A stretch of 64,000 bases of DNA, taken from Arthrobacter sp. 35W (GTDB lineage: Bacteria > Actinomycetota > Actinomycetes > Actinomycetales > Micrococcaceae). The translations under genes and the position numbers were made by a program. The notes beneath the pieces were generated by a model, which was given only the letters and a program-made list of their open reading frames with translations, ran no database searches and was not told where the DNA came from. This document shows positions 1 through 64,000 of the stretch, piece after piece. Position 1 is the first letter of the stretch. Each line of letters opens with the position of its first letter. The stretch spans positions 1,054,001 to 1,118,000 of the forward strand of contig NZ_KI519454.1 in assembly GCF_000482545.1 (NCBI RefSeq), written 5' to 3'.

Positions 1-716
1 ATCATGAAGGTCAGCAGTGCCCCCGATACGAGCGCGGGAGTGAGCATGGGTAGGAGCACGGTCGCCCAGATGCGGATCTTGCCCGCGCCGAGGTTGGCCG
101 CAGCAGATTCCAAGGAGGAGTCCAATCCCGCCAGGCCCGCCGAAACGGACAGGTAGAAGAACGGATACATGGTGAAGGTATGGACCAGCAGCACCCCGGC
201 GATCCCCGTCACCGACGTGCTGGCGGCCGGAATTCCCAACCACAGGTGTAGGGCGCGGGGAACAATGCCGGTCTCGCTGTAGAGGAGAACGAAGGAGACG
301 GCGCCGATCAGCGGGGGCAGCGCCATGGGCAGGAGGGCAAAGACCTCCAGCGCTTTGCGGCCGGGGAACTCAAATCGTGTCAGCAAGACTGCCAGCAGAG
401 TCCCCAGAATGCCGCACAGCACGACTGAGGCCATCGAAATGCCCACGGACAGCAAAAGGGCCGAGGCCGAGGATCCGGAAAAGAAGGTCCCGTAGTTGCT
501 GGCCAGGCCGTTTCCCTGGGTGGAGAAAAGCGCGGTTTGGGCCATGGGGATGACGACGAAGAACAAGATGATGACGAAGACGGGAGCCGCGAGCAGGTAG
601 ACGAAGCGGTCGCTGCCGATCTTCTCAGAGAGCGTGCCTGTTCTGCGTCGTCGGGGAGCAGAGGCTGAAGGTGGTTTCTTCTGTGAGGTTGTGGTCTTGG
701 CGTCGAGAACGGTCAT
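1..716 (-). CDS. ABC importer permease, C-terminus cut by window edge
   Basis: Inner-membrane permease of an iron/2-aminoethylphosphonate-type binding-protein-dependent importer. The reading frame opens with ATG at 716 and stays open to the window start, so the C-terminus is missing. A basic Ser/Pro/Arg-rich tail of about 40 residues is followed by a strong first membrane segment (YLLAAPVFVIILFFVVIPMA) and several more hydrophobic spans (for example GISMASVVLCGILGTLLAVL). The start overlaps the stop of the ATPase gene by four bases (713-716, ATGA), so the two are translationally coupled. Gene order binding protein, ATPase, permease matches AfuABC/FbpABC-like systems, which often have one long permease of two fused halves. 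The visible part is only the first half. The substrate cannot be read from this gene. Confidence 0.85.
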   Translation of the reverse strand, partial: MTVLDAKTTTSQKKPPSASAPRRRRTGTLSEKIGSDRFVYLLAAPVFVIILFFVVIPMAQTALFSTQGNGLASNYGTFFSGSSASALLLSVGISMASVVLCGILGTLLAVLLTRFEFPGRKALEVFALLPMALPPLIGAVSFVLLYSETGIVPRALHLWLGIPAASTSVTGIAGVLLVHTFTMYPFFYLSVSAGLAGLDSSLESAAANLGAGKIRIWATVLLPMLTPALVSGALLTFM

Positions 717-1774
717 CGCTGCACCAGCCAGACTCGGTCCGGATCGCAGGTCATTCCCACGGAATCGCCGATCTGGGGCCCGTTGGCATGATCTGGAGCC
801 GTGACGTTGACGGTGAGGTCCTCCATGGACACCTCGTAGGTGACGGACGCGCCGGTGAATTCCGCGGCTCGCACGGTTCCGCGCAGGAGGGGGCTGGGCC
901 CATCGGTGAAGCGCAGCACCTCTGGGCGGATGGACAGCGCCGCTGGGTCCCCGGCGCTGGGTCGAAGATCCGGCGCCTTTGGAACGTCCATCCTTGAACC
1001 TCCCGGCAGGTCCACCGTGACGGTTGTTGCATCGCTGCCGAGAACGGTGACGGGGAGGACGTTGCTGCGCCCAATGAACCGGGCGACAAAGGCCGTGGCC
1101 GGGCGATGGTAGATCTCGCGGGGGGCCGCCACCTGGTGGACACGCCCGCCTTCGAGGACGGCGATCCGGTCGCTCATCGCCATGGCTTCGGCCTGGTCAT
1201 GGGTGACATAGATCCCGGTGATGCCGGCAGCGCGCTGGACCTGACGGATCTGGACCCTGGTTTCCTCGCGCAGCTTTGCATCAAGGTTGGACAATGGCTC
1301 ATCGAGAAGCAGGACTGAAGGTGAGATTACAACGGCCCGGGCCAGCGCGACTCGCTGCTGTTGGCCGCCGGAGAGTTCATCGATCCGCCGTCCCGCGTAG
1401 CCGGCCAGCCCGACCTGGGCGAGCGCATTGTCAATGCGGGCGGCCTTTTCCTTCTTGTCGACCTTGCGTACGTTGAGTCCGTAGGCCACATTTTGGGCCA
1501 CGCTCATATGCGGGAACAGGGCATAGTTTTGGAACACCATGCCCGTGTCCCGGCGGTTGGGCGGGGTCCGCGTGACGTCGGAGTCGCCAAAGCGGATGAT
1601 TCCGCTGGACGGCTGGATGAACCCGGCGATCATGCGCAGCATGGTCGATTTTCCGCAACCGGACGGGCCAAGAAGAGTGAAGAATTCACCAGACTCGATG
1701 GTGAGGTCCATGGTGATGGTGGGCGGGTTGTCGCCATAGGTTTTGCTGACGTTTTCGAGGCTAACGCTAATCAT
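713..1774 (-). CDS. ABC importer ATP-binding protein (Fe/phosphonate/polyamine type)
   Basis: Cytoplasmic ATPase energising the adjacent permease. It has a Walker A GPSGCGKST around residues 36-44, Q-loop FQNYALFPH near 81-89, signature LSGGQQQR at 134-141, Walker B VLLLDEP at 154-160, D-loop NLDAKLRE and the switch histidine in YVTHDQAEAM (H192). After about residue 235 comes a C-terminal TOBE-like regulatory part, as in PotA/FbpC/MalK-type importers; the 353-residue length fits that group. It lies 39 bases downstream of the binding-protein gene and overlaps the permease start by four bases. The family is certain. The transported compound is not, because this ATPase class serves iron, phosphonates, polyamines, thiamine and phosphosugars. 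Confidence 0.93.
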   Translation of the reverse strand: MISVSLENVSKTYGDNPPTITMDLTIESGEFFTLLGPSGCGKSTMLRMIAGFIQPSSGIIRFGDSDVTRTPPNRRDTGMVFQNYALFPHMSVAQNVAYGLNVRKVDKKEKAARIDNALAQVGLAGYAGRRIDELSGGQQQRVALARAVVISPSVLLLDEPLSNLDAKLREETRVQIRQVQRAAGITGIYVTHDQAEAMAMSDRIAVLEGGRVHQVAAPREIYHRPATAFVARFIGRSNVLPVTVLGSDATTVTVDLPGGSRMDVPKAPDLRPSAGDPAALSIRPEVLRFTDGPSPLLRGTVRAAEFTGASVTYEVSMEDLTVNVTAPDHANGPQIGDSVGMTCDPDRVWLVQR

Positions 1775-1813
1775 GTCAAGTGCTCCAAGTGGTGGGGGCC
1801 GGGCGGGGCTGCT

Positions 1814-2854
1814 CTAGCCGCGGTTCTTGATGTTCTGGACCCAGTAGCCGATCCACTCGGCGTCCTTGCTGCCGACGGTCTTCCAGTCGACGGGCATTTC
1901 CTTCAGGTTGAGCGTGCTCAGCCATTCCGGTTCCTGGGACAGGGCCACGGTGGGGATCTGGTAGTTCTGCTCTGCCAGGGACTGCTGGGTCTGTTCCTGC
2001 AGCAGGAAGGCGGCAAATTTGTCTGCTCCGGCGCTGTGGGGTGCGTTTTTGACCTTGCCGATGCCATCGAGCAGGATGGGCGCGCCGGAGGCGGGGACGA
2101 CCGGGGTGAAGGGGACCCCGGCCTTGCTCTGAAGCATGATGTCCTGGAGGTTCCAGATGGTCAGCGGCGCTTCCTGGCGCTGGATGCGCAGGTAGAGGTC
2201 TGTCGGATTGGCCGTGTAGTCCTTGGTGTTCGCGTCAAGGCCCTTTAGCCACGCGTAGCCTTCATCGGGGGTTCCTGTCGTTTGGAAGGTGCGGTAGATC
2301 ATCGAGGAGAAGATGCTGCGCATGGTGCCGGAGGCCGCGACATCGCGGATAAGGATCTTGTCCTTGAACTCGGGCTTGATCAGGTCGTCCCAGTCTTTGG
2401 GTGCCTGGTCGGGGTTGAGCAGGTCGTGGTTGTAGGCAATGATTTCGGCCAGCCGCTGTTCGGCGAGCCAGAGGTTGTCCTTGCCCCGGTATTTCTCGGG
2501 GACGCGGTCCACGACGTCGGTGGGGAAGGCCTCCAACAGGCCCGCTGCCGCTCCCTGGTCGAATTGTTGGGAGGTCCCGCCCCACCAGACGTCGGCCTGC
2601 GGCCGGCCGGATTCCGCACGGACCCGATCCGCCACTTCCTGGGCCCCCAAGGTCAGGAGCTGGATTTTGTAGGCGGGGTTGGCCGCCTCGAATTTCTTGA
2701 CCACGCCTTCGGTGATGCCTTTCGGCCGGGACGTGTAGATGGTGATGGTTTCCCTGCCGGCGGTGGCGCTGCTGCCGGCGTCAAGTCCGCAAGCGGACAA
2801 AGCCAGGGTGGCCGTGGTGGCAAGAACCATCGAAGTGAATACGCGTCTGCGCAT
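1814..2854 (-). CDS. ABC importer substrate-binding lipoprotein
   Basis: Extracellular solute-binding protein of the same importer. The N-terminus is a lipoprotein signal: MRRR, a hydrophobic stretch, then lipobox LSAC with the lipidated cysteine at residue 22. The mature part opens with ITIYTSRPKGITEGVVKKFE, the pattern of family 1/AfuA-like periplasmic binding proteins. VWWGGTSQQFDQ and a later ASGTMRSIF segment are also typical. Length is 346 residues and the start has an AAAGGAG ribosome-binding site about 8 bases upstream. Some AfuA relatives bind hexose phosphates rather than iron, and the linked LacI repressor favours a sugar-derived ligand. That is inference. Expression is probably controlled by the LacI-type sites 90-170 bases upstream. 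Confidence 0.9.
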   Translation of the reverse strand: MRRRVFTSMVLATTATLALSACGLDAGSSATAGRETITIYTSRPKGITEGVVKKFEAANPAYKIQLLTLGAQEVADRVRAESGRPQADVWWGGTSQQFDQGAAAGLLEAFPTDVVDRVPEKYRGKDNLWLAEQRLAEIIAYNHDLLNPDQAPKDWDDLIKPEFKDKILIRDVAASGTMRSIFSSMIYRTFQTTGTPDEGYAWLKGLDANTKDYTANPTDLYLRIQRQEAPLTIWNLQDIMLQSKAGVPFTPVVPASGAPILLDGIGKVKNAPHSAGADKFAAFLLQEQTQQSLAEQNYQIPTVALSQEPEWLSTLNLKEMPVDWKTVGSKDAEWIGYWVQNIKNRG

Positions 2855-2942
2855 GATGCTGCTCCTTTACAGCGCCGCCTGCGGACAGGAACCGCGGCGG
2901 CGATAGACATTGCTTGTGGGTGGTCCGTGCTTCCACGACGAA

Positions 2943-2960
2943 TGCCGGATCGATTCACCA
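2943..2960 (-). promoter_or_regulatory. LacI operator candidate 1 (ABC importer promoter)
   Basis: The 18-base string TGCCGGATCGATTCACCA (plus-strand reading) occurs here and again at 3007-3024, both in the 207-base gap between the LacI gene and the binding-protein gene. Its core GGATCGATTCACC appears a third time just upstream of the lacI start. The ATCGAT centre with a central CG step is typical of LacI-family operators; the dyad is imperfect. Confidence 0.65.
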
Positions 2961-3006
2961 AACAGGAAAAATATATATTGATGGCAAGGATTGGCTCTTC
3001 ATGCTT

Positions 3007-3024
3007 TGCCGGATCGATTCACCA
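3007..3024 (-). promoter_or_regulatory. LacI operator candidate 2 (ABC importer promoter)
   Basis: Exact 18-base repeat of the site at 2943-2960, with a centre-to-centre spacing of 64 bases, close to six helical turns. That spacing would allow two repressor dimers on the same DNA face and possible looping over the importer promoter. The spacing is read from the sequence; looping is inference. Confidence 0.65.
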
Positions 3025-3061
3025 TCAACAAATCCATGGTGACAGGTGATGCGAGTCACTG

Positions 3062-4078
3062 TCAAGGCGTTGCTGGGCAGCCGCAGGATTCCCTGACAAT
3101 CAACTCCGGCAGGGCAATGGTCGATGCCATGTTCCCCTCCGCATCATTGAGTTGGTCGAGCAGGAGCCGCGCGGCGGTGCGTCCAAGATCTTCACCGTGG
3201 GTGGCGATGCTGGTCAGGGGTGGTTCCCACAATGCGGCGCCGCTGACGTCGTCGTAGCCTATGACACGGACATCGTTGGTGCGCCCATGCATACGCAAGG
3301 CGCGGTAGAGCCCAAACGCCACGCTATCGCTGTGGCAGATGATGGCGTCTGGAAGCGGCTCCGGGCGGGCGAGCAGCTGCTCACCCAGCGCGAGTCCGCC
3401 AGGTCCACTCGTCTCGCCGGGCATATCGAGCAGGGCGTCCGGGCCCAGCCCGTACTCGGCGAGGGCGCCGCGGGCCCCAGCGATCCGGTCCCGCCGCGAC
3501 AGGACCTTGACCGGGCCACCAAGGTAGGCAAAGCTCTTGCAGCCATGGGCCAGGAGGTGTTCTGCGGCAAGCCGGCCGCCCAATACATCGTCGGCCCCCA
3601 CATAGGGCGCGGTGATGCCATCGAGGTATCGGGTCATCAGGATGTGGGGGACGCCCCAATCCTTGAGGGAATGAAGGAATCCAGATCCGGTGCCGCTGGC
3701 GGGCACCAGGGCAAGCCCGGCGACCTGGTGTTCGCGCAAGGCCTTGACCAGCTCGTCCTGGCGCTGCGGGTCGTCAGCCGTTGCAACGATGAGCGACAGG
3801 AAACCGGCCTTGGACAGCTCGGATTCGAGCCCGACCAGCAGTTCGCCAAAGAATGGACTGGCGATGTTGGTGACGATGACGCCGATGGTGCCCGATCGCT
3901 GGGTCCGCAATGAGGCGGCGCCCCTGTTGTAGACATAGCCGAGCGTTCGGATCGATTGGTTGACCCGGTCACGGGTCTTTTGTGAAACCCGCCCGGTTCC
4001 CATAACGACATACGAAGCCGTGGTTCGTGACACGCCGGCATGTGCCGCGACGTCTTTGAGAGTAATCTGCCCAGTCAT
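3062..4078 (-). CDS. LacI-family transcriptional repressor
   Basis: DNA-binding regulator of 338 residues when started at ATG 4078 (MTGQITLKDVAAHAGVSRTT). This start puts the helix-turn-helix at residues 5-25, followed by the hinge helix and an effector-binding domain of the periplasmic-binding-protein fold (IGVIVTNIASPFFGELLVG, then VIGYDDVSGAALWEPPLTSI). The open frame runs 93 codons further upstream, but that part lacks family similarity and contains an operator-like site, so the internal start is preferred. The gene precedes the importer operon on the same strand, and its own promoter carries the motif found twice before the importer. Autoregulation plus control of the importer is likely. 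The effector is probably a sugar or sugar phosphate. Confidence 0.9.
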   Translation of the reverse strand: MTGQITLKDVAAHAGVSRTTASYVVMGTGRVSQKTRDRVNQSIRTLGYVYNRGAASLRTQRSGTIGVIVTNIASPFFGELLVGLESELSKAGFLSLIVATADDPQRQDELVKALREHQVAGLALVPASGTGSGFLHSLKDWGVPHILMTRYLDGITAPYVGADDVLGGRLAAEHLLAHGCKSFAYLGGPVKVLSRRDRIAGARGALAEYGLGPDALLDMPGETSGPGGLALGEQLLARPEPLPDAIICHSDSVAFGLYRALRMHGRTNDVRVIGYDDVSGAALWEPPLTSIATHGEDLGRTAARLLLDQLNDAEGNMASTIALPELIVRESCGCPATP

Positions 4079-4093
4079 GTACCCAAAATAGCA

Positions 4094-4106
4094 GGATCGA
4101 TTCACC
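4094..4106 (-). promoter_or_regulatory. LacI operator candidate 3 (lacI promoter)
   Basis: GGATCGATTCACC lies 16-28 bases upstream of the LacI-family gene start. It is identical to the core of the two sites before the importer operon. The position fits repression of its own promoter. Confidence 0.6.
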
Positions 4107-4498
4107 TTGGGGCCGTCCCCGACCCGCCAGGCATGGCCAAGACCGGTTTTCCCCACCCAAAGGTTGGTTGGCAACGCCGCAACGAAGGATCCGGGCGGAA
4201 GGTATCGATTCCACGGTTGACTATCCTCCGACGCCTCAGGATCTCGCCCCATGTTTGGCTGGTTTGCGGTGATCGACGTGCTCGGCGTTGGCCCGGGCCA
4301 GCTTTGGCGGGGGAGAGGTGCTGGCATGCGGAGGATTACGGTGAGTCTCGTTGGCATCTGGCGAGCCGGTTGAGGTCTCGCGGTAGGTTGGCGACGGTGC
4401 TAGCGGTTTCTTTTGTGCGCTCTGTGCGCGGTGGTGCACGAAGGAGCAGCCACCTATAGCTGCCGCTATTCTGGATTGCCCACGGAGGGCAGAGAAGA

Positions 4499-4638
4499 GG
4501 GTGTTGACAATGTCAACACCCACCGCTGTCGGACTCGGCCGTATCGGTTCCGGACTGGCCCGGCTTCGGCATGTTTCCTGAACTTCCCTGTGTTTGCAGG
4601 GGTGAAAATCCGGTTCGAGTCCCGCCTCGGGCACAGCA
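4499..4638 (+). repeat. Dispersed dyad plus tRNA-3'-end-like element, copy 1
   Basis: The element starts with a perfect dyad, GTGTTGACAATGTCAACAC at 4501-4519, extended to 11-base arms at 4499-4521 around a single central base. It continues about 90 bases with a C/G-rich segment and ends in GGTTCGAGTCCCGCCTCG (from 4612) followed by GGCACA, which resembles the T-loop and acceptor 3' strand of a tRNA. Further copies lie near 43.15, 61.63 and 62.89 kb, all in the same orientation. The upstream half of a T-stem does not pair, so this is not a tRNA gene. A scar of site-specific integration at a tRNA 3' end is one explanation. Confidence 0.8.
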
Positions 4639-4640
4639 TA

Positions 4641-4663
4641 CCCCCTTGTCAGAGGGGGTTTTT
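4641..4663 (+). terminator. Rho-independent terminator
   Basis: CCCCCT (4641-4646) pairs with AGGGGG (4653-4658) across a six-base loop and is followed at once by five T residues. It is a plus-strand intrinsic terminator directly after the tRNA-3'-like segment of repeat copy 1. That placement would suit a tRNA-type transcription unit. Confidence 0.75.
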
Positions 4664-5526
4664 GCTTTAACGTGTGTACATTCTGGGTGGTCAGGTCCTC
4701 TGACACTGGCCGTGGGGTGTGCCTGGCGCCGCGGGTCGCCTGTGCAGTTGTGGGGGAGCGGGTTCAGGGTCTTGGCTGGTGGCCCCCCGCTTGCTCTGAA
4801 CTGGGGCTATGCGTTCTCTCTTTGTATGTCTGGTAGGTCGTGGTTGACCTACACGTCTTCATAGGTAGCCGGACTAAGCGCAACATGACTTCGAGATCCT
4901 GCGTAAGAGATTCTGGTTTCGGTGCTTTCCGGGGCTGAGGCGACGTGGATGGTGGCTGCTTTGTCAGGCCAAAGGGGGTGTGGACATTGTCCACACTTGT
5001 ATCTCCTTTATTGAGCCTGATCACAGCCGTACACTGTCCCTTGTTCGGCCTACATCTACTCGTTCCACGTAAATTGCCCGAGCGACATGACGCCGATTCG
5101 CAAGCACACCACCTGCAGGGCCACAGAGACGTGAAAGTTCAGCCGCCACAGTCGACCGAGTGCTGGGGGGAGGTCTCGTCGGCGTCGTCGCGGAACTATG
5201 AATGAGTAGGAGTCGACGAGCTCGTCGGTCCAAGTCGGCTTCCCACCGGTCATCGAACAGGGCCATCTCTTTGTCGGAGGTACAGCCGACGTGCGTTCTC
5301 ATGCTGGCGGGTCCGTTCCCCGGCCGCACAATCAAGGGCGACGCACGATGACCGAAACCTACTTTGCTCGGGACTCACACGGCCCGATGCATCCGGCGGC
5401 GAGCACGGCACTTTGTGCGATCGAACCAAGCTGCATGCAAGTCTCGTCGTTTTCTACAATTTTTTGTGCAGCCGCATCGAATAGGCTCAGCGAATTCCCA
5501 TTCTCAACGAGGAGAGACTTTTCATA
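4664..5526. other. Gene-poor spacer with one extra dyad
   Basis: No convincing coding region was found here. Short frames on the minus strand between 5021 and 5335 show no family pattern and no good ribosome-binding site. The stretch holds the isolated dyad at 4978-4996. Further on, an AGGAGAG motif near 5508 precedes the chimeric hydrolase remnant at 5527. It separates the LacI/ABC region from the D-peptide clusters. Confidence 0.5.
4978..4996. repeat. Isolated perfect dyad of the repeat family
   Basis: GTGTGGACATTGTCCACAC is a perfect inverted repeat with nine-base arms. It is the reverse complement of the dyad in repeat copy 2 (43155-43173). No clear tRNA-like tail follows, so the dyad occurs independently of the rest of the element. 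Confidence 0.7.
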
Positions 5527-6012
5527 GTGAATTCTCTGACACAGATCGGTGCTTGGGTCGAGGAAAAGCTGCCCGACCTCGTCGCCAACTACCAGATACC
5601 CGCCGCGTCCGTGGCGATTCTCAGTGATGGCGACGTGGTCCGGGCCGAGGCAGGCAAAATCTGGCCGCACCGCCTGTCGTCGGGATTCCCGAGCGATGTA
5701 CTGATTGCCGCGAAGACGGGAACCGTGCCCGCAGTGCGCAATGAGGCGGGCGTCGTCACCTACCCGGACGGACGGCGGTATGCGGTCGCTGTCTTCACCA
5801 GGGCCGACTCGCTGGCAGACCGTTTGCCCGACGTCGACTCCTCCATAGGCGCGGCCGGTCACCGTGTGGTTGAGCACCTCCGGGCGCTTTCCTCACAACC
5901 CCACCCGCACACATCCCATCTCGCATGTGGCTCGCATCGGTGCCCAGCCGCCGAGCGGTTGCTGCTTCTACCCCCGTTGTCCGCTTGGGCCACTCGTCCA
6001 CCCCGAGCGTGA
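5527..6012 (+). pseudogene. Chimeric remnant: S12 hydrolase N-terminus joined to class A beta-lactamase C-terminus
   Basis: GTG at 5527 follows AGGAGAG. The first 43 residues (for example IPAASVAILSDGDVVRAEAG) match the start of S12/class C-type serine hydrolases, like the two neighbours of that family. From about 5656 the frame changes identity without a stop: RLSSGFPSDVLIAAKTGT, then RYAVAVFTRA, is the KTG-box end of a class A beta-lactamase. The class A active-site serine and SDN loop and the S12 SxxK motif are all absent, so the product cannot be a working enzyme. The last 40 or so codons look like read-through. An in-frame deletion that fused two adjacent hydrolase genes is the simplest origin. 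Confidence 0.65.
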
Positions 6013-6131
6013 GGTCTGCGTGCAGAACTCGCCAAGCGCCCGTGTACCCCAACCTTCGAGCCCGTTTGGTGACAGCATCCGCTCCACCTAAAACCCCGCA
6101 CAACGTACCCATTGAACAGGAGACCCACACG

Positions 6132-9100
6132 ATGGCACCACAACGTGTAAGCATTGACGACCTTATTGCCACGCAGCTTCCAGAGCAGCCCGCTCTGTCG
6201 CCGGACGGCAGCAGCATCGCTTATGTTCTCAAGACCACCAACCGCGCCGAAGACCGCGACGAACGCTCGCTGTGGGTCGTGGCCGCCCAGGGCGGCGAAC
6301 CGCGCCGCTTGACCCGAGGAACCGGCGACTCAACACCAAGGTGGAGCCCGGATGGGACCCGTCTCGCCTTCCTACGCGCCCAGGATGGACCGCCTCAGAT
6401 CTGGGTTCTGCCGATCAGCGGCGGCGAAGCCGAGCAGGTCACGACGCAGACTCTCGGTGCTGGCGCCCCCGTGTGGAGCGGCGACGGCAGACGCATCGCG
6501 TTCTCCGGCCCTATCGACTCTGCCGCGCTGCCCGGCGAAGGCAGCGATGACTTCGCTAAGCGCCGCACGGCACCAATCGTCATACACAGGCTCGGCTACA
6601 AGGCCGACGGTGCCGGTCTCCTTGGCGCGATGCGCAAGCACATCCACGTCGTGAGCCTCGGCAGCGGCGAGATCACCCAGCTGACCCGTGGCGACTGGCA
6701 CGCTGGCGATCCGGTCTGGTCGCCGGACGGCGAAAGGATCGCCTTCTCTACTGGCAAAGAGGCCGATTCAGACCTCACCTTCGAGACGGCCGCTTATGTG
6801 ATGTCCTCGAGCGATGGCAACGCCAGGCCACGCCTCGTGGGTGCCGCCGACGTGCAGCTCTCCGTTACCGGCTGGATGCCTGATGCCGCCAAACTCATCG
6901 CCGTCGGCCGCACCGATGCCGAGGTGGGAAACACAAGCGTGCTGCTCGTTCCCCTCGACGGCGAAGCGCCACGAGACATCACCTCGACTCTCGACCGCAA
7001 TGTCATGCAGGGTGGCGCAGGCTACCCCGGTGCTCTCCCGCAACTGAGTGCCGATGGCCAGACCGTCATCTTCTGCCTGCGCGACGGTGGTTACACCCAC
7101 CTCTACGCTACGAGCATCGACGGTGCGGTGCATCGTGTCATCGTCGGCGGAGCGGCCAACGTGTCCGGCGTTTCCGTCGTCGGCAACACCGCCGCGATCG
7201 TGCTCGCGACAGAAACGTCCTTCGGTGAAATCGCCACCGTCGATCTGCGCTCCGACACCGTTACGCCGCTCACTAGCTACTCGCCAGAGCACACCGGCCT
7301 CATCGTCGCCGAGCCGCGGAGCTTCACGATCTCGGATGGCGTCGTCGTGCACGGCTGGCTGCGGCGGGACCCACAACACACCGGCCCCCGCCCGCTCCTG
7401 CTCGATGTGCACGGCGGGCCGCACAATGCGTGGAACGGGGCGGCGGACCCCGTCCACGCCTACCACCACGAACTCGTTGCCCGCGGATGGGCCGTGCTCA
7501 CGGTCAACCCACGCGGCAGCGACGGCTACGGCAACGACTTCTACCGCGGAGCTCTCGGCGGCTGGGGCACAAGCGACGCCAAGGACTTCCTCGAGCCGAT
7601 CGACGAACTCATCGCCGAGGGTGTTGCCGACCCTGCACGCCTCGCCGTCACCGGCTACAGCTACGGCGGCTTCATGACCTGCTATCTCACCTCGCGCGAG
7701 AACCGCTTCGCCGCTGCCGTCGCCGGCGGTGTTGTCTCCGACCTCACGAGCGTCGCGGGCACGTCGGATGCCGGCCACTTCCTATCGCGCCTCGAGTACG
7801 GTGCCCTGCCGTGGAAGACCCCGGAACTCGTCGCCCCGCAATCGCCCTACGGCCAGGTGCACCAAGTTCGCACCCCGACCCTCATCGTGCACGGCGGCGA
7901 GGACCACCGCTGCCCAGTCGGCCAGGCCGAACAATGGTTCGCCGCTCTCCGCGAACGGGATGTGCCGAGTGAGCTCGTGCTTTACCCCGGCGGCTCACAC
8001 CTGTTTATTCTCAACGGGGCGCCCTCGCACCGCATCGACTGGAACGAGCGCATTGTCGACTGGGTGGAGCGCTATGCCCCGGCCGCCGGCACCCCCGTTC
8101 GCAAGAAGGCTCTCAACGCCGCGCACTGGCAGCAGCGTCTGAGCGAGCTGGCGGCCGCCCACAAAGTTCCTGGAGCCACACTCGGCATCCTGCGCCTCGG
8201 CGAGGAGCCTGTCCTCGCGAGCCACGGCGTTCTCAACATCAACACCGGTGTCGAGACCACCGAGGACTCCGTCTTCCAGATTGGCTCGATCTCGAAGGTG
8301 TGGACGGCGACCGTCATCATGCAGCTCGTCGACGAGGGCAAGCTCGACCTTGATGCTCCGATCCTCGACGTGGTCCCCGAGTTCCGGGTTGCCGACGCCG
8401 AGGTGAGCAAGTCGGTGACAATGCGCCACCTGCTTACCCACACCAGCGGTATAGACGGTGACGTTTTCACCGACACCGGCCGTGGCGACGACTGCCTCGA
8501 AAAGTACGTCGATGCCCTCTCCAAGGTCAAGCAGAACCACCCCATTGGGGCGACCTTCTCGTACTGCAACTCCGGCTACGCACTCATGGGCCGCGTGATC
8601 GAGAAGCTCACCGGTCTCAGCTGGGATGACGCCCTTCGCGTCCGCCTGTTCACACCGCTCGGCCTCAAACACACAGTTACACTGCCAGAAGAGGCTCTGC
8701 TCCTCCGTGCCGCCGCCGGCCACGTGGGCGCCGATGAGAACGGCCCCCTTCTCGCGCCGATGTGGTCACTACCCCGTTCCCTTGGCCCCGCCGGCCTCAT
8801 CGATGCCGCCGCGGCAGACGTGCTCGAGTTCGCCCGCATGCATCTCGAGGCCGGGCTCGCAGTCGACGGTACCCGCATTCTCTCTGCGGAGAGCGCCGAG
8901 CTCATGACCACGCACCAGGCCGACGTTCCGGACCCGTACGTGCTCGGCGATTCCTGGGGCCTCGGCTGGATGCGCTTCGACTGGGGCGGAAAGCGCCTTT
9001 ACGGTCACGACGGCAACACGATCGGCCAGGCCGCCTTCCTGCGCATCCTGCCAGAAGACGGCATCGCCGTGACGCTGCTCACCAACGGCGGCAACACACG

Positions 9101-9479
9101 AGATCTGTACATCGAGCTCTACAACGAGATTTTCGGCGAGCTGGCCGAGATTTCAATTCCGGGATCGTTCGGCCCGCCAGCCAAGCCGTACACGGGCGAC
9201 ATGTCGGCGTACCTTGGTACCTACGAGCGCTCCGGCGTCCTCATGGAGATCTTTAAGGAGGAGGAGGCCATGCGTATGCGCACGACCATGAGCGGCGTCG
9301 TCGCCAAATCCTTGCCCAATCCCGTAGAAGAGTACGCCCTCACCCCGGTGAGTGATGGCCAATTCGCGCTGCGAGCGCCCGGCACCCAGGGGTGGCTCTC
9401 GCTGGTTTTCTACGCACTGCCGACGGGCGAGCAGTATGTGCATTTCGGTGCACGGGCCATGCCAAAGGTGGCGTTGTGA
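6132..9479 (+). CDS. S9 prolyl-oligopeptidase-type peptidase fused to S12 serine hydrolase
   Basis: 1115-residue two-enzyme protein starting at ATG 6132 behind AGGAG. Residues 1-380 form a TolB/WD40-like propeller with repeated SPDG/WSPDG blades. Residues about 390-655 are the alpha/beta-hydrolase domain with nucleophile Ser510 in GYSYGGF, Asp591 in HGGEDHRCP and His623 in GGSHLF. Residues about 675-1115 are a complete S12 (beta-lactamase-fold) domain with Ser719/Lys722 in GSISKVW, Tyr811/Asn813 in YCN and His959 in GHDG. Both catalytic centres look intact. The S12 half closely resembles the stand-alone hydrolase at 33957. No signal peptide is seen, so action in the cytoplasm on imported peptides is likely; many S12 members act on D-residues. 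Substrate specificity is inference. Confidence 0.88.
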   Translation: MAPQRVSIDDLIATQLPEQPALSPDGSSIAYVLKTTNRAEDRDERSLWVVAAQGGEPRRLTRGTGDSTPRWSPDGTRLAFLRAQDGPPQIWVLPISGGEAEQVTTQTLGAGAPVWSGDGRRIAFSGPIDSAALPGEGSDDFAKRRTAPIVIHRLGYKADGAGLLGAMRKHIHVVSLGSGEITQLTRGDWHAGDPVWSPDGERIAFSTGKEADSDLTFETAAYVMSSSDGNARPRLVGAADVQLSVTGWMPDAAKLIAVGRTDAEVGNTSVLLVPLDGEAPRDITSTLDRNVMQGGAGYPGALPQLSADGQTVIFCLRDGGYTHLYATSIDGAVHRVIVGGAANVSGVSVVGNTAAIVLATETSFGEIATVDLRSDTVTPLTSYSPEHTGLIVAEPRSFTISDGVVVHGWLRRDPQHTGPRPLLLDVHGGPHNAWNGAADPVHAYHHELVARGWAVLTVNPRGSDGYGNDFYRGALGGWGTSDAKDFLEPIDELIAEGVADPARLAVTGYSYGGFMTCYLTSRENRFAAAVAGGVVSDLTSVAGTSDAGHFLSRLEYGALPWKTPELVAPQSPYGQVHQVRTPTLIVHGGEDHRCPVGQAEQWFAALRERDVPSELVLYPGGSHLFILNGAPSHRIDWNERIVDWVERYAPAAGTPVRKKALNAAHWQQRLSELAAAHKVPGATLGILRLGEEPVLASHGVLNINTGVETTEDSVFQIGSISKVWTATVIMQLVDEGKLDLDAPILDVVPEFRVADAEVSKSVTMRHLLTHTSGIDGDVFTDTGRGDDCLEKYVDALSKVKQNHPIGATFSYCNSGYALMGRVIEKLTGLSWDDALRVRLFTPLGLKHTVTLPEEALLLRAAAGHVGADENGPLLAPMWSLPRSLGPAGLIDAAAADVLEFARMHLEAGLAVDGTRILSAESAELMTTHQADVPDPYVLGDSWGLGWMRFDWGGKRLYGHDGNTIGQAAFLRILPEDGIAVTLLTNGGNTRDLYIELYNEIFGELAEISIPGSFGPPAKPYTGDMSAYLGTYERSGVLMEIFKEEEAMRMRTTMSGVVAKSLPNPVEEYALTPVSDGQFALRAPGTQGWLSLVFYALPTGEQYVHFGARAMPKVAL

Positions 9480-9772
9480 ACTTCGACACCCAGCGCATGC
9501 TCGAGGACCTGCGTATGGTCACGGGGAACGGCTGCTCCCCGGAGCGAATCGTGATTGAGGCACACACCCACCTGTGTCGGCATACCGGTATCTGCACGAT
9601 AACCACCTGAACACCATCGGCACAGTCGGCACTGACGCGGTCCTGACCCGGGCGCTCTGGCCGGCCGCGGAACACAGTCGGGCTGCACTCCGTAGCGCAC
9701 GACGAAATCACGGTAAGATTTCGTCGTGCGCTACCATGTCGAGTCGTACCGTCTGCCCGTAGTATCTGAGGC
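9480..9772 (+). other. Spacer between S9-S12 gene and pucR
   Basis: No gene recognised. The only clear structure is the long inverted repeat at 9692-9734, just before the pucR start. Confidence 0.5.
9692..9734. promoter_or_regulatory. Perfect 18-base inverted repeat
   Basis: GTAGCGCACGACGAAATC (9692-9709) is repeated exactly as its reverse complement at 9717-9734 across a seven-base loop. No T-tract follows on either strand, so it is not a textbook intrinsic terminator. It ends 39 bases before the pucR GTG start and may be an operator, an attenuating hairpin or a bidirectional transcription barrier. Confidence 0.7.
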
Positions 9773-11410
9773 GTGCTCAGTTCAGTGACGACACGTCCAC
9801 GCTCAAGCCTTGGCCGGGTGCTTGAAGACCTCGGAACGACCCTCCTTGAGCTCGTCTGCGGAAACGCGGAGGGCCAACAGCAGATCGAGACGGTCATCAT
9901 CCACGACTCCCTCGACGAAGCGATCCCCTCACACGGTGCGCTCGTGCTCGGCGTTGGGATGAGCGAGACCGAGGAGATCGTCGAGCTGCTCGCAACACTC
10001 GCCACGCAAGACGCCGCCGGCCTCGTGCTCCGTGCGCCGGTGAGCGCAGCCCCGGCGATCATACGGGCGTCCGAAGAATCCGGCATTCCCGTGCTCGCAC
10101 TGACCCGCGGTGCATCCTGGGCTCAGCTCACTTCGATGCTGCGCTCGCTCATCGCGGAGGGCGATGTCGGCGAGAGCGGCCTCGGTGGTATGCCCGCCGG
10201 TGACCTCTTCTCGCTCGTCAACGCAATCTCGACACTTCTCAATGCTCCCGTCACGATAGAGGACCGCAACTCCCGAGTCGTCGCCTTCTCCGGAAAACAA
10301 GACGAAGCCGATCCCGCCCGCGTCGAGACAATCCTCGGCCGTCAGGTTCCCCAACGCTACTTGCGCCAGTTGGAGCAGCGCGGGGTGTTCCGCGAGCTGT
10401 ACCGCAGCACCGACCCCATCCAGGTTGCTGCCGTCGACGTCGACGCCCACGTGGCCTCCTACCCCCGTGTGGCGCTCGCTGTGCGTGCGGGCGACGAAAT
10501 TCTCGGCTCCATCTGGGTTTCGGTGCGCGAACCCATGCCGGAAGACCGGATCGGGGCGCTCAAGGACGCCGCGAAGCTCGTCGCGCTGCACATGCTGCGG
10601 ATACGCGCCGGCGCCGACGTTGAGCGCAGGCTGCGGGCCGATCTACTAGCCACGCTGCTGGAGGGCGGAACGGGCGCGGCCGATGCCGCCTCACGGTTGC
10701 GCCTGACTGGTCACCGCTGTGTGGTGTTGGCGCTCGCTGCCGCAGACTCCGAAGAGGACGAGGAAGGCGGCGCCGCCCGTGCGCGTCTCCTCACCGCACG
10801 GCAACGCATCGCCGACGCTCTCTCGATGCACCTGGGCGCGGTATACCCCCGCTCCGCCGCCGCCCTCATCGGCAACATCGTCTACGGTGTCGTCTGCGTT
10901 CGCGCGGATCAAGCCGATGCCGACCGACGCGCCGCACGAGTTGCCAAAGAATTCCTTGCCCGCACAGGCGGCGACCGGCGCCTGCTCCTCGGTATCGGCA
11001 CCATCGCCGAAGACCATGCGGCACTTCCCACCTCCCGCGTCAGCGCCGATCGCGCCCTTCGCGTGCTTCAACTCGGCCGGTCGCACGCTCAGCTCGTGAT
11101 CTTCGACGACGTGCAGGTTGAGTCGCTTCTGGTCGAACTCGGAGATCTTGCCGCCGCCCGCGGCGACCGCCCGAGCGGCCCGGTCGCACGGCTGCTCGAG
11201 TATGACCGAGCACGCAACGCGCACCTTGTTGAAACTCTCCGCGCCTGGCTGGATGCCTTCGGCGACATTGGCGTGGCGTCCGCGCTCGTGTACACCCACC
11301 CGAACACCTTCCGCTACCGCCTGCGCCGGCTCTCCGCCATTGGAGAGATCGACCTGAACGACCCGGAAGCGCGCTTCGCAGCCATGATCCAGTTGCGCCT
11401 ACTCAGCTGA
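9773..11410 (+). CDS. PucR-family transcriptional regulator (left cluster)
   Basis: 545-residue regulator with a GTG start. The N-terminal part (to about residue 130) resembles the PucR sensory domain (VLEDLGTTLLELV, then VLRAPVSAAPAIIRASEESG). The middle is a GAF/GGDEF-like linker region, and the C-terminus carries the PucR helix-turn-helix, LVYTHPNTFRYRLRRLSAIG, followed by RFAAMIQLRLL. It is a paralogue of the regulator at 37019. It follows the S9-S12 gene and converges on the GNAT/racemase remnant. Regulation of the surrounding peptide/D-amino acid genes is likely from context. The effector is unknown. Confidence 0.88.
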   Translation: MLSSVTTRPRSSLGRVLEDLGTTLLELVCGNAEGQQQIETVIIHDSLDEAIPSHGALVLGVGMSETEEIVELLATLATQDAAGLVLRAPVSAAPAIIRASEESGIPVLALTRGASWAQLTSMLRSLIAEGDVGESGLGGMPAGDLFSLVNAISTLLNAPVTIEDRNSRVVAFSGKQDEADPARVETILGRQVPQRYLRQLEQRGVFRELYRSTDPIQVAAVDVDAHVASYPRVALAVRAGDEILGSIWVSVREPMPEDRIGALKDAAKLVALHMLRIRAGADVERRLRADLLATLLEGGTGAADAASRLRLTGHRCVVLALAAADSEEDEEGGAARARLLTARQRIADALSMHLGAVYPRSAAALIGNIVYGVVCVRADQADADRRAARVAKEFLARTGGDRRLLLGIGTIAEDHAALPTSRVSADRALRVLQLGRSHAQLVIFDDVQVESLLVELGDLAAARGDRPSGPVARLLEYDRARNAHLVETLRAWLDAFGDIGVASALVYTHPNTFRYRLRRLSAIGEIDLNDPEARFAAMIQLRLLS

Positions 11411-11439
11411 CGGCGAGCGCTCGCTCCCGCGCTCTGGGC

Positions 11440-13434
11440 TCACCGTGGGGCGACCGTCAGGGTCGCTGTCGTCGCCTCGGCGAGCACCGCAGGGATCGGT
11501 TCGACGCCGATGCCCCGCGCCGCTAGGGATCCGGATCTGGCCGTCTTCGATGCGGAAGGGTTCGGTGATTTCCTGCTTGTAGTAGCGGTCGGATGCCGAG
11601 ATGTCTCCGGGCAAGGTGAATCCGGGCATGCCGGCGAGTGCCGCATTTGCCGCACGGCCGAGGCCGGTCTCGAGCATTCCGCCGCACCACACAGCGACCC
11701 CATGGGCGGCGGCGATGTCGTGAATGCGTTTGGCTTCGAGGTATCCGCCAACGCGTCCGGGCTTGATGTTGATAATTGCTGCGGCCCCAGGGCGATGGCG
11801 TCGACGGCGGAGGCGGCAGAGACAATCAACTCGTCCAGGCACATCGGCGTCGAGATTTCACGGGCGAGGAGGGCGTGCTGGCGAAGATCGTCCTCGGCGA
11901 GCGGCTGCTCGATCAGCAGCAGGTTGAAGGGGTCGAGCTTGCGCAGGTGCGGGGCGTCGACGAGCCGGTAGGCGGTGTTCGCGTCTACCTGCAACGGGAT
12001 GTCGCCAAAGCGCTCTCGAACTGCGCGGACGGGCTCGATGCCCCAGCCCTGCTGGATCTTGAGCTTGATGCGCACGTAGCCTTGGTCGATGTAGCCGCCT
12101 ACGGCGGAAAGCAGATCCGGGATTGACTTCTGGATTCCGACCAAAACGCCGGACGGAACCGTGTCGACGGTCGTGCCGAAATAGGAGGCGAAGGAGATGT
12201 CCGTCGCCCGCAGTTGGGCATCGAGGATCGCCATTTCGAGCGCAGCCTTGGCCATGCGGTGGCCCACGATGTGCTCAAGGACGTGGCCGACAAGCTTGGC
12301 GGTGAGTGCCTTGCCCGGATCCTGCCAGGTGTAGAGCGCTGGAATCAGGAAGCGCTGCAACACTTCGCGCGCGCCATCGAGGTACTCGGGCGAGTACACG
12401 GGCTCGTCGAGGACCACGCACTCGCCCCAGCCGGTCACCTCACGGCCGTTGTGCTCGGCCGTGACCTTGACGAGGAGCGGTGCGCGCGAGGTTTGGGTGC
12501 TGAACGAGGTGGTGAATGGGGACACGAGGGGCAGGGTGATATTGATGAGGTCAATGCTGAGAATGCGCTGGTGTGGGGTCCTTTCGAGACTGTAGTGGCC
12601 GCTGCGAGCGAAGTCGGTGACCTGCCAGCCGTCGTTCATGAGTGTTGCGAGGGCGTCACGGAGCGCGGGGCGCCAGCGGGCGGCTCGATCGGGATGCTCG
12701 ATCCGCATTGTTTCGATGTCGGAGGGGATCTCGACCCGGACGCGCTGCGCTGAGCCCGGGGAGTCGTGGAAGAGGCGCGGCACACCGTCCTCGTTGTACA
12801 GGACACAGGCCTCCGGTTCCGGGGTGCCCGCCGCTATGCGGGTACCGGGCTCCCGCAGCAGATCCCAGGCCAGTAGCATCCGGTCGCTGTCCTGGCCGCG
12901 GTTGATGCTGTCGGTCATCTCTCCGTAGAAATTGGGCAGGTATTCCGTTGCGGCTGTCCCCAACCTGTGGATGTTGAAGTAGGCGTTGCGCGCAATGAGC
13001 GGATCAAAGGTCCACGTCATGGTGTCGGTCCCGCGGCGGAGGCGCCAGGCCCGCTCATGGTGTTTGAGTGCCTTGCCGACCCCGGCCCCGTCGCTCCCGC
13101 CGCGGACGCCCGCGATGTGTGAGTGCAGCGCCCGGTCCGGGGGCGGGTGGAAGAACCCGACGCACACGCCAATCAGTTCCGCGCCGCGGTATGCGCCCGC
13201 CACGTAGTTGTGCGTGTGGGCGAGCGCGACGAGGAGGCCCGGGTCGATGTGTGGCTCGTTTCCCTCGGCCTACCAGATCGTGGCGAGCAGGGCGGAGGCC
13301 AGCTCCATGTCGGCCGGGTCGTGCAGGGTGCGGACGCTGATCCCGCTGGCCGCAGCCAGTGCCTGGGCCTGGGCTTCGGCACGTGAGGCGATCTTGTCGC
13401 GCCTGGCCTCGCTCGTGAGGAAACCACTGATCAC
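11440..13434 (-). pseudogene. Broken GNAT transferase-N-succinylamino acid racemase fusion
   Basis: Read from GTG 13434, a GNAT-type protein (VISGFLTSEARRDKIASRAE) is interrupted by an amber codon at 13270-13272 and resumes in the same frame. It then runs without a stop into a racemase of the o-succinylbenzoate synthase/NAAAR group (ITLPLVSPFTTSFSTQTSRA; RIKLKIQQGWG; QVDANTAYR; LLIEQPLAEDD; CLDELIVSA). Near 11785 the frame slips, so the catalytic NIKPGRVGGYLEAKRIHD segment is in another frame. A second slip near 11520 restores the ending IGVEPIPAVLAEATT. The intact separate homologues are at 40344 and 41250. Three lesions argue for decay rather than sequencing error, though two sit in G/C runs. 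The in-frame fusion itself is notable. Confidence 0.8.
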
Positions 13435-13664
13435 GAGGCATCACTGTGGGGCATGTAGCGGGACCCGAGATAGGCGCCCCGAGGGCGGGCCTCGGAGCCG
13501 TCGCTGACCGCCCAGAGTGAGCTGTGCGCGTTGCCGTTCAAGGTTTCCGTGCGTGTGAAGATCACGAGCGTGCCATCTGGCAAAATCGCGGTCTCGGCTG
13601 GCGCGCCGAAGCGCTCGATATCTTCGAGCTCATGCGGGCGGTTCGTAGAGGTGTTGGGCGTCAC
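13431..13664 (-). pseudogene. Short S9-peptidase-like N-terminal fragment
   Basis: 77 codons from GTG 13664, preceded by GAGAAGGGG. HELEDIERFGAPAETAILPD and SSLWAVSDGSEA look like the first propeller blade of an S9 acylaminoacyl-peptidase-type protein, but the frame ends after RYMPHSDAS with no catalytic part. Its stop overlaps the GTG of the GNAT remnant (GTGA at 13431-13434). It is probably the stub left by a deletion that joined an S9 gene to the transferase gene. The family call is weak because only one blade is visible. Confidence 0.45.
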
Positions 13665-13730
13665 GGTGATCCCCTTCTCGTGGAGGTGAGTCCACTGGTG
13701 TCTTGTCCCTCTACATTCGAAGGAGAGCTC

Positions 13731-13935
13731 ATGAGCGTCAAAACATTCATCTCGATCGACATGGAGGGCGTCGCCGGCGTCGCGACGTTTGACCAGGTCG
13801 CCGGCGGCTATGGCTATCCACGTGCGCAAGAATTGATGACCCTTGAGGTGAACGCCGCAATCGCGGGTGCCTTTGACGGGGTGCGGATGAGGTTGTCATC
13901 AACGATTCGCACGGCACGATGGACAACCTCAGCCC
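13731..13935 (+). pseudogene. Truncated M55 D-aminopeptidase (DppA-type)
   Basis: ATG 13731 follows GAAGGAGAGCTC. MSVKTFISIDMEGVAGVATF carries the Asp and Glu zinc ligands of the M55 family (DMEG). LEVNAAIAGAFDG follows, and then a one-base frame change near 13880 leads to ADEVVINDSHGTMDNL, which holds the histidine ligand. Similarity ends at about 13935, where a minus-strand resolvase fragment begins, so more than half of the usual 270 or so residues is missing. M55 enzymes remove N-terminal D-residues from short peptides, which fits the cluster. This copy is dead. Confidence 0.75.
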
Positions 13936-13987
13936 GGGTCCGGTTACTGATCAGATTGCGCTCAAATTCCGCAAGCGCGCCGAACAC
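13928..13987 (-). pseudogene. Serine recombinase (resolvase) scrap
   Basis: VFGALAEFERNLISNRTRAE is the conserved FxALAEFERxLIxxRT segment of Tn3-type resolvases and invertases. The flanking sequence in this frame shows no further similarity. It abuts the truncated M55 gene and probably marks the recombination event that broke it. Confidence 0.6.
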
Positions 13988-13989
13988 AG

Positions 13990-14579
13990 GCTGCGCTGAC
14001 GCTGCCGGAGTTGGAAAAGTGGTTGGTGCTTGCAGTAGCCGCTTGCCTCCGTACCAGGTCCCCAGTGCGGCGTCCCGCATCCCAGCTTTGACAAGAGAGC
14101 TGTCCCTGACCTCGCTGGCCCAAAGACGCCAGTCAGCACAACTCGCGTTATCAAACGGCAATCAGCGATCACGGGGCCGAAGAAATGGTGCTGTGCGGCC
14201 GATCTTTGCTTCCCGACATCCCAAGACGCAGGTCACCGTTGGATCGCTGGCTCGCCCAGTTTCGCCGGCAAACATTGTGGGCGAGGTTCCTGCTGCTGAA
14301 ACCAAGTCAAAGGTGATCGGAGGGGAAGAAGTGTGCCCGCTCATGGCGTGCCAGTGCGGGCCGCCTGCAGCATCCATGGGTGGCTTGACCGGCGGCGAGT
14401 TATGGGCAGCTTGCCGTCCGTGCGTGGATGTCCAGAACCGGGTCCAATTCGGGGCCCGGCAAGACTGCGTTTTTGCCGATGGAATCAGTTCAGCGCTAGT
14501 GCTCGACCGATGCCGCCATGGCGAAGAGTGGGTGCTTCCTCGACGTCGGTTGTCGGTTCGTCTTCCAGTTCGACGGAGC
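13990..14579. other. Spacer without recognised genes
   Basis: Low-similarity sequence between the resolvase scrap and the enoyl-CoA hydratase. Several short frames overlap on both strands, none with a recognisable motif or ribosome-binding site. It is probably debris of a mobile element. Confidence 0.4.
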
Positions 14580-15356
14580 CTACCGGTGCACGAAGACCGG
14601 GGGGCGCTTCTCCATGAAAGCGCTCATACCTTCCGTCTGGTCGCTTGTGGCAAATAGCGAGTGGAAAACCCTGCGCTCGAACTGCAGGCCAGATTGCAGG
14701 TTCATTTGGAAGGCCGCGTTGACTGCCTCTTTTGCCAGCATCGCAACTGGCTTGGACATCGCAGCGATAGCAGCTGCCGTTTCGAGGGAAACTTCCAGAA
14801 GCTCATCGTTCGGAACGACGCGGGCGACAAGTCCGATTCGCTCGGCTTCGGATGCATCCACGGTCCGGCCGGTGAGGATCATCTCCATTGCTTTGGCTTT
14901 GCCTACCGCGAGCGTTAGCCTCTGGGATCCGCCCATTCCGGGAATCACGCCGACTTTGATTTCCGGCTGACCGAACGTGGCCCGTTCCGAAGCGATGATG
15001 AAGTCGCACATCATTGCGAGTTCGCAGCCGCCTCCAAGTGCGTATCCATCCACTGCAGCAATCACGGGTGTACGCACGGCCGCGAAAGCCTCCCATCCCT
15101 GGAACCAGTCAGCCAAGTACATGTCCATGAACGACCTCGATGACATTTCCTCGATGTCTGCCCCCGCTGCGAAGGCACGCCCAGAGCCAGTTAAGACGAT
15201 TGCTCCAATGGTGTTGTCCTGGTCGAGCTCCTTTGTGGCCGCAACAACCTCGCGCATCACTTCAAGATTCAGCGCATTGAGTTTCTCCGGGCGATTTAGG
15301 GTTATCAGGCCCACCCGATCGTTCCGGAGAATCGAGATGCTTGCGGTGCTGCTCAC
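14580..15356 (-). CDS. Enoyl-CoA hydratase (crotonase family)
   Basis: 258-residue cytoplasmic hydratase adding water to 2-enoyl-CoA. Oxyanion-hole segments are [11 protein letters not shown] (62-71) and [13 protein letters not shown]. Glu112 in GGGCEL and Glu132 in [12 protein letters not shown] are 20 residues apart, as are the two catalytic glutamates of classic mitochondrial enoyl-CoA hydratase, so true hydratase activity is expected. It is the last gene of the minus-strand catabolic run and overlaps the citrate-synthase-type gene by four bases. In this context it would hydrate tiglyl-CoA (isoleucine route) and perhaps methacrylyl-CoA (valine route). Substrate choice is inferred from context. 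Confidence 0.9.
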
Positions 15357-16519
15357 TGCGTGGCCTCAATGTGTCGTTCTTCCACACCGTTGTAGGCGCT
15401 GAGGGGGCGGATCAGGGAATTGGCAGCCAGTTGTTCCATTGCATGGGCGGTCCATCCGGTGATCCGGCTGGCGACAAAGATGGGTGTGAACGTCGGGGTG
15501 TCGAAGCCCATGAGGTGGTACGTGGGCCCGGCGGGGTAGTCGAGGTTGGGCTTGATGGCTTTCGCTTCGTCCATGGCCTGCTCCAAACCGTTGTACAGAC
15601 CCAGGAGTTCGGGCCGTCCGTAGTGGGCGATCATCTTGTCCAGAGCGGCCTTCATAGTGGGCACCCGGGAATCGCCGTGCTTGTAGACGCGGTGCCCGAA
15701 GCCCATCACCTTTTTCTTGTGGTCGACGGCGTCCTTCATCCATGCACGGGCGCGGGTGGCGGCTTCCTCAAGGGATTCTTCGCTGCGGATGCCGATCTCG
15801 TCGAAGGTGTGCATCACGGCTTCATTGGCACCACCGTGCAGCGGGCCCTTGAGGGCACCGATGGCTGCGGTCACGGCCGAGTGCAGGTCTGAGAGCGTGG
15901 AGGTGACCACGCGGGCCGTGAAGGTGGACGCGTTGAAGGAGTGCTCCGCGTACAGGATCGTGGAGACGTTGAAGGCCTCCACGACCTCCGGAACCTGCTC
16001 TTCGCCGAACGTCATCCACAGGAAGTTTGCCGAGTAGTCCAGGTCCTCGCGGGGTTCAATAGGCTCCTGGCCGCGGCGGCGGCGCTGGTCGTAGGCCACA
16101 ACCGCTGGCATGGCCGCCCACAGGTCGATTGCCTTCTTCATGTTCGCCTCGGGGGTGGAATCCTCGGCCAACTCGTGCCGGGCACCGAGCACGGATGCTG
16201 CCGTCCGGCACACGTCCATGGGATGAGCGGTGGTGGGCAAGGTATCCACAACGGACTTGACCACGGGGTCCAAGGCGCGAGCGGAACGCTCGCGGGCAGT
16301 GAATTCCGCAAGCTCTGCGTCAGTGGGCAGTTCACCGTTCCACAGCAGGTAAGCGACCTCTTCGAAGCTGCATTTGGCGGCCAGTTCCTGGACCGGGTAG
16401 CCGCGGTACAGGAGCGAGTTTGTCTCAGGATTTACCTTTGAAATGGCGGTGTAATCGGCAATGACACCCGCAAGGCCCCTGTGAACCTGGGGGGCTTCTG
16501 TTGTCGTGGTCAGGGTCAT
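15353..16519 (-). CDS. prpC: 2-methylcitrate synthase / citrate synthase
   Basis: 388-residue citrate-synthase-fold enzyme condensing propionyl-CoA with oxaloacetate to 2-methylcitrate. Family motifs are the histidine in [13 protein letters not shown], the histidine in [11 protein letters not shown], and the acidic segment [20 protein letters not shown]. The short N-terminus, beginning within [16 protein letters not shown], is typical of the small (methyl)citrate synthases of actinobacteria, many of which accept both acetyl- and propionyl-CoA. It overlaps PrpB by four bases upstream and the hydratase by four downstream. The link to prpB and prpD makes the methylcitrate assignment firm; citrate synthase activity may also be present. 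Confidence 0.93.
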
Positions 16520-17448
16520 GCTGACTCCTTGGATGCGGTTGATGCGTGGAGGGTGGGGATCGGAAAGTTGAAAACACTCGAGTCGAACTGGTTGTAGGCC
16601 TCGTAGTCGACGAGTTCATAGAGGCGCGCACGCGTGAGCATGTTATCCACTTGCCCCTGCTGGGTTCCATCGTTTTTCAGCTCATCAAGGACACGTTCCG
16701 CGGCTCCCATGGCACTGCGCAGGAGTGTGACGGGATAGATGACCATGTTCACGCCGACTGCCCGCAACTGCTCCACCGTGAAGAGGTCACTTTCGCCGAA
16801 CTCGGTCATGTTGGCGAGGATCGGCACGTCGACGGCGTCGCGGATGGCACGGAATTCATGCAGCTCGCGCATGGCTTCGGGGAAGATCGCATCAGCGCCG
16901 GCGTCAACGAGGGCCCTGACCCGGTCCTTCGCTTCCTGAAGTCCTTCCACGGCGCGGATGTCGGTGCGGGCCATAATGAGGAAGTTCGGGTCCCTGCGGG
17001 CGTCGGCTGCTGCGCGGATGCGCTTGGTGGCCGTTTCCACGTCCACCACGTTTTTGCCGTCCAGGTGGCCGCAGCGTTTCGGGTTGAACTGGTCCTCGAT
17101 GTGGCAGCCGGCCAGCCCGGCGTTCTCCAGTTCCTGGATGGACCGGGCCACGTTCATGGGTTCACCGAAGCCGGTGTCCGCGTCCACCAGCGAGGGCAGG
17201 TCCGTCATGCGGGCGATCTGCCCGGCGCGGGTGGCTACCTCGGTGAGGGTGGTCAGGCCGATGTCTGGTAGGCCGAGGTTGTTGGCCAGGACGGCACCGG
17301 AGATGTAGACACCGGCGAAGCCCCTTTCTTCGATGAGCCGTGCCGAGAGCGGGTTGAATGCTCCCGGAAACTGCTGCACGGTCCCGGAGGCGAGCAGCTC
17401 CCGTAGCTTGAGCCGCTTCTGCTCCGGGGTGACTTTTGAGTACAGCAT
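16516..17448 (-). CDS. prpB: 2-methylisocitrate lyase
   Basis: 310-residue lyase of the isocitrate lyase/PEP mutase superfamily, splitting 2-methylisocitrate to pyruvate and succinate. The active-site loop is KRCGHLDGK with Cys126. The magnesium site is in LVDADTGFGEP (89-91). FPGAFNPLSARLIEERGFAG is typical of PrpB. It starts directly next to the prpD stop (no gap) and overlaps prpC by four bases, so the three form a coupled methylcitrate unit. It completes disposal of the propionyl-CoA made upstream in the same gene run. Confidence 0.95.
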   Translation of the reverse strand: MLYSKVTPEQKRLKLRELLASGTVQQFPGAFNPLSARLIEERGFAGVYISGAVLANNLGLPDIGLTTLTEVATRAGQIARMTDLPSLVDADTGFGEPMNVARSIQELENAGLAGCHIEDQFNPKRCGHLDGKNVVDVETATKRIRAAADARRDPNFLIMARTDIRAVEGLQEAKDRVRALVDAGADAIFPEAMRELHEFRAIRDAVDVPILANMTEFGESDLFTVEQLRAVGVNMVIYPVTLLRSAMGAAERVLDELKNDGTQQGQVDNMLTRARLYELVDYEAYNQFDSSVFNFPIPTLHASTASKESA

Positions 17449-18984
17449 TTAGAACAGTCCCTTTGGAGCGTTGTTGAGGTCGATCACGCCGGGGGCGGCG
17501 GTGATGTTGAGCTGGTCCAGTTCGCCTGCCCCCAGGTCGGTGACGCGTTCGACGGCGGCGAGGAACCGTTCTATTTCGGCTTCCTCCACGAGTCCGGCAG
17601 CGAGGGTGCGGAACTTGTTCACGTACTGTTCGCGGGCGAACGGCCGGGCACCGAGCGGGTGGGCGTCGGCGACGGCGATCTGATCGGTGATGACCGAGCC
17701 GTCGGTCAGGGTGATTTCCACGGATCCGCCGAATGCCTTCTCTGCAATGTCCAGGGAGTGGTAGCGGCGGGTCCATTCCGGGTCCTCCACTGTGGTGACC
17801 TTGTGCCACAGCTCCACGGTGTCCGGGCGTGCGGCCCGTTCCGGAGTGTAGGAATCCACGTGGTGCCATGCGCCGTCCTGCAGGGCGACGGTGAAGATGT
17901 ACGGGATGGAATGGTCCAGGGTTTCCCGCGACGCCGTCGGGTCATACTTTTGGGGGTCGTTCGCACCGGAACCGATGACCAGATGCGTGTGATGACTCGT
18001 CTTGATCAGGACCGACACGACATTGTCCGGGTCCTTCAGCTCGGCATATTCCCCATGCAGCTTCCGGGCCAGATCGATCCAAGCCTGGGCCTGGTACTCG
18101 GCGGAGTGCTCCTTGGTGTACGTGTCCAGGATGGCACGCTTGGCCTCACCCTTCTCCGGAAGCGGCACCTCGTAGGCGGCGTCCGGACCATCGAGCAGCC
18201 AGGCGATCACACCATCCTCGCCCTCATAGATCGGCACCGGAGAGGTCTGCCCGCGCATGGACCTGTCCACCGCCTCGAGCGCCATCTTGCCCGCGAACGC
18301 CGGAGCGTGGGCCTTCCACGTGGAGATCTCGCCCTTGCGGGACTGCCTCGTGGCGGCGGTGGTGTGCAGCGCCTGGCCCACGGACTGGAAGATCGTCTCC
18401 ACATCCAGGCCCAGGAGGGTCCCGATGCCGGCCGCCGCGGACGGCCCGAGGTGGGCCACATGGTCGATCTTGTGCTTGTGCAGGCAGATCGCCTTGACCA
18501 GGTTCACCTGGATTTCATAGCCGGTAGCGATGGCCCGGACCAAGTCGCGACCGTTGGAACCAACGTGCTGGGCGACGGCTAGGATCGGCGGGATGTTATC
18601 GCCCGGGTGCGAGTACTCCGCGGCCAGGAACGTGTCGTGGTAGTCCAGTTCACGCACGGCCACACCGTTCGCCCAGGCTGCCCACTCCGGGGAAACCCGC
18701 TCGCTGATGCCGAAGACGGAGGCGCCCTTGCCGTTCGTGGTCGGCGCGTGGGTCAGGGCCTGCGCACGGGCCGCGACGATCGGTGCCCGGTTCAACGACG
18801 CAATCGCCACGGAGGCGTTGTCGATGATCCGGTTGATCACCATGTCCGTCACCTCGGGCGTGACGTCCACCGGATCAGCAGCGACCACAGCGATCTTGTA
18901 CGCGAGCTGGTCCTCACGGAGCAGGTTCTCTTCGCTCTTGGAAACGCGAACTATATTGGCAGCTGTCACGGACTGTCCTTTCAA
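17449..18984 (-). CDS. prpD: 2-methylcitrate dehydratase
   Basis: 511-residue MmgE/PrpD-family enzyme dehydrating 2-methylcitrate to 2-methyl-cis-aconitate. Recognisable segments are [40 protein letters not shown] with the family Asp/His pair, and [20 protein letters not shown]. Length is close to the usual 480-510. The following hydration step needs an aconitase, which is not in the window. It lies 33 bases after the thiolase gene and directly before prpB. The start is followed by [20 protein letters not shown]. Confidence 0.94.
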
Positions 18985-19017
18985 TGAGTTGGGAGGGGCG
19001 GGGTGGGCGTTGGGGAT

Positions 19018-20232
19018 TTAGTTCCGGTACAGGAGCAGGGCTTCGCCCTGGCCGCCGCCTCCGCACAGCCCCACGGCAGCACGGCCTTCGCCTCTACGGT
19101 CGAGTTCGAAGGCCGCGTGGAGCGCGATCCGGGCACCGGATGCTCCGATCGGGTGCCCGAGTGCGATGGCACCACCATTGATGTTGCATCGCTCCAGGGG
19201 CAGGTGCAGCTCGTTGAGTGACTGGACGGCAACTGCTCCGAACGCTTCATTTATTTCGATGAAGTCCAAGTCCTGGGCGCACCACGAAGCCTTGGCCAGA
19301 GCTGATTTGATCGCGTGCGCAGGCTGCGCGTGGAGCGAGTTGTCGGGCCCAGCAACCTGCCCATAGGCTCCTACCACTGCGAGGATTTTTAGGCCCAGTC
19401 GTTCGGCGGTGGAGCGCCTGGCGAGGACGAGTGCGGCCGCCCCGTCGGAGAGGGGTGAGGAATTTCCGGCAGTTATCGAACCTCCTTCGACGAACGCGGA
19501 GCGAAGGGCCGCCAACGTCTCGGTCGAGGTTGCTGGGCGGATCCCTTCGTCCACTTCAACGAGGACCGTGTTGTTCTTCCTGGTTCGAACCTTGACGGGC
19601 ACGATCTCCTGCGAAAGAACGCCGTCGGCTACAGCCTTGGCTGCCCGTTGGTGTGATGCGGCGGCAACTTCGTCCTGGTGCTCCCGAGTGATACCCAGAA
19701 CAATGTTGCCGCGTTCTGTAAGGGCTCCCATTGAGATGCCTTCGTGCGCGTCCGTCAGGCCGTCATGTGCGATCGAATCCACGAGCGAGGATCCTCCGTA
19801 AGCCCATCCTTGCCGTGATCCGGGGAGAATATGGGGGCTTTGGCTCATTGACTCCTGTCCGCCGGCGACGACCACGTCGGCGTCTCCGCACCGGATCATT
19901 CGTGAGCCATCGACGATGGCCGCGAGTCCGGAGAGGCAGACCTTGTTGATGGTTATCGCCGGCACACTCCACCCGATGCCGGCTCTCGTGGCCGTCTGCC
20001 GCGCTGGATTCTGGCCGGCGCCGGCCTGGACGACCTGGCCCATGATGACAGCGTCAATCACGTTCGGATCGATATGGCCCTTTTCCAGTGCTCCTGCAAC
20101 AGCAATGGCTCCCAGATCCGGGGCGCTGAGGGAAGAAAGCTGTCCGTTGATTCTCCCGTGAGGGGTCCGGGCACCGCTGACGATAACGACGTCATCATTA
20201 GCAGGGTCCGGGAGTGAAGTGCTGTCTGACAT
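19018..20232 (-). CDS. Acetyl-CoA acyltransferase (thiolase)
   Basis: 404-residue thiolase with all three catalytic elements: nucleophile Cys99 in NKVCLSGLAAI, His360 in GHPIGASGAR and Cys390 in CGGGGQG. The GQESMSQSPH segment is also typical of degradative and acetoacetyl-CoA thiolases. It follows the short-chain dehydrogenase by 54 bases and precedes prpD by 33. Between a 2-methyl-3-hydroxybutyryl-CoA-type dehydrogenase and the methylcitrate genes, the best-fitting reaction is cleavage of 2-methylacetoacetyl-CoA to acetyl-CoA and propionyl-CoA. A general acetoacetyl-CoA thiolase role is the alternative. Confidence 0.92.
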   Translation of the reverse strand: MSDSTSLPDPANDDVVIVSGARTPHGRINGQLSSLSAPDLGAIAVAGALEKGHIDPNVIDAVIMGQVVQAGAGQNPARQTATRAGIGWSVPAITINKVCLSGLAAIVDGSRMIRCGDADVVVAGGQESMSQSPHILPGSRQGWAYGGSSLVDSIAHDGLTDAHEGISMGALTERGNIVLGITREHQDEVAAASHQRAAKAVADGVLSQEIVPVKVRTRKNNTVLVEVDEGIRPATSTETLAALRSAFVEGGSITAGNSSPLSDGAAALVLARRSTAERLGLKILAVVGAYGQVAGPDNSLHAQPAHAIKSALAKASWCAQDLDFIEINEAFGAVAVQSLNELHLPLERCNINGGAIALGHPIGASGARIALHAAFELDRRGEGRAAVGLCGGGGQGEALLLYRN

Positions 20233-20286
20233 GTACCTATTCCTTCGGGCGGCTTTTTATGGGGGTGGGGCTGTGGCCTGAGGGGC

Positions 20287-21042
20287 TCAACGCGGTTGCA
20301 TCCGCAGGGCCCCATCCATGCGAATTACTTCACCGTTGATGTAGTCGTGGTCGATGATGGACAGCGCAAGCTGGGCAAATTCTTCGGGGCGTGCGAGGCG
20401 CTGCGGGAATGGGACGCCGGCTGCGAGGCCTTCTCGGATTTCCGGTGTAACAGTGGCCATCATTGGTGTTTCGACCACCCCTGGGGCAATGGCGTTGACT
20501 CGAATACCGTGAGTGGCCAGGTCTCGGGCTGCGGGCAGGGTCATCCCGACGATGCCGGCTTTGGATGTCGCGTAGGCGACCTGACCTATTTGACCTTCGT
20601 AGGCGGCGATCGATGCGGTGTTGATGATGACGCCCCGTTGACCCTGGGCGTCCGGCTGTGTCTTCTGGATTTCGGCGGCGGCTATTGCCAAGACGTTGAA
20701 GGAGCCCATGAGGTTGACTTCGAGAACTTTTGCGAAGAGAGATGGGTCGTGTGGGCCATTCCGGCCAAGAACACGCGCCATAGGTAGAATCCCTGCACAG
20801 TTTATGACCACCCGCAGAGGGAGCTCTGCTGCGGCCCGCTGAACGGCCTGCCGCACAGCTTCGGGGTCTGTCACGTCGGCCGCCAGATAGGTAATGCCTT
20901 CGACCGGCTGCGCATCTGCCAGAGACTGTTCCAGATCAACGGCAAATACTTCAACATTCCGTGCTGCCAGGGCGCGGGCGGTAGCCGCTCCCAGCCCGGA
21001 AGCTCCGCCAGTTACGATGGCGGCTGTGCCCTGGATGTGCAT
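20287..21042 (-). CDS. SDR dehydrogenase, 17-beta-HSD10 / 2-methyl-3-hydroxybutyryl-CoA dehydrogenase type
   Basis: 251 residues from ATG 21042 (MHIQGTAAIVTGGASGLGAA), chosen over an in-frame start 11 codons upstream because AGAGGA precedes it. The NAD site is TGGASGLG (11-18), with Asp36 after strand 2 favouring NAD(H). Catalytic Ser144, Tyr157 and Lys161 are in NTASIAAYEG and YATSK. The long ASIAAYEGQIGQVAYATSKA block and the PFPQRLARPEEFA ending are hallmarks of the type 2 3-hydroxyacyl-CoA dehydrogenase group, which oxidises 2-methyl-3-hydroxybutyryl-CoA in isoleucine degradation. Neighbouring acyl-CoA dehydrogenase and thiolase genes support that reaction. Confidence 0.88.
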   Translation of the reverse strand: MHIQGTAAIVTGGASGLGAATARALAARNVEVFAVDLEQSLADAQPVEGITYLAADVTDPEAVRQAVQRAAAELPLRVVINCAGILPMARVLGRNGPHDPSLFAKVLEVNLMGSFNVLAIAAAEIQKTQPDAQGQRGVIINTASIAAYEGQIGQVAYATSKAGIVGMTLPAARDLATHGIRVNAIAPGVVETPMMATVTPEIREGLAAGVPFPQRLARPEEFAQLALSIIDHDYINGEVIRMDGALRMQPR

Positions 21043-21114
21043 GAGCTTTTTCCTCTCGACTACGTCTTGGTCCAAGGGGTAATTGGCCCAGACATGGGAT
21101 AATCAGTGTTCGGG

Positions 21115-22320
21115 TTAGATGAATGCAGAAATACCGGTGACGGCTCGACCAACGAGCAAGCTGTTGATTTCATAGCTTCCCTCGTACGAGTAGATCGCCT
21201 CGGCATCTGCAAAAATTTTCGCTATTTCGAAGTCGGTGCTGATGCCGTTGCCACCGAGCATCGCCCTGCCCAGAGCGACAGACTCGCGCATTCTGTCGGT
21301 GCAGCTGGCTTTGGCAAGAGCCGCCTGGTCCATGGTGAGTTTTCCGCTGTCTTGAAGCCGGGCCATCTGAATCATCAGCGACAGGGACATTGTTGCGTTA
21401 GCCATCATCTTGGAGAGTTGGCTTTGGATGATCTGGAACGAGGCGATTGGCTTTCCGAACTGGTGCCGTTTAAGGGCGTACTCTCTGGCGACGTCAAATG
21501 CAGCAAACTGTTGTCCGACAGCCTGCCAACTGACCCAGACCCTCGAGTTGCGTAGCAGGACGTTGGTGTCCCTAAAAGATGTCGTTCCGGGCAGCCAGTT
21601 TGTGAACGGGATTCTGACGTCTTTGAGCACGATGTCAGCGTTCTGCACGATGCGCACAGCGGTCTTGTTCTCAATGGCTTGTGTCCGAAATCCTTCCCGG
21701 TCCTTCTCTACGAGGAAGCCCTTGATCTCGTTATCAGACACGTCTTTTGCCCAGACGAGAACATAATCGGCGATCGTGCCGTTCCCGATCCAACGCTTGG
21801 CACCGTTAAGGACCCACTCATCACCAACGCGTTCAGCGGTAGTACCGATGGATCGAGATATGTCCGACCCGTGCTCAGGCTCGGTCAGTGCAAAGGCGCC
21901 GATCTTCTTCAGTGCCAGGAGGTCTGGAAGGAGGTTCCGCCGTTGCTCGTCAGAGCCCAGATCTAGAATCGCCGTTGCGACGAGCTCGTGGTGGACGCCA
22001 AAAAAGGTGGAAATCGATGTGTCGGCCCGTGCGAACTCCATTTGAATAAGCCCGCTGAGGAGATGGCTGGAAGTGTTCAGGCCGGAGAGGTTCTGAGCTG
22101 CAAGTCTGGGCAGAAGCTCAAACGGGAACTCGGCACGGTTCCAGTAGTCCGTTGCAATGGGACGTACCTCACGCTGAAGAAAAGCGCGGGCTGCGTGGTA
22201 TCGCTCGATCTCCTCATCGGTGAGGAGGTCCTCCAGCAACAATAAGTCCCCGTCCGGATAGGGTGCCCCGTGGCTAGTGTCTGTGACGGCGGGCAGGGCT
22301 TCTTCTTTAAGCGGTGTCAT
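21115..22320 (-). CDS. Acyl-CoA dehydrogenase
   Basis: 401-residue FAD-dependent acyl-CoA dehydrogenase. The flavin/substrate segments are FALTEPEHGSDISRS and WIGNGTIADYVLVWAKD. The C-terminal block AMLGGNGISTDFEIAKIFAD leads to the catalytic base region YEGSYEINSLLVGRAVTG (Glu380). This placement and ending resemble the glutaryl-CoA dehydrogenase subgroup more than short-chain enzymes. It lies between a small unknown gene and the SDR dehydrogenase. In context it would oxidise 2-methylbutyryl-CoA, and possibly isobutyryl-CoA, made by the keto acid dehydrogenase. The electron acceptor would be ETF, encoded elsewhere. Confidence 0.9.
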   Translation of the reverse strand: MTPLKEEALPAVTDTSHGAPYPDGDLLLLEDLLTDEEIERYHAARAFLQREVRPIATDYWNRAEFPFELLPRLAAQNLSGLNTSSHLLSGLIQMEFARADTSISTFFGVHHELVATAILDLGSDEQRRNLLPDLLALKKIGAFALTEPEHGSDISRSIGTTAERVGDEWVLNGAKRWIGNGTIADYVLVWAKDVSDNEIKGFLVEKDREGFRTQAIENKTAVRIVQNADIVLKDVRIPFTNWLPGTTSFRDTNVLLRNSRVWVSWQAVGQQFAAFDVAREYALKRHQFGKPIASFQIIQSQLSKMMANATMSLSLMIQMARLQDSGKLTMDQAALAKASCTDRMRESVALGRAMLGGNGISTDFEIAKIFADAEAIYSYEGSYEINSLLVGRAVTGISAFI

Positions 22321-22343
22321 GACGTATGTCTCTTCTTGGCTTG

Positions 22344-22649
22344 TTAGGGCGAAACGGATTTGGCGGCGAGGGCTGCCCGGCGTCGACAGAAGATGGCGTA
22401 CTGCTCAGCCTCCAAAAGCACCCGGTAGCCTGATCCTTGATCGATGAGCTGTCGACCGAACCCACCTTCGGGCGCAATCCATAGAGCACATCCGTCTCGC
22501 GTTACTTGCTCGACTTTCCCGGACCGGAGGTGAATGTGGTCCAGGGTTACGTGCACCTGGTAGCCCGTTAGCTGCGACCAGTCACGGAGGAGCGTCCCTG
22601 GGCCGCCGGAGTAGTTTCTTGCTGGCTTCATCGTCTTCTTTCGTGCCAC
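22344..22649 (-). CDS. Small conserved-looking protein of unknown function
   Basis: 101 residues starting MARKKTMKPARNYSGGPGTL; I do not recognise a family. The N-terminus is basic. The centre (YQVHVTLDHIHLRSGKVEQV) reads like a small beta-sheet domain with no membrane segment and no cofactor motif. It sits inside the catabolic run, 72 bases after the E2 gene and 23 before the acyl-CoA dehydrogenase, with the same strand and no extra promoter seen. Position suggests an accessory role for either enzyme complex. An in-frame start six codons in is possible. Coding status is supported by tight operon spacing only. Confidence 0.65.
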   Translation of the reverse strand: MARKKTMKPARNYSGGPGTLLRDWSQLTGYQVHVTLDHIHLRSGKVEQVTRDGCALWIAPEGGFGRQLIDQGSGYRVLLEAEQYAIFCRRRAALAAKSVSP

Positions 22650-22721
22650 ACGGCTGCTGTCGATGCGGCGCCGCCCGTTTTCAGGGTTAACTGGTTGGCG
22701 CGAGATTGTGGCTGTATCTCG

Positions 22722-24044
22722 CTAGAGAAGTGACAGCCCCGGCTCGGTCAAGATTGCGGCTGTGTCAGCCAGCAGCCGAGACCCTTGCTGTCCATCCATC
22801 ACACGGTGGTCGAACGAGAGAGCTAGCTGCAGAACCGACCGGATACCGAGCCGTTCACCCTCTTCGTCCTGTATCACCCAAGGCATCCGGCGGACGGTTC
22901 CCACCGCGAGAATGGCTGTTTCGCCGGGGTTGAGTATCGGTGTGCCGGTATCGATTCCGAACACGCCGATATTGGTAATGGTCACCGTCCCGCCGGCCAT
23001 GGCAGTCTGGGGTGTTTTTCCCTCTCGTGCCGCGGAGCCGAGGGAATTGATTTCCTGGGCAAGTTCCTTCAGCGACAGGGTTTCTGCGCCCTTGATGTTC
23101 GGCACGACCAGCCCTCTGGGCGTAGCAGCTGCGATCCCGAGGTTTACCTTTCGCATTTGGACAATTTCCTGTGCCGCATCGTCCCAGCGCGAGTTGGCCT
23201 CCGGCGTGTCCCGGAGCGCCTTCAAGAATGCCTTGGCAACGAACGTCAGCGGGGTCAGTTTGACGTCCCTGAAATCCCTGCGTTGGCCTACCTGCCGAAG
23301 AAGGTCAAGAGACTTCGTCACGTCGACGCTGACGAACTCAGTAACGTGAGGCGCAGTGAATGCGGACTTAACCATGGCCGCCGCGGTGTGCTTGCGGACT
23401 CCCTTGATGGGGATCCGCAGTTCACCATTGTCTGCAACATCCGTCCCGGTTCCCGGGGCGTCTTGCCCAGCTGCAATGACCGCTGAACCTGCGGATGCCT
23501 TGAGGACGTCTGCGCGCGTCCTGACTCCGCCTTCCCCTGTAGGGGTGATGGCGGCCAAATCCAGGCCAAGATCTTTGGCCAGCTTGCGGACCGGTGGGGA
23601 CGCTTTTGGCGGACCCCCCACGGGTGTCATGGGCGCAACAGAGGGTCGCTCCGCGGGCACTTCACCTTTCACTTTCCTTCGCCTCCGGTGCGTACCGATT
23701 TCCCGCGCACCGTACCCGACCAGGAGCTTGGGGTCTTCTCCTGTATCGGTGGCCGGTGGGGCTTCCTCTGCCGGTGTCGGTGAGGTGCCCGTCGACCCGG
23801 TTTCGCCTGTTTCGATGCTGATGATGGGGTTTCCAACGTCTACGGTCTCGCCAGCCACGGCATGAAGTTCGTGGACTTCCCCGGCAAACGGCGATGGAAG
23901 CTCAACCAAAGACTTAGCGGTCTCGATCTCGACGATGGCCTGGTTGACCTCGACAATATCGCCGCGCTTGACGAGCCAGGTGACAATTTCGGCCTCGGTA
24001 AGGCCTTCGCCGACATCCGGCAGGGAGAACTGTTTGATGCTCAT
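22722..24044 (-). CDS. bkdC: Branched-chain alpha-keto acid dehydrogenase E2 (dihydrolipoyl acyltransferase)
   Basis: 440-residue core subunit transferring the acyl group from lipoyl to CoA. It has one lipoyl domain with the modified Lys44 in EIETAKSLVELPSP, then an Ala/Pro/Thr linker (80-150), a peripheral-subunit-binding domain (PVRKLAKDLGLDLAAITPTG, about 151-181) and the catalytic domain ending in SFDHRVMDGQQGSRLL with His413 and Asp417. One lipoyl domain and the E1alpha-E1beta-E2 order are usual for Bkd complexes. The E3 lipoamide dehydrogenase is not in the window. It lies 16 bases after the E1beta gene. Confidence 0.93.
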   Translation of the reverse strand: MSIKQFSLPDVGEGLTEAEIVTWLVKRGDIVEVNQAIVEIETAKSLVELPSPFAGEVHELHAVAGETVDVGNPIISIETGETGSTGTSPTPAEEAPPATDTGEDPKLLVGYGAREIGTHRRRRKVKGEVPAERPSVAPMTPVGGPPKASPPVRKLAKDLGLDLAAITPTGEGGVRTRADVLKASAGSAVIAAGQDAPGTGTDVADNGELRIPIKGVRKHTAAAMVKSAFTAPHVTEFVSVDVTKSLDLLRQVGQRRDFRDVKLTPLTFVAKAFLKALRDTPEANSRWDDAAQEIVQMRKVNLGIAAATPRGLVVPNIKGAETLSLKELAQEINSLGSAAREGKTPQTAMAGGTVTITNIGVFGIDTGTPILNPGETAILAVGTVRRMPWVIQDEEGERLGIRSVLQLALSFDHRVMDGQQGSRLLADTAAILTEPGLSLL

Positions 24045-24060
24045 GTTTGCGTCTTGTCTT

Positions 24061-25050
24061 CTAGTAGGTGAAGCTTCGGTCGATACCGTCGAGAATGCGG
24101 TCCAGCCCAGGGAGCCATTCCTCCTCGAGACGGCTGGCAGGATACGGCGTGTCGTATCCTGTTACGCGGATAACCGGCGAAATCAGCGAATGGAACGCTT
24201 CGTCCTGTATCCGTGCGGCCAATTCTGCTCCAAGGCCGGCGGATCGTGATGCTTCGTGGGCCACGACGAGACGGCCTGTCCTCTGGACGGAGGCAACGAC
24301 TGCCTTGTCGTCGATGGGTGACAAGGATCGAAGGTCAATCACGTCAATGTTCCGGCCCTCTTCCTGACATACGTCGGCGGCCTTCATTGCGACCGGCACG
24401 AGCGCGCCGTAGGTCACGAGAGTCAGGTCGGTGCCCTTCCGGACCGTCACAGCTTTGTCGAGGTCTGCCGGAGTGGTGGTGCTGGTGCTTACGTCGCCCT
24501 TGAGCCAATAGTTGCGTTTGGGTTCCAGGAAGATGACCGGGTCATTGCTGCGAATGGCGAGCCTCATCATGTCGTAGGCATCCTGGGGGTTGGACGGGCT
24601 CACGACTTTGAGGCCGGCAGTGTGTGCGAAGTAGGCCTCGGGGGATTCGGAATGGTGTTCAATGGCCCCGATACCACCGCCGACTGGGATCCGAATGACC
24701 ACAGGTAGGGTAACTGCGCCTTCCGAGCGGTGCCTGTATTTTGCCAGTTGCGTGATGATCTGGTTCATCGCTGGGAACACGAATCCGTCGAACTGGATTT
24801 CACAGACGGGGCGGTAGCCAGCCATGGCAAGCCCGATGGCGCTTCCCACAATGCCTGCCTCACCGAGCGGTGAGTCAACAACGCGATGGTCCCCGAAGGT
24901 CTTTTGGAGGCCGTCGGTCACACGGAAAACTCCGCCGAGTTGACCGATGTCTTGCCCGATAAGCGTCACTTTCTCGTCAGCCTCCATGGCGTGCCGCAGC
25001 CCGAGGTTCAGAGCGTGGGCAATGGGCATCCGGCTTGTTACTGCGGTCAT
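24061..25050 (-). CDS. bkdB: Branched-chain alpha-keto acid dehydrogenase E1 beta
   Basis: 329-residue beta subunit of the thiamine-diphosphate-dependent decarboxylase. Typical segments are HAMEADEKVTLIGQDIGQLG, SPLGEAGIVGSAIGLAMAGY, VCEIQFDGFVFPAMNQIITQ and IPVGGGIGAIEHHSESPEAY. The C-terminal transketolase part ends VIRVTGYDTPYPASRLEEEW. It overlaps the E1alpha stop by four bases (25047-25050), as expected for subunits needed one to one. Branched-chain rather than pyruvate specificity is inferred from the adjacent amino acid dehydrogenase and downstream branched acyl-CoA genes. Confidence 0.93.
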   Translation of the reverse strand: MTAVTSRMPIAHALNLGLRHAMEADEKVTLIGQDIGQLGGVFRVTDGLQKTFGDHRVVDSPLGEAGIVGSAIGLAMAGYRPVCEIQFDGFVFPAMNQIITQLAKYRHRSEGAVTLPVVIRIPVGGGIGAIEHHSESPEAYFAHTAGLKVVSPSNPQDAYDMMRLAIRSNDPVIFLEPKRNYWLKGDVSTSTTTPADLDKAVTVRKGTDLTLVTYGALVPVAMKAADVCQEEGRNIDVIDLRSLSPIDDKAVVASVQRTGRLVVAHEASRSAGLGAELAARIQDEAFHSLISPVIRVTGYDTPYPASRLEEEWLPGLDRILDGIDRSFTY

Positions 25051-26129
25051 TCCCCTGCCTCCACAAATTCCAGGTGTTCGTTCATCTGCCGCTCGAGCTC
25101 ATCCGGCAAATCGGCGTAGGTGTTTTGAAATGGTGACGCGTGCCCAGGGAAGGGAAGTGCACGGCATCCTGCCCGAAGGTGTTCGGCCAGTGCTTTTCCC
25201 CGACGGGAAATGTCTTCGACGTTTGCGTCGTTGAGCAGCCCTGTGGACTGCAAGTAGGTCCGGAGGCGGTCGATGGGATCCAAAGCTGCCCACGCATCAT
25301 TTTCGGCAAGGGTCCGGTAGCGGCCGTCGTCGTCTGAAGTGGTGTGCGGGTTCCTGCGGTATGTGAGGGCTTCGATCAAGGTTGGCCCTTGGCCGGCACG
25401 CGCGGCTGCCAGCGCTTCACGTGTTGCTGCCAGGCAGGCGAAGACGTCGTTGCCGTCGACACGAACGCCCTTGAATCCATATCCTTGGGCCCGTTGCGCG
25501 ACAGATACCCTGCTTTGTACTGAGTAGGGCGCTGAAATAGCCCACTGATTGTTTTGGCAAAAGAAGACCACAGGGAGGTTCTGAGCTGCCGCCCAGACAA
25601 AGGCCTCATTGGTCTCGCCTTCACTGAGGGCGCCGTCGCCCAGGAACACCAGGACGGCCCGATCACGATCGGGGTCTCCGGTGCCGACGTCGCCATCTCT
25701 TAGGATGCCCATGGCATATCCGACGGCGTGAAGAGTTTGGGCGCCAATTACCAGCGTGTAGAGGTTGAAGTTGTTTTCGGTGGGGTTCCACCCGCCGAGG
25801 GTAGTTCCACGGAAGAGCCCCAAGAGATCGACCGGATCAACGCCTCTGCACCAGGCAACACCGTGTTCCCGGTAGGTGGGAAAGACGATATCTCGGGGGT
25901 TGAGTGCGTGAGCTGCCCCTATTTGTGCTGCTTCCTGTCCCAGCATTGAGGGCCAGAGGCCCAGTTCACCCTGTCGTTGAAGGGCGATAGCCTCCGTGTC
26001 GACTGTTCGGGCCATGAGCATGTCGTTGTACAGCGCAAGCACATCGGTCGAGTCCGTCTCGAACGGCAGTTCCGGGCTGGAGGTGAAGTTTCCTCCAGCG
26101 TTCAACAACGAGATAGGTTCGCCGTTCAT
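25047..26129 (-). CDS. bkdA: Branched-chain alpha-keto acid dehydrogenase E1 alpha
   Basis: 360-residue alpha subunit binding thiamine diphosphate. The cofactor motif begins FLGDGALSEGETNEAFVWAA and ends at the NNQWAIS asparagine. The phosphorylation-loop-like region YRRNPHTTSDDDGRYR is also present. The N-terminal segment EAIALQRQGELGLWPSMLGQ, then PTYREHGVAW, is characteristic of the branched-chain and pyruvate E1alpha of actinobacteria. The gene begins two bases after the dehydrogenase stop, so transamination-type oxidation and decarboxylation are made from one message. Confidence 0.93.
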   Translation of the reverse strand: MNGEPISLLNAGGNFTSSPELPFETDSTDVLALYNDMLMARTVDTEAIALQRQGELGLWPSMLGQEAAQIGAAHALNPRDIVFPTYREHGVAWCRGVDPVDLLGLFRGTTLGGWNPTENNFNLYTLVIGAQTLHAVGYAMGILRDGDVGTGDPDRDRAVLVFLGDGALSEGETNEAFVWAAAQNLPVVFFCQNNQWAISAPYSVQSRVSVAQRAQGYGFKGVRVDGNDVFACLAATREALAAARAGQGPTLIEALTYRRNPHTTSDDDGRYRTLAENDAWAALDPIDRLRTYLQSTGLLNDANVEDISRRGKALAEHLRAGCRALPFPGHASPFQNTYADLPDELERQMNEHLEFVEAGE

Positions 26130-26131
26130 GG

Positions 26132-27217
26132 TTATCCTTTCCTCCCGGCACCGAGACGGGTCCGGACCAGAGTGTCGGCAGCATTGCCGGGCGTGGTCGA
26201 GCGTTCTTGGGCAATTCGGAGGATCTCCGTGACGGTCAGTCCGATGTGACCGATGCGGATCCCGACTTCGTCGGGCTGGATCACGTCAATCTCGGATGCG
26301 ACCTGAATCAGACCCCCGGCATTGGCTACATAGTCAGGCACCCACAGCACCTCCTGGGCTGCGAGCTGATTCTCCACATCTGCGTTCAGCAACTGGTTAT
26401 TGGCTGCCCCGCACACCAGACGTGCTTGAATCGATGGGACAGTTTTTGGGTTTAGGGTGGCGCCCATGGCGCACGGCGCGTACACGTCGACTTCAGCGTC
26501 GATCACTGACGGTGCGATGCGGATGTCCGGGTGCTCTGTCAGCGCACGTTGCAACGACGCCGGATGGGATTCAGCGAGTACTACGTCAGCGCCGGTTTCC
26601 AGAAGCATATTGATTAGCTGCTTGCCGACCTTGCCGGCTCCTTCGACGCCAACTGAGCGGCCCTTGAGGCCTTCGCTGCCCCAAATGGTGCTCGCAGCGG
26701 CGGCCATCGCCGTGAAAACCCCGAGAGCGGTTGAGTACCCGCTGTCGCCAGACCCTCCTTTGGTTTCATTTCGCCCGACCACCCATTTGGTCGATTCACC
26801 GATGTGGTCCATGTCTGACGACGTGGTGCCCACGTCGCCAGCGGTTATATAGGAACCAGCGAAGGAGTCGACAAAACGCCCATAGGCCCTCAGCAATTCG
26901 GGCGTTTTAATGGTGGCCGGCTCTCCGACGATCACAGCTTTTCCGCCCCCCAGCGGCAATCCCGCTGCTGCTGCTTTGTAGGTCATGCCTTCGGAAAGCC
27001 GGAGTACATCGTTCAAGGCGGCGGCATCGCTTTCGAAGGCGAAGAACCTCGTTCCTCCGAGAGCTGGACCGCGGACCGTGTTGTGAAGGGCGACGATGGC
27101 ATGCAGGCCTGTTGCCTTGTCCCTGAAGACTTTGACGCTTTCGTGGGTTCCTGACAGCTCACGTGACAGGTCGGCGACTACACCGCCTCCGAGATCTGTT
27201 GTCAAAGTGGAAGACAT
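26132..27217 (-). CDS. vdh: Valine/leucine/isoleucine (Glu/Leu/Phe/Val-type) dehydrogenase
   Basis: 361 residues from ATG 27217, which follows GAGGAGCCAGT; the longer frame adds 27 unsupported residues. It is an NAD-dependent oxidative deaminase making 2-keto acids from branched-chain or aromatic L-amino acids. The catalytic lysine is in GMTYKAAAAGLPLGGGKAV (Lys81 by analogy to leucine dehydrogenase Lys80). The Rossmann motif is VGVEGAGKVGKQL, and late segments NPKTVPSIQARLVCGAANNQ and VPDYVANAGGLIQV are conserved. It is the first gene of the 12-gene run and divergent from an Lrp-type regulator. Exact amino acid preference cannot be read; context favours isoleucine and valine. Confidence 0.92.
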   Translation of the reverse strand: MSSTLTTDLGGGVVADLSRELSGTHESVKVFRDKATGLHAIVALHNTVRGPALGGTRFFAFESDAAALNDVLRLSEGMTYKAAAAGLPLGGGKAVIVGEPATIKTPELLRAYGRFVDSFAGSYITAGDVGTTSSDMDHIGESTKWVVGRNETKGGSGDSGYSTALGVFTAMAAAASTIWGSEGLKGRSVGVEGAGKVGKQLINMLLETGADVVLAESHPASLQRALTEHPDIRIAPSVIDAEVDVYAPCAMGATLNPKTVPSIQARLVCGAANNQLLNADVENQLAAQEVLWVPDYVANAGGLIQVASEIDVIQPDEVGIRIGHIGLTVTEILRIAQERSTTPGNAADTLVRTRLGAGRKG

Positions 27218-27298
27218 ACTGGCTCCTCTGTCAGGTAGTCCAATGGAAACGAACGGATATGTTGGACTAACTGTCAATCTACGTCTTGATATGGTCAA

Positions 27299-27318
27299 CT
27301 CAATTGTCTACAACTGAG
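27299..27318. promoter_or_regulatory. Lrp/AsnC operator candidate
   Basis: CTCAATTGTCTACAACTGAG is a 20-base imperfect dyad (8 of 10 positions symmetrical). It lies in the 147-base divergent region between the dehydrogenase (start 27217) and the Lrp gene (start 27365). Length and A/T-rich centre fit an Lrp/AsnC-family site that could control both directions. Confidence 0.55.
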
Positions 27319-27364
27319 CATCTCGCCAATGTGATTGATCCAACCAGGAAGGCTGCTTGACATT

Positions 27365-27868
27365 ATGACCAGAATTGATCGCCTCGATTCAGAGCTGCTG
27401 AAGCGTCTTAACATCAACGCGCGGGCGGGGGTTGCCGAGCTGGCCGGGCAGCTAGGGATATCCCGGAATACCGTGGTTGCCCGTCTTCAGAGACTCGAGG
27501 ACTTAGGGATATTGAAGGGCTACAAACCTGTCATCGATCTCGAAGCCGCCGGGCTTCCCGTCCAGGCTTTCGTGGGGCTGGAGCTGGATCAACGCCAACT
27601 CGCACAGGTAATCACCGCTCTAGGTGAAATCTCAGAAGTTCTCGAGGTGACAACGCAGGCCGGCAGGGAGGATCTCTTGGTCAAAGTAGCAGCCGCAACA
27701 CTCACGCAGCTGCAGCAAGCCGTGGGGCGGATGATCGCGATCCGGGGAGTTCGGCATTCCAACACGACAATGTCAATCAGCACTCCTATGCCCTACCGTG
27801 TACAGCCTCTATTGGATGACTTGACCAGCGAAGCCGGGTGGGGACGATCTACTGCTCTACCGGGCTAA
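27365..27868 (+). CDS. Lrp/AsnC-family transcriptional regulator
   Basis: 167 residues from ATG 27365 (MTRIDRLDSELLKRLNINAR), which aligns with the family N-terminus; ten further upstream codons are unlikely. The helix-turn-helix is AGVAELAGQLGISRNTVVAR, followed by LEDLGILKGYKPVIDLEAAG. The C-terminal RAM-type ligand domain starts about VQAFVGLELDQRQLAQVITA. The gene is divergent from the branched-chain catabolic run. Lrp/AsnC proteins commonly sense the amino acid whose catabolism they control, so a branched-chain amino acid effector is likely here. Confidence 0.9.
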   Translation: MTRIDRLDSELLKRLNINARAGVAELAGQLGISRNTVVARLQRLEDLGILKGYKPVIDLEAAGLPVQAFVGLELDQRQLAQVITALGEISEVLEVTTQAGREDLLVKVAAATLTQLQQAVGRMIAIRGVRHSNTTMSISTPMPYRVQPLLDDLTSEAGWGRSTALPG

Positions 27869-28550
27869 GTCATCGTCCGGCGGCTAACTCGTCGCTGCAG
27901 CGGAAGAAAGCCGGCGTTGCTGTTCCGGTTCGCTTGTCCCACTTACTTGGAAGCGGTAGGACTCTTGAAGGACGCTCCCTTTTGTCAGTTTCCGAAGGCG
28001 TCTGCACGGAATGTCCAAGGTCGTCTGCACTCGGCCACGGGGAAACGCTTCCTTGACAGGCCACCCTTTGGTTCGCCGCGCGGTCCGGTGGCCTGTCCAT
28101 GGGTCGCAGGGTTGAGGGGTTTGGCAGGGGCCGGGTTCTTTTCACCCAGGTGCTGCTGAGTTCCCTCCGCCATTAAGATGGCGTGCGGTCCATCAGGCTC
28201 TCCCAATCCTGCCCCTCCGCCTTCAGCCGGCGGGATGTCTCTGCCAGTTCCCTCATAAGCAGTCCGAATCCGGCACGCGGGACCCGGCCACCTCCTTTGA
28301 CGATGCGCCAGATGTCTGGCGGGCGGCCAAATCGCATTGGACTAGGTCCCGGCAGCGCCTTGGGACACAGCGGATCCGTTTTCTGCGGCGACCCCGGTTG
28401 TGGCAGGGAATTCATACCGTGGTCCGAGCCCTCGGTGCTCGACGTATCTGCGCACTCGAAACTATCTTGGTCAAAAAGGACTAAAGACGCTTCCAAAATT
28501 GATGCCAATTACCCACGCCGTGAGTCGGACCACACTGCAAAGATGGCTCT
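27869..28550. other. Spacer between Lrp gene and peptide transporter
   Basis: No gene recognised. A minus-strand frame at 28173-28508 has no family resemblance. CAGGCCACC (28057-28065) and GGTGGCCTG (28087-28095) form a nine-base stem over a 21-base loop that might terminate Lrp transcription. The promoter of the peptide transporter operon should lie in the last 150 or so bases. Confidence 0.45.
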
Positions 28551-29609
28551 ATGAAGAACATGATTTCATCGGCACCGCCCGATAGCCCAGACGCTGTGGC
28601 GGTTTCTGAGGGGCCTTTGCAGGTGGATGTAGTTGCACAGCCGGCAACGAAGGCCGCCAACACCAATCCCTGGGTGAGCTATCTGACCAGACGCCTCATT
28701 CGGCTAGTGATCTCAGTCGTTGTACTGGTCACGGCAGCGTATCTCATGGTGCGCTTGCTGCCGGGAGATCCCGCACGGCTTTCGCTTGGTCCTGAGGCCA
28801 CAGCCGAGCAGATCGCCGTCCGGCGAGCCGAACTCGGACTGGACGCGTCAGTGGTCACGCAGTATTTCCACTTCTGGGAGAACCTATTCCACGGTGATCT
28901 CGGAAAGTCATACAGCACGCGTCTTCCCGTGTTTGATGTCATTACCCAGCGGCTGCCAGCAACGCTGGAAATCTCGGTTATGTCGATCATCGTGATTCTC
29001 TTGGTCGGCATTCCGTTGGGCATGGCAATGGGTGAAGCGACACGCGGCGGCCGCAACAGGTGGCTGGACGCGATTTTCTCTAGTGTCACCGGTTTCCTGA
29101 CGGTCGCGCCGGTGTTCGTTATTGCGGCCATCTCGATATACATGTTCGCGATCTCCTCTCCGGTCTTCCCAGTGGCAGGACGTTCAGGTCCGTCGTCATA
29201 CGTACTTCCCGTCCTGGCACTGTCGCTTAGCTCGACCTGTGCTCTGGCCCGAATTGTTCGTGCCGAAACATTTAACGTGCTTGAGGCTGACTACGTCAGG
29301 ACTGCGAGGGCAAAACGAATGCGGAAGGCCCGACTCTTTTTTCACCATGTTCTGCCGAATCTGGTGACTCCGACTCTGACGTTCGCGGGCTTGCTGTTTG
29401 GCGGGCTGATTGCGGGCAGCGTCTTTGTCGAAACAGTGTTTGCCTGGCCGGGTATGGGGCCGGTGGTGGTTGGCTCCATCACGAATCGAGACTATCCCCT
29501 GGTACAGGGCATCGTTCTGGTTTATGGCGTCCTCATACTGCTGATCAATCTCGTAGTCGATCTCCTGATTGCGGCGTTTGACCCGCGCTCCCGAATCACA
29601 AAACTTTAG
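28551..29609 (+). CDS. dppB: Peptide ABC importer permease (DppB-type)
   Basis: 352-residue inner-membrane permease. An unusually long polar N-terminus of about 45 residues precedes the DppB-type start WVSYLTRRLIRLVISVVVLV, and LLPGDPARLSLGPEATAEQI follows the first membrane span as usual. Five or six hydrophobic segments follow, and the EAA-type loop is in DYVRTARAKRMRKARLFFHH. The last loop has ETVFAWPGMGPVVVGSI, typical of the family. It is the first gene of a five-gene plus-strand run and lies eight bases before the permease-ATPase fusion. The likely substrates are short peptides; here D-residue-containing peptides are inferred from the hydrolases downstream. Confidence 0.92.
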   Translation: MKNMISSAPPDSPDAVAVSEGPLQVDVVAQPATKAANTNPWVSYLTRRLIRLVISVVVLVTAAYLMVRLLPGDPARLSLGPEATAEQIAVRRAELGLDASVVTQYFHFWENLFHGDLGKSYSTRLPVFDVITQRLPATLEISVMSIIVILLVGIPLGMAMGEATRGGRNRWLDAIFSSVTGFLTVAPVFVIAAISIYMFAISSPVFPVAGRSGPSSYVLPVLALSLSSTCALARIVRAETFNVLEADYVRTARAKRMRKARLFFHHVLPNLVTPTLTFAGLLFGGLIAGSVFVETVFAWPGMGPVVVGSITNRDYPLVQGIVLVYGVLILLINLVVDLLIAAFDPRSRITKL

Positions 29610-29617
29610 AGGACCCG

Positions 29618-31411
29618 ATGACTATACTCACTACCGTCGCGCCGGCGACCCGGCGGATACGATCATTTGTTCACCAGATGCGAACACCGGCAGGAGCCAT
29701 CGCCGCTATCGGCACGGTCCTCTTGGTCGGGCTGGCGATCTTCGCTCCCGTGCTTTGGGGCGCCGAAGCAGCTGAGGTCAATGTCGATGTGATTGCTCGC
29801 GGGCCAAGTGCCGAGCACCTTCTGGGAACCGATTCTGCTGGCCGCGACATCCTGCTCCGCACCCTAGTAGCCGCGCGTACATCATTGATGTACGGCATGC
29901 TTGCGACCCTTATCGGCGTGACACTCGGCGTGATTGTGGGCTGCCTTCCGAGCATCCTGCCGCCGTGGATCGGCCGGCTCGTGACCGCGGTCGTCAACAT
30001 GCTCGTAGCGTTTCCCGCCCTGCTTCTGATTCTGTTCCTTGCGGTGTTTTTTGGGCAGGGTGCTACGGGGGCGGTCTTTGCGCTGGGATTGGCTATCGTG
30101 CCGAACATCGCAAGACTGTGCCAGACGATGACCGCGAGCGTCGTTGGACGGGATTTCGTTAGCGCTGCGAAAGTCCTCGGCGTGCCGCGGACAGCGATCC
30201 TGTTCCGGCACATCATCCCGAGCATCGCTGACGTTATTGTGGTCAACGCGACGATGGCGGCCGCCAGCAGCCTGACCGCGATGGCAGGATTGTCGTTCCT
30301 CGGAATAGGTCTGCAGGCTCCTGCGTACGATTGGGGCCGCCTTTTGTCCGAGGGTCTCGCCCGTATGTACGTGTCGCCCGCGGCCGCTTTGACGCCGGCA
30401 ATTGCTGTCACCCTGGCCGGAATCGTGCTGACCATGCTCGGTGACACCATCGGCCGCGCAGTCGGTGTGACCCCGGTTATCTCGATGCGCAAGCTGGCCG
30501 GTTTGCCCACCCGCTCGGCAAAGCCCGAGCCGGATAGGGGGGAGGCGCCGCATCCCGAAGCCGTTCTGTCGGTTCGCGATCTTCACGTGTCGTTCCCGGC
30601 TTTAGGCAAGTGGGTAACGCCGGTTCGCGGGGTAAGTTTCGATATTGCACGCGGAGAGCGTGTGGGAATCGTCGGGGAGTCGGGTTCAGGCAAGAGCCTC
30701 ACAGCCCTAGCTGTTGCTCAGCTCATCGAATACCCAGGAAGGGTCGAGGCAGACGCCATCGTCTTTGATGGGGTCGACTACGCCGGAATGAGTGAACGCG
30801 AAGTCACGTCCCATGCCGCTGACCTGGGTCTGAAGATGTCGATGGTGTTCCAAGACCCAATGTCCTCGCTCAATCCCTCGCTCCGCGTAGGTCCGCAAGT
30901 CGCTGAGACTGCCCTCCTCCACGGTGGAGGGATTCGAACACAGGCCAGCAATCAGGCCACAGATAGGCTAGCAGAAGTGGGCATCCAGAACCCCAAGATG
31001 CGAGCCCGCCAGTATCCGTTCCAATTCTCGGGTGGTATGCGGCAGCGCGCCATGATCGCCATGGGTTTGATGGGAACACCGAAGCTCATCATCGCCGATG
31101 AACCCACTACAGCATTGGACGCGACCGTTCAACGAACGGTGATGCAGGTCCTGGACCGCGTTGCCGTCGAACACGGGTCAGCGGTCATGTTCATCTCGCA
31201 CGACATTGCACTCGTGACCGGATTCTGTGAACGGGTTCTGGTGATGTACCACGGTGAAATTGTGGAAGACATATCAAGCGCCGACCTGGTCGAGGGGAGC
31301 GCCGTTCACCCCTATACGAAGGCTTTGATGGCCTCGATTCCCACACTGACGACCGACCGTTCGCGCCCGATGGCTACCGTTGCCGACTTCATGAAGGAGG
31401 ACAAGGCATGA
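29618..31411 (+). CDS. Peptide ABC importer permease-ATPase fusion (DppC-DppD)
   Basis: 597 residues combining two subunits. Residues 1-290 are a DppC-type permease (LLGTDSAGRDILLRTLVAAR; EAA loop FVSAAKVLGVPRTAILFRHI). Residues about 305-597 are the DppD ATPase, with Walker A GESGSGKS near 353-360, signature FSGGMRQR near 470, Walker B LIIADEPTTALD near 491-502, and the C-terminal oligopeptide-transporter ending VHPYTKALMASIPTL. Such fusions occur in other actinobacterial peptide/nickel importers. The stop overlaps the start of the partner ATPase by four bases. The fused arrangement fixes one DppD per permease. Confidence 0.92.
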   Translation: MTILTTVAPATRRIRSFVHQMRTPAGAIAAIGTVLLVGLAIFAPVLWGAEAAEVNVDVIARGPSAEHLLGTDSAGRDILLRTLVAARTSLMYGMLATLIGVTLGVIVGCLPSILPPWIGRLVTAVVNMLVAFPALLLILFLAVFFGQGATGAVFALGLAIVPNIARLCQTMTASVVGRDFVSAAKVLGVPRTAILFRHIIPSIADVIVVNATMAAASSLTAMAGLSFLGIGLQAPAYDWGRLLSEGLARMYVSPAAALTPAIAVTLAGIVLTMLGDTIGRAVGVTPVISMRKLAGLPTRSAKPEPDRGEAPHPEAVLSVRDLHVSFPALGKWVTPVRGVSFDIARGERVGIVGESGSGKSLTALAVAQLIEYPGRVEADAIVFDGVDYAGMSEREVTSHAADLGLKMSMVFQDPMSSLNPSLRVGPQVAETALLHGGGIRTQASNQATDRLAEVGIQNPKMRARQYPFQFSGGMRQRAMIAMGLMGTPKLIIADEPTTALDATVQRTVMQVLDRVAVEHGSAVMFISHDIALVTGFCERVLVMYHGEIVEDISSADLVEGSAVHPYTKALMASIPTLTTDRSRPMATVADFMKEDKA

Positions 31412-32226
31412 CTTCGCTCGAGTTTCGCAACCTGGTGGTCGATTTCGGGCGTGGACCCAAAACCGTCCATGCCGTCAAGAACGTAAGCTTCATCGTTCCC
31501 CAGGGAAGTACAGTCGGCGTTCTGGGCGAGTCAGGATCCGGAAAGTCCACAATAGCCCGTGTGGCAGTGGGGCTGGAGCACGCAACCTCCGGTGAGATCC
31601 TGCTCGATGGACATTCTCTGTTGCAGTCAAACCGGGCAGGACGGATGCATCGACGCCAGGTTCAAATGGTTTTTCAGGATCCATATTCGTCCCTAAACCC
31701 TCGGATGACCATCGGAGATTCAATCGCCGAGGGGCTGCATGCCAGCTACCGCAAATCCAAGCAACGAGTGCCCTCGCGTCGTCAGATAGAGGCAGAGACG
31801 CAGGAATTGCTCAGCCTTGTGGGCCTCGATTCTTCCTACGCCGCACACTACCCTCGGCGTTTGTCGGGGGGGCAGAGGCAACGGGTTGCACTGGCTCGGG
31901 CGCTTGGCGCAAAACCGTCCGTGTTGCTTGCTGACGAGATTACCTCTGCCCTGGATGTGTCGGTACAAGGAACGGTCCTCAACCTCTTTCGCAAACTCCA
32001 GTCCGAGCTTGGCTTCACGGCGTTGTTCATTTCGCACAACCTTGCTGTCGTCAGATATGTCTGTGACTACGTCGCAGTGATGGACAAGGGCGATCTGGTT
32101 GAGTTCGGGCCCGTCGATGAAATTCTCACTGCACCAAAGCACCCATCGACTCGTGCGCTGATCGAAGCGGTCCCCGAGATGGGCAAACCGTTGTTCGTCC
32201 CCGCTCATCGGGGAGTTGCCCGCTGA
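31408..32226 (+). CDS. dppF: Peptide ABC importer ATP-binding protein (DppF-type)
   Basis: 272-residue second ATPase of the importer. Walker A is GESGSGKST (about 40-48), signature LSGGQRQRVALARAL (about 152-166) and Walker B VLLADEITSALDVS. Here the usual DEPTS is DEITS, a mild variation next to the catalytic glutamate. The C-terminal oligopeptide ABC segment APKHPSTRALIEAVPEM is short but present. Its start overlaps the fusion gene stop (ATGA). With the fused DppD it gives the two-ATPase set usual for peptide importers. Confidence 0.92.
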   Translation: MTSLEFRNLVVDFGRGPKTVHAVKNVSFIVPQGSTVGVLGESGSGKSTIARVAVGLEHATSGEILLDGHSLLQSNRAGRMHRRQVQMVFQDPYSSLNPRMTIGDSIAEGLHASYRKSKQRVPSRRQIEAETQELLSLVGLDSSYAAHYPRRLSGGQRQRVALARALGAKPSVLLADEITSALDVSVQGTVLNLFRKLQSELGFTALFISHNLAVVRYVCDYVAVMDKGDLVEFGPVDEILTAPKHPSTRALIEAVPEMGKPLFVPAHRGVAR

Positions 32227-32305
32227 AGTGTCACCCGCGACGCACCTGGCTACACATACCCCACACCCCTCTCGAACGTCCTGCACAAACAAAGGAAATA
32301 GCACC

Positions 32306-33886
32306 ATGAAGGTTAGATACCTACCCGTTCTCGCCGTTGCGGCCGCCGGAGCTCTTGTTCTGACGGCCTGCAGCCCCAGCAGCAGCCCAGGAACGGGCCA
32401 GTCAGCGGCTGCTGTGACGGATGGCACCCTTAAATGGGCACTGTCGACAGATCCAGGAAACCTGTTTCCGCAGACTACTTCCTATTCCGACACGCGCCAG
32501 CTAGTTGCTTTCGGATACGACAGCCTCATCGCTGTCGATGACAATGGCCAGCCCAAGCCGTGGTTGGCGGAGAAATGGGATGCGTCATCAACGGAAGTGA
32601 CGTTTACGCTCAAAGAAGGAACAACGTGCGGAGACGGCTCGCCGCTGACCGCGCAGACTGTGGCAGACAACTTCACCTGGATCACAGATACCAAGAATTC
32701 TTCACCCGTGGTGGGTCTATTTGTGCCGTCCGGAACGACGGCCAAAGCGGACAACTCGGCAAGGACAGTCACGCTGACATCCCCGACACCGAATCCATTC
32801 TTGCTCGAATTGCTTGGACAAGTGTTCATCGCATGTGGCAAAGCGATCGCCAGCCCGGACAAGTACTCGTCCGCGTTTGACGGAACAGGGCCCTACACCC
32901 TGTCCGACGTGAGGCCAGGCGAGAGTTACACGCTGACGCGTCGGGACGACTACACCTGGGGCCCAGACGGGACCACGTCCAAGACTGCCGGTCTTCCCAA
33001 AACCGTCACGGTCTCCGTGGTGGGTGATGACACCACGCGTGCCAACCTGCTGTTGGCAGGCAGCATTGACGCCGCAACAGTCGTGGGACCGGATGCTGCC
33101 CGGCTCGATGCCCAAGGCATGTCAGCGTTGCCATTGAAGTCCGGCTCAACGGAGTTGTTCTTCAACCAAGCCGCTTCCCGACCAGCCTCTGACCCAGCTG
33201 TCCGCAAGGCCCTTGTGCAGAGCACCAACACCAAGGTAATGGCCGATATCTTGGCCGGCGGCCAGGGCGCACCATCGCAGTCGCTCCTAATCGGGAAACC
33301 GACGACCTGCGCCATCGATGACGTGTACAACTCCGCTCCAGCGTTTGATACCGCCGCAGCTGCGAAGACACTGGACGATGCAGGGTGGAAGGTCGGAGCA
33401 GGCGGCGTTCGAAGCAAGGACGGACAGGCGCTGTCCATCAAGCTCGTGTACCGAAACAGCACCGAAAAGGCCTCAGCATTCGAGGTCTTGGCCAGTGAGT
33501 GGAAGAAACTCGGCGTGGATGTAACTCTGAAGGGCGCCGATCAGGCTGTGCTCAACGATCTTCTGTCCTCAGGCACCGGAGACTGGGACGTCGTTGATTG
33601 GTACGTAGGGGCACCGTTCCCGACGATGTTGGTCCCGTTCTTCAGCGGCTCCACATCGAGCAACTTCTCGAAGATCAACAACGCCACCTACAACGAGCAC
33701 GTCATTCTGGCCAGCAACAAGCTCGGCATCCAAGGATGCCCGGATTGGCAGATTGCGGAGCGCGCACTGGTATCGGACGCCGACATCCTCCCTATCGGAT
33801 GGATCAACAACAGCACCTATACAAGAAAGTTCACCGCGAGTCGGTCATTCCAGATCGAACCTTGGTCGATTCGGCAGTCGGGCTAA
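32306..33886 (+). CDS. Peptide-binding lipoprotein (family 5)
   Basis: 526 residues from ATG 32306, preceded by AAAGGAAA. A lipoprotein signal MKVRYLPVLAVAAAGALVLT leads to lipobox LTAC. The mature protein shows family 5 features: LKWALSTDPGNLFPQTTSYS near the start, NGQPKPWLAEKWDASSTEVT, a KEGTTCGDGSPLTAQTVADN block and ATRANLLLAGSIDAA-like central segments. It binds the peptide outside the membrane and delivers it to the DppB/DppCD/DppF complex. It lies 79 bases after dppF. A preference for D-containing peptides would be inference from the cluster. Confidence 0.92.
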   Translation: MKVRYLPVLAVAAAGALVLTACSPSSSPGTGQSAAAVTDGTLKWALSTDPGNLFPQTTSYSDTRQLVAFGYDSLIAVDDNGQPKPWLAEKWDASSTEVTFTLKEGTTCGDGSPLTAQTVADNFTWITDTKNSSPVVGLFVPSGTTAKADNSARTVTLTSPTPNPFLLELLGQVFIACGKAIASPDKYSSAFDGTGPYTLSDVRPGESYTLTRRDDYTWGPDGTTSKTAGLPKTVTVSVVGDDTTRANLLLAGSIDAATVVGPDAARLDAQGMSALPLKSGSTELFFNQAASRPASDPAVRKALVQSTNTKVMADILAGGQGAPSQSLLIGKPTTCAIDDVYNSAPAFDTAAAAKTLDDAGWKVGAGGVRSKDGQALSIKLVYRNSTEKASAFEVLASEWKKLGVDVTLKGADQAVLNDLLSSGTGDWDVVDWYVGAPFPTMLVPFFSGSTSSNFSKINNATYNEHVILASNKLGIQGCPDWQIAERALVSDADILPIGWINNSTYTRKFTASRSFQIEPWSIRQSG

Positions 33887-33956
33887 TCACGACGGCACCC
33901 TGACCCGGCACAGTCCGGGCCACGTTCTATGGCACCCACCCACGTAAGGATCAGCA

Positions 33957-35354
33957 ATGACGTTCCAACTCCCCGACGATTTTCTTGCCTCGCAGGCATG
34001 GCAGAACCGGATCGATGCTCTGGCAAAAAAGCACTCCGTACCTGGTGTGCAGGTGGGGGTGATTGCATTGGACGGAGAGGGCCGACCAGACATGCGTGTC
34101 ATGACCACGGGCGTGACGAGTCTCGCCACCGGAATTGAGGTAACTCCCGACACACTCTTCCAATACGGGTCCATCAGCAAAGTCTGGACAACTACGCTGA
34201 TCATGCAGCTCGTCGATGAAGGCAAACTGACGCTGGAGACCCCTGTGGTGGAGATCCTGCCGGAGTTTTCCATCGCCGACATCGTGAACACCAAAGAGAT
34301 CACAATCCGCCAACTCCTTACGCATACCAGCGGCATAGATGGAGATCTGTTCACCGATACCGGCGACAACGACGACTGCTTGGAGAAATATGTCGATGAA
34401 CTGGCCACCGCCATCAGCGTCACTCCGCCCGGCGGTCATCTAAGCTACAGCAATTCGGCATTTGGAGTCGCCGGCCGGATCATCGAAGTCCTGCGTGGCA
34501 AGCCATGGGATGAAGTCGTCGTGGAGAGGCTTCTCCGGCCGCTGGGGCTAACGCACGTCATTACACGGACGAAGGAGGCACCGCTGTTCAGTACCGCCGT
34601 CGGCCACCTCGCCAATCCAGACACTGAATCAGCCGACAAGGTTATTCCCACGACCCGATGGATGCTGCCACGATCCCTAGGACCTGCCGGCAACGTCACC
34701 GGCTCCATGTCGTCGCTACTGACATTCGCGGCGGCGCATCTACGGGACGGCTTGGCGCCGAGCGATGAACGCATATTGTCCGTGGAGTCCGCGAGGCTCA
34801 TGCGGACACCACAGTTTGATCTGACTGCGGACTCGACAGTGGACCAAGCCTGGGGGCTGGGCTGGGTTCTATCGGATTGGGGAACTGTGAGGTCGGCCTA
34901 TCATGGCGGAGCGACGATCGGGCAGATCGCCCGGCTTCAGACGTTCCCGGAACTGCAAATGGCGATCGGTGTGCTGACGAACTCGCGCGGAGGCTCGGGA
35001 CTAGCTGACGAGATCGAGACTGCAATCGGTGTCGAACTGGGGTTGCCCAGCCCCAAGCCTGTGGCCGAGTTGCCTCCCGAGTCATGCGACCTGACACAGA
35101 TTCTGGGGGCGTATGAGTCGACATCCAACCGCTATGAGCTGGCCCTCGATGAAGAGGGGCGGTACTACCTCACCAGCATCGCCAAAGAGGATGTCAACGG
35201 TGAGCCGCAAGCTCCACCATTTCCTGTCGTTCCTTTGTCAAGCACCAGGTTCCTCATTGAAGTGGACGGAAAGTCACACGAATTCACGCATCTCCTGATC
35301 GACGGAAATCCTTACCTCTTCAGCACCCGCTTGTACAAACTCACGAGCGACTAG
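33957..35354 (+). CDS. S12-family serine hydrolase (D-aminopeptidase/beta-lactamase fold)
   Basis: 465 residues; no signal peptide, so probably cytoplasmic. The catalytic set is Ser72/Lys75 in GSISKVW, Tyr164/Asn166 in YSN and His316/Gly318 in YHGG, all in the right order for S12 (class C beta-lactamase-like) enzymes. After about residue 370 there is an extra beta-sheet domain (GAYESTSNRYELALDEEGRY) as seen in D-aminopeptidase-type relatives. The core is very close to the C-terminal half of the fusion protein at 6132, sharing long identical stretches such as IMQLVDEGKL and LLTHTSGIDGD. It sits between the peptide importer and a dipeptidase, so cleavage of imported D-residue peptides is the favoured role. 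Esterase or amidase activity is the alternative. Confidence 0.88.
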   Translation: MTFQLPDDFLASQAWQNRIDALAKKHSVPGVQVGVIALDGEGRPDMRVMTTGVTSLATGIEVTPDTLFQYGSISKVWTTTLIMQLVDEGKLTLETPVVEILPEFSIADIVNTKEITIRQLLTHTSGIDGDLFTDTGDNDDCLEKYVDELATAISVTPPGGHLSYSNSAFGVAGRIIEVLRGKPWDEVVVERLLRPLGLTHVITRTKEAPLFSTAVGHLANPDTESADKVIPTTRWMLPRSLGPAGNVTGSMSSLLTFAAAHLRDGLAPSDERILSVESARLMRTPQFDLTADSTVDQAWGLGWVLSDWGTVRSAYHGGATIGQIARLQTFPELQMAIGVLTNSRGGSGLADEIETAIGVELGLPSPKPVAELPPESCDLTQILGAYESTSNRYELALDEEGRYYLTSIAKEDVNGEPQAPPFPVVPLSSTRFLIEVDGKSHEFTHLLIDGNPYLFSTRLYKLTSD

Positions 35355-35358
35355 ACGC

Positions 35359-35398
35359 TGTGCTGGGCAGGACCACATCAGTCGCCCTGCCCAGCACA
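35359..35398 (+). terminator. Strong hairpin after the S12 hydrolase gene
   Basis: TGTGCTGGGCAGG (35359-35371) and CCTGCCCAGCACA (35386-35398) are exact reverse complements over a 14-base loop, starting four bases after the S12 stop. There is no T-tract, so it may slow or stabilise rather than end transcription of the importer message. Confidence 0.6.
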
Positions 35399-35417
35399 CA
35401 TCCCAGGAGTCACATCC

Positions 35418-35543
35418 ATGGCACAACCGAATCGTCTTGATGCCGCCAACGTTCGCCGGTCACAGCTGAATGGGGACTCGCTCGCCCTTGTCGCATGCGA
35501 GCCGCCGTCCGACGATGCCCCGGACCTGGCTGCCCCGACATGA
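35418..35543 (+). CDS. Possible 41-residue ORF
   Basis: ATG 35418 is preceded by AGGAG with good spacing. The product begins MAQPNRLDAANVRRSQLNGD and ends ACEPPSDDAPDLAAPT. I do not recognise it. It may be a real small protein or the stub of a deleted peptidase gene between the S12 hydrolase and the dipeptidase. A faint resemblance to the NG/DD segments of M55 enzymes is too weak to assign. Confidence 0.3.
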   Translation: MAQPNRLDAANVRRSQLNGDSLALVACEPPSDDAPDLAAPT

Positions 35544-35726
35544 AGGTGGGCATCGAACAAGCCCTCGCGGGCTGTTCCATCCTGAGAATGCACTGTGGTG
35601 TCGAGGCGTTGAAGGGCGTCTCTCGGCTCATCACGGAAGTTGAGCGGAGCTGCACGCCTACGTCGCGGCGCTCTCAAAGTCGCACGGGCCAGCCTTTCAA
35701 TGCTTCAAATAAACAATCGAACCTCA

Positions 35727-36824
35727 ATGAAACTGGAACACCACATGCAAACTTCCAACACTCGGCCCCCCGCACTACGCCATCCTGAGGCCATAAGGGC
35801 ATTCGACCTCACCCCTCTAATCGATGGTCATAACGATCTCGCGCACGCAGCACGAGGCGCGGCAAACTACTCAGTCGAGGGGCTCGAGAAGGACTCCCAT
35901 TTCCAAACCGACATCGGAAAGCTGCGCGGTGGCGGAGTCGGTGCGCAGTTCTGGTCCGTTTACGCTCCAGGGGAAATACCTGAAGCAGATGCCGTGCAAT
36001 ACACGTTTGAGCAAATCGACTTCATCTACCGGATGATCCGCCGGTATCCGCAGACCTTTGAGCTTGCCCGCACCGGAGACGATGTTCGACGTATCTGGCA
36101 GAAGGGAGGTATCGCGTCTTTGCTGGGAGCCGAAGGCGGACATAGCATCGGCAGTTCCCTGGGCGTTCTGCGAATGATGGCACGGGTCGGACTGAGATAC
36201 ATGACCTTGACACACAATTCAAATACGTCGTGGGCTGATTCCGCGACGGATAGCACGGTCCATGGTGGACTCACTGACTTTGGCCGGGAGGTCGTTAGGG
36301 AGATGAATGCCTTGGGAGTGCTGGTCGATCTTTCCCATGTCTCGCCTGACACGATGCGCGATGCGATAAGGACCTCTTCTGCACCGGTCATCTTCAGTCA
36401 CTCCTCATGCAGGGCTCTCTGTGATCACCCGCGCAATGTGCCAGATGACGTTCTCCGTTCCTTGGCTGACAACGGCGGCGTCATTATGGTCGCCTTCGTG
36501 CCAATGTTCCTCGATGAGGAATACAAGAGCTGGTTTGACGGGGGGCGCAATGGTCCCCGCCCGCCAGTGACGGTCGAGCACGTGGTCAAGCATATTGAGC
36601 ATGCCCGAAACATCGCTGGCATCGACCACATAGGTCTGGGAAGCGACTATGACGGTTTCGGTGATTTCCCTGACGGCTTGCACGACACTTCGGCTTTCGC
36701 AGTGCTCATTGACCGGCTTGCTGAGCGTGGTTGGACCTCAGCCGAACTCGCCAAATTGATGGGCGATAACCTGCTGCGCGTTCTGGACGCTACGAGCATG
36801 GAATCGGTTTCGTCGACGCAGTAG
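35727..36824 (+). CDS. Membrane-dipeptidase-type M19 metallopeptidase
   Basis: 365 residues from ATG 35727; ATG 35745 is also possible and the ribosome-binding site is weak for both. The binuclear zinc site is complete: His35/Asp37 in DGHNDL, Glu136 in LLGAEGGHS, His204 in DLSHVSPD and His225 in FSHSS. Bacterial M19 enzymes hydrolyse dipeptides and, unusually, accept a D-residue at the C-terminal position. Together with the S12 hydrolase this would reduce imported peptides to free amino acids, including D-forms. There is no signal peptide despite the family name, so cytoplasmic action is likely. It converges with the pucR gene at 37019. Confidence 0.92.
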   Translation: MKLEHHMQTSNTRPPALRHPEAIRAFDLTPLIDGHNDLAHAARGAANYSVEGLEKDSHFQTDIGKLRGGGVGAQFWSVYAPGEIPEADAVQYTFEQIDFIYRMIRRYPQTFELARTGDDVRRIWQKGGIASLLGAEGGHSIGSSLGVLRMMARVGLRYMTLTHNSNTSWADSATDSTVHGGLTDFGREVVREMNALGVLVDLSHVSPDTMRDAIRTSSAPVIFSHSSCRALCDHPRNVPDDVLRSLADNGGVIMVAFVPMFLDEEYKSWFDGGRNGPRPPVTVEHVVKHIEHARNIAGIDHIGLGSDYDGFGDFPDGLHDTSAFAVLIDRLAERGWTSAELAKLMGDNLLRVLDATSMESVSSTQ

Positions 36825-37018
36825 GTGGTACCCGGTTTTGTCCCCGGTTGGTGCAAGTCTGCCTGGAATTCGCTCGAACAAGAGAGGGTTGCGGGCACTT
36901 GCAAAACCGGCCGTTCTCATCAGCAATCCCACGATTTCCCGTCCGCAGGCAAGGCGTATCTTGAGGCCTGCGAGGTAACGTACAGGGATACAGTCACCTT
37001 GCGAACGCTTGCTCGCAG

Positions 37019-38662
37019 TCAGTCAACATCACGCCGCAGCCGACTAAGTCGAAATTCGAGCATGGCCGCGAACCGCTCGTCAGGGTCGTCAAGGTTCACC
37101 TGCGCAATATCGGCGGCGCGACGAAGCCGGTATCGGAAGGTATTGCGGTGCAAGTCCAGCGCCGCTGACGCGCCCAGGGCGTTTCCGAAACTGTCCAGCC
37201 ACAGCTCGAGTGCTTCTTCCAGAGAGGTACCGTGTTGTTTGTCGTAGTGACGGATTCGGGCGACAGGGCCATCAACGAGGCCGCCCTCATTTCGCAATTG
37301 GTCACCAATGTCCAGTAGAAGCGCGTCCATTTGGAGATCGGTGAATAGTGCGACACGGCTCCCAGGGCCCCGTTTCAGGACGCGCAGACTTCTGTCCACA
37401 TCATTGCGGGAGCGGGCAAGCTCCGTCGGATCAGCGGAGTCCGCAACGCGACCAAGCCCGATGACGGCGCCGCCGGCTCTGTCCGGTGTCCGGTCGAGGA
37501 AGTCTTTCGAAACCCTCAGTGCCATAGATATGAGGTTTGTGGCGCCCTGCCGTGTCATCGAAGGCATGATCGCGTAACACACGTCGCCGACAAGCGCGGC
37601 TACGGCCCCCGGAGCAGCCACCGAAAGATGAAATGCAAATGCATGAGCGGTCCGTTCCAGGATCTGTTGGCGTGTTTGATCAGACGACGCATCACCGGCC
37701 GTATCGCCAAGCAGGGACAGGCCAAGCACCACTACTGTTCGTTGCACGAGGCGCAGACGTTCAATGGCCCCTATCGCGGCCTGTCCGGACGCCAAAGCGG
37801 ACGCGATGAGATCTGACCGAACCTGACGGTCAACATCCGAGCTCACCCTGTGACGCAACAGTTGAAGTGCAACGACCTTCGCGGCATCAACCAGAATCTG
37901 TTCCTTTTCGGGACTCAATGGCTCCCGAACAGCGACCCAAATGGAACCGAGTACTTGATTTCCGGCGCGTATTGCAATCGCAACCCGGGGGAGTCCGGCC
38001 TCTCCCAAAATTTGGGGGGTGTCGAAGAACACTGGTTTCTCACTGGAGTACAGTCGCTTGAAAACGCCGGCCCGTTCCTGGGCTTGCATGGCATATTGGG
38101 GAACTACACGCCCCAGAATTGTCTCAATGCGTGATTGGTCGGCTTCATTCTGGCGACCAGAGAATGCCAGGATTTGGGAGGAGCGGTCTTCGATAGTAAT
38201 TGGCGCATCGAGGAGTGCTCCGATCGCGTTGGCTAGAGCGAACGTGTCCTCCGCAGGCAGCCCTGCCAGGAGTTCCTCCGCGCCGGCGCTGGAGGCCAGC
38301 AGGGATCGCAGAAGAACAACGAGTTGGGTCCATGTCGCACCAGTTGAAAGTCCGAGCAGGACGACGCCACTTCGTTCAATGGTGGCGCGCAGCTCGGCCG
38401 GAAGATTAAGTGGTGTACGAAGCACCAAGGCGGGGATCTGGTTCGCTACGGCGCGATCAATCAATCCCGGCAGATGTTCGACGTCAGCATAGATGCACAG
38501 AAGCATGACCCCGGGTCGCAGCTCCGCCTGTTCGCGCGGATCGTCGATGGCAACGTCAGTGACCAGAGTAGTCCGGTCCATGTTGCCGGCAACCATCTCC
38601 AGCAGGGTGCCTGCCAGGTTGCTCACGACACTATCAAGTCGGGTTCCGTGACTAATCATCAT
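37019..38662 (-). CDS. PucR-family transcriptional regulator (intact D-peptide module)
   Basis: About 547 residues when started at the ATG pair 38659-38662 (MMISHGTRLDSVVSNLAGTL), where similarity to the left-cluster PucR begins; the longer frame adds 48 unsupported residues. The N-terminal PucR domain contains LRTPLNLPAELRATIERSGV and VVLLRSLLASSAGAEELLAG. The C-terminal helix-turn-helix is ALDLHRNTFRYRLRRAADIA followed by RFAAMLEFRLSRLR. It stands on the minus strand between the dipeptidase and the M20-GNAT-racemase operon. Divergence from 39164 makes it the natural regulator of that operon, and possibly of the importer. Effector unknown. Confidence 0.88.
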   Translation of the reverse strand: MMISHGTRLDSVVSNLAGTLLEMVAGNMDRTTLVTDVAIDDPREQAELRPGVMLLCIYADVEHLPGLIDRAVANQIPALVLRTPLNLPAELRATIERSGVVLLGLSTGATWTQLVVLLRSLLASSAGAEELLAGLPAEDTFALANAIGALLDAPITIEDRSSQILAFSGRQNEADQSRIETILGRVVPQYAMQAQERAGVFKRLYSSEKPVFFDTPQILGEAGLPRVAIAIRAGNQVLGSIWVAVREPLSPEKEQILVDAAKVVALQLLRHRVSSDVDRQVRSDLIASALASGQAAIGAIERLRLVQRTVVVLGLSLLGDTAGDASSDQTRQQILERTAHAFAFHLSVAAPGAVAALVGDVCYAIMPSMTRQGATNLISMALRVSKDFLDRTPDRAGGAVIGLGRVADSADPTELARSRNDVDRSLRVLKRGPGSRVALFTDLQMDALLLDIGDQLRNEGGLVDGPVARIRHYDKQHGTSLEEALELWLDSFGNALGASAALDLHRNTFRYRLRRAADIAQVNLDDPDERFAAMLEFRLSRLRRDVD

Positions 38663-39163
38663 CGACCATTCGTTCGCTCCCTGCTTCCAATTATCAACTC
38701 TACATGCACCGTCTTCGTACTTCCGCACATGATCATCGAAGCAATTGGTGTTTTTTGACGGTGTTTTCACCGGGCATCTCCACCAAACTGGATCCATGAG
38801 CGGCATTCAGAATCGCAGACAGTTTTCCCCGCTTGATCCTTGGCGTTATCGCCTGGGGGTCGTCACCGCGCCGTAAACCAATCCATTTCTTCACCAGGCT
38901 CGTATGTCCACGACACCGTTCCATTCAGCGCGGACCGGCAATCTGGTGTACACATCCGGGCAAACTGTCGGTGGATCGAGGACCTATCGTCATCCCGGGC
39001 TAGTGGCTTCGCTACCTATGAGCTATCCCGTTGAAATTGATCTCATCATCGAAGTGATCTGATCTGACAAGGGCTCCTTCTCAACGTGATGCCGTCAATA
39101 CCGAGCTTGTCGAATGGTTCGGGAATCATGTGCACTCCATCCCACGAATGAAAGGTCTCCGGT
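38663..39163. promoter_or_regulatory. Divergent promoter region, pucR / D-amino acid operon
   Basis: 501 bases without a recognisable gene between the divergent pucR (start 38662) and M20 (start 39164) genes. It should hold both promoters. No strong dyad was spotted by eye. The 18-base palindrome that precedes the other pucR gene is not present here. Confidence 0.45.
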
Positions 39164-40333
39164 ATGACAACAGAACGCCTTGACCACTTCCACGCTCTCA
39201 CTGACCGAATGCTCCAAGACATCCGTATCCTCGTTGAAACCGAGTCGCCATCCGCTGATCTGAACGCCGTCGCCCATAGCGCAGACAAGGTGTTGTCTCT
39301 CGGCGAACGTGTCCTGGGTGTTGAAGGGGAACGAATCGTTATAGATGGCTGCACGCACCTTAAATGGAGGCTTGGTGAGGGGGAACGCCGAGTCCTGATC
39401 CTCGGGCATCACGACACCGTTTGGCCACTCGGAACGTTGGCGAAGCACCCCTACGCCCAAGAGGGAGGCGTCCTCCGTGGCCCGGGAAACTTCGACATGA
39501 AGGTTGGAGTTGCCATGGCCTTCTATGCCGTATCAACCCTGGACCCGGGATCCTCAGTGACGATCCTGATAACCGGCGACGAAGAAATTGGCTCACATAC
39601 TTCGAGAAACCTTATTGAGTCCGCCGCGGCCGAATGTGCCGCTGTCTTTGTACTTGAGGCTTCGGCCGATGGTGGCGCCCTCAAAATCGGTCGCAAGGGA
39701 ATGTCTGATTATCGTGTGAGCGTCTCGGGTAGGGCTGCCCACGCGGGGCTCGAACCCGAGAAAGGAATCAACGCGGCCGTAGAGATGTCCCATCAGGTAC
39801 TGCGAATTGCGGCCCTGGCTTCGGAACCGCAAGGGACGAGTGCGGTCCCCACAGTGCTTTCGGCAGGGACCACGACAAATACCGTACCTGCAACCGCAGA
39901 CATATCTGTGGACGTCCGGGCATGGACTCAGGAAGAGCAAGACAGGGTGGACATCGGAATGCGGTCCTTGACGGCCGTCTTGCCCGGCGCAGTTCTTAGT
40001 ATCGCCGGCGGGGTAAACCGCCCTCCGATGGAAAAAACTATGTCGTCCTCGCTATTCGAGAGTGCCCGCGCTGTGGCTCTGACCCTTGGATTGGGAGAGC
40101 TCAGAGGCGCGAAAGTGGGAGGCGGCTCGGACGGCAACTTTACCGCCGGACTCGGAATACCCACTCTCGACGGGCTCGGTGCAGTTGGTGGCGGAGCCCA
40201 TGCAGACAACGAACACTCAGTCGTAGCCGAAATTCCACGGAGAACTGCCCTCGTGGCCGGCCTGATCAAGCACACTCTTTTGCCGGTCGCTGAGACCAAC
40301 GACGAGCCAATAACTAGTGCGATGGGACGGTGA
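39164..40333 (+). CDS. M20-family hydrolase, probable N-succinyl-L-amino acid desuccinylase
   Basis: 389-residue zinc hydrolase of the M20/carboxypeptidase G2 group. Ligand and catalytic motifs are His82/Asp84 in GHHDTVWP, Asp111 in GNFDMKVG, Glu140/Glu141 in TGDEEIGS, Glu165 in VLEAS and the C-terminal histidine in GGAHADNEHS. A dimerisation domain (GRAAHAGLEPEKGINAAVEM) is present, as usual. It is followed after ten bases by the GNAT gene and then the racemase. In the published Geobacillus pathway an M20 enzyme in the same company hydrolyses N-succinyl-L-amino acids. A general glutamate-carboxypeptidase-like peptidase is the alternative. Confidence 0.85.
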   Translation: MTTERLDHFHALTDRMLQDIRILVETESPSADLNAVAHSADKVLSLGERVLGVEGERIVIDGCTHLKWRLGEGERRVLILGHHDTVWPLGTLAKHPYAQEGGVLRGPGNFDMKVGVAMAFYAVSTLDPGSSVTILITGDEEIGSHTSRNLIESAAAECAAVFVLEASADGGALKIGRKGMSDYRVSVSGRAAHAGLEPEKGINAAVEMSHQVLRIAALASEPQGTSAVPTVLSAGTTTNTVPATADISVDVRAWTQEEQDRVDIGMRSLTAVLPGAVLSIAGGVNRPPMEKTMSSSLFESARAVALTLGLGELRGAKVGGGSDGNFTAGLGIPTLDGLGAVGGGAHADNEHSVVAEIPRRTALVAGLIKHTLLPVAETNDEPITSAMGR

Positions 40334-40343
40334 CTGACAACTC

Positions 40344-41246
40344 ATGATCAACCAAGCTCGAGACATGTCGCAAATCATTTCAGACCCTTCAAATCATTCC
40401 TTGGGCCACACTTCGACCGCCCGTCAATCTGCATTGCGCGCAGCCTCGCTCGCCAATGTTGCGATACGCCCGTTGAGGCATCTGGATGACTTCATCGCTT
40501 GCGAAGCTCTCTTCGACTCCATTTGGCATCCGGAGCCCGGATCCTCACTAATGGCCAAAGAATTGCTACGAGGCATCAGCTCCGCCAACAGCTACGTATC
40601 GGGTGCATTCCAAACAGGGCAACTTGTTGGAGCCTGCGTCGGGTTCTGGGGGCCACCGGAATCACGGAGCATGCACAGCCACATCGCCGGAGTCAGCGGC
40701 AAAGCGCGCGGCGTCGGTTATGCGTTGAAGCTGGACCAGCGAGCCCATGCCCTGGAGAGCGAAGTGGACACCATCACGTGGACATTTGACCCTCTGGTTC
40801 GCCGGAACGCGTTCTTCAACTTCCACAAACTTGGCGGTATGGCGTCCCAGTATCTGGTCAACTACTACGGCTCCATGCTCGACGATATCAACGGAACCGA
40901 CGAGTCAGACCGGCTCCTCCTTGAATGGAATCTTGCGAGCCCGGGCGTGATCCGGCGCTGCGATGCAACGCCGGGAACAAGTACGCCGCCCACGGCGGAC
41001 CACAACGGCGTGGCCGCATTAACCATAGGCCGCGCTGGCCAACCCGTGGTGGCTGATACCAGCGCATCTACGTTGTTGGTCGGGGTTCCCGAAGACATCG
41101 AAAACCTTCGACACGTTGACCCAGGACTTGGACGAGAGTGGCGCACTGCAGTACGAGAAGTTCTGGCCGGCGCCCTGTCCCGTGGCGGACGTGTCGAAGG
41201 ATTTGAGCCACAAACAGGCAGCTACATCGTGACGAGAGGAAAGTAA
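40344..41246 (+). CDS. GNAT-type acyltransferase, probable D-amino acid N-succinyltransferase
   Basis: 300 residues. The GNAT core runs roughly 30-200: VAIRPLRHLDDFIACEALFD, GQLVGACVGFWGPPE, MHSHIAGVSGKARGVGYALK (acyl-CoA pyrophosphate loop region) and DTITWTFDPLVRRNAFFNFH. The C-terminal part is specific to this subgroup. It is four bases upstream of the racemase and 10 bases downstream of the M20 gene. In the characterised pathway a GNAT enzyme succinylates D-amino acids with succinyl-CoA. The left-cluster homologue is fused in frame to its racemase, which supports shared substrate flow. The acyl donor is inferred, not visible in the sequence. Confidence 0.82.
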   Translation: MINQARDMSQIISDPSNHSLGHTSTARQSALRAASLANVAIRPLRHLDDFIACEALFDSIWHPEPGSSLMAKELLRGISSANSYVSGAFQTGQLVGACVGFWGPPESRSMHSHIAGVSGKARGVGYALKLDQRAHALESEVDTITWTFDPLVRRNAFFNFHKLGGMASQYLVNYYGSMLDDINGTDESDRLLLEWNLASPGVIRRCDATPGTSTPPTADHNGVAALTIGRAGQPVVADTSASTLLVGVPEDIENLRHVDPGLGREWRTAVREVLAGALSRGGRVEGFEPQTGSYIVTRGK

Positions 41247-41249
41247 TTC

Positions 41250-42356
41250 ATGAAAATCGAGGCCATAGAAATCCGGCGTGTCAAGATGCCCTTGGTGGCA
41301 CCGTTTCGCACGTCGTTCGGAACACAGCACGAGAGAGAGATGCTGCTCCTGCGCGTGCGAACCCCCGGTGCGGATGGTTGGGGCGAATGTGTCGCCATGT
41401 CCGATCCGCTGTACTCATCTGAATACGTCGACGGAGTCGAGGACGTCCTGCGACGATTCCTCATCCCGGACCTCCTTGCCATGGGGGACGTGACAGCCAA
41501 CGCCGTCGGACCCAGGCTCCACAAATACAAGGGCCACCGCATGGCCAAGGCAGCGCTGGAAATGGCCGTCATGGACGCCGAGCTCCGGAACCAGAACATC
41601 TCGTTCGCGAATAGTCTCGGCGCACTCCGCACGCACGTCCCGAGCGGCGTCTCAGTTGGCATCATGGATTCGCTCCCGGAACTGCTTGAAGTCGTGGGCA
41701 AGTACCTGAGTGACGGCTACGCACGAATCAAACTCAAAATCGAACCAGGCTGGGACACCGCACCCGTCCGTGCTGTTCGGGAGAAGTTCGGAGATGACAT
41801 CTTGCTTCAAGTGGATGCAAACACGGCGTACACGCTGCGTGACGCTCACCATTTGGCAAAGCTGGACGCCTTCGATCTGTTGCTGATCGAACAGCCACTC
41901 GACGAAGAAGATATGGTCGGGCACGCCGAGCTGGCCCGAAAGATCCGGACACCTATATGCCTGGACGAATCAATCGTGTCCGCCAGCACAGCGGCGGCAG
42001 CCATCAAGCTCGGTGCATGCGAGATCGTCAACATCAAACCGGGACGAGTGGGCGGATACCTTGAGGCTCGGCGCATCCATGACGTGTGCGTTGCCCTTGG
42101 CGTCCCGGTGTGGTGCGGTGGCATGCTCGAAACCGGCTTGGGCCGAGCCGCCAACGTGGCTCTTGCAGCGCTGCCCGGCTTTACGCTTCCCGGTGACGTA
42201 TCCGCTTCAGATCGCTTCTACATCGAAGATGTGACCGAGCCTTTCATACTCGAGAATGGCGGCCTAACCGTTCCGAATGGCCCGGGCCTAGGCGTAACCC
42301 CCCTGGAGGATCGTCTTAAAGAGTTCACCCTGACAGCGGAAAACATCGGGGCATAG
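41250..42356 (+). CDS. N-succinylamino acid racemase / o-succinylbenzoate synthase-like enolase superfamily enzyme
   Basis: 368 residues, to my recollection the same length as the Amycolatopsis N-acylamino acid racemase, with its key residues at the same numbers: Lys161 and Lys163 in ARIKLKIEPGWD, metal ligands Asp189 (QVDANTAY), Glu214 (LLIEQPL) and Asp239 (CLDESIVS), and Lys263 in NIKPGRVGGY. The two lysines take and give the alpha-proton on opposite faces, so both epimerase and o-succinylbenzoate synthase chemistry are possible. No other menaquinone genes are near, while an M20 hydrolase and a GNAT transferase are directly upstream. That makes N-succinylamino acid racemisation the favoured role. 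The gene ends 56 bases before a strong hairpin. Confidence 0.92.
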   Translation: MKIEAIEIRRVKMPLVAPFRTSFGTQHEREMLLLRVRTPGADGWGECVAMSDPLYSSEYVDGVEDVLRRFLIPDLLAMGDVTANAVGPRLHKYKGHRMAKAALEMAVMDAELRNQNISFANSLGALRTHVPSGVSVGIMDSLPELLEVVGKYLSDGYARIKLKIEPGWDTAPVRAVREKFGDDILLQVDANTAYTLRDAHHLAKLDAFDLLLIEQPLDEEDMVGHAELARKIRTPICLDESIVSASTAAAAIKLGACEIVNIKPGRVGGYLEARRIHDVCVALGVPVWCGGMLETGLGRAANVALAALPGFTLPGDVSASDRFYIEDVTEPFILENGGLTVPNGPGLGVTPLEDRLKEFTLTAENIGA

Positions 42357-42412
42357 CCCCAGACCAGTCTCGCCTGCATCCTCAGCGATTTGGGAGACAC
42401 GCTGCTAGAGAA

Positions 42413-42445
42413 GGTCGCTGGCCGCGCAAAACGCGGCCAGCGACC
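42413..42445 (+). terminator. Hairpin ending the D-amino acid operon
   Basis: GGTCGCTGGCCGCG (42413-42426) pairs perfectly with CGCGGCCAGCGACC (42432-42445) over the loop CAAAA. There is no T-run afterwards. A G/C-rich stem of 14 pairs placed after the last gene suggests a transcription end or mRNA-stabilising structure. Confidence 0.65.
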
Positions 42446-43150
42446 TGGGCGGCATCACGACCTATGGCCGAGCCGATGAGCTCACTCTGGCTCACGGGCA
42501 GTCGTAAGCGTAATGAAAGCTTGCGAAGGAGTGACACGATTTTCGTCGGGATAATGCACACCAACTCCCAATCTGGATCCACCAGCATCCGCCGGACGAA
42601 ACTCGGAACGGTATCACTCACAACGATCCCAAGGCCGTGGAAGCATGCATGAGGTGCAGGAAACCTATCGCCGCAAGCGATCCGAGGGGAAATGCAATCA
42701 CTGGCGTAAGGAACTCTCATGCCCAACAAGGCTGATTGACCTGCGGAAACGCCGGATTCGCCGGGGGACGGGACGGGAGTTCCCTTAGGTACCTCTACTC
42801 CCGTACTTTGCACGGCGATAACCGATTCTGTCTTCGCGCTGGCCAGAAGGGCCTGGTCATGTTCTTCGGTGCCGTCTCGGCCATGTACTTGATGAAGGAG
42901 GTACTCCCACTGTGTCGAGTAATTCATCGTTGTGTCGGGTAGTGTGCCGTCGCGTTTTGGGTTGTTCCACCAACCGGCGGGAGTCATGCCTGGTGGTCGG
43001 GGCCTCATCCTGACTGGAGGCTTCACGCGGACTGAAGAGGTGCCATCCAGCAGGCAACCTACGGAAGCGGCAACGCCGATTTCTGGCCCAGGCCATGAGT
43101 GCGCAGGGACGCGTCAAGTGGCCCTTTTTCGGTGTTCGATCGAGCAAAAA
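42446..43150. other. Gene debris between operon and repeat copy 2
   Basis: No intact gene. On the minus strand from ATG 42987 a fragment reads MTPAGWWNNPKRDGTL and then MNYSTQWEYL, resembling the N-terminal DUF2510 motif (AGWYPDP...RYWDGxxWT) with the middle disturbed. Further along the same frame, GLGIVVSDTVPSFVRRML looks vaguely like a LysR C-terminus, but I would not assign it. Probably decayed border sequence. Confidence 0.35.
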
Positions 43151-43152
43151 AG

Positions 43153-43370
43153 AAGTGTGGACAATGTCCACACTTTCCACCTCGGACTGCCGTGTACAGC
43201 CGCCGGACTGGCCCGGATTCCGCATGTTTCCGCCACTTCCCAGTGTTTCCCAGGCCTGGAATCCCGTTCGAGTCCCACCGCGGGCACAGCGTTTCCACAG
43301 TCAGAGCCCCTTTGGGCCCCGGCCTGTGAATAAACCCGCCACAGTGTTGACACGAAGTCCACTCGGCGAG
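43153..43370 (+). repeat. Dispersed dyad plus tRNA-3'-end-like element, copy 2
   Basis: The dyad GTGTGGACAATGTCCACAC (43155-43173; 11-base arms from 43153) differs from copies 1, 3 and 4 by a paired T/A to G/C change in both arms. The body (ACTGGCCCGGATTC, 43207-43220) and the tRNA-3'-like GTTCGAGTCCCACCGCGGGC (43266-43285) follow, then GTGTTGACACGAAGTCCACT shared with copies 3 and 4. The copy is cut off at about 43370 by the IS256-type element. An A-run upstream of the dyad would make it an intrinsic terminator for the minus strand. Confidence 0.78.
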
Positions 43371-43373
43371 GTT

Positions 43374-44804
43374 GGTTGCGTCCCGCTGCGTGGTGTAAAT
43401 CTTGGCAGGCCCGCGTTGCTTCGTTAACGCAAAGAGCCATCGTGCGATGGTCAGTGAGTACCGATCAAAGTCACTCACAGAAAGACACAAACACACGATG
43501 GCCCTCGACCAGTCTGCCTTGCTCGACCTGCTTGGCCAACTCCAACAAACCGATGTTACTGACCGGATCCGTGCTGCAACGGAGATGCTCTATCAGGAAC
43601 TGATCGACGCGGAAGCGACCGCGTTCATCGGCGCAGCCCCCTTCGAACGCTCCGAGGAGCGCACCACCCAACGCAACGGGGCCCGCTCGAGACTGCTCAC
43701 CACGACCTCCGGGGACCTGAACCTGAAGATCCCGAAGCTGCGCCAGGGATCCTTCTTCCCGTCGCTCCTGGAGCGCCGCCGCCGCGTCGACCAGGCATTG
43801 TTCGCCGTCGTCATGGAGGCGTACCTGCATGGCGTCTCGACCCGGAAGGTCGAGATCAAAGTCAAGGCGCTCGGTGCCGATACCGGCATTTGGCAAGTCC
43901 GAGGTCTCCAGGAAATGCGCCGACCTCGACAAGGAGGTCGGCGCATTCCGTGACCGTGACCTGTCCGCTTTGGACTACCCGTATGTGTTCCTCGACGCGA
44001 CCTATTGCAAGGCACGGGTGAACCACCGGGTCGTGTCCCAGGCTGTCGTTGTCGCGTTCGGTGTCGCCGCTGACGGTCGCCGGGAAGTCCTCGGCTTCGA
44101 CGTCGGTGACAGTGAGAACGAAGGGTTCTGGACGGCATTCCTGCGCTCGTTGAAGGCCCGCGGATTAAAGGGAGTGAAGCTTGTCATCTCCGACGCCCAC
44201 ACCGGGCTGAAGAAGGCGATCAACGTCGTGTTCCAAGGCGCGGCGTGGCAGCGCTGCCGGGTGCACTTCATGCGCAACGTGCTCTCCACCGTGCCCAAAG
44301 CCTCCCAGGAGATGGTCGCCTCGATCATCCGCACCGCGTTCGCCCAGCCCGATGCCGGGCACGTGAACGCCCAGTTCAACGAGGTCGTCCGAATGCTCGG
44401 CAAGTCCCACCCCAAGGTCGCCGTGATGCTCGAGGAGGCCCGGACCGACGTGCTCGCGTTCGCCGGCTTCCCCGCGAAACACTGGCGGCAGATCTGGTCC
44501 GCGAACCCGATGGAACGGGTGAACAAGGAGATCAAACGACGTACCGACGTTGTGGGTGTTTTCCCGAACCCCGCAGCACTACTGCGGCTCGCCGGCGGGG
44601 TCCTCGTGGAGCAACACGACGAATGGGAGGCCGGCGACCGGCGTTACCTCTCAGAGGCTTCCATGGCCGCGCTCGGCACCATGAACACCCCATCGATTGA
44701 GCCGGTCGACGAGGTGATTTCACTCCCCGAACTCGCTGCGGCATAATCAAACCAGCTGACCCCGCACGGTGTTGAGAAACTCCACCACACAGCGGGACGC
44801 AACC
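43374..44804 (+). mobile_element. IS256-family insertion sequence (degenerate)
   Basis: 1431-base element bounded by inverted repeats of about 22 bases: the left end begins GGTTGCGTCCCGCTG at 43374, and the right end is its near-perfect complement finishing CAGCGGGACGCAACC at 44804 (one mismatch over 22). It encodes one IS256-type transposase that is frameshifted. No clear eight-base target duplication is seen (GCGAGGTT on the left, GCCGTGGT on the right), so flanking DNA has probably been rearranged since insertion. The left end sits inside the tail of repeat copy 2. Confidence 0.85.
43498..44746 (+). pseudogene. IS256-family transposase, frameshifted
   Basis: ATG 43498 opens MALDQSALLDLLGQLQQTDV with the family N-terminus (ATAFIGAAPFERSEERTTQR, then DLNLKIPKLRQGSFFPSLLE). 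Near 43886, at GGCATTTGGCAAG, one extra base shifts the frame. The second half continues in the next frame as KSEVSRKCADLDKEV, with the catalytic Asp in DATYCKARV, Asp in ISDAHTGLK and Glu in NPMERVNKEIKRR, ending PVDEVISLPELAAA. All three DDE residues survive but no single full protein is made. IS256 elements are not known to rely on programmed frameshifting, so this copy is probably inactive. Confidence 0.88.
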
Positions 44805-44841
44805 GCCGTGGTGATCCCGGGAGCATGCACCGGATGGACCG

Positions 44842-45717
44842 TCACAGGCGGGGATTGCATGGACCCGTTGATTCCCTAACCACAAGGTGTGGAATCTCCG
44901 CGAGGTGCCGGCCCGTTGAAGATCCTTGGATCCTGTCCAGAAGGGTCCGGGCGGCCAATGCCCCGTAGGCAGCCAGATCACGGCTGAGGGCAGACAGCCC
45001 CGCCAGCTGGCAGCCCAGGGAATCATCCCAGGCCAGAAGGGAGATGTCTCCCGGTATGGAGCAACCGGCCTGGAGGAGGTGGCTGCGGCCCCCGAGCGCC
45101 ATGAGGTCGTTGTCATAAATGATGGCCGTCGGCCGCAAGCCAAAGGGCTGTGCAAACAGTGTGGCCGTTTCCCGGGCCCCTCCGGCCTCCGTATAGTCTG
45201 CATGGGCCGCCTCGGCGGACATGCCGTATTCCTTGGCCGTCGCAAAGAATGCCGCATCGCGTTCCTGCGTGTGGAAAAGCTGCACGGGCCCACCCACATG
45301 GGCAATGTGCCGATGGCCGAGCACCGACAGATATGTGACAGCGTCACGCATCGCGGCGCCGTCGTTCGTCCAAACGGCCGGAAGCCCCTTGCCCAGACCA
45401 GGATTGCCCAGAATCACCGCGGGGAGCCCGAGCCCGCGCACGATGCCGGGGCGCGGGTCATCAGTCTGAAGGTCGACGACGAGGACGGCGCGCACGGCCC
45501 CGGTGCGTGCCCAGTGGTGGTATCGGGCGATTTCTTCCTCACTGGACCGGCAGATCTGCAACATGAGATTGAAGCCTGAATCCAGAAGGACCGATTCCAT
45601 TCCCCGGATGAATTCCACATAGAAAGGGTCCAGATTTCCACGCCGCGGATGCCTCTGGACCACCACTCCAACGGCCTGGATGGAGATACCGTCACGATTC
45701 CGTTGGTCCGGACTCAC
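44842..45717 (-). CDS. LacI-type effector-binding protein lacking a DNA-binding domain
   Basis: 291 residues from GTG 45717, which has an excellent GGAGGAAA site; upstream codons to 45840 show no helix-turn-helix. From IQAVGVVVQRHPRRGNLDPF onward it is a standard LacI/GalR effector domain (TAIIYDNDLMALGGRSHLLQ, then SLLAWDDSLGCQLAGLSALS, then GRHLAEIPHLVVRESTG). Normal members carry about 60 more N-terminal residues with the DNA-binding helix. Only about 130 bases separate it from the divergent ROK gene, too little for a lost domain in frame. It may be a truncated remnant or a sugar-sensing protein that acts by protein contact. The start and spacing look functional. Confidence 0.78.
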   Translation of the reverse strand: MSPDQRNRDGISIQAVGVVVQRHPRRGNLDPFYVEFIRGMESVLLDSGFNLMLQICRSSEEEIARYHHWARTGAVRAVLVVDLQTDDPRPGIVRGLGLPAVILGNPGLGKGLPAVWTNDGAAMRDAVTYLSVLGHRHIAHVGGPVQLFHTQERDAAFFATAKEYGMSAEAAHADYTEAGGARETATLFAQPFGLRPTAIIYDNDLMALGGRSHLLQAGCSIPGDISLLAWDDSLGCQLAGLSALSRDLAAYGALAARTLLDRIQGSSTGRHLAEIPHLVVRESTGPCNPRL

Positions 45718-45851
45718 AGACAATTTCCTCCATAGTGGGGCGGTCCCTTCCCGGCATACCAGTGCCAACCGTGGCACGGACGTGCTTGCGCGGGAAACTT
45801 CCGTCCATTCTTTCTTAAGGGACTTTATATTGCCAGTCAAGTTAGTCTGGG
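45718..45851. promoter_or_regulatory. Divergent promoter region, LacI-like / ROK
   Basis: 134 bases between divergent genes. GTGCCA and TGGCAC (45770-45785) form a small dyad with a four-base spacer, and TATATT near 45826 could be a -10 box toward the ROK gene. A site for the ROK repressor is expected here. Confidence 0.45.
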
Positions 45852-47123
45852 GTGATGGCTACAGCATCAAAACCTCCCCGATTTGGTGCCCGCGGACGGG
45901 TCCTTGAACTCATCCGGTCCACGGGCCCCACCAGCCGGACAGAATTGGCCGTCGCCTCCGGTTTGACACAGGCGACGATATCCAACGTCGTCAAGGAGCT
46001 CTTGCACGATGGATTGATCGGCGAGGTCGGCCAGGCAGCCTCCACCGGTGGCAAGCGCCGGACCCTTCTACGCCTGAGCCCCGATTCGCGGCTGGGAGTG
46101 GGAGTTCTTCTGGGGGCAGAAGCAATCACCTTGGTCGTATGCAACTTGGCCGGGGAGATGGTCTCCCGCATGAAGACCGTCGGGGCAAAAGGCATGACGC
46201 CCCAGGAAGCAGTCGCCGCCATAGCCAGATCGGTGGAATTCATCGTTGAGGACGCCGCGGACGATGCTGGTCGAATCGTCGGGATCGGATTGGCGGTACC
46301 TGGTCCGATTGATCGTGACAACGGGTTCATGACACGAGCCTTGAAGGGGGATCTGTGGGAGGCCTGGGCCGGGTTTCCGCTCCTTGCCGAGCTCGAGAAG
46401 GCGACAGGCATGTCCGTCGCCATCGACAACGACGCTACTGCCGCGGCCGTCGGGGAATACTGGCTGGGTGCGGCAGAGGAGGCCGCTGCGTACGCATGCG
46501 TCTACATGTCCGCGGGCATCGGAGCGGGCCTTGTCCTTGACGGCACGCCTTATCGGGGTGTCAGCTCCAATGCCGGCGAATTGGGGCACATCAGCGTGGA
46601 TGCGTCCGGCCCCACCTGCCCCTGCGGCAACCGCGGATGTCTTGAGCTGTTTGCTTCTCCTTCGGCCATTGTTTCCAAGGCCAAGCTGGAGGCAGCGGCA
46701 GGCAACCTGGACATGGCATTCACCAGCAACATAGAAGAAGACCTAGGCCGGCTGGGAATGCTCGGCATGAGAGGCGATGCGGTGGCCCATGAGATTCTCC
46801 GGTCCGCGGCCGACCTCTTGGCGGTAGGCATCGTCAGCCTCGTCAATCTCTTCGATGTTGGACTCATTGTCCTGTCCGGACCAGCGTTTGTCTCAACAGG
46901 ATCGATCTATCTGGAGCAGGTCGGCCAGGCCTTGGCCCGGGCGGCCTTGAGCCGTAGCGTCCACCCGGTCAAACTCGAGCTTTCGTTCAGCACCCGCGAT
47001 TCAGCGGCACTGGGTGCGGCTGTCCTCGTGCTTCAGGAGGAACTGGATCCGCGCACCCGGCGCTCCGTGAGCGTTTCCGCAGGGTCCGGGATCCCATCCG
47101 TTTCCTGGGATCCCGGACCCTAG
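45852..47123 (+). CDS. ROK-family transcriptional regulator
   Basis: About 423 residues with adjacent GTG (45852) and ATG (45855) starts. The N-terminal winged helix is GRVLELIRSTGPTSRTELAV plus ASGLTQATISNVVKELLHDG. The ROK domain follows, with the sugar-site segment VAIDNDATAAAVGEYWLG and the zinc motif CPCGNRGCLELF. The ATP-binding part appears to be of the repressor type (NagC/XylR group) rather than kinase, given the fused winged helix. It is convergent with manA and divergent from the LacI-like gene. Control of the mannan operon in response to a hexose or its phosphate is likely from context. Confidence 0.9.
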   Translation: MMATASKPPRFGARGRVLELIRSTGPTSRTELAVASGLTQATISNVVKELLHDGLIGEVGQAASTGGKRRTLLRLSPDSRLGVGVLLGAEAITLVVCNLAGEMVSRMKTVGAKGMTPQEAVAAIARSVEFIVEDAADDAGRIVGIGLAVPGPIDRDNGFMTRALKGDLWEAWAGFPLLAELEKATGMSVAIDNDATAAAVGEYWLGAAEEAAAYACVYMSAGIGAGLVLDGTPYRGVSSNAGELGHISVDASGPTCPCGNRGCLELFASPSAIVSKAKLEAAAGNLDMAFTSNIEEDLGRLGMLGMRGDAVAHEILRSAADLLAVGIVSLVNLFDVGLIVLSGPAFVSTGSIYLEQVGQALARAALSRSVHPVKLELSFSTRDSAALGAAVLVLQEELDPRTRRSVSVSAGSGIPSVSWDPGP

Positions 47124-47133
47124 CGGTCCGGGA
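47111..47133. terminator. Bidirectional terminator between ROK gene and manA
   Basis: TCCCGGACC (47111-47119) and GGTCCGGGA (47125-47133) form a nine-pair stem over CTAGC, overlapping the ROK stop codon and lying 15 bases beyond the manA stop. It is placed exactly between two convergent genes. Confidence 0.7.
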
Positions 47134-47147
47134 CCTGCGGTTCCGGG

Positions 47148-48338
47148 CTAGGGCACGAAGGCCTGTGCCACCGTGCCCGCGCCCTCCACTGTTGCCGGGC
47201 CGTCGGCCGCGGGAACATAGACGGATTCCCCACGCTTCAACACCTGCCCCAGCGGCTCGGTCCGAGTCGACACTCGTACAGTCCCGTCCAAACATACGAG
47301 GATGCGCGGTCCATCCTCGGGCAGGGTGAGGGACATGTCCCCCGCACGGCCGGGATGGGTGATGGACAGCGCGAATTCGGGGACCGGGGGAGTGAACACA
47401 TGGGTGACGGCATTGTTCGGAACGGATTCAAGGTTAAAGCCGGACGACGTGAAGTCAAGGGCCTCCAACATAGCGTCGCTGTCGACGTGTTTGGCCGTGA
47501 GACCAAGGCGGAGGACGTTGTCTGAATTTGCCATCAGCTCCAGCCCAAAGCCGCTGAGGTAGGCATGTGGAACTCCTGCACCGAGAAAGACGAGCTGGCC
47601 AGCCTGCAGGACAACACGGTTCAGCAGGAGAGAGATGACGGCTCCGACATCGCCGGGATAGAACCCGGCCAGCTCGGTGACGGTTTTATACGCACTGCGC
47701 ATGGCGGGGTCGGAGACGATGTCTGCCTGCTCCCGGCATGTTGCCACGACCTGGCCAACGTCCGTAGCGGACAGGCCCAGCAGCGATTGAAGCGCGGCCT
47801 GCAGGCGGTCGGCGGAGGGGCCCGAGGTCAGCGCCTCGTAGGCAGGCTTGAGGGGACCGTTGAGGGATCCCAGCAGGCTGGCGGCTTCCGTGTGTGCACG
47901 GAAACCAACGAGTCCCTCGAACCGGGTCAGGGCGTAGACCATCTCGGGTTTGTGGTGCTGGTCCCGAAAGGTGCGGCCAGGATCTGTCAGGGGAACGCCG
48001 CGGTGCTGTTCGTCGTCGTACCCGGCCCGCGCCATGTCAGGGTTGGGGTGGACCTGCAGGGACAGGGGACGCGCCGGGGCCAGGAGTTTGAGCAGATAAG
48101 GGAGCCGCCCGAATGCAGAATGGACCCTTTGGCCCAGATGCGTCGCTGGCGCGGTGGCAATGGCCCGGTCCAGAAGCTCCCCGCCGCCAGGAGAGTGGAT
48201 GGTGGACGGGCCGGTGGGATGCGCGCCCAGCCAGAGTTCGGCGAATGGCGCTCCATCGGCTTCGATGCCAAGAAAATCGGACATCGAGGAGGTCGATCCC
48301 CAGTCGTAGGAACGTCGGGATCCGGTCAGAGGGTACAT
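47148..48338 (-). CDS. manA: Mannose-6-phosphate isomerase, type I
   Basis: 396 residues from ATG 48338 (MYPLTGSRRSYDWGSTSSMS) behind AAGGA; the 34 further codons upstream look non-coding. It is a zinc enzyme converting mannose-6-phosphate to fructose-6-phosphate. Ligand regions are SLQVHPNPDMA (Gln, His), HHKPEMVYAL (Glu) and GVPHAYLSG (His). It is the last gene of the mannan operon, 161 bases after the ABC protein gene, and converges with the ROK regulator. It gives the route by which mannose units enter glycolysis. Confidence 0.93.
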   Translation of the reverse strand: MYPLTGSRRSYDWGSTSSMSDFLGIEADGAPFAELWLGAHPTGPSTIHSPGGGELLDRAIATAPATHLGQRVHSAFGRLPYLLKLLAPARPLSLQVHPNPDMARAGYDDEQHRGVPLTDPGRTFRDQHHKPEMVYALTRFEGLVGFRAHTEAASLLGSLNGPLKPAYEALTSGPSADRLQAALQSLLGLSATDVGQVVATCREQADIVSDPAMRSAYKTVTELAGFYPGDVGAVISLLLNRVVLQAGQLVFLGAGVPHAYLSGFGLELMANSDNVLRLGLTAKHVDSDAMLEALDFTSSGFNLESVPNNAVTHVFTPPVPEFALSITHPGRAGDMSLTLPEDGPRILVCLDGTVRVSTRTEPLGQVLKRGESVYVPAADGPATVEGAGTVAQAFVP

Positions 48339-48499
48339 TCTTTGGTCCTTAGTGTTTGGGGAGCATGCCCTTGCACCCGGTGGTGCGGGGCAAGGGGTGG
48401 TGGGTGGAGACGGGTTTCCAGCGGAGCCGTGGTGGCCCAACGAAAACGGTGGTGCGCCCTTCGGGATGGGCCCAGACCATCGGGTGGCCTGCCGTGGGG

Positions 48500-50278
48500 C
48501 TAGGCGTCCTGGAGCCGGTGCATGCGCGCATAGGCGCCGTGGAGCTCCAGTAGTTCGTGGTGGCTGCCGATTTCCACGATGCGTCCCCGCTCCAGCACGA
48601 CGATCCGGGTGGCTGATCGAATGGTGGAGAGCCGGTGGGCCACCACCAAGGTGGTCCGTCCCTGCATGAGACGGGCAAGGGCATCGCGCACCTGGGCTTC
48701 GGCTTCTACGTCGAGCGCGCTGGTGGCCTCATCAAGGAACAGGACCCGTGGATCCCGGACAAGTGCCCGGGCAATGGCAATGCGTTGGCGCTGGCCGCCG
48801 GAGAGGCCTGTACCCCGTTCGCCCACCGGGGTGTGCCAGCCTCGGGGCAGCTCGTCGACAAAGCCGGCCGCGTTGGCGCCGACCAAAGCGGCGCGCACCT
48901 GGTCGTCCGGCACCCCTTCGCGGCCATACGTCACGTTGTCGCGGATGGAGCCTTCGAAGAGGACAGGTTCCTGGGGGACAATGGAGACACGGTTTCGATA
49001 CGTCCGAAGGTCCAGCGACGCCATGTCCGCGCCGTCCAAAAGCACCCTGCCGGCACCGGGGCGGAGGAAACCCAACGCCACATTTAGAAGGGTTGACTTC
49101 CCGGACCCGGTCGGACCGACAAAAGCCACAGTCTCGCCGGGCCTGATGTGGACGCTGATTCCGTCCAGCGCCGGGGACTGGGAGGCCGGGAAGGAAAGGC
49201 GCACGTTTTCCAGGCGAAGATCGCCCAGGACGTCCTGGACGGGGGCTTTCCCGTGGTTGCGCTCAATGTCCGGATCCTGCATGACTTCGGCCATGGAGCG
49301 GATGGATTCGCCGCCGCGGGCAAGGATGGGCGCCAGTCCAAGCAGCGAAATGATGCCGCCGGTCAGGATGGCGAAGTAGCTGCTCAACAGGACCACCTCA
49401 CCGGCGGTGACGGGGATGAATCCGGTCATCGAGACGGTGGCGGCAAGGACAAGGCAGCACAGCCCCAGCACCTGGTAGGCAATCCACGCCGCCGCATTGA
49501 ATCGGCCGTTTAGGCGGTCCAGCTCCAGGCCGGCATGCCGGACGTCTTCCGCACTGCCAGCCACCCTGAGGGCGGCCACCTGCTCCAGCCCATGCGCACG
49601 GGTGATGGGCATCAGGGACGCCATTTCGCCCACTTTGGCGGACAGGTTTTCCACCTGTTTGCGGAACTGCTCGTTGCGGTCGGCGGAGCTTCGTTGCAGC
49701 ATCCTGACGAGGACGACGCCGATGGGCACTGTCACTGCGAACACGAGGACAAAGGAAGGAACCCGGACGGCGGTGGTGGCCAGTGCGCCGATGAGGACCG
49801 TGATCGCGGACATGCCGGGGCCCACGCACTGCTGGAGCATCAGTTCCACGTTCTCGACGTCCCGGACCACTTTGGTCTGGATAACGGAGGAACTGCTGCG
49901 GTGGTGGAATCCGATGGACAGCTCCTGCAATCGTTGGGTGAGCATGTTTCGGAGTTCCGCTGCGGCACTGCGCACTATGGTGCTGAAACGGTGGACGAAG
50001 GCGAGGGACATCGGATAGTTCTGGGCAAGGATGGCTGCGGCTACCGCGAAATTGATCCATAAGCCCTCGATGCCCGCGCCCGAGACGACGATGTCGATGA
50101 TGTTGCCCGTGAGGATCGGCAGGATCCATAGCGGGCTGTCTTTGAGGACAAAGAAGAAGATAGCAACGGATAGCTGGCGCCGGTGCGGGCGCAGGATCCC
50201 CAGTAGTACCCGGTAGGGGTGTTTGCCGCCGTCGGCGAATGCTGTCTCAAGCCTGGTTGATGTCAAGGCAATCCACAC
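48500..50278 (-). CDS. Exporter-type ABC protein (membrane domain fused to ATPase)
   Basis: 592-residue half-transporter. The membrane domain (about 25-330) has six hydrophobic segments, beginning KDSPLWILPILTGNIIDIVV. The ATPase domain has Walker A GPTGSGKST, signature LSGGQRQR and Walker B VLFLDEATSALD, followed by the switch histidine in LVVAHRLSTIRSA. This is type IV exporter architecture, not an importer component. It overlaps the esterase gene by 16 bases in the mannan operon, so co-expression is certain if the operon is transcribed through. Substrate unknown. It may export a by-product or act as a homodimer unrelated to mannan. Confidence 0.9.
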   Translation of the reverse strand: MWIALTSTRLETAFADGGKHPYRVLLGILRPHRRQLSVAIFFFVLKDSPLWILPILTGNIIDIVVSGAGIEGLWINFAVAAAILAQNYPMSLAFVHRFSTIVRSAAAELRNMLTQRLQELSIGFHHRSSSSVIQTKVVRDVENVELMLQQCVGPGMSAITVLIGALATTAVRVPSFVLVFAVTVPIGVVLVRMLQRSSADRNEQFRKQVENLSAKVGEMASLMPITRAHGLEQVAALRVAGSAEDVRHAGLELDRLNGRFNAAAWIAYQVLGLCCLVLAATVSMTGFIPVTAGEVVLLSSYFAILTGGIISLLGLAPILARGGESIRSMAEVMQDPDIERNHGKAPVQDVLGDLRLENVRLSFPASQSPALDGISVHIRPGETVAFVGPTGSGKSTLLNVALGFLRPGAGRVLLDGADMASLDLRTYRNRVSIVPQEPVLFEGSIRDNVTYGREGVPDDQVRAALVGANAAGFVDELPRGWHTPVGERGTGLSGGQRQRIAIARALVRDPRVLFLDEATSALDVEAEAQVRDALARLMQGRTTLVVAHRLSTIRSATRIVVLERGRIVEIGSHHELLELHGAYARMHRLQDA

Positions 50279-51252
50279 CCGGATGGGGATAGGTCGGCGA
50301 GCCAGGCCATCTGTGTTTGGCGCTGGTGGCCCTGGCCGCCTTCATGGTCATTGAACGGGTAGGTGATGACGTGTTTGATTTCACCTCGGTAGTGGTTGAA
50401 CGCGGCGTACACGGTGGAGGGCGGGCAGATGGCGTCCATCAGGCCCACGGAGAAGAGGGCCGGAGCCGAGGCGCGTTTGGCGAGGTTGACGGCGTCAAAG
50501 TAGGAGAGCGTGTCGAAGATCTGCTCTATCTGGCCCCGGTGCACGGAGAGGTAGCGGGTGATCTCGGCGAAGGGATCGGTGGTGCAGATTTCCACGCCAC
50601 GGGCGAAATGGCACAGGAACGGAACGTCGGCCATGACGGCGGTGAGGTCCGGGACCAGGCCGGCCACCGCGAGGGCAATCCCGCCGCCCTGGCTGATTCC
50701 GTGGACGGCTACGCGGCCGGGATCGACGCCGGGGAGGGCACGGGCTGCCTCCACGGCACGGACACCGTCGGTGAAGACCCGGCGGTAGTAGTAGTCCTGT
50801 GGATTGTTGATGCCCTTTGTCATGAATCCGGCCACGCTGGGGCCCGAACCGTGCGGGTCCGGCGTGGTTCCACCCGCGCCCCACCCGGAACCCTGGCCCC
50901 GGGTGTCGACGTGCAGGTGCGCATAGCCGGCACTGGCCCAGTACAGGCTCTCACCCGGCAGGTCCCTACCGCCGTTGTAGCCGATGAATTCGACGACGGC
51001 CGGCAGCGGCCCGGGGATGCCCCGGGGCCGGGTGAACCAGGCATTGATCCGGTCCCCGCCGAAACCGCTGAAGCTGACATCGACGATGTCGACGGTCACA
51101 TAGGGCGTCGTGAGGGGTGTGGCCTGTACATCCAGGGCGTAGCTCCGGGCTTCGGTGAGCGTCGCCGTCCAGAAGGCGTCGAAGTCCTCCGGCTCGCGGA
51201 CCGCGGGACGGTAGCCGACGAGCTCAGTGAGTGGCAAGTCATTGTGGGCCAA
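50263..51252 (-). CDS. CE7-family acetyl (xylan/mannan) esterase
   Basis: 329-residue alpha/beta hydrolase of the acetylxylan esterase/cephalosporin C deacetylase family. All three CE7 signatures are present: RGQG at 118-121, nucleophile Ser187 in GISQGGG, and HE at 303-304, with Asp273 in GLMDAICPPS completing the triad. There is no signal peptide, so it removes acetyl groups from short oligosaccharides after import. Acetylated mannan or glucomannan is the obvious source given the GH113 and GH2 neighbours. It lies 12 bases after the kinase gene. Confidence 0.92.
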   Translation of the reverse strand: MAHNDLPLTELVGYRPAVREPEDFDAFWTATLTEARSYALDVQATPLTTPYVTVDIVDVSFSGFGGDRINAWFTRPRGIPGPLPAVVEFIGYNGGRDLPGESLYWASAGYAHLHVDTRGQGSGWGAGGTTPDPHGSGPSVAGFMTKGINNPQDYYYRRVFTDGVRAVEAARALPGVDPGRVAVHGISQGGGIALAVAGLVPDLTAVMADVPFLCHFARGVEICTTDPFAEITRYLSVHRGQIEQIFDTLSYFDAVNLAKRASAPALFSVGLMDAICPPSTVYAAFNHYRGEIKHVITYPFNDHEGGQGHQRQTQMAWLADLSPSGCGLP

Positions 51253-51264
51253 GTGAATCCTTTC

Positions 51265-52224
51265 CTATCCGGGCAGGGACATGCCGTGCAGGCTGGCTAC
51301 GGTGGAGACATGGATCTGCGGGTGCAACGGGTGGCCTGGGCGAAGAGCGGGGATCTGCGCCACACCGTCTAGGGGCCCACCGCGCGGCGCCACCAGGTTG
51401 GCGTTGGGCCAGGCCTGGCGCAGCGTGTCCCGCAGCCGGTCCTCCATCCGTGGATTGGAGAGGATTTTTCCCACCCAGCTGATGTCCGGGCTGGATCCGG
51501 GCAACCATCCCACCCGGGCCAGGCTCGCGGTAATGGAGAGGGTGAGTTCATCTATTGCCTGCTCCACGATCCGGCGGGACACCAGGTCGTGGTCGGAAAG
51601 GTCGATGATCTGGCGGGCGTAGGAGGCCACCAACGCGATCCGCTCCGGATTGGATTGGATTTCAATGTAGGCGCTCTCCACGTCCGGGAAGTCCTGCTGG
51701 ATCAGGCCCAGGATTTTGGTGGGTTCGCCCCGGCCATCATGGGCGCGCATGGCGGCGTCGAGTCCGGTCCGGCCGATCCAGTAGCCGCTGCCCGCATCGC
51801 CCATGATGTTGCCCCAGCCGTCCACCCGGGCGAAGCTGCTTTCGCCCGTGGCCAAGGTGACGACGCCGGTGCCGGCGGCCAGTGCCGAACCGAGCCGGTC
51901 TCCGAGGCAGCCGAGGTATCCGGAGATGGAATCGTGGGTCAGATAGACGGCGGTCACGCCACGGTCCTGGCAGGCCCGGAGGACTGCCTCCGGATCGGCG
52001 TCGGCGGGTGTCAGGCCGGACAGGGCCGCGGCGACCCGCACCGGGCCAGTGGGGCGTTCGGGCACAAGGGCCAGGACCACGTCCACCAGCTGGGGCAGCA
52101 GGGGCCTGTCCGTCAGGATCGGCGGGAAGTCCCACCGGCCTTCGACAATCTCACCCCTGAGAAGGCGGGCCCGGATCGAGGACTGGCCGGCGTCGATGGC
52201 CAAGATGGCAGCCGTGGCGGTCAT
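51265..52224 (-). CDS. BadF/BadG-type sugar kinase (N-acetylglucosamine kinase-like)
   Basis: 319-residue ASKHA-fold kinase. Phosphate-1 loop AIDAGQSSIRARL is at 9-21, phosphate-2 loop ALAAGTGVVTLATG near 116, and DAGSGYWIG provides the sugar-site glycine/aspartate region. Characterised relatives phosphorylate GlcNAc or other hexosamines. In this operon the only obvious need is a kinase between beta-mannosidase and mannose-6-phosphate isomerase, so mannose is the predicted substrate. The start overlaps the GH113 stop by four bases. Hexosamine activity remains the alternative. Confidence 0.82.
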   Translation of the reverse strand: MTATAAILAIDAGQSSIRARLLRGEIVEGRWDFPPILTDRPLLPQLVDVVLALVPERPTGPVRVAAALSGLTPADADPEAVLRACQDRGVTAVYLTHDSISGYLGCLGDRLGSALAAGTGVVTLATGESSFARVDGWGNIMGDAGSGYWIGRTGLDAAMRAHDGRGEPTKILGLIQQDFPDVESAYIEIQSNPERIALVASYARQIIDLSDHDLVSRRIVEQAIDELTLSITASLARVGWLPGSSPDISWVGKILSNPRMEDRLRDTLRQAWPNANLVAPRGGPLDGVAQIPALRPGHPLHPQIHVSTVASLHGMSLPG

Positions 52225-53198
52225 GGCATGGATCCTTCCGAGGTTGAAGCGGTTGATTTGGCGTAGGCGTCGGCAACGAGGGCGGATGCAGACTTGCCGT
52301 ATATGCAGTAGTCGGCATCGCGGGCGGCGAGTTCAACCGGGTAGAGCAGGGCCGGCCAGTCCCACAGCATGAACCCGCCCACCCAGGGGCGTTCAAGGGT
52401 GTGGGTCAACATGTCCTGGTAGTAGTCGAACTGGGCCTGTTCGGACGGTGCCCCCTCCAGGGACCAGTCATTGGGACGGGCCGGGGAACCTTGCCGTGCG
52501 GGGCAGCCGGCTTCCAGGAAGAGGAACGGTTTGTTGTGCTGGCGGACCACGGCCTCAATCCGGTCCAGATGCCCGGCCCAGCTGCCCATCGGGTAGTAGC
52601 CGCTGGAGGAGATCACATCCACGGCGTCCCACCAGGTCAGGCGGTCCTCCTGGTATTTGTCGCAGTTGTAGGTCACCGGGCCGCTAAACACTGCCCGGAC
52701 GTTCCCGATGGCCTCGCGCCATTCGGTTTCGCGGTGGTCCGTCTGCACCATTTCACAGCCGATGCAGAACAGCTCGCAGCCCTCTTCCTCGGCGATTTTG
52801 GCGTAGTGGGCCAGGAACCGGGTGTAGTTTTCAAACCATTCCCGCCAGCTCGGTTCATTGGGCACGTCCTGGTCGAAGAAGCCGATGAACGCCCGCCAGG
52901 TGCCGTCGGCGCAATTGATGACCGGTTTGAGGCACACCTTCATGCCCAGTGCCTTGGCTTTCCGGATGGCCCACCGGACCTCGTTATCGCTCACGGTCTG
53001 GTCACTGGTGAAGTTGATGTCGGTGGTGTGGGCGGTGCTCTGGACGGCCTGGAAGGCAATGGTTGCCCAGTTGACGTTGAGGGCTGCCATGGCCTGCATG
53101 CTTTGCGCGGCTTCCGGTGTGGACCATGTTCCCCGGGTTCCCACCCAACCCCAGGTCATGCCGGCGGCAAACCCCTGTGGTTCAAAGATTCCGGCCAT
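52221..53198 (-). CDS. GH113-like beta-1,4-mannanase/mannosidase
   Basis: 325 residues from ATG 53198 (MAGIFEPQGFAAGMTWGWVG), one base after the GH2 stop and with GGAGG just upstream; a longer frame exists but overlaps GH2. It has a TIM-barrel hydrolase pattern: MAALNVNWATIAFQAVQST, KALGMKVCLKPVIN, then Glu149 in IGCEMVQTD (acid/base) and Glu229 in FLFLEAGCP (nucleophile). Both lie within two residues of the positions I recall for the Alicyclobacillus GH113 mannanase (151 and 231). No signal peptide is present, so it acts on imported manno-oligosaccharides. Family assignment by motif only. Confidence 0.82.
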   Translation of the reverse strand: MAGIFEPQGFAAGMTWGWVGTRGTWSTPEAAQSMQAMAALNVNWATIAFQAVQSTAHTTDINFTSDQTVSDNEVRWAIRKAKALGMKVCLKPVINCADGTWRAFIGFFDQDVPNEPSWREWFENYTRFLAHYAKIAEEEGCELFCIGCEMVQTDHRETEWREAIGNVRAVFSGPVTYNCDKYQEDRLTWWDAVDVISSSGYYPMGSWAGHLDRIEAVVRQHNKPFLFLEAGCPARQGSPARPNDWSLEGAPSEQAQFDYYQDMLTHTLERPWVGGFMLWDWPALLYPVELAARDADYCIYGKSASALVADAYAKSTASTSEGSMP

Positions 53199-53199
53199 C

Positions 53200-55716
53200 T
53201 CAGGCCTCCGCCGTGGCCAGCTGGCCGGTGACGGCTGACGGGCCGGCCTTGACGAGTTGGTTGGCGCTGCGCAGGACATCGGGATCAATGAGGTCGGCCA
53301 CGGTCATCTTGGATCCGGTGGTGATGTGGAATACCGCGGTTTCTCCGGGCAGAAGGTCCACCAGCATGGTGTTGACACGTGCCGCCGGGTCCACCTTGTC
53401 GATCAGCAGTGACAGGTCCCGGGTCAGGTCCGCTGCGGTCACGGCCAGCTCGTATCCCTCCGGCGTGCGTTGCAGGGTGTGGCTGAGCCGGGGCTGCACC
53501 AGTGCCGATTCCTTGTATTCGGCGAAGAACCACAAGGCCCGGGCCTCGCCCAGTGACACGGCAAGAACCTCGTTGTCCGCGGCGCCTGCCGTGGCCAGCA
53601 GCGCGGGCAGCTCAACGATGGTGTTTCCGCGGCGGTCCACGGCAATGGGGCGTCGTTCCTCGTGCAGGACGGTCCCGACAAAGTCCAGGCGCTGCATCAG
53701 CAGCTCTCCGGCCCATGGGGTGGGGCCGTCGTTGACCGCGGAGAGCACCAGCTGGTCTTTGCGGGGCTGAATGGTCAGCAGCCGGTCAGCATAGCTGGAC
53801 TGGATGGCAAACAGGAGCGGCTTTTCGCGGCCGTAGCCGTCGATTGCCGCCCATGAGGTGACGGGCCAGCAGTCGTTGAGCTGCCACACCACGGCCCCCA
53901 TGCAATGCGGGCTGAGGTGGCGCATGTGCTCCAGGCCCGTCTTGATGGCATTTGCCTGGTTCAGCTGCATGGCCCAGTGCCAGTCGGACATGTTGTTGGG
54001 CAACTCGAAGTGGTTGACCAGGCCGTCGTTGAGCTTGTCGTTGCCGAGCATCGCCTTCTGGTGGATGATCATGCCGGGTGATTCCGGGGTCAGGGGATTG
54101 TCAGACAGCGACTCGGTGAGCGTGGACCAAGCAGGGGGTGCCTGCCAGCCGAATTCTGCGACAAACCGGGGCGTGTAGTCCCTGTAGTGGGGGTAGTCCT
54201 TTTCGTTCCACAGGTCCCAGATGTGCATGGAGCCGTGGGCCGGATCATTGGGCGCGTGCGCCGGGTCCGGGGAGAACGGGCTGCCAGGGGTGTAGGGGCG
54301 GCCGGGATCGATTTCGGCCACGAGCGTAGGCAGCAGATCGTAGTAGTAGCCTGCACCCCAGGTCTTTCCTTGGAGGCGGGACTGCCAGTTCCAGTCGGCG
54401 AACCCCCAAATGTTCTCGTTGTTGCCGTTCCACAGCGCAAGGCTGGGATGCGGCATCAGGCGCAGGATGTTCTGCCGGGCCTCGGCTTCCACTTCCGCGA
54501 ACATGGACTCGTCTTCGGAGTACGCTGCGCAGGCGAAGAGGAAATCCTGCCAGACCAGCAGACCCAATTCATCGCACAACTCGTAGAAGTCATCGCTTTC
54601 ATAGATGCCGCCGCCCCAGATGCGGATGAGGTTGATGTTGGCCTTCTTGGCCTGGGTCAGGCGGTCACGCAGGCGTTCACGCGTGACCCGGTGGGGGAAG
54701 GCGTCATCGGGGATCCAGTTGACCCCGCGGATGAATACACGTTCGCCGTTGACTTCGAAGTACATGGCGGTGCCGTGCTCATCCTTGGGGGTCAGGACTT
54801 CGATGGTTCTGAAGCCGACCTTGGTGGACCACGAATCGGACAGGGCGGTGCCGTGCAGCAGTTCGACGTGGAGGTCGTAGAGGTGCGCCTCGCCATAGGT
54901 GTGGGGTGCCCAGATGCGGGGGTCTTCCACGCTCAGGTCAATCCGGAATTCGCCGTCGGCCGGGGAGTCGTCGATTCGTGCCGTCAGACCGCCAAGCCGG
55001 ACCTCCAGGGCTACGTCGTCGCCGGTGTCGCCCTCAAGGCGGACGAAGATACTGGCCTTGCCGGAGGACCCGTCAACGGTGAGCACGGGACGGACGCTTT
55101 CGATCCGTGCACCCGACCATTCCTGCAGGTGCACCTCTTTCCAAATGCCGGCCGTGGCGGTGTCGATTCCCCAGTCCCAGCCGAAGCTGCAGGCCATCTT
55201 GCGGATCGCGTTGTAGGGGTGGTGGTTGACGTGCGGGCGGTAGCCCAGGTCCAGACTGGCCTGGTCCGCGTACTTGACCGCCGATCCGAAGGTGATGGTG
55301 AGGCTGTTGATGCCTTCCCGGAGCATGGGACCAACGTTGTAGGTGTACGTACGGTGCATGTTCCGGGTTTCGTCCAGTACCCGGCCATTGAGGTGGATGG
55401 TGCTGACCGTGTCCAGTCCCAGGAACACCAGTTCGGTGATTGACCTCCCGGTGTCGTGCCAGGGAAAGTCCAGGCTGTATTCCCAGCTGCACTGCCCGAC
55501 CCAGGACAGGAGTCGTTCGTTGTCATCCAGATATGGATCGGGAATCAGGCCGGCAGCCAGAAGGTCGGTGTGGATGGACCCCGGGACGGTGGCCGGGATG
55601 GAGACGCCGGCAATGCCATGGGGTGCGGGCCCGGAGACGAGGCGGGCATGCCAGCCAGTGGAGAGGCTGCGGCGCAGGAGGCCGGTTTGGGTGTTTGCGT
55701 GGGCAAGGGATGTCAT
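53200..55716 (-). CDS. GH2 beta-mannosidase
   Basis: 838-residue cytoplasmic glycosidase. The N-terminal sugar-binding jelly-roll (SWVGQCSWEYSLDFPWHDTG) and immunoglobulin-like domains lead into the barrel at RGVNWIPDDAFPHRVTRERL. Acid/base Glu434 is in LWNGNNENIWGF and nucleophile Glu521 in FVAEFGWQAPP. The WNGNNEN form is typical of beta-mannosidases among GH2. It releases mannose from non-reducing ends. It starts one base before the permease stop on the same strand and is followed by GH113. No secretion signal is seen. Confidence 0.92.
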   Translation of the reverse strand: MTSLAHANTQTGLLRRSLSTGWHARLVSGPAPHGIAGVSIPATVPGSIHTDLLAAGLIPDPYLDDNERLLSWVGQCSWEYSLDFPWHDTGRSITELVFLGLDTVSTIHLNGRVLDETRNMHRTYTYNVGPMLREGINSLTITFGSAVKYADQASLDLGYRPHVNHHPYNAIRKMACSFGWDWGIDTATAGIWKEVHLQEWSGARIESVRPVLTVDGSSGKASIFVRLEGDTGDDVALEVRLGGLTARIDDSPADGEFRIDLSVEDPRIWAPHTYGEAHLYDLHVELLHGTALSDSWSTKVGFRTIEVLTPKDEHGTAMYFEVNGERVFIRGVNWIPDDAFPHRVTRERLRDRLTQAKKANINLIRIWGGGIYESDDFYELCDELGLLVWQDFLFACAAYSEDESMFAEVEAEARQNILRLMPHPSLALWNGNNENIWGFADWNWQSRLQGKTWGAGYYYDLLPTLVAEIDPGRPYTPGSPFSPDPAHAPNDPAHGSMHIWDLWNEKDYPHYRDYTPRFVAEFGWQAPPAWSTLTESLSDNPLTPESPGMIIHQKAMLGNDKLNDGLVNHFELPNNMSDWHWAMQLNQANAIKTGLEHMRHLSPHCMGAVVWQLNDCWPVTSWAAIDGYGREKPLLFAIQSSYADRLLTIQPRKDQLVLSAVNDGPTPWAGELLMQRLDFVGTVLHEERRPIAVDRRGNTIVELPALLATAGAADNEVLAVSLGEARALWFFAEYKESALVQPRLSHTLQRTPEGYELAVTAADLTRDLSLLIDKVDPAARVNTMLVDLLPGETAVFHITTGSKMTVADLIDPDVLRSANQLVKAGPSAVTGQLATAEA

Positions 55717-56541
55717 TTATTTCACCGATCCTGAGGCGAGGCCGCGGTATATGAAGCGTTGGAGGAACAGGAAGATCACGAGGGTGGGAATGATCACCAG
55801 GATGGCCCCGGCGGACAGGAGTTCCCAGTGGGCGCCGAACGGGCCCTTGAAGCGGAACAGCGAGGTGGAAATGACGCCGAGGTCCGGGTTGGGCATGTAC
55901 AGGAACGGGATGTAGAACTCGTTGTAGACGGCGATGCCCTTGATGATGATGACGGTGGCGATGGCCGGTTTGAGCAGTGGAAGGATGATGCGGAAGTAGA
56001 TCGTGAAGTGGTTGGCCCCGTCGATGCGGGCCGCTTCATCCAAGGCCTTGGGGATGGTCGCCATGAACTGCAGGAAAATGTAGATGGCAATGATGTCCGT
56101 GCCGGTGAAGAGTACGATGGCTGCCCACGGGCTGTTGAACAGGCCAAGGCCGTTGACGATCTGGAAGGTGGCCACCTGGGTGGTCACTCCCGGTACGAGG
56201 GTCGCGATGAGGAACAGCCCCAGAACCAGGGACTTGCCCCGGAAGTGAAAACGGTCAACAGCATAGGCTGCCATGGTGCCGATGAGGATGGTTCCGGCGA
56301 GGGAGACAATCATGATGAACGAGGTGTTGACGAAGCCCTGCAGCATGCTGCCCTTGTCAAAGGCCTCGAGATAGTTTTGGAAATTGAACCAGTTCTTCGG
56401 TGCCTCGAAGGCCGAAGTGGTGGCGTATTCCTCGCTGGTTTTGAAGGAGGCGAAGAGCAGGGCGGTCAAGGGAAGGAACACGGCAACGGAGGCAGCAACG
56501 AGGCTGGCGTACTTGCCGATGGTTGGGAGTGAAGTTTTCAT
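55717..56541 (-). CDS. Sugar ABC importer permease (MalG/CUT1 type)
   Basis: 274-residue inner-membrane permease with six hydrophobic spans. The EAA loop is PKALDEAARIDGANHFTIYF, and the family ending QRFIYRGLASGSVK is intact. It overlaps the MalF-type gene by four bases (56538-56541) and abuts the GH2 gene. No dedicated ATPase is encoded in the operon, so a shared MsiK-type ATPase from elsewhere must energise the complex, as is common in actinobacteria. Confidence 0.92.
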   Translation of the reverse strand: MKTSLPTIGKYASLVAASVAVFLPLTALLFASFKTSEEYATTSAFEAPKNWFNFQNYLEAFDKGSMLQGFVNTSFIMIVSLAGTILIGTMAAYAVDRFHFRGKSLVLGLFLIATLVPGVTTQVATFQIVNGLGLFNSPWAAIVLFTGTDIIAIYIFLQFMATIPKALDEAARIDGANHFTIYFRIILPLLKPAIATVIIIKGIAVYNEFYIPFLYMPNPDLGVISTSLFRFKGPFGAHWELLSAGAILVIIPTLVIFLFLQRFIYRGLASGSVK

Positions 56542-57458
56542 GCCACATCCACATCGTCTTTGATCAGCCGGCGCTGGATCAGGGTCACGATGACCACGAT
56601 CACCAGCAAAATGACAGCCATGGCCGAAGCGAGGCCGAACTTTCCATTCGAGAACGCCATCTTGACGGTCTTGATGACAAAGGTCTCGGTGCCGTTGGCG
56701 CCGCCGAGCATGATGTACGGGATCTCGAAGACCGACAGGCTTCCCGAGATCGCCAGAATTGCCGTCAGACCGGTGATCCGCTTAATGCTTGGCGCGATGA
56801 TGAAGCGGAACTTCTGCCAGGCCGAGGCGCCGTCCAGGTCCGCCGCTTCGAAGATGTCCGGGCTGATGGACTGGATGGCGCCGATGTACAGCACCATGTT
56901 CAGGCCCAAGTAGCGCCAGACGGAAATCCCGGCGAGCGAGATGTTGGCTATCGCGGGGTCTCCCAGCCATTGGCGTGAAAGGTCACCCAGCCCCAGAAAT
57001 TGGAGTGTCTGGTCCAGGGATCCGCCGGGCTGGAGGAAGAAGAGGAACACAAAGCCGATCGCCACGCCATTGATCAGGTAGGGGAAGAAGATGATGCCCT
57101 TGAAGAAGTTCCTGAATTTAAGGTTGAAGCTCAAAATGGTGGCGAAGTACAGGGCCAGTCCGAGCTGCAGGACGGCTCCGGCGAGGTAGTAGAGGCCAAC
57201 AAAGAACACACCGAACAGTTCGGGCCGGGTGAAGATGGCAATGTAGTTGGTCAGGCCGACGAACTTCTTGTTCTGGTCGATGCCGTCCCAGGATGTGAAG
57301 CTGTACCAAACCATGTTGACCACCGGTACGTAGGTGAAAACCACGAGCAGTGCCAGGGGAAGCAGGAGGTACAGCCAAGGGATGAGCTTGGTCCGCAGCG
57401 GCGTTCGGCGGGTACGAACCGGCCGACGCACCACGGGTGGGGTTCTGGTCAGGGTCAT
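56538..57458 (-). CDS. Sugar ABC importer permease (MalF/CUT1 type)
   Basis: 306 residues from ATG 57458 (MTLTRTPPVVRRPVRTRRTP); a GTG at 57524 overlapping the binding-protein stop would add 22 residues that encode a hairpin, so the ATG is preferred. A polar basic N-terminus precedes LIPWLYLLLPLALLVVFTYV, then VNMVWYSFTSWDG and the EAA loop EAADLDGASAWQKFRFIIAP. It forms the transmembrane pair with the next gene. The expected substrates are manno-oligosaccharides. Confidence 0.9.
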   Translation of the reverse strand: MTLTRTPPVVRRPVRTRRTPLRTKLIPWLYLLLPLALLVVFTYVPVVNMVWYSFTSWDGIDQNKKFVGLTNYIAIFTRPELFGVFFVGLYYLAGAVLQLGLALYFATILSFNLKFRNFFKGIIFFPYLINGVAIGFVFLFFLQPGGSLDQTLQFLGLGDLSRQWLGDPAIANISLAGISVWRYLGLNMVLYIGAIQSISPDIFEAADLDGASAWQKFRFIIAPSIKRITGLTAILAISGSLSVFEIPYIMLGGANGTETFVIKTVKMAFSNGKFGLASAMAVILLVIVVIVTLIQRRLIKDDVDVA

Positions 57459-57479
57459 TGATTGCACGTTTCTTGATGC

Positions 57480-57507
57480 TGACCGGGCGCGGGCGCGCAC
57501 CCGGTCA
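57480..57507 (-). promoter_or_regulatory. Intercistronic hairpin after the binding-protein gene
   Basis: TGACCGGG (57480-57487) and CCCGGTCA (57500-57507) form an eight-pair stem over a 12-base G/C-rich loop, between the binding-protein stop and the permease start. Such structures often protect the upstream message and give more binding protein than permease. Confidence 0.6.
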
Positions 57508-57523
57508 AGTGGTTGATTTTGCA

Positions 57524-58849
57524 CTACAGGCCGGCGGTGGCGATGCCGTCAGCCCACCGTTTGTTGAGCTCGGAGAAGTACGAGTCCTTGGTGCCGGGTG
57601 CAGCACCGCGGGCAATGTCCACAAGTTTCTGGCGGTAGGTGGCGTCATCGGTGAGGTTGATCTCGGCGGCCTTTTGAACGGCTGCGAGGGAGCCTTCCTT
57701 GCCTGCGGGGGCTGGCGCGAGCTCAAGGTAGGTCACGCCCAACTGGTCGAATGTGCCCAGAGTGTCGGGCTTGGGCCCGTCAAGGCGCGGGGACAGCCCG
57801 CCCTGGCTGGTGGCGTAGCCGGATGCGCCCGCGAAGTAGTCCAGCCATTTGCGGCTGGTTTCCTGGCACGAGGAGTTCTTATTGATGGCGACCTTGTAGT
57901 CTCCGTTGGCCACGGACTGGAACTTCCCCGCTTTTTGGACCGGCCACGGCCAGTAGTCGATGTCCGAGGCCGCGCCACCGGCCTTCGTTGCGGCGTCACG
58001 CAGCTGGGTCACGGCCCACGACCCCAGCACCATGGTGCCCACCTTTCCCGAACCCAGCAGCGTCTTGCTGTTCTCCCAGTTGGTGGTGGTGGGATCGCTT
58101 TCCGTCAGGCCCTCATGAACCGCATCGAACAGGAGGGAGTCGCCGACATAGTGCTCCTTGCCCTGGGCCCACGGTGTGCTGTCCTGGGCCAGCACATTCT
58201 TGGCGTCCGCGCCGTCAACGAGCCCCGTGACCTGGTCAAACTGGGTGAGGGGCCAGCCATCCTTGTAATTGGTGTACAGCGGTGTGGCTCCGGTGGCGTC
58301 CTTGATCTTCTTCAGGTCCGCCATGAAGTCGTCCGGGGTTGCGGGTGGGGTGGTGATCCCGGCAGCAGCCCAGACCTTCTTGTTGATGGCATAACCGGTG
58401 GCGTTGCCGGTCTGGGCGATGCCGTAGACCTGGCCGCCGGAGGCGCCTTCATTGATGAACCGGTAGGTTTTGCTGAGATCATCAGTGGTGCCCAGCGGCG
58501 TAAAGAACTGGCTGAACTGGTCCGGGGAGACGGTGCTGGGGATCAGGAGTACGTCGCCGTAGTCCTTGGTGTTCATACGGGTCTTCACTTCGTTGGCGTA
58601 GTCGGTGATGCCCTGGAATTTGACCGTCTTTCCCGGGTTTTGGGCACTGAAGGTCTTGGCATAGTCGGCAAACGTGGTGTCCACCAGATCCGTCCGATTG
58701 GTCAGGACCGTGATCTGCTCGCACTTCCCGCTGTCGCTGACGGGCCCGGCGGCGTTCGTCGAGGTTCCGGACCCGCCGGAGCACCCCGAGGCCAACAGGG
58801 CCACCGCCCCCACTGCGGCGCCTACGCCTGTCATCTTGAGTGATCGCAT
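57524..58849 (-). CDS. Sugar-binding lipoprotein (family 1)
   Basis: 441 residues from ATG 58849, with AAGGGAA upstream. The signal MRSLKMTGVGAAVGAVALLA ends in lipobox ASGC (Cys23). Family 1 features: CEQITVLTNRTDLVDTTFAD, NPGKTVKFQGITDYANEVKT, then YGIAQTGNATGYAINKKVWA and the GKVGTMVLGSWAVTQL sugar-site segment. It is the first gene of the mannan operon, divergent from a LacI repressor. The predicted ligand is manno- or glucomanno-oligosaccharides, from the linked glycosidases. Confidence 0.92.
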   Translation of the reverse strand: MRSLKMTGVGAAVGAVALLASGCSGGSGTSTNAAGPVSDSGKCEQITVLTNRTDLVDTTFADYAKTFSAQNPGKTVKFQGITDYANEVKTRMNTKDYGDVLLIPSTVSPDQFSQFFTPLGTTDDLSKTYRFINEGASGGQVYGIAQTGNATGYAINKKVWAAAGITTPPATPDDFMADLKKIKDATGATPLYTNYKDGWPLTQFDQVTGLVDGADAKNVLAQDSTPWAQGKEHYVGDSLLFDAVHEGLTESDPTTTNWENSKTLLGSGKVGTMVLGSWAVTQLRDAATKAGGAASDIDYWPWPVQKAGKFQSVANGDYKVAINKNSSCQETSRKWLDYFAGASGYATSQGGLSPRLDGPKPDTLGTFDQLGVTYLELAPAPAGKEGSLAAVQKAAEINLTDDATYRQKLVDIARGAAPGTKDSYFSELNKRWADGIATAGL

Positions 58850-59146
58850 TACATTCCCTTCATTGCAAACGTGGTCATACGCGGAATCCGCCAAGCCTGG
58901 ACCTCCACGATGCGGATCGTTGTGATGTGTAACACCGTAGCCCCAAGAATCCAGTATGACAACGATGAACATCTCGACAACCTGGGTTGAAATCACCAAA
59001 AATCCTAGTGTTTACAAGGGTTTTCTTAGTTACTTAATGTCCTAAAAAAAGTTTTGAAATGTCGTAATGTCCATCGATTACCCAATGCGGACGAGTGCTG
59101 GTTTAATGGACTGGACCCAAGAAGTCCGGAACCCGTGGAGGCCTCA
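58850..59146. promoter_or_regulatory. Divergent promoter region, mannan operon / LacI regulator
   Basis: 297 bases, clearly A/T-richer than its surroundings between 58930 and 59090, with TGTTTACA (59011-59018), an A-run near 59045 and GTAATGTCCATCGATTAC around 59073. The last contains the ATCGAT step with GTAAT/ATTAC arms and is the best LacI-type operator candidate. It precedes the LacI start by about 60 bases. Confidence 0.5.
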
Positions 59147-60151
59147 ATGAATGCACGCGCCCGTCTCGTCGATGTGGCCCGCCTCGCCGGAGTCAGCACC
59201 AAGACGGCATCGAGGGCCTTTGCCGACGATCCAAAGGTTGCAGCCAAAACCAGGGAAGCCGTGCGCGAAGCCGCTATGCGCCTGAGTTTCCGGCCCAACG
59301 TCCTGGCGAAGAACCTGCGTACCGGAGCCCTGACCAAGACGGTGGCGCTGGTCATCGGAGACTTGGCCAACCCGTTCTACTTCAAGCTGGCAGCCGGAAT
59401 CGAGCGGGAGCTGGCCTTGCACGGCATGACACTGATTCTCGGGATCACCGAGGACTCGCCCGAATCGGAGGCCGACGTCGTGAACGCCATGCTCGAGCAG
59501 CAGGTCAGGGCCTTGATCGTTGCGCCCGTCGCGGCGGACCAATCCTATTTGGAGCGGGAGAGGCCCTTTGGACCCCCCATGGTCTTCGTGGACCGGCCAC
59601 CTGCCAATCTCGTTGCCGATACGGTCCTGCTCCAGAACCGGAAGGGCATGGCCGAAGCCGTCCGTTCACTGATCGAGATGGGGCACCGGGACATCGCATT
59701 CGTCGCCAACCGCAGCTACCTGTTCACCATCAAGGAGCGTCTGGCAGGCTACCGGCAGGCGATGCTGGAGGCCGGCATCACGGACAGCGGACGGTGGGAG
59801 AGGCTCACGGACACGGCCGAGTCGTCCCTCGATGGGGCCATGGCGGAGCTGCTGCACCAAGACAACGGCCCCACCGCCATTGTGGCCGCGAACAACCGTG
59901 CATCACTTTCCTTCATCAAGGCCACCTATCGATCGCCCAGCGATGCGGCATTCATCGGCTTTGATGATTTTGAGCTCGCGGACACCTTTGGCATCACTGT
60001 GGTCGGCTTTGACGTCACTGAGATGGGCCGAGCGGCTGCCAGACTCGCCATTTCGCGGATCGACACGGTCGACAAGCAGCCCACCCATGTCGAGATCGAA
60101 ACGCGGATGGTCCGACGGGGCTCGGGAGAGCGTCCCTACCCCCGGCCCTGA
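59147..60151 (+). CDS. LacI-family repressor of the mannan operon
   Basis: 334 residues from ATG 59147, preceded by TGGAGG. The N-terminal helix-turn-helix is LVDVARLAGVSTKTASRAFA, followed by the hinge (RLSFRPNVLAKNLRTG) and the effector domain from VALVIGDLANPFYFKLAAGI to AFIGFDDFELADTFGITVVG. It is divergent from the sugar-binding-protein gene. The usual mode is release from operators on binding the imported sugar, here probably a manno-oligosaccharide. It is distinct from the LacI protein at 3062, with no shared operator motif seen. Confidence 0.9.
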   Translation: MNARARLVDVARLAGVSTKTASRAFADDPKVAAKTREAVREAAMRLSFRPNVLAKNLRTGALTKTVALVIGDLANPFYFKLAAGIERELALHGMTLILGITEDSPESEADVVNAMLEQQVRALIVAPVAADQSYLERERPFGPPMVFVDRPPANLVADTVLLQNRKGMAEAVRSLIEMGHRDIAFVANRSYLFTIKERLAGYRQAMLEAGITDSGRWERLTDTAESSLDGAMAELLHQDNGPTAIVAANNRASLSFIKATYRSPSDAAFIGFDDFELADTFGITVVGFDVTEMGRAAARLAISRIDTVDKQPTHVEIETRMVRRGSGERPYPRP

Positions 60152-60297
60152 ACTGTTTCGGGAACCATACTGCCGTCCTATAGGAGACGTCGCCGGATCG
60201 TTGGCTGATGATTCACGCGAAGTGTGTTCGCTCGAAATCCTGGCGCGTTTGACTGCGTGTCCCGTGGCAACCATCGGCTGCGTTGAGGGGCCTCTGG

Positions 60298-60808
60298 CTA
60301 TTGGCCAGATTCGCGCCTGAGCGTTGCCGCTGCGTCGGCTGCCAGTGGGATGGAGTGTTCGCCGTACGTGTCGTAGGCGAGGTCGGCGGCGTCGGTGATG
60401 CCGGATTGCGCAGGAGCCGGGCGATACCGGGGTGTCCTTGTCCCGTTCGGCGGCGATCTTCCTGGCCAGAAGGGTTTCGGTGTCGGCTGCCTGGATGGTG
60501 AGCCCGTCGACGTGTTCGAGGCCGATCCACGTGGCGTTGTCCGGGACGAAGGCCGCGGCATTGGAGTTGAACCAGTCAGGGGCCAGATCGTAGTCGGACG
60601 CCATGCCGGCGACCACGGCGCTGACCGTGTCCCTGTTGGCGTAGCTGGCGTCGATGTCGGCGGTGGGGCGGTTGCCGATGCCCTACAGGATGAGGGCCGC
60701 ACCGCCGACGAATTTGATGTCGCCGTGGGTGCTGCGGGTCTGGAGGCGCCGGCCCAGTTCGCGGAGGAGGGCGCGGATCTGGTCGGCGGTGAGCTCGCCG
60801 CTGCTCAT
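60298..60808 (-). pseudogene. Degenerate nucleotidyltransferase toxin-like gene
   Basis: From ATG 60808 (MSSGELTADQIRALLRELGR) the nucleotidyltransferase GG motif appears in KFVGGAALIL, then an amber codon at 60683-60685, then GIGNRPTADIDASYANRDTV with the DxD metal pair. ARKIAAERDKDTP follows, and two further frame changes lead to ITDAADLAYDTYGEHSIPLA and the stop. The pattern matches AbiEii/MenT-like and DUF6036 nucleotidyltransferases. The start overlaps the upstream HTH gene by four bases, a toxin-antitoxin layout. At least three lesions make it non-functional. Confidence 0.7.
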
Positions 60809-61417
60809 GCGGTGGCCAGGCTGCGTTCGCGGATGAGCACGTTCATCGCGGCCAGCTCTGGTGGGGTTTCGGAGCGGGTGAGTTCCCTCATGGGGGCCCG
60901 GACGCTCCGGTAGGACTCGGCCGGCATCCATGCCTCATCGAGGGGTTTGGTGCGCCGTGCCCAAGGGGGTGTGGGTTGTCCGAGCCGGTGGGCGGTGTAG
61001 GCGGTGATCCCGGCCAGGGCCGCGGTCCAGTGCCGGTCCTTGAGGCGGGGGCTGCCTTGGAGCAGCGGCCTGCCCGCTGCCAGGGAGGCGGTGGCGTAGT
61101 CGGCGAGCATCTTGGTCGCGAACTCGAAGTCCCGCGCAGCGAGCAGTTGTGTGAAGGCGGCCGCATAGTCGTGCCGTGCCGTGCCGGGTCGTGGTCGCTG
61201 CCGCGGGGAGCGGATCGGTGGCGGCCAGGGACAATCGGAGGGCGGTGAGGACGGCGGGGGTCTTGCCGGGTTCGGCGTGGTCGTGGCCGGCTTCCAGGTC
61301 GATGAGGAACTTCCGCGAGACCCCGGCAGCGTCGGCGAGGGCCTGTTGCGACCGCCCGCGGTCGGTGCGCCGGGCACGGATCACGGCATGGTCCCTTGTG
61401 ATGGTCGAAGCGGTCAT
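60805..61417 (-). pseudogene. XRE-type HTH regulator/antitoxin with pentanucleotide-repeat frameshift
   Basis: ATG 61417 opens MTASTITRDHAVIRARRTDR, and the HTH is SQQALADAAGVSRKFLIDLE. After residue 80 or so the frame is lost at three tandem copies of GTGCC (61171-61185, plus-strand reading; GGCAC in the gene). The downstream frame carries HDYAAAFTQLLAARDFEFAT and ends RERSLATA at the overlap with the nucleotidyltransferase. One additional GGCAC unit would restore a single frame of about 205 residues. It is therefore either phase-off or decayed. The HTH followed by a nucleotidyltransferase suggests an antitoxin role. Confidence 0.7.
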
Positions 61418-61627
61418 GTCGGGATTTGTCGAACACCCGATGGATGGGTAGGACAGATTCTCTGTGGATGGAAGGAGGTGGGTAGGGATCATGAGTCTTG
61501 GACCGCTGCCCATCGCCCCTGAACCGCAGGTACCCGCCATAGTAGAAATGGCCGGGGTAGTGGTGCTGCACGAAGGATCCGTCACGGACATCTCCTGCTG
61601 GTCTGGCGCGCCCTCGAATGACAAAAA

Positions 61628-61993
61628 AGTGGGTGTTGACAATGTCAACACCCACTGCCGTCGGACTGGGTCGTACCGGTGCCGGACTGGCCCGGATTCA
61701 GCATGTTTCCTCAACGTCCCAGTGCTTGCAGGGGTGAAAATCCGGTTCGAGTCCCACCTCGGGCACAGTGTTTCCGCAGGTCAGAGGCCCTTTGGGCCTC
61801 GGCCTGTGGACAAAACCCGCCAAAGTGTTGACACGAAGTCCGCTTGGCGCGGCTTTTGGCCTAGTTCTACGGGCTCATGGCGTGTGGGTTGCGCTGGTTG
61901 CTGATCACTGCGAGTCCTCGATTTCTGGCATTTGCCGTCGGGTTTTCTGCCGTATACCTGTTCATCGGTGAAATGGCCGCCGACAACATGATC
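61628..61993 (+). repeat. Dispersed element, copy 3 (left direct repeat around Doc module)
   Basis: The dyad here has perfect 14-base arms around one central base (61628-61656, core GTGTTGACAATGTCAACAC). It is followed by the shared body, the tRNA-3'-like GGTTCGAGTCCCACCTCGGG (61744-61763), a GAGGCCC/GGGCCTC hairpin near 61786, and the tail starting GTGTTGACACGAAGTCC. Similarity to copy 4 continues for about 365 bases. On the minus strand the dyad is followed by TTTTTT, giving an intrinsic-terminator shape. Confidence 0.82.
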
Positions 61994-62041
61994 AGGCGGG
62001 AAGAATTTCGAGATTTCCTGGCTGTGGCGCGGTCACTGTGA
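61877..62041 (+). CDS. Possible 54-residue membrane protein
   Basis: ATG 61877 begins MACGLRWLLITASPRFLAFA with one hydrophobic span (to about residue 31) and a charged tail EMAADNMIRREEF. The start lies in the tail of repeat copy 3. The matching place in copy 4 (63137 on) encodes MACGLRWVLITAGPRFLG but loses frame by a one-base deletion. I do not recognise it. No strong ribosome-binding site is seen. Confidence 0.4.
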   Translation: MACGLRWLLITASPRFLAFAVGFSAVYLFIGEMAADNMIRREEFRDFLAVARSL

Positions 62042-62197
62042 TCTGGTCATTCACTTCCTGATCACCGCCTCAGGTTGATCCCTCATGTTCGTCCATCGGG
62101 GGAGGTCCGCCCCGCGGCGTGACGTTCCGCGGCCTAAGCCGGTTGGGGCGCGGGCAAGACGCCTGCGTTGTTCCTCCTTCATGAAGATTTGATTTGA

Positions 62198-62214
62198 GGT
62201 ACCGAATTGGTACC
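62198..62214 (+). promoter_or_regulatory. Antitoxin operator candidate
   Basis: GGTACC occurs twice (62198-62203 and 62209-62214), separated by GAATT, ending eight bases before the antitoxin start. Ribbon-helix-helix antitoxins bind such short spaced repeats, so autorepression is likely. Confidence 0.6.
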
Positions 62215-62221
62215 ATTGGGT

Positions 62222-62428
62222 ATGGCCATGAATTTGCGTGTTCCCGAAGACCTTGACCGCCGCCTTGAGCAGCTGGCCGCAGAAGAGCACACCTCCAAAT
62301 CCGCGCTGCTGCTTCAGGGCGCCGAACTCGTCCTCCAGCGCCACAACCGCAGCCGCGACATCAGCGCGGGCATGGACTTCGTCATGAGCCATGACGGAGA
62401 ACTGCTCAAACGCCTTGAGGATGCATGA
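62222..62428 (+). CDS. Ribbon-helix-helix antitoxin
   Basis: 68 residues from ATG 62222 (a second ATG at 62228 is possible). MNLRVPEDLDRRLEQLAAEE followed by HTSKSALLLQGAELVLQRH is the beta-strand plus two helices of ribbon-helix-helix proteins. The C-terminal tail (MSHDGELLKRLEDA) would cover the toxin. The stop overlaps the toxin start by four bases (ATGA at 62425-62428). It lies between two direct repeats, as expected for a mobile addiction module. Confidence 0.82.
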   Translation: MAMNLRVPEDLDRRLEQLAAEEHTSKSALLLQGAELVLQRHNRSRDISAGMDFVMSHDGELLKRLEDA

Positions 62429-62793
62429 GTTCGTACCTCGAAATTGAGGATGCGCTGCAGGTGGTCGACCGGTATGGCTTCCACATCCGGGACATTGGGC
62501 TCCTTGCATCGGCCCTGGCACGCCCCGCGACCACGGTCATGGGTGTGGAGGCATATCCCCAGCTGCCCATGAAGGCCGCGGCGCTGCTTGAATCCGTGGC
62601 ACGGTTCCACCCGCTCATCGATGGCAACAAGCGCACTGCTTGGACGTTGATGGCCCTGATGCTCTGGATCAACGGCCACCGGCACAACTTCACCACGGAC
62701 GAGGGGTTTGACCTCGTCGTCGGTGTGGCCGCCGGCAACGTCACCTTGGAGCGCAGTGCGGCCATGATCGCCGCGCATCTCATCCCGCGGTAG
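62425..62793 (+). CDS. doc: Doc-type (Fic fold) toxin
   Basis: 122 residues with the Doc signature HPLIDGNKRTA (compare HxFxxxNKRTA). The short length and C-terminal helix TLERSAAMIAAHLI fit death-on-curing toxins rather than full Fic enzymes. Doc inactivates elongation factor Tu by phosphorylation in the P1 system; the same chemistry is expected here but not shown. The partner is the overlapping ribbon-helix-helix gene instead of the classic Phd antitoxin. The reading frame is intact. Confidence 0.85.
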   Translation: MSSYLEIEDALQVVDRYGFHIRDIGLLASALARPATTVMGVEAYPQLPMKAAALLESVARFHPLIDGNKRTAWTLMALMLWINGHRHNFTTDEGFDLVVGVAAGNVTLERSAAMIAAHLIPR

Positions 62794-62884
62794 GCAGCGC
62801 CCGATTGTGTCCAGACCCTGGCCATATCTCAAGGTCCCACTCCGAGTGGACGTTCAAAGGCATCTCTTCACGTTGTACAAGCGA

Positions 62885-63250
62885 GCAAGGGGTGTTGACA
62901 GTGTCAACACCCCTTGCCGCCGGACTCGGCCGTACCGGTGCCGGACTGGCCCGGATTCGGCATGTTTGCTGAAGTTCCCAGTGTTTGCAGGGGCAGTCCC
63001 GTTCGAGTCCCACCTCGGGCACAGTGTTTCCGCAGGTCAGGGGCCCTTTGGGCCTCTGACTGTGGACAAAACCCGCCAAAGTGTTGACACGAAGTCCACT
63101 TGGCGAGGCCGGTCGGCCCTGTTTTACGGGCTCATGGCGTGTGGGTTGCGCTGGGTGCTGATCACTGCGGGTCCTCGATTCCTGGGGTTCTGGTTCGGTT
63201 TTCTGCCCGATACCTGTTCATCGTTCGAAGGGGCGCCAACAACATGATGT
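62885..63250 (+). repeat. Dispersed element, copy 4 (right direct repeat around Doc module)
   Basis: The longest dyad of the family: 16-base perfect arms (62885-62900 and 62902-62917, core GTGTTGACAGTGTCAACAC). It is followed by the shared body, GTTCGAGTCCCACCTCGGGC (63001-63020), a GGCCC-TTT-GGGCC hairpin and the GTGTTGACACGAAGTCC tail. It is collinear with copy 3 except for small gaps, including loss of the GTGAAAATCC stretch before the tRNA-like part. With copy 3 it brackets the RHH/Doc pair. Confidence 0.82.
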
Positions 63251-63846
63251 TGCGCGAACTTCTTTGAATTCCTTTCCACCCTGTTTGGGCCCCGCGGCCA
63301 CGTTCGCCTTTTGGGTCCTGCTTGACTGTCGTACCCACTTCATCGGGTCAATTCCCCCACCCTGCATGACTGCCTGAATTTGGGCTCTTGCCGGGAGGGC
63401 GGATCCGGCGGTGTCCGGGGGAGTGGGCGAGGCAATCATTGTGGTCCGGTTGCCCACCGATCCGGCTGGCCGAAGTTGGGACATGCCGCCCACGCAACGC
63501 ATATATGGCCGCGGCGCCGGAGAACCTGCCAGATGCTTCTCCGATACCGATCCACACAGAACGGGGAGCCCGGACTCTCGATCTCGATCGGCCGTGGATC
63601 AGCTCCCCACGAGGCGGCGGACACCCGCCGCCCTGGATTGGAGCAGAGACACCGAGGGCATACCGGAGTCGAGAGCACCGGTTTCAGGACGGACATCCGT
63701 GCACCGTCTGTACCAGCGAGCTCCCTGACGGGATCATATGCCGTTTCGAGACAAGCTTGGCATTAGAAAGAGCGAACGGGACCAGGCAATGGTCAATGGT
63801 ATGGGCTGTCAGCGGCAGGCTGCCGGCCCGGTAGGGGCGCTGTCTA
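63251..63846. other. Spacer without recognised genes
   Basis: Three overlapping plus-strand frames and one minus-strand frame are open here, but none shows a family motif, a good ribosome-binding site or a plausible neighbour relation. I see nothing assignable. Confidence 0.4.
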
Positions 63847-64000
63847 TCAGTGGGAATCGCTCGAGGGGGCGGTTCGCACCTTGTGCTCGAAGGGGAGCGC
63901 GTTAAGCACCGTGTTGCGGACCGTGATGCCTGATCGGGTCTGGGGCACCAGAAGGCGCGATGCGATGGTGGCGCTACGTTGCAGCGGCCGGATGTGTTTG
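63847..64000 (-). CDS. C-terminal end of an unrecognised protein, cut by window edge
   Basis: The last 50 codons of a minus-strand gene end at TGA 63847-63849. The segment LQRSATIASRLLVPQTRSGI and the following VRNTVLNALP resemble the C-terminal region of FAD-dependent monooxygenases, but the piece is too short to be sure. Most of the gene lies beyond the window. Confidence 0.4.
   Translation of the reverse strand, partial: KHIRPLQRSATIASRLLVPQTRSGITVRNTVLNALPFEHKVRTAPSSDSH

Follow-up and report, generated by a model that had tools for sequence, protein, structure and literature searches.

A putative accessory cluster for the assimilation of D-amino-acid-containing peptides in Arthrobacter sp. 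35W

Results

Gene content of the locus

The stretch of DNA analysed here (64,000 nucleotides of Arthrobacter sp. 35W, hereafter the window) carries its main block at positions 28551-42356. Reading frames and a Pfam search placed the ten open reading frames of the block where a sequence-only reading had put them, and the gaps that it had reported between the M20 and GNAT genes (10 bp) and between the GNAT and racemase genes (3 bp) were confirmed from the sequence:

28551..29609, + strand: ABC permease of the Dpp/Opp/Nik B type (BPD_transp_1, PF00528, E 2.8e-40)
29618..31411, + strand: fusion of a C-type permease and a D-type ATPase (PF00528 at residues 100-281, ABC_tran at 337-498)
31408..32226, + strand: second ATPase with an oligo_HPY tail (ABC_tran 2.6e-32, oligo_HPY 1.1e-6)
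32306..33886, + strand: family-5 solute-binding lipoprotein, SBP5 (SBP_bac_5 1.6e-57; the reading frame opens at 32216)
33957..35354, + strand: S12 serine hydrolase (PF00144 1e-55)
35640..36824, + strand: M19 dipeptidase (PF01244 6.8e-115)
37019..38806, - strand: PucR-family regulator, divergent from M20 (HTH_30 1.4e-15)
39164..40333, + strand: M20 hydrolase, carboxypeptidase-G2-like (PF01546 2.4e-21; 1cg2, E 1.7e-36)
40344..41246, + strand: GNAT-fold acyltransferase with an extra C-terminal part (assigned by fold only; homologue in 65 of 80 NSAR loci)
41250..42356, + strand: N-succinylamino-acid racemase (NSAR) / OSBS-group enolase (1sja, E 1.6e-175)

The first four genes have the make-up of a family-5 importer, with an SBP_bac_5 lipoprotein, two permease domains and two ATPase domains, and the orthologue of the fusion is annotated as 'dipeptide/oligopeptide/nickel ABC transporter permease/ATP-binding protein'. 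The true start of SBP5 is likely the ATG at 32306 rather than 32216, because the same 526-codon gene is annotated in a plasmid copy of 92% identity (the counterpart in NZ_CP012477.1 is a 1581-bp gene); the plasmid locus of Arthrobacter sp. ERGS1:01 is 92% identical to the window's cluster. Hydropathy analysis revealed a hydrophobic N-terminal segment ending in LTAC in SBP5, the only export-like segment among seven block proteins, and no such N-terminal segment was seen in the S12 or the M19 protein.

S12 and M19 are peptidase families known for action on D-residues. The motifs of the S12 protein are complete (SISK at 72, YSN at 164 and HGG at 316, for SxxK, YxN and HxG), and its PDB matches comprise IS11, 6ksu, the PBP cyclase Ulm16, an alkaline D-peptidase and a DD-carboxypeptidase. 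The M19 protein matches 3id7, a 'Dipeptidase / renal dipeptidase' (E 3.7e-105), with which its segments DGHNDL, GAEGGHS, DLSHVS, FSHSS and SDYDG align; the metal site of the family consists of HxD plus Glu/His. Since the PucR gene lies antiparallel between importer/S12/M19 and M20-GNAT-racemase, these two groups do not form one operon.

A second, partly decayed set was found at 5925-14000, 26 kb away and beyond the region that the sequence-only reading covered:

5925..9479, + strand: S9/S12 fusion, intact (PF00326 and PF00144; motifs GYSYGG and SISK)
9773..11410, + strand: second PucR regulator, of the type adjoining NSAR elsewhere (homologue of at least 40% identity in 29 of 80 NSAR loci)
11440..13400, - strand: decayed GNAT-NSAR pair (GNAT match interrupted by one TAG; frame change in NSAR, its matches split over two frames)
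13731..14000, + strand: truncated M55 D-aminopeptidase remnant (PF04951, profile positions 2-49 only)

The S9/S12 fusion lies upstream of the importer, at a distance of 19 kb; many relatives encode a protein of this type between the importer genes and M20. The M55 remnant matches at 76% an intact M55 that adjoins NSAR in genome G301; in genome G308 an intact M55 adjoins GNAT.

Racemase, GNAT and M20

The racemase matches 1sja, 7s8w and 4a6g over residues 1-363 (E <= 4e-174), and its alignment to 1sja over these residues is gap-free. K161, K163, D189, E214, D239, K263 and R266, which carry the same numbers in 1sja, are invariant in an alignment of ten sequences; site roles in this group comprise two catalytic lysines (KxK), three metal ligands and an arginine, Arg266, linked to NSAR specificity. 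Judged by sequence, the enzyme is a member of the enolase superfamily and falls within its NSAR/OSBS group, that of the Amycolatopsis enzyme. The Amycolatopsis enzyme (PDB 1sja, 7s8w; source strain Amycolatopsis sp. T-1-60) is a characterised promiscuous racemase/OSBS, whereas the window's enzyme is known as a gene product that aligns with it along all 363 residues.

The 40344..41246 product gave no Pfam match even at E <= 10, and its identity as a GNAT protein therefore rests on its fold: in a Foldseek search with an AlphaFold2 model of mean pLDDT 91.7, the top matches were GNAT acetyltransferases (probability 1.00). The earlier assignment thus stands at the level of fold and not of Pfam family. 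The protein is a candidate D-amino acid N-succinyltransferase, and the M20 product a candidate N-succinyl-L-amino acid desuccinylase. GNAT, NSAR and M20 hydrolase genes lie together in the window, as in the Geobacillus-type converter.

Recurrence in other genomes

We compared 80 named NSAR loci, picked by similarity to the window's NSAR, 60 GNAT-anchored loci across the order and 40 control stretches. The leading gene families around the NSAR loci were NSAR (76), GNAT (64), ABC ATPase (42), M20 (41), PucR (35), permease (25), S9-S12 (18), SBP5 (17) and S12 (13); families beyond these were each found at no more than 8 of the 80, M19 at 6. When thresholds were applied, GNAT was present at 65/80 loci, M20 at 42/80, a full importer at 20/80 and M19 at 8/80. 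The importer accompanied M20-GNAT-NSAR at 18 of the 80 NSAR loci but at none of the 40 control stretches; all 18 contained an S9/S12 peptidase, 14 a PucR gene and 4 an M19 gene. None of these combinations occurred in the controls, where single matches were to permease (1 of 40), fusion (2), ATPase (1) and S12 (1).

Across the order, 3 of the 60 GNAT-anchored loci had the full importer, against 0/40 controls. Single importer subunits were not significantly enriched (3/60 each versus 1, 2, 1 and 0 of 40; p = 0.47, 0.69, 0.47 and 0.21), and M19 was found at 0/60. In the genus, GNAT is present in 5 of 23 genomes, that of the window included, and importer and S9/S12 genes adjoin it in all five. ERGS1:01 has an extra S12 gene and an M19-like stretch between M20 and GNAT.

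On Deinococcus plasmids, the arrangement NSAR-GNAT-permease-permease-SBP-S12 was seen at three of the five loci viewed. These three also have an amidohydrolase or 'D-aminoacylase' (and M19 in D. ficus), no ATPase gene is listed in their stretches, and their permeases are 26-27% identical to those of the window. The Deinococcus version was apparently assembled separately from the actinobacterial ones, and the cluster probably moves horizontally. NSAR-GNAT occurs with other ABC parts in D. radiodurans, on one Deinococcus QL22 plasmid and in Sulfitobacter, and some NSAR-GNAT loci have other transporters, or none, beside them. A firm placement of the window's permease-ATPase fusion with the NSAR-linked importers was not obtained.

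The genes of the block thus do co-occur elsewhere, and importer, peptidases and M20-GNAT-NSAR recur as a set, as the sequence-only reading had proposed. Its description of the block as 'self-contained' and 'one unit' is too strong as a general rule, because of the low counts of full importer and M19 at NSAR loci and of importer at GNAT-anchored loci; the full set is absent from 62/80 named NSAR loci, and was found at 14/49 of those with nearly full flanks.

Discussion

We consider the locus to be, with fair probability, an accessory cluster for assimilation of D-amino-acid-containing peptides. From the genes we infer the imported compound, the chemical steps, how the cluster is regulated and where its peptidases reside, as follows. 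The lipoprotein SBP5 would capture a peptide, which the ABC importer would take into the cell. There, cytoplasmic S12 and M19 enzymes, maybe aided by the intact S9-S12 fusion, would cut it into D- and L-amino acids, with S12 cleaving at D-residue bonds and M19 cleaving L-D dipeptides. GNAT would transfer a succinyl group from succinyl-CoA to the D-amino acid, NSAR would racemise N-succinyl-D to N-succinyl-L, and M20 would strip succinate from the L form only, so that conversion would be pulled one way. PucR would control the cluster genes. Peptidoglycan fragments are a less likely source of the peptides, because enzymes of the known NSAR group favour hydrophobic residues.

That the converter serves free D-amino acids, the importer, S12 and M19 being neighbours that scavenge ordinary peptides or peptidoglycan, strikes us as unlikely. 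The excess of GNAT over full importer at NSAR loci, the three importers at 60 GNAT-anchored loci and the pairing of NSAR-GNAT with other ABC parts in D. radiodurans, QL22 and Sulfitobacter speak for it; yet importer, peptidase and converter stand together at 18/80 NSAR loci, in 5/5 GNAT-bearing genus genomes and at 3/5 Deinococcus loci, and a second S12 gene lies inside the ERGS1:01 converter operon. Less probable still is a defence that dismantles a D-residue antibiotic: although the S12 relatives include an alkaline D-peptidase and PBP-type cyclases, and several clusters are plasmid-borne, some close to transposases, importing a toxic peptide would be an odd defence and the second copy was left to decay. 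A converter ending in L-amino acids would also suggest assimilation rather than defence.

Metal acquisition, with the importer carrying a metal-opine or other nickel-type ligand, is very improbable. The best scores of SBP5 are to nickel/opine-type models, NikA and CntA among the NCBIfam matches and NikA-type proteins among those in the PDB, and to the 'substrate binding protein' 6lu2, a point against the assimilation reading, and peptide-binding proteins match too; however, all NCBIfam scores are far below cut-off, the ten block proteins gave no Pfam match to opine enzymes, and S9/S12 peptidases occur at 18/18 importer-plus-converter loci. We give even less credence to a racemase that is the o-succinylbenzoate synthase of menaquinone synthesis, as public records have it (46 of the 60 plasmid records listed, of 64, label it menC). 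The enzyme does exceed the cut-off of the menC model TIGR01928 (307.9 bits against 200.65; the DgcA model gives 88.9 against 400), and passages of PMC4215206 assign the original Amycolatopsis enzyme an OSBS role. But a separate actinobacterial menC is present in the same genome (432.5 bits, cut-off 288), and each of the 23 Arthrobacter genomes, this one included, has a menC match above cut-off (nine of these matches, the window's own genome not among them, contain one internal stop), and menaquinone synthesis therefore does not explain the racemase, contrary to a possibility that the sequence-only reading had left standing. The block neighbours, GNAT and M20 among them, comprise no men genes in the Pfam search, whereas a 45%-identical relative lies in a men operon.

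The core of the assimilation route we favour is already known: Sakai et al. are said to have described in 2006 a Geobacillus kaustophilus NSAR pathway of GNAT succinyltransferase, NSAR and M20 desuccinylase. Both systems have the three enzyme classes in adjacent genes and a proposed one-way D-to-L conversion; in the window, unlike Geobacillus, genes for a family-5 importer, S12, M19 and PucR lie next to the operon, the M20 protein is carboxypeptidase-G2-like, and the pathway is a predicted one. The Bacillus subtilis dpp operon combines a family-5 importer with the M55 D-aminopeptidase DppA, just as the window combines one with a candidate D-specific peptidase, but it has no GNAT-NSAR-M20 converter, and M55 survives in the window only as a remnant.

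A review passage (PMC7431475) describes the use of NSAR in combination with an L-succinylase of Geobacillus kaustophilus. The DgcN-DgcA pathway for D-glutamate, as far as the sections consulted go (PMC10845958, PMC11747546), likewise acylates a D-amino acid and racemises the N-acyl compound; it differs in using acetyl and glutamate, and those sections mention candidate D-Glu transport genes and no peptidase cluster; the abstract of PMC11747546 says that its strain hydrolyses D-containing peptides. At YcjG/YkfB L-Ala-D/L-Glu epimerase loci, according to the excerpt of PMC5808125, an enolase-superfamily enzyme also adjoins peptidases for D-residue peptides, but it epimerises the intact dipeptide without acylation or deacylation. 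A description of an importer-peptidase-converter unit was not found in an open-access collection from which the key papers are missing.

More tentatively, bacteria of two or more phyla, Actinomycetota and Deinococcota among them, may have separately assembled a dedicated D-peptide feeding pathway, passed on partly by plasmids, with importer, peptidases and converter as one unit.

D-residue peptides, from nonribosomal antibiotics, cell walls and aged organic matter, are considered hard to degrade. If the proposal is true, nonribosomal and other D-residue peptides would be everyday nutrients of bacteria in soil. A portable pathway that leads all the way from uptake to L-amino acids would show who eats them, and how. 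Many menC-labelled genes in Actinomycetota and Deinococcota would then be the converter racemase, a repeated labelling problem in which menC is used for a catabolic enzyme, and many promiscuous NSAR/OSBS enzymes would gain a physiological role. The cluster offers a genetically defined test system and may also yield peptidases that act on D-residues and desuccinylases selective for the L form. The D-acting peptidases of such a two-phylum pathway would vary, among S12, S9-S12, M19, M55 and D-aminoacylase-like enzymes.

Gene content of the block

The sequence-only reading had proposed a family-5 importer, an S12 and an M19 hydrolase, a PucR regulator and an M20-GNAT-racemase series at 28551-42356, and reading frames, Pfam and a check of the sequence confirmed both gene content and order. 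The features of the window are as follows.

5925-14000: partly decayed second D-peptide set, with an intact S9-S12 fusion, a module-type PucR, GNAT-NSAR (N-succinylamino-acid racemase) interrupted by a TAG and a change of frame, and an M55 that is truncated
14580-27868: branched-chain/propionate-type catabolic group between the two sets, with enoyl-CoA hydratase, PrpC-, PrpB- and PrpD-like proteins, thiolase, SDR, acyl-CoA dehydrogenase, 2-oxoacid dehydrogenase E2/E1b/E1a, a Leu/Phe/Trp-type dehydrogenase and an Lrp regulator
28551-42356: permease, permease-ATPase fusion, ATPase, family-5 solute-binding lipoprotein (SBP5), S12, M19, PucR (opposite strand), M20, GNAT, racemase
43829-44746: Mutator-family transposase without its first 131 profile positions, directly past the racemase
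44842-58999: sugar locus with LacI-type and ROK regulators, phosphomannose isomerase, acetyl xylan esterase, BadF-type ATPase, GH113, GH2 and a sugar-binding protein

The best reading of 28551-42356 is a D-peptide assimilation unit whose chemistry is predicted from its sequence. M20, GNAT and racemase, which would form the D-to-L converter, are separated by 10 bp (M20-GNAT) and 3 bp (GNAT-racemase). The GNAT protein gave no Pfam match even at E 10; its AlphaFold2 model (pLDDT 91.7, from alignment A2 of 32 sequences) matched known GNAT acetyltransferase structures with probability 1.00, over about 160-190 alignment columns of its 300 residues for most matches listed. M20 is similar to carboxypeptidase G2 (1cg2, E 1.7e-36), which cleaves N-acyl bonds of L-amino acids, and M19 to 3id7 (E 3.7e-105), which we take to be Sco3058 of Streptomyces, an enzyme accepting L-D dipeptides. 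The S12 protein carries the motifs SISK, YSN and HGG, and its matches in the structure database are IS11, 6ksu, the PBP cyclase Ulm16, alkaline D-peptidase and DD-carboxypeptidase. SBP5 best matched 6lu2 ('substrate binding protein') and NikA-type proteins in the PDB, with all its NCBIfam scores below cut-off, and among seven proteins checked by hydropathy, a crude test, it alone showed an export-like segment and a lipobox. Scans for promoters (0 sites; 2.2 in shuffles) and terminator-like sites (9 versus 5.1 in shuffles) were not used as evidence.

Co-occurrence of importer, peptidases and converter

A profile search of genome contigs with the NSAR alignment yielded 575 relatives, and the best 80 were retained as NSAR loci, so this set is biased towards sequences close to the window's racemase. 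A second set of 60 loci was anchored on GNAT, which we found at 73 places in 67 of 297 genomes of the order; these 60 come from the 71 places outside the window's own genome. As controls we used 40 stretches hand-picked within GNAT-bearing genomes. Clustering of longest-frame ORFs proved unusable in high-GC DNA, and genes of the 80 and 60 loci were instead called with a codon-scored caller, its codon table trained on matches to the window's proteins, before clustering; Pfam was run on ten cluster representatives.

Clustering of the 80 NSAR loci recovered NSAR in 76, GNAT in 64, an ABC ATPase in 42, M20 in 41, PucR in 35, the permease in 25, S9-S12 in 18, SBP5 in 17, S12 in 13 and M19 in 6, every further family occurring at most 8 times. 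With coverage and identity thresholds, GNAT was present in 65/80, M20 in 42/80, the full importer (permease, fusion, ATPase and SBP5) in 20/80 and M19 in 8/80. Under these thresholds the full importer stood together with M20-GNAT-NSAR in 18/80, and all 18 of these loci had an S9/S12 peptidase, 14 a PucR and 4 an M19. When only the 49 NSAR loci with nearly full flanks are considered, 16 carry the importer, 29 the converter and 14 both. Neither full importer nor converter occurred in the control stretches (0/40 each), where matches were isolated (permease 1, fusion 2, ATPase 1, S12 1).

The GNAT-anchored loci yield a different picture. M20 is enriched near GNAT (17/60 versus 0/40, p 5.8e-5) and NSAR lies in 39/60, whereas the full importer is found in 3/60 versus 0/40 controls, importer subunits show no significant enrichment over the 40 controls (p 0.21-0.69) and M19 occurs in 0/60. 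In L073 (genome G084), M20 adjoins GNAT with no NSAR match within the 20-kb stretch. These counts indicate that the converter core is the stable part, to which importer and peptidases are added in a minority. The expectation that all the gene families recur together is partly supported: importer, converter and S9/S12 stand together in 18/80 NSAR loci versus 0/40 controls; order-wide the importer is rare near GNAT.

We also searched from the importer side, scoring only four candidates per genome, and found the permease-ATPase fusion at 19 places in 15/297 genomes. GNAT and NSAR adjoin four of the 19, namely the four top-scoring, window included. Among the other 15, 14 were examined: S9/S12 genes adjoin four (L223, L225, L227 and L230), and the remainder showed importer genes only, among the families looked for. 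Two of the four carry an enolase resembling L-Ala-D/L-Glu epimerase or DgcA, below model cut-offs (L225:789-2117, minus strand; L230:799-1974, minus strand). Importer, S12 and this enolase in place of NSAR, within one family of the order, represent a possible sister pathway.

In a 39-row tree of the fusion, rows linked to NSAR group together, the label requiring 4 changes against a shuffled mean of 11.7 (0/500 as low); the window's row sits on a long branch at a weak fork. On the NSAR tree (94 rows) the importer label needs 15 changes, at least 8 counting starred branches, with unsettled bootstrap; this label was set by hand, and some 'no' entries may be false where a contig end truncates the locus. 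The NSAR tree omits L265, L237, L149, L155, L121, L110, L154, L161, the plasmid loci L246, L252 and L257, and the GNAT-anchored loci except the three with importer. We read these changes, together with the loci of other phyla, as one functional set repeatedly assembled or lost.

The racemase and menaquinone synthesis

The racemase could instead be an o-succinylbenzoate synthase (OSBS, MenC). Its NCBIfam assignment is indeed menC (TIGR01928, 307.9 bits, cut-off 200.65), and of 64 plasmid records with a racemase match, 46 among the 60 matches listed bear the menC label. A 45%-identical relative lies in a men operon, an example of OSBS context, on L254 (NZ_CP100662.1), a 28-kb plasmid recorded as 'Pseudomonas fluorescens'; this record resembles Bacillus DNA, because it holds the men operon and a yteA-family sporulation gene. 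The racemase aligns without gaps over 363 residues to Amycolatopsis NSAR 1sja (E 1.6e-175), and K161, K163, D189, E214, D239, K263 and R266 are invariant in 10 sequences. On the other side, a separate, actinobacterial menC is present in the same genome (432.5 bits, cut-off 288), and menC exceeds its cut-off in 23/23 genomes of the genus, its own included (9 matches with one stop inside), versus GNAT in 5/23. This separate menC makes a menaquinone role for the racemase very unlikely, and that reading was rejected. Sequence alone does not settle its activity, since according to PMC4215206 the original Amycolatopsis enzyme served biologically as an OSBS and other group members catalyse both reactions. 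That statement, together with the order-wide GNAT-anchored result, slightly lowers our confidence in the D-peptide unit.

Relatives within the genus and on plasmids

Importer and S9/S12 genes adjoin GNAT in all 5 GNAT-bearing genomes of the genus. In G300 and G301 the order is SBP5-permease-fusion-ATPase-S9S12-M20-GNAT-NSAR, and behind the G301 cluster lies an intact M55 (Pfam E 4e-91; NCBIfam DppA 207 bits, cut-off 430). A search with two short M55 remnants found nothing; the intact protein matched only the Arthrobacter loci L243, L261 and L264 (0/80 NSAR, 0/60 GNAT-anchored, 0/40 control). In G308 (L260:11256-13621) a GNAT 50% identical to the window's stands beside an opposite-strand enolase 28% identical to NSAR, with importer and S9 nearby; another racemase may have been substituted for NSAR. 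Over 97% of 13.9 kb the block shares 92.1% identity with the 754-kb plasmid of Arthrobacter sp. ERGS1:01. Between M20 and GNAT this plasmid has another S12 gene, a partial match to M20 and a stretch resembling M19, the last absent from its annotation table. No other observation ties S12 to the converter as directly as this S12 gene within the operon.

We viewed 16 annotated loci, hand-chosen from the 64 plasmid records. The full set, of window or Streptomyces type, is present in ERGS1:01, Streptomyces NBC_00376 and SYP-A7193; Streptomyces NBC_00984 has M20, GNAT (by tblastn), NSAR, PucR and S12, the importer being absent from the stretch viewed. Deinococcus ficus, D. psychrotolerans and one QL22 plasmid share NSAR-GNAT-permease-permease-SBP-S12 with an amidohydrolase or 'D-aminoacylase' (permeases 26-27% and NSAR 42-44% identical to the window's), no ATPase gene being listed in the annotation of these three loci; D. 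ficus has M19 as well. NSAR and GNAT accompany other ABC parts in D. radiodurans, the other QL22 plasmid and Sulfitobacter, and follow a peptide MFS transporter and M20/amidohydrolase in Lysinibacillus and a 'Stenotrophomonas' record. The Priestia locus combines an amidohydrolase with GNAT and NSAR and lacks an importer. In Pseudochrobactrum, NSAR stands beside M20, gamma-glutamyltransferase and an oligopeptide ABC set, with no GNAT listed, and Nitratireductor shows a sugar-acid context. Gene order (PutP, HflX, peptide MFS, GNAT, NSAR, ComX) is identical on the 'Stenotrophomonas rhizophila' (CP031730.1, L252) and Lysinibacillus (NZ_CP130332.1, L259) plasmids; the former record is perhaps mislabelled or contaminated.

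Known systems

The D-to-L converter is known from Geobacillus. PMC7431475 names an L-succinylase of Geobacillus kaustophilus. The logic of the converter parallels that of DgcN-DgcA, which acts on D-glutamate, and PMC11747546 reports hydrolysis of D-containing peptides by a Rhodobacteraceae strain, so D-peptide use as such is already published. The apparent novelty lies in the combination of importer, D-acting peptidases and converter, in the recurrence of this combination, and in the menC label. The literature searched, which lacks most subscription papers, contained no description of these as one unit, which does not establish its absence from print.

Second copy and flanking DNA

The set at 5925-14000 appears to be a remnant of a G301-type module, and its S9-S12 protein may, we infer, still serve the intact one. 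The catabolic group at 14580-27868 could burn hydrophobic L-amino acids; leucine dehydrogenase, 2-oxoacid dehydrogenase and methylcitrate genes were rejected as members of the unit, LeuDH, E1a, E2 and PrpD occurring in 0/80 NSAR, 0/60 GNAT-anchored and 0/40 control loci. G+C is 0.58-0.60 over 20-44 kb versus 0.60-0.66 in the other 4-kb steps of the window, and this low-G+C stretch together with the transposase suggests an acquired island. The sugar locus at 44842-58999 is possibly for mannan.
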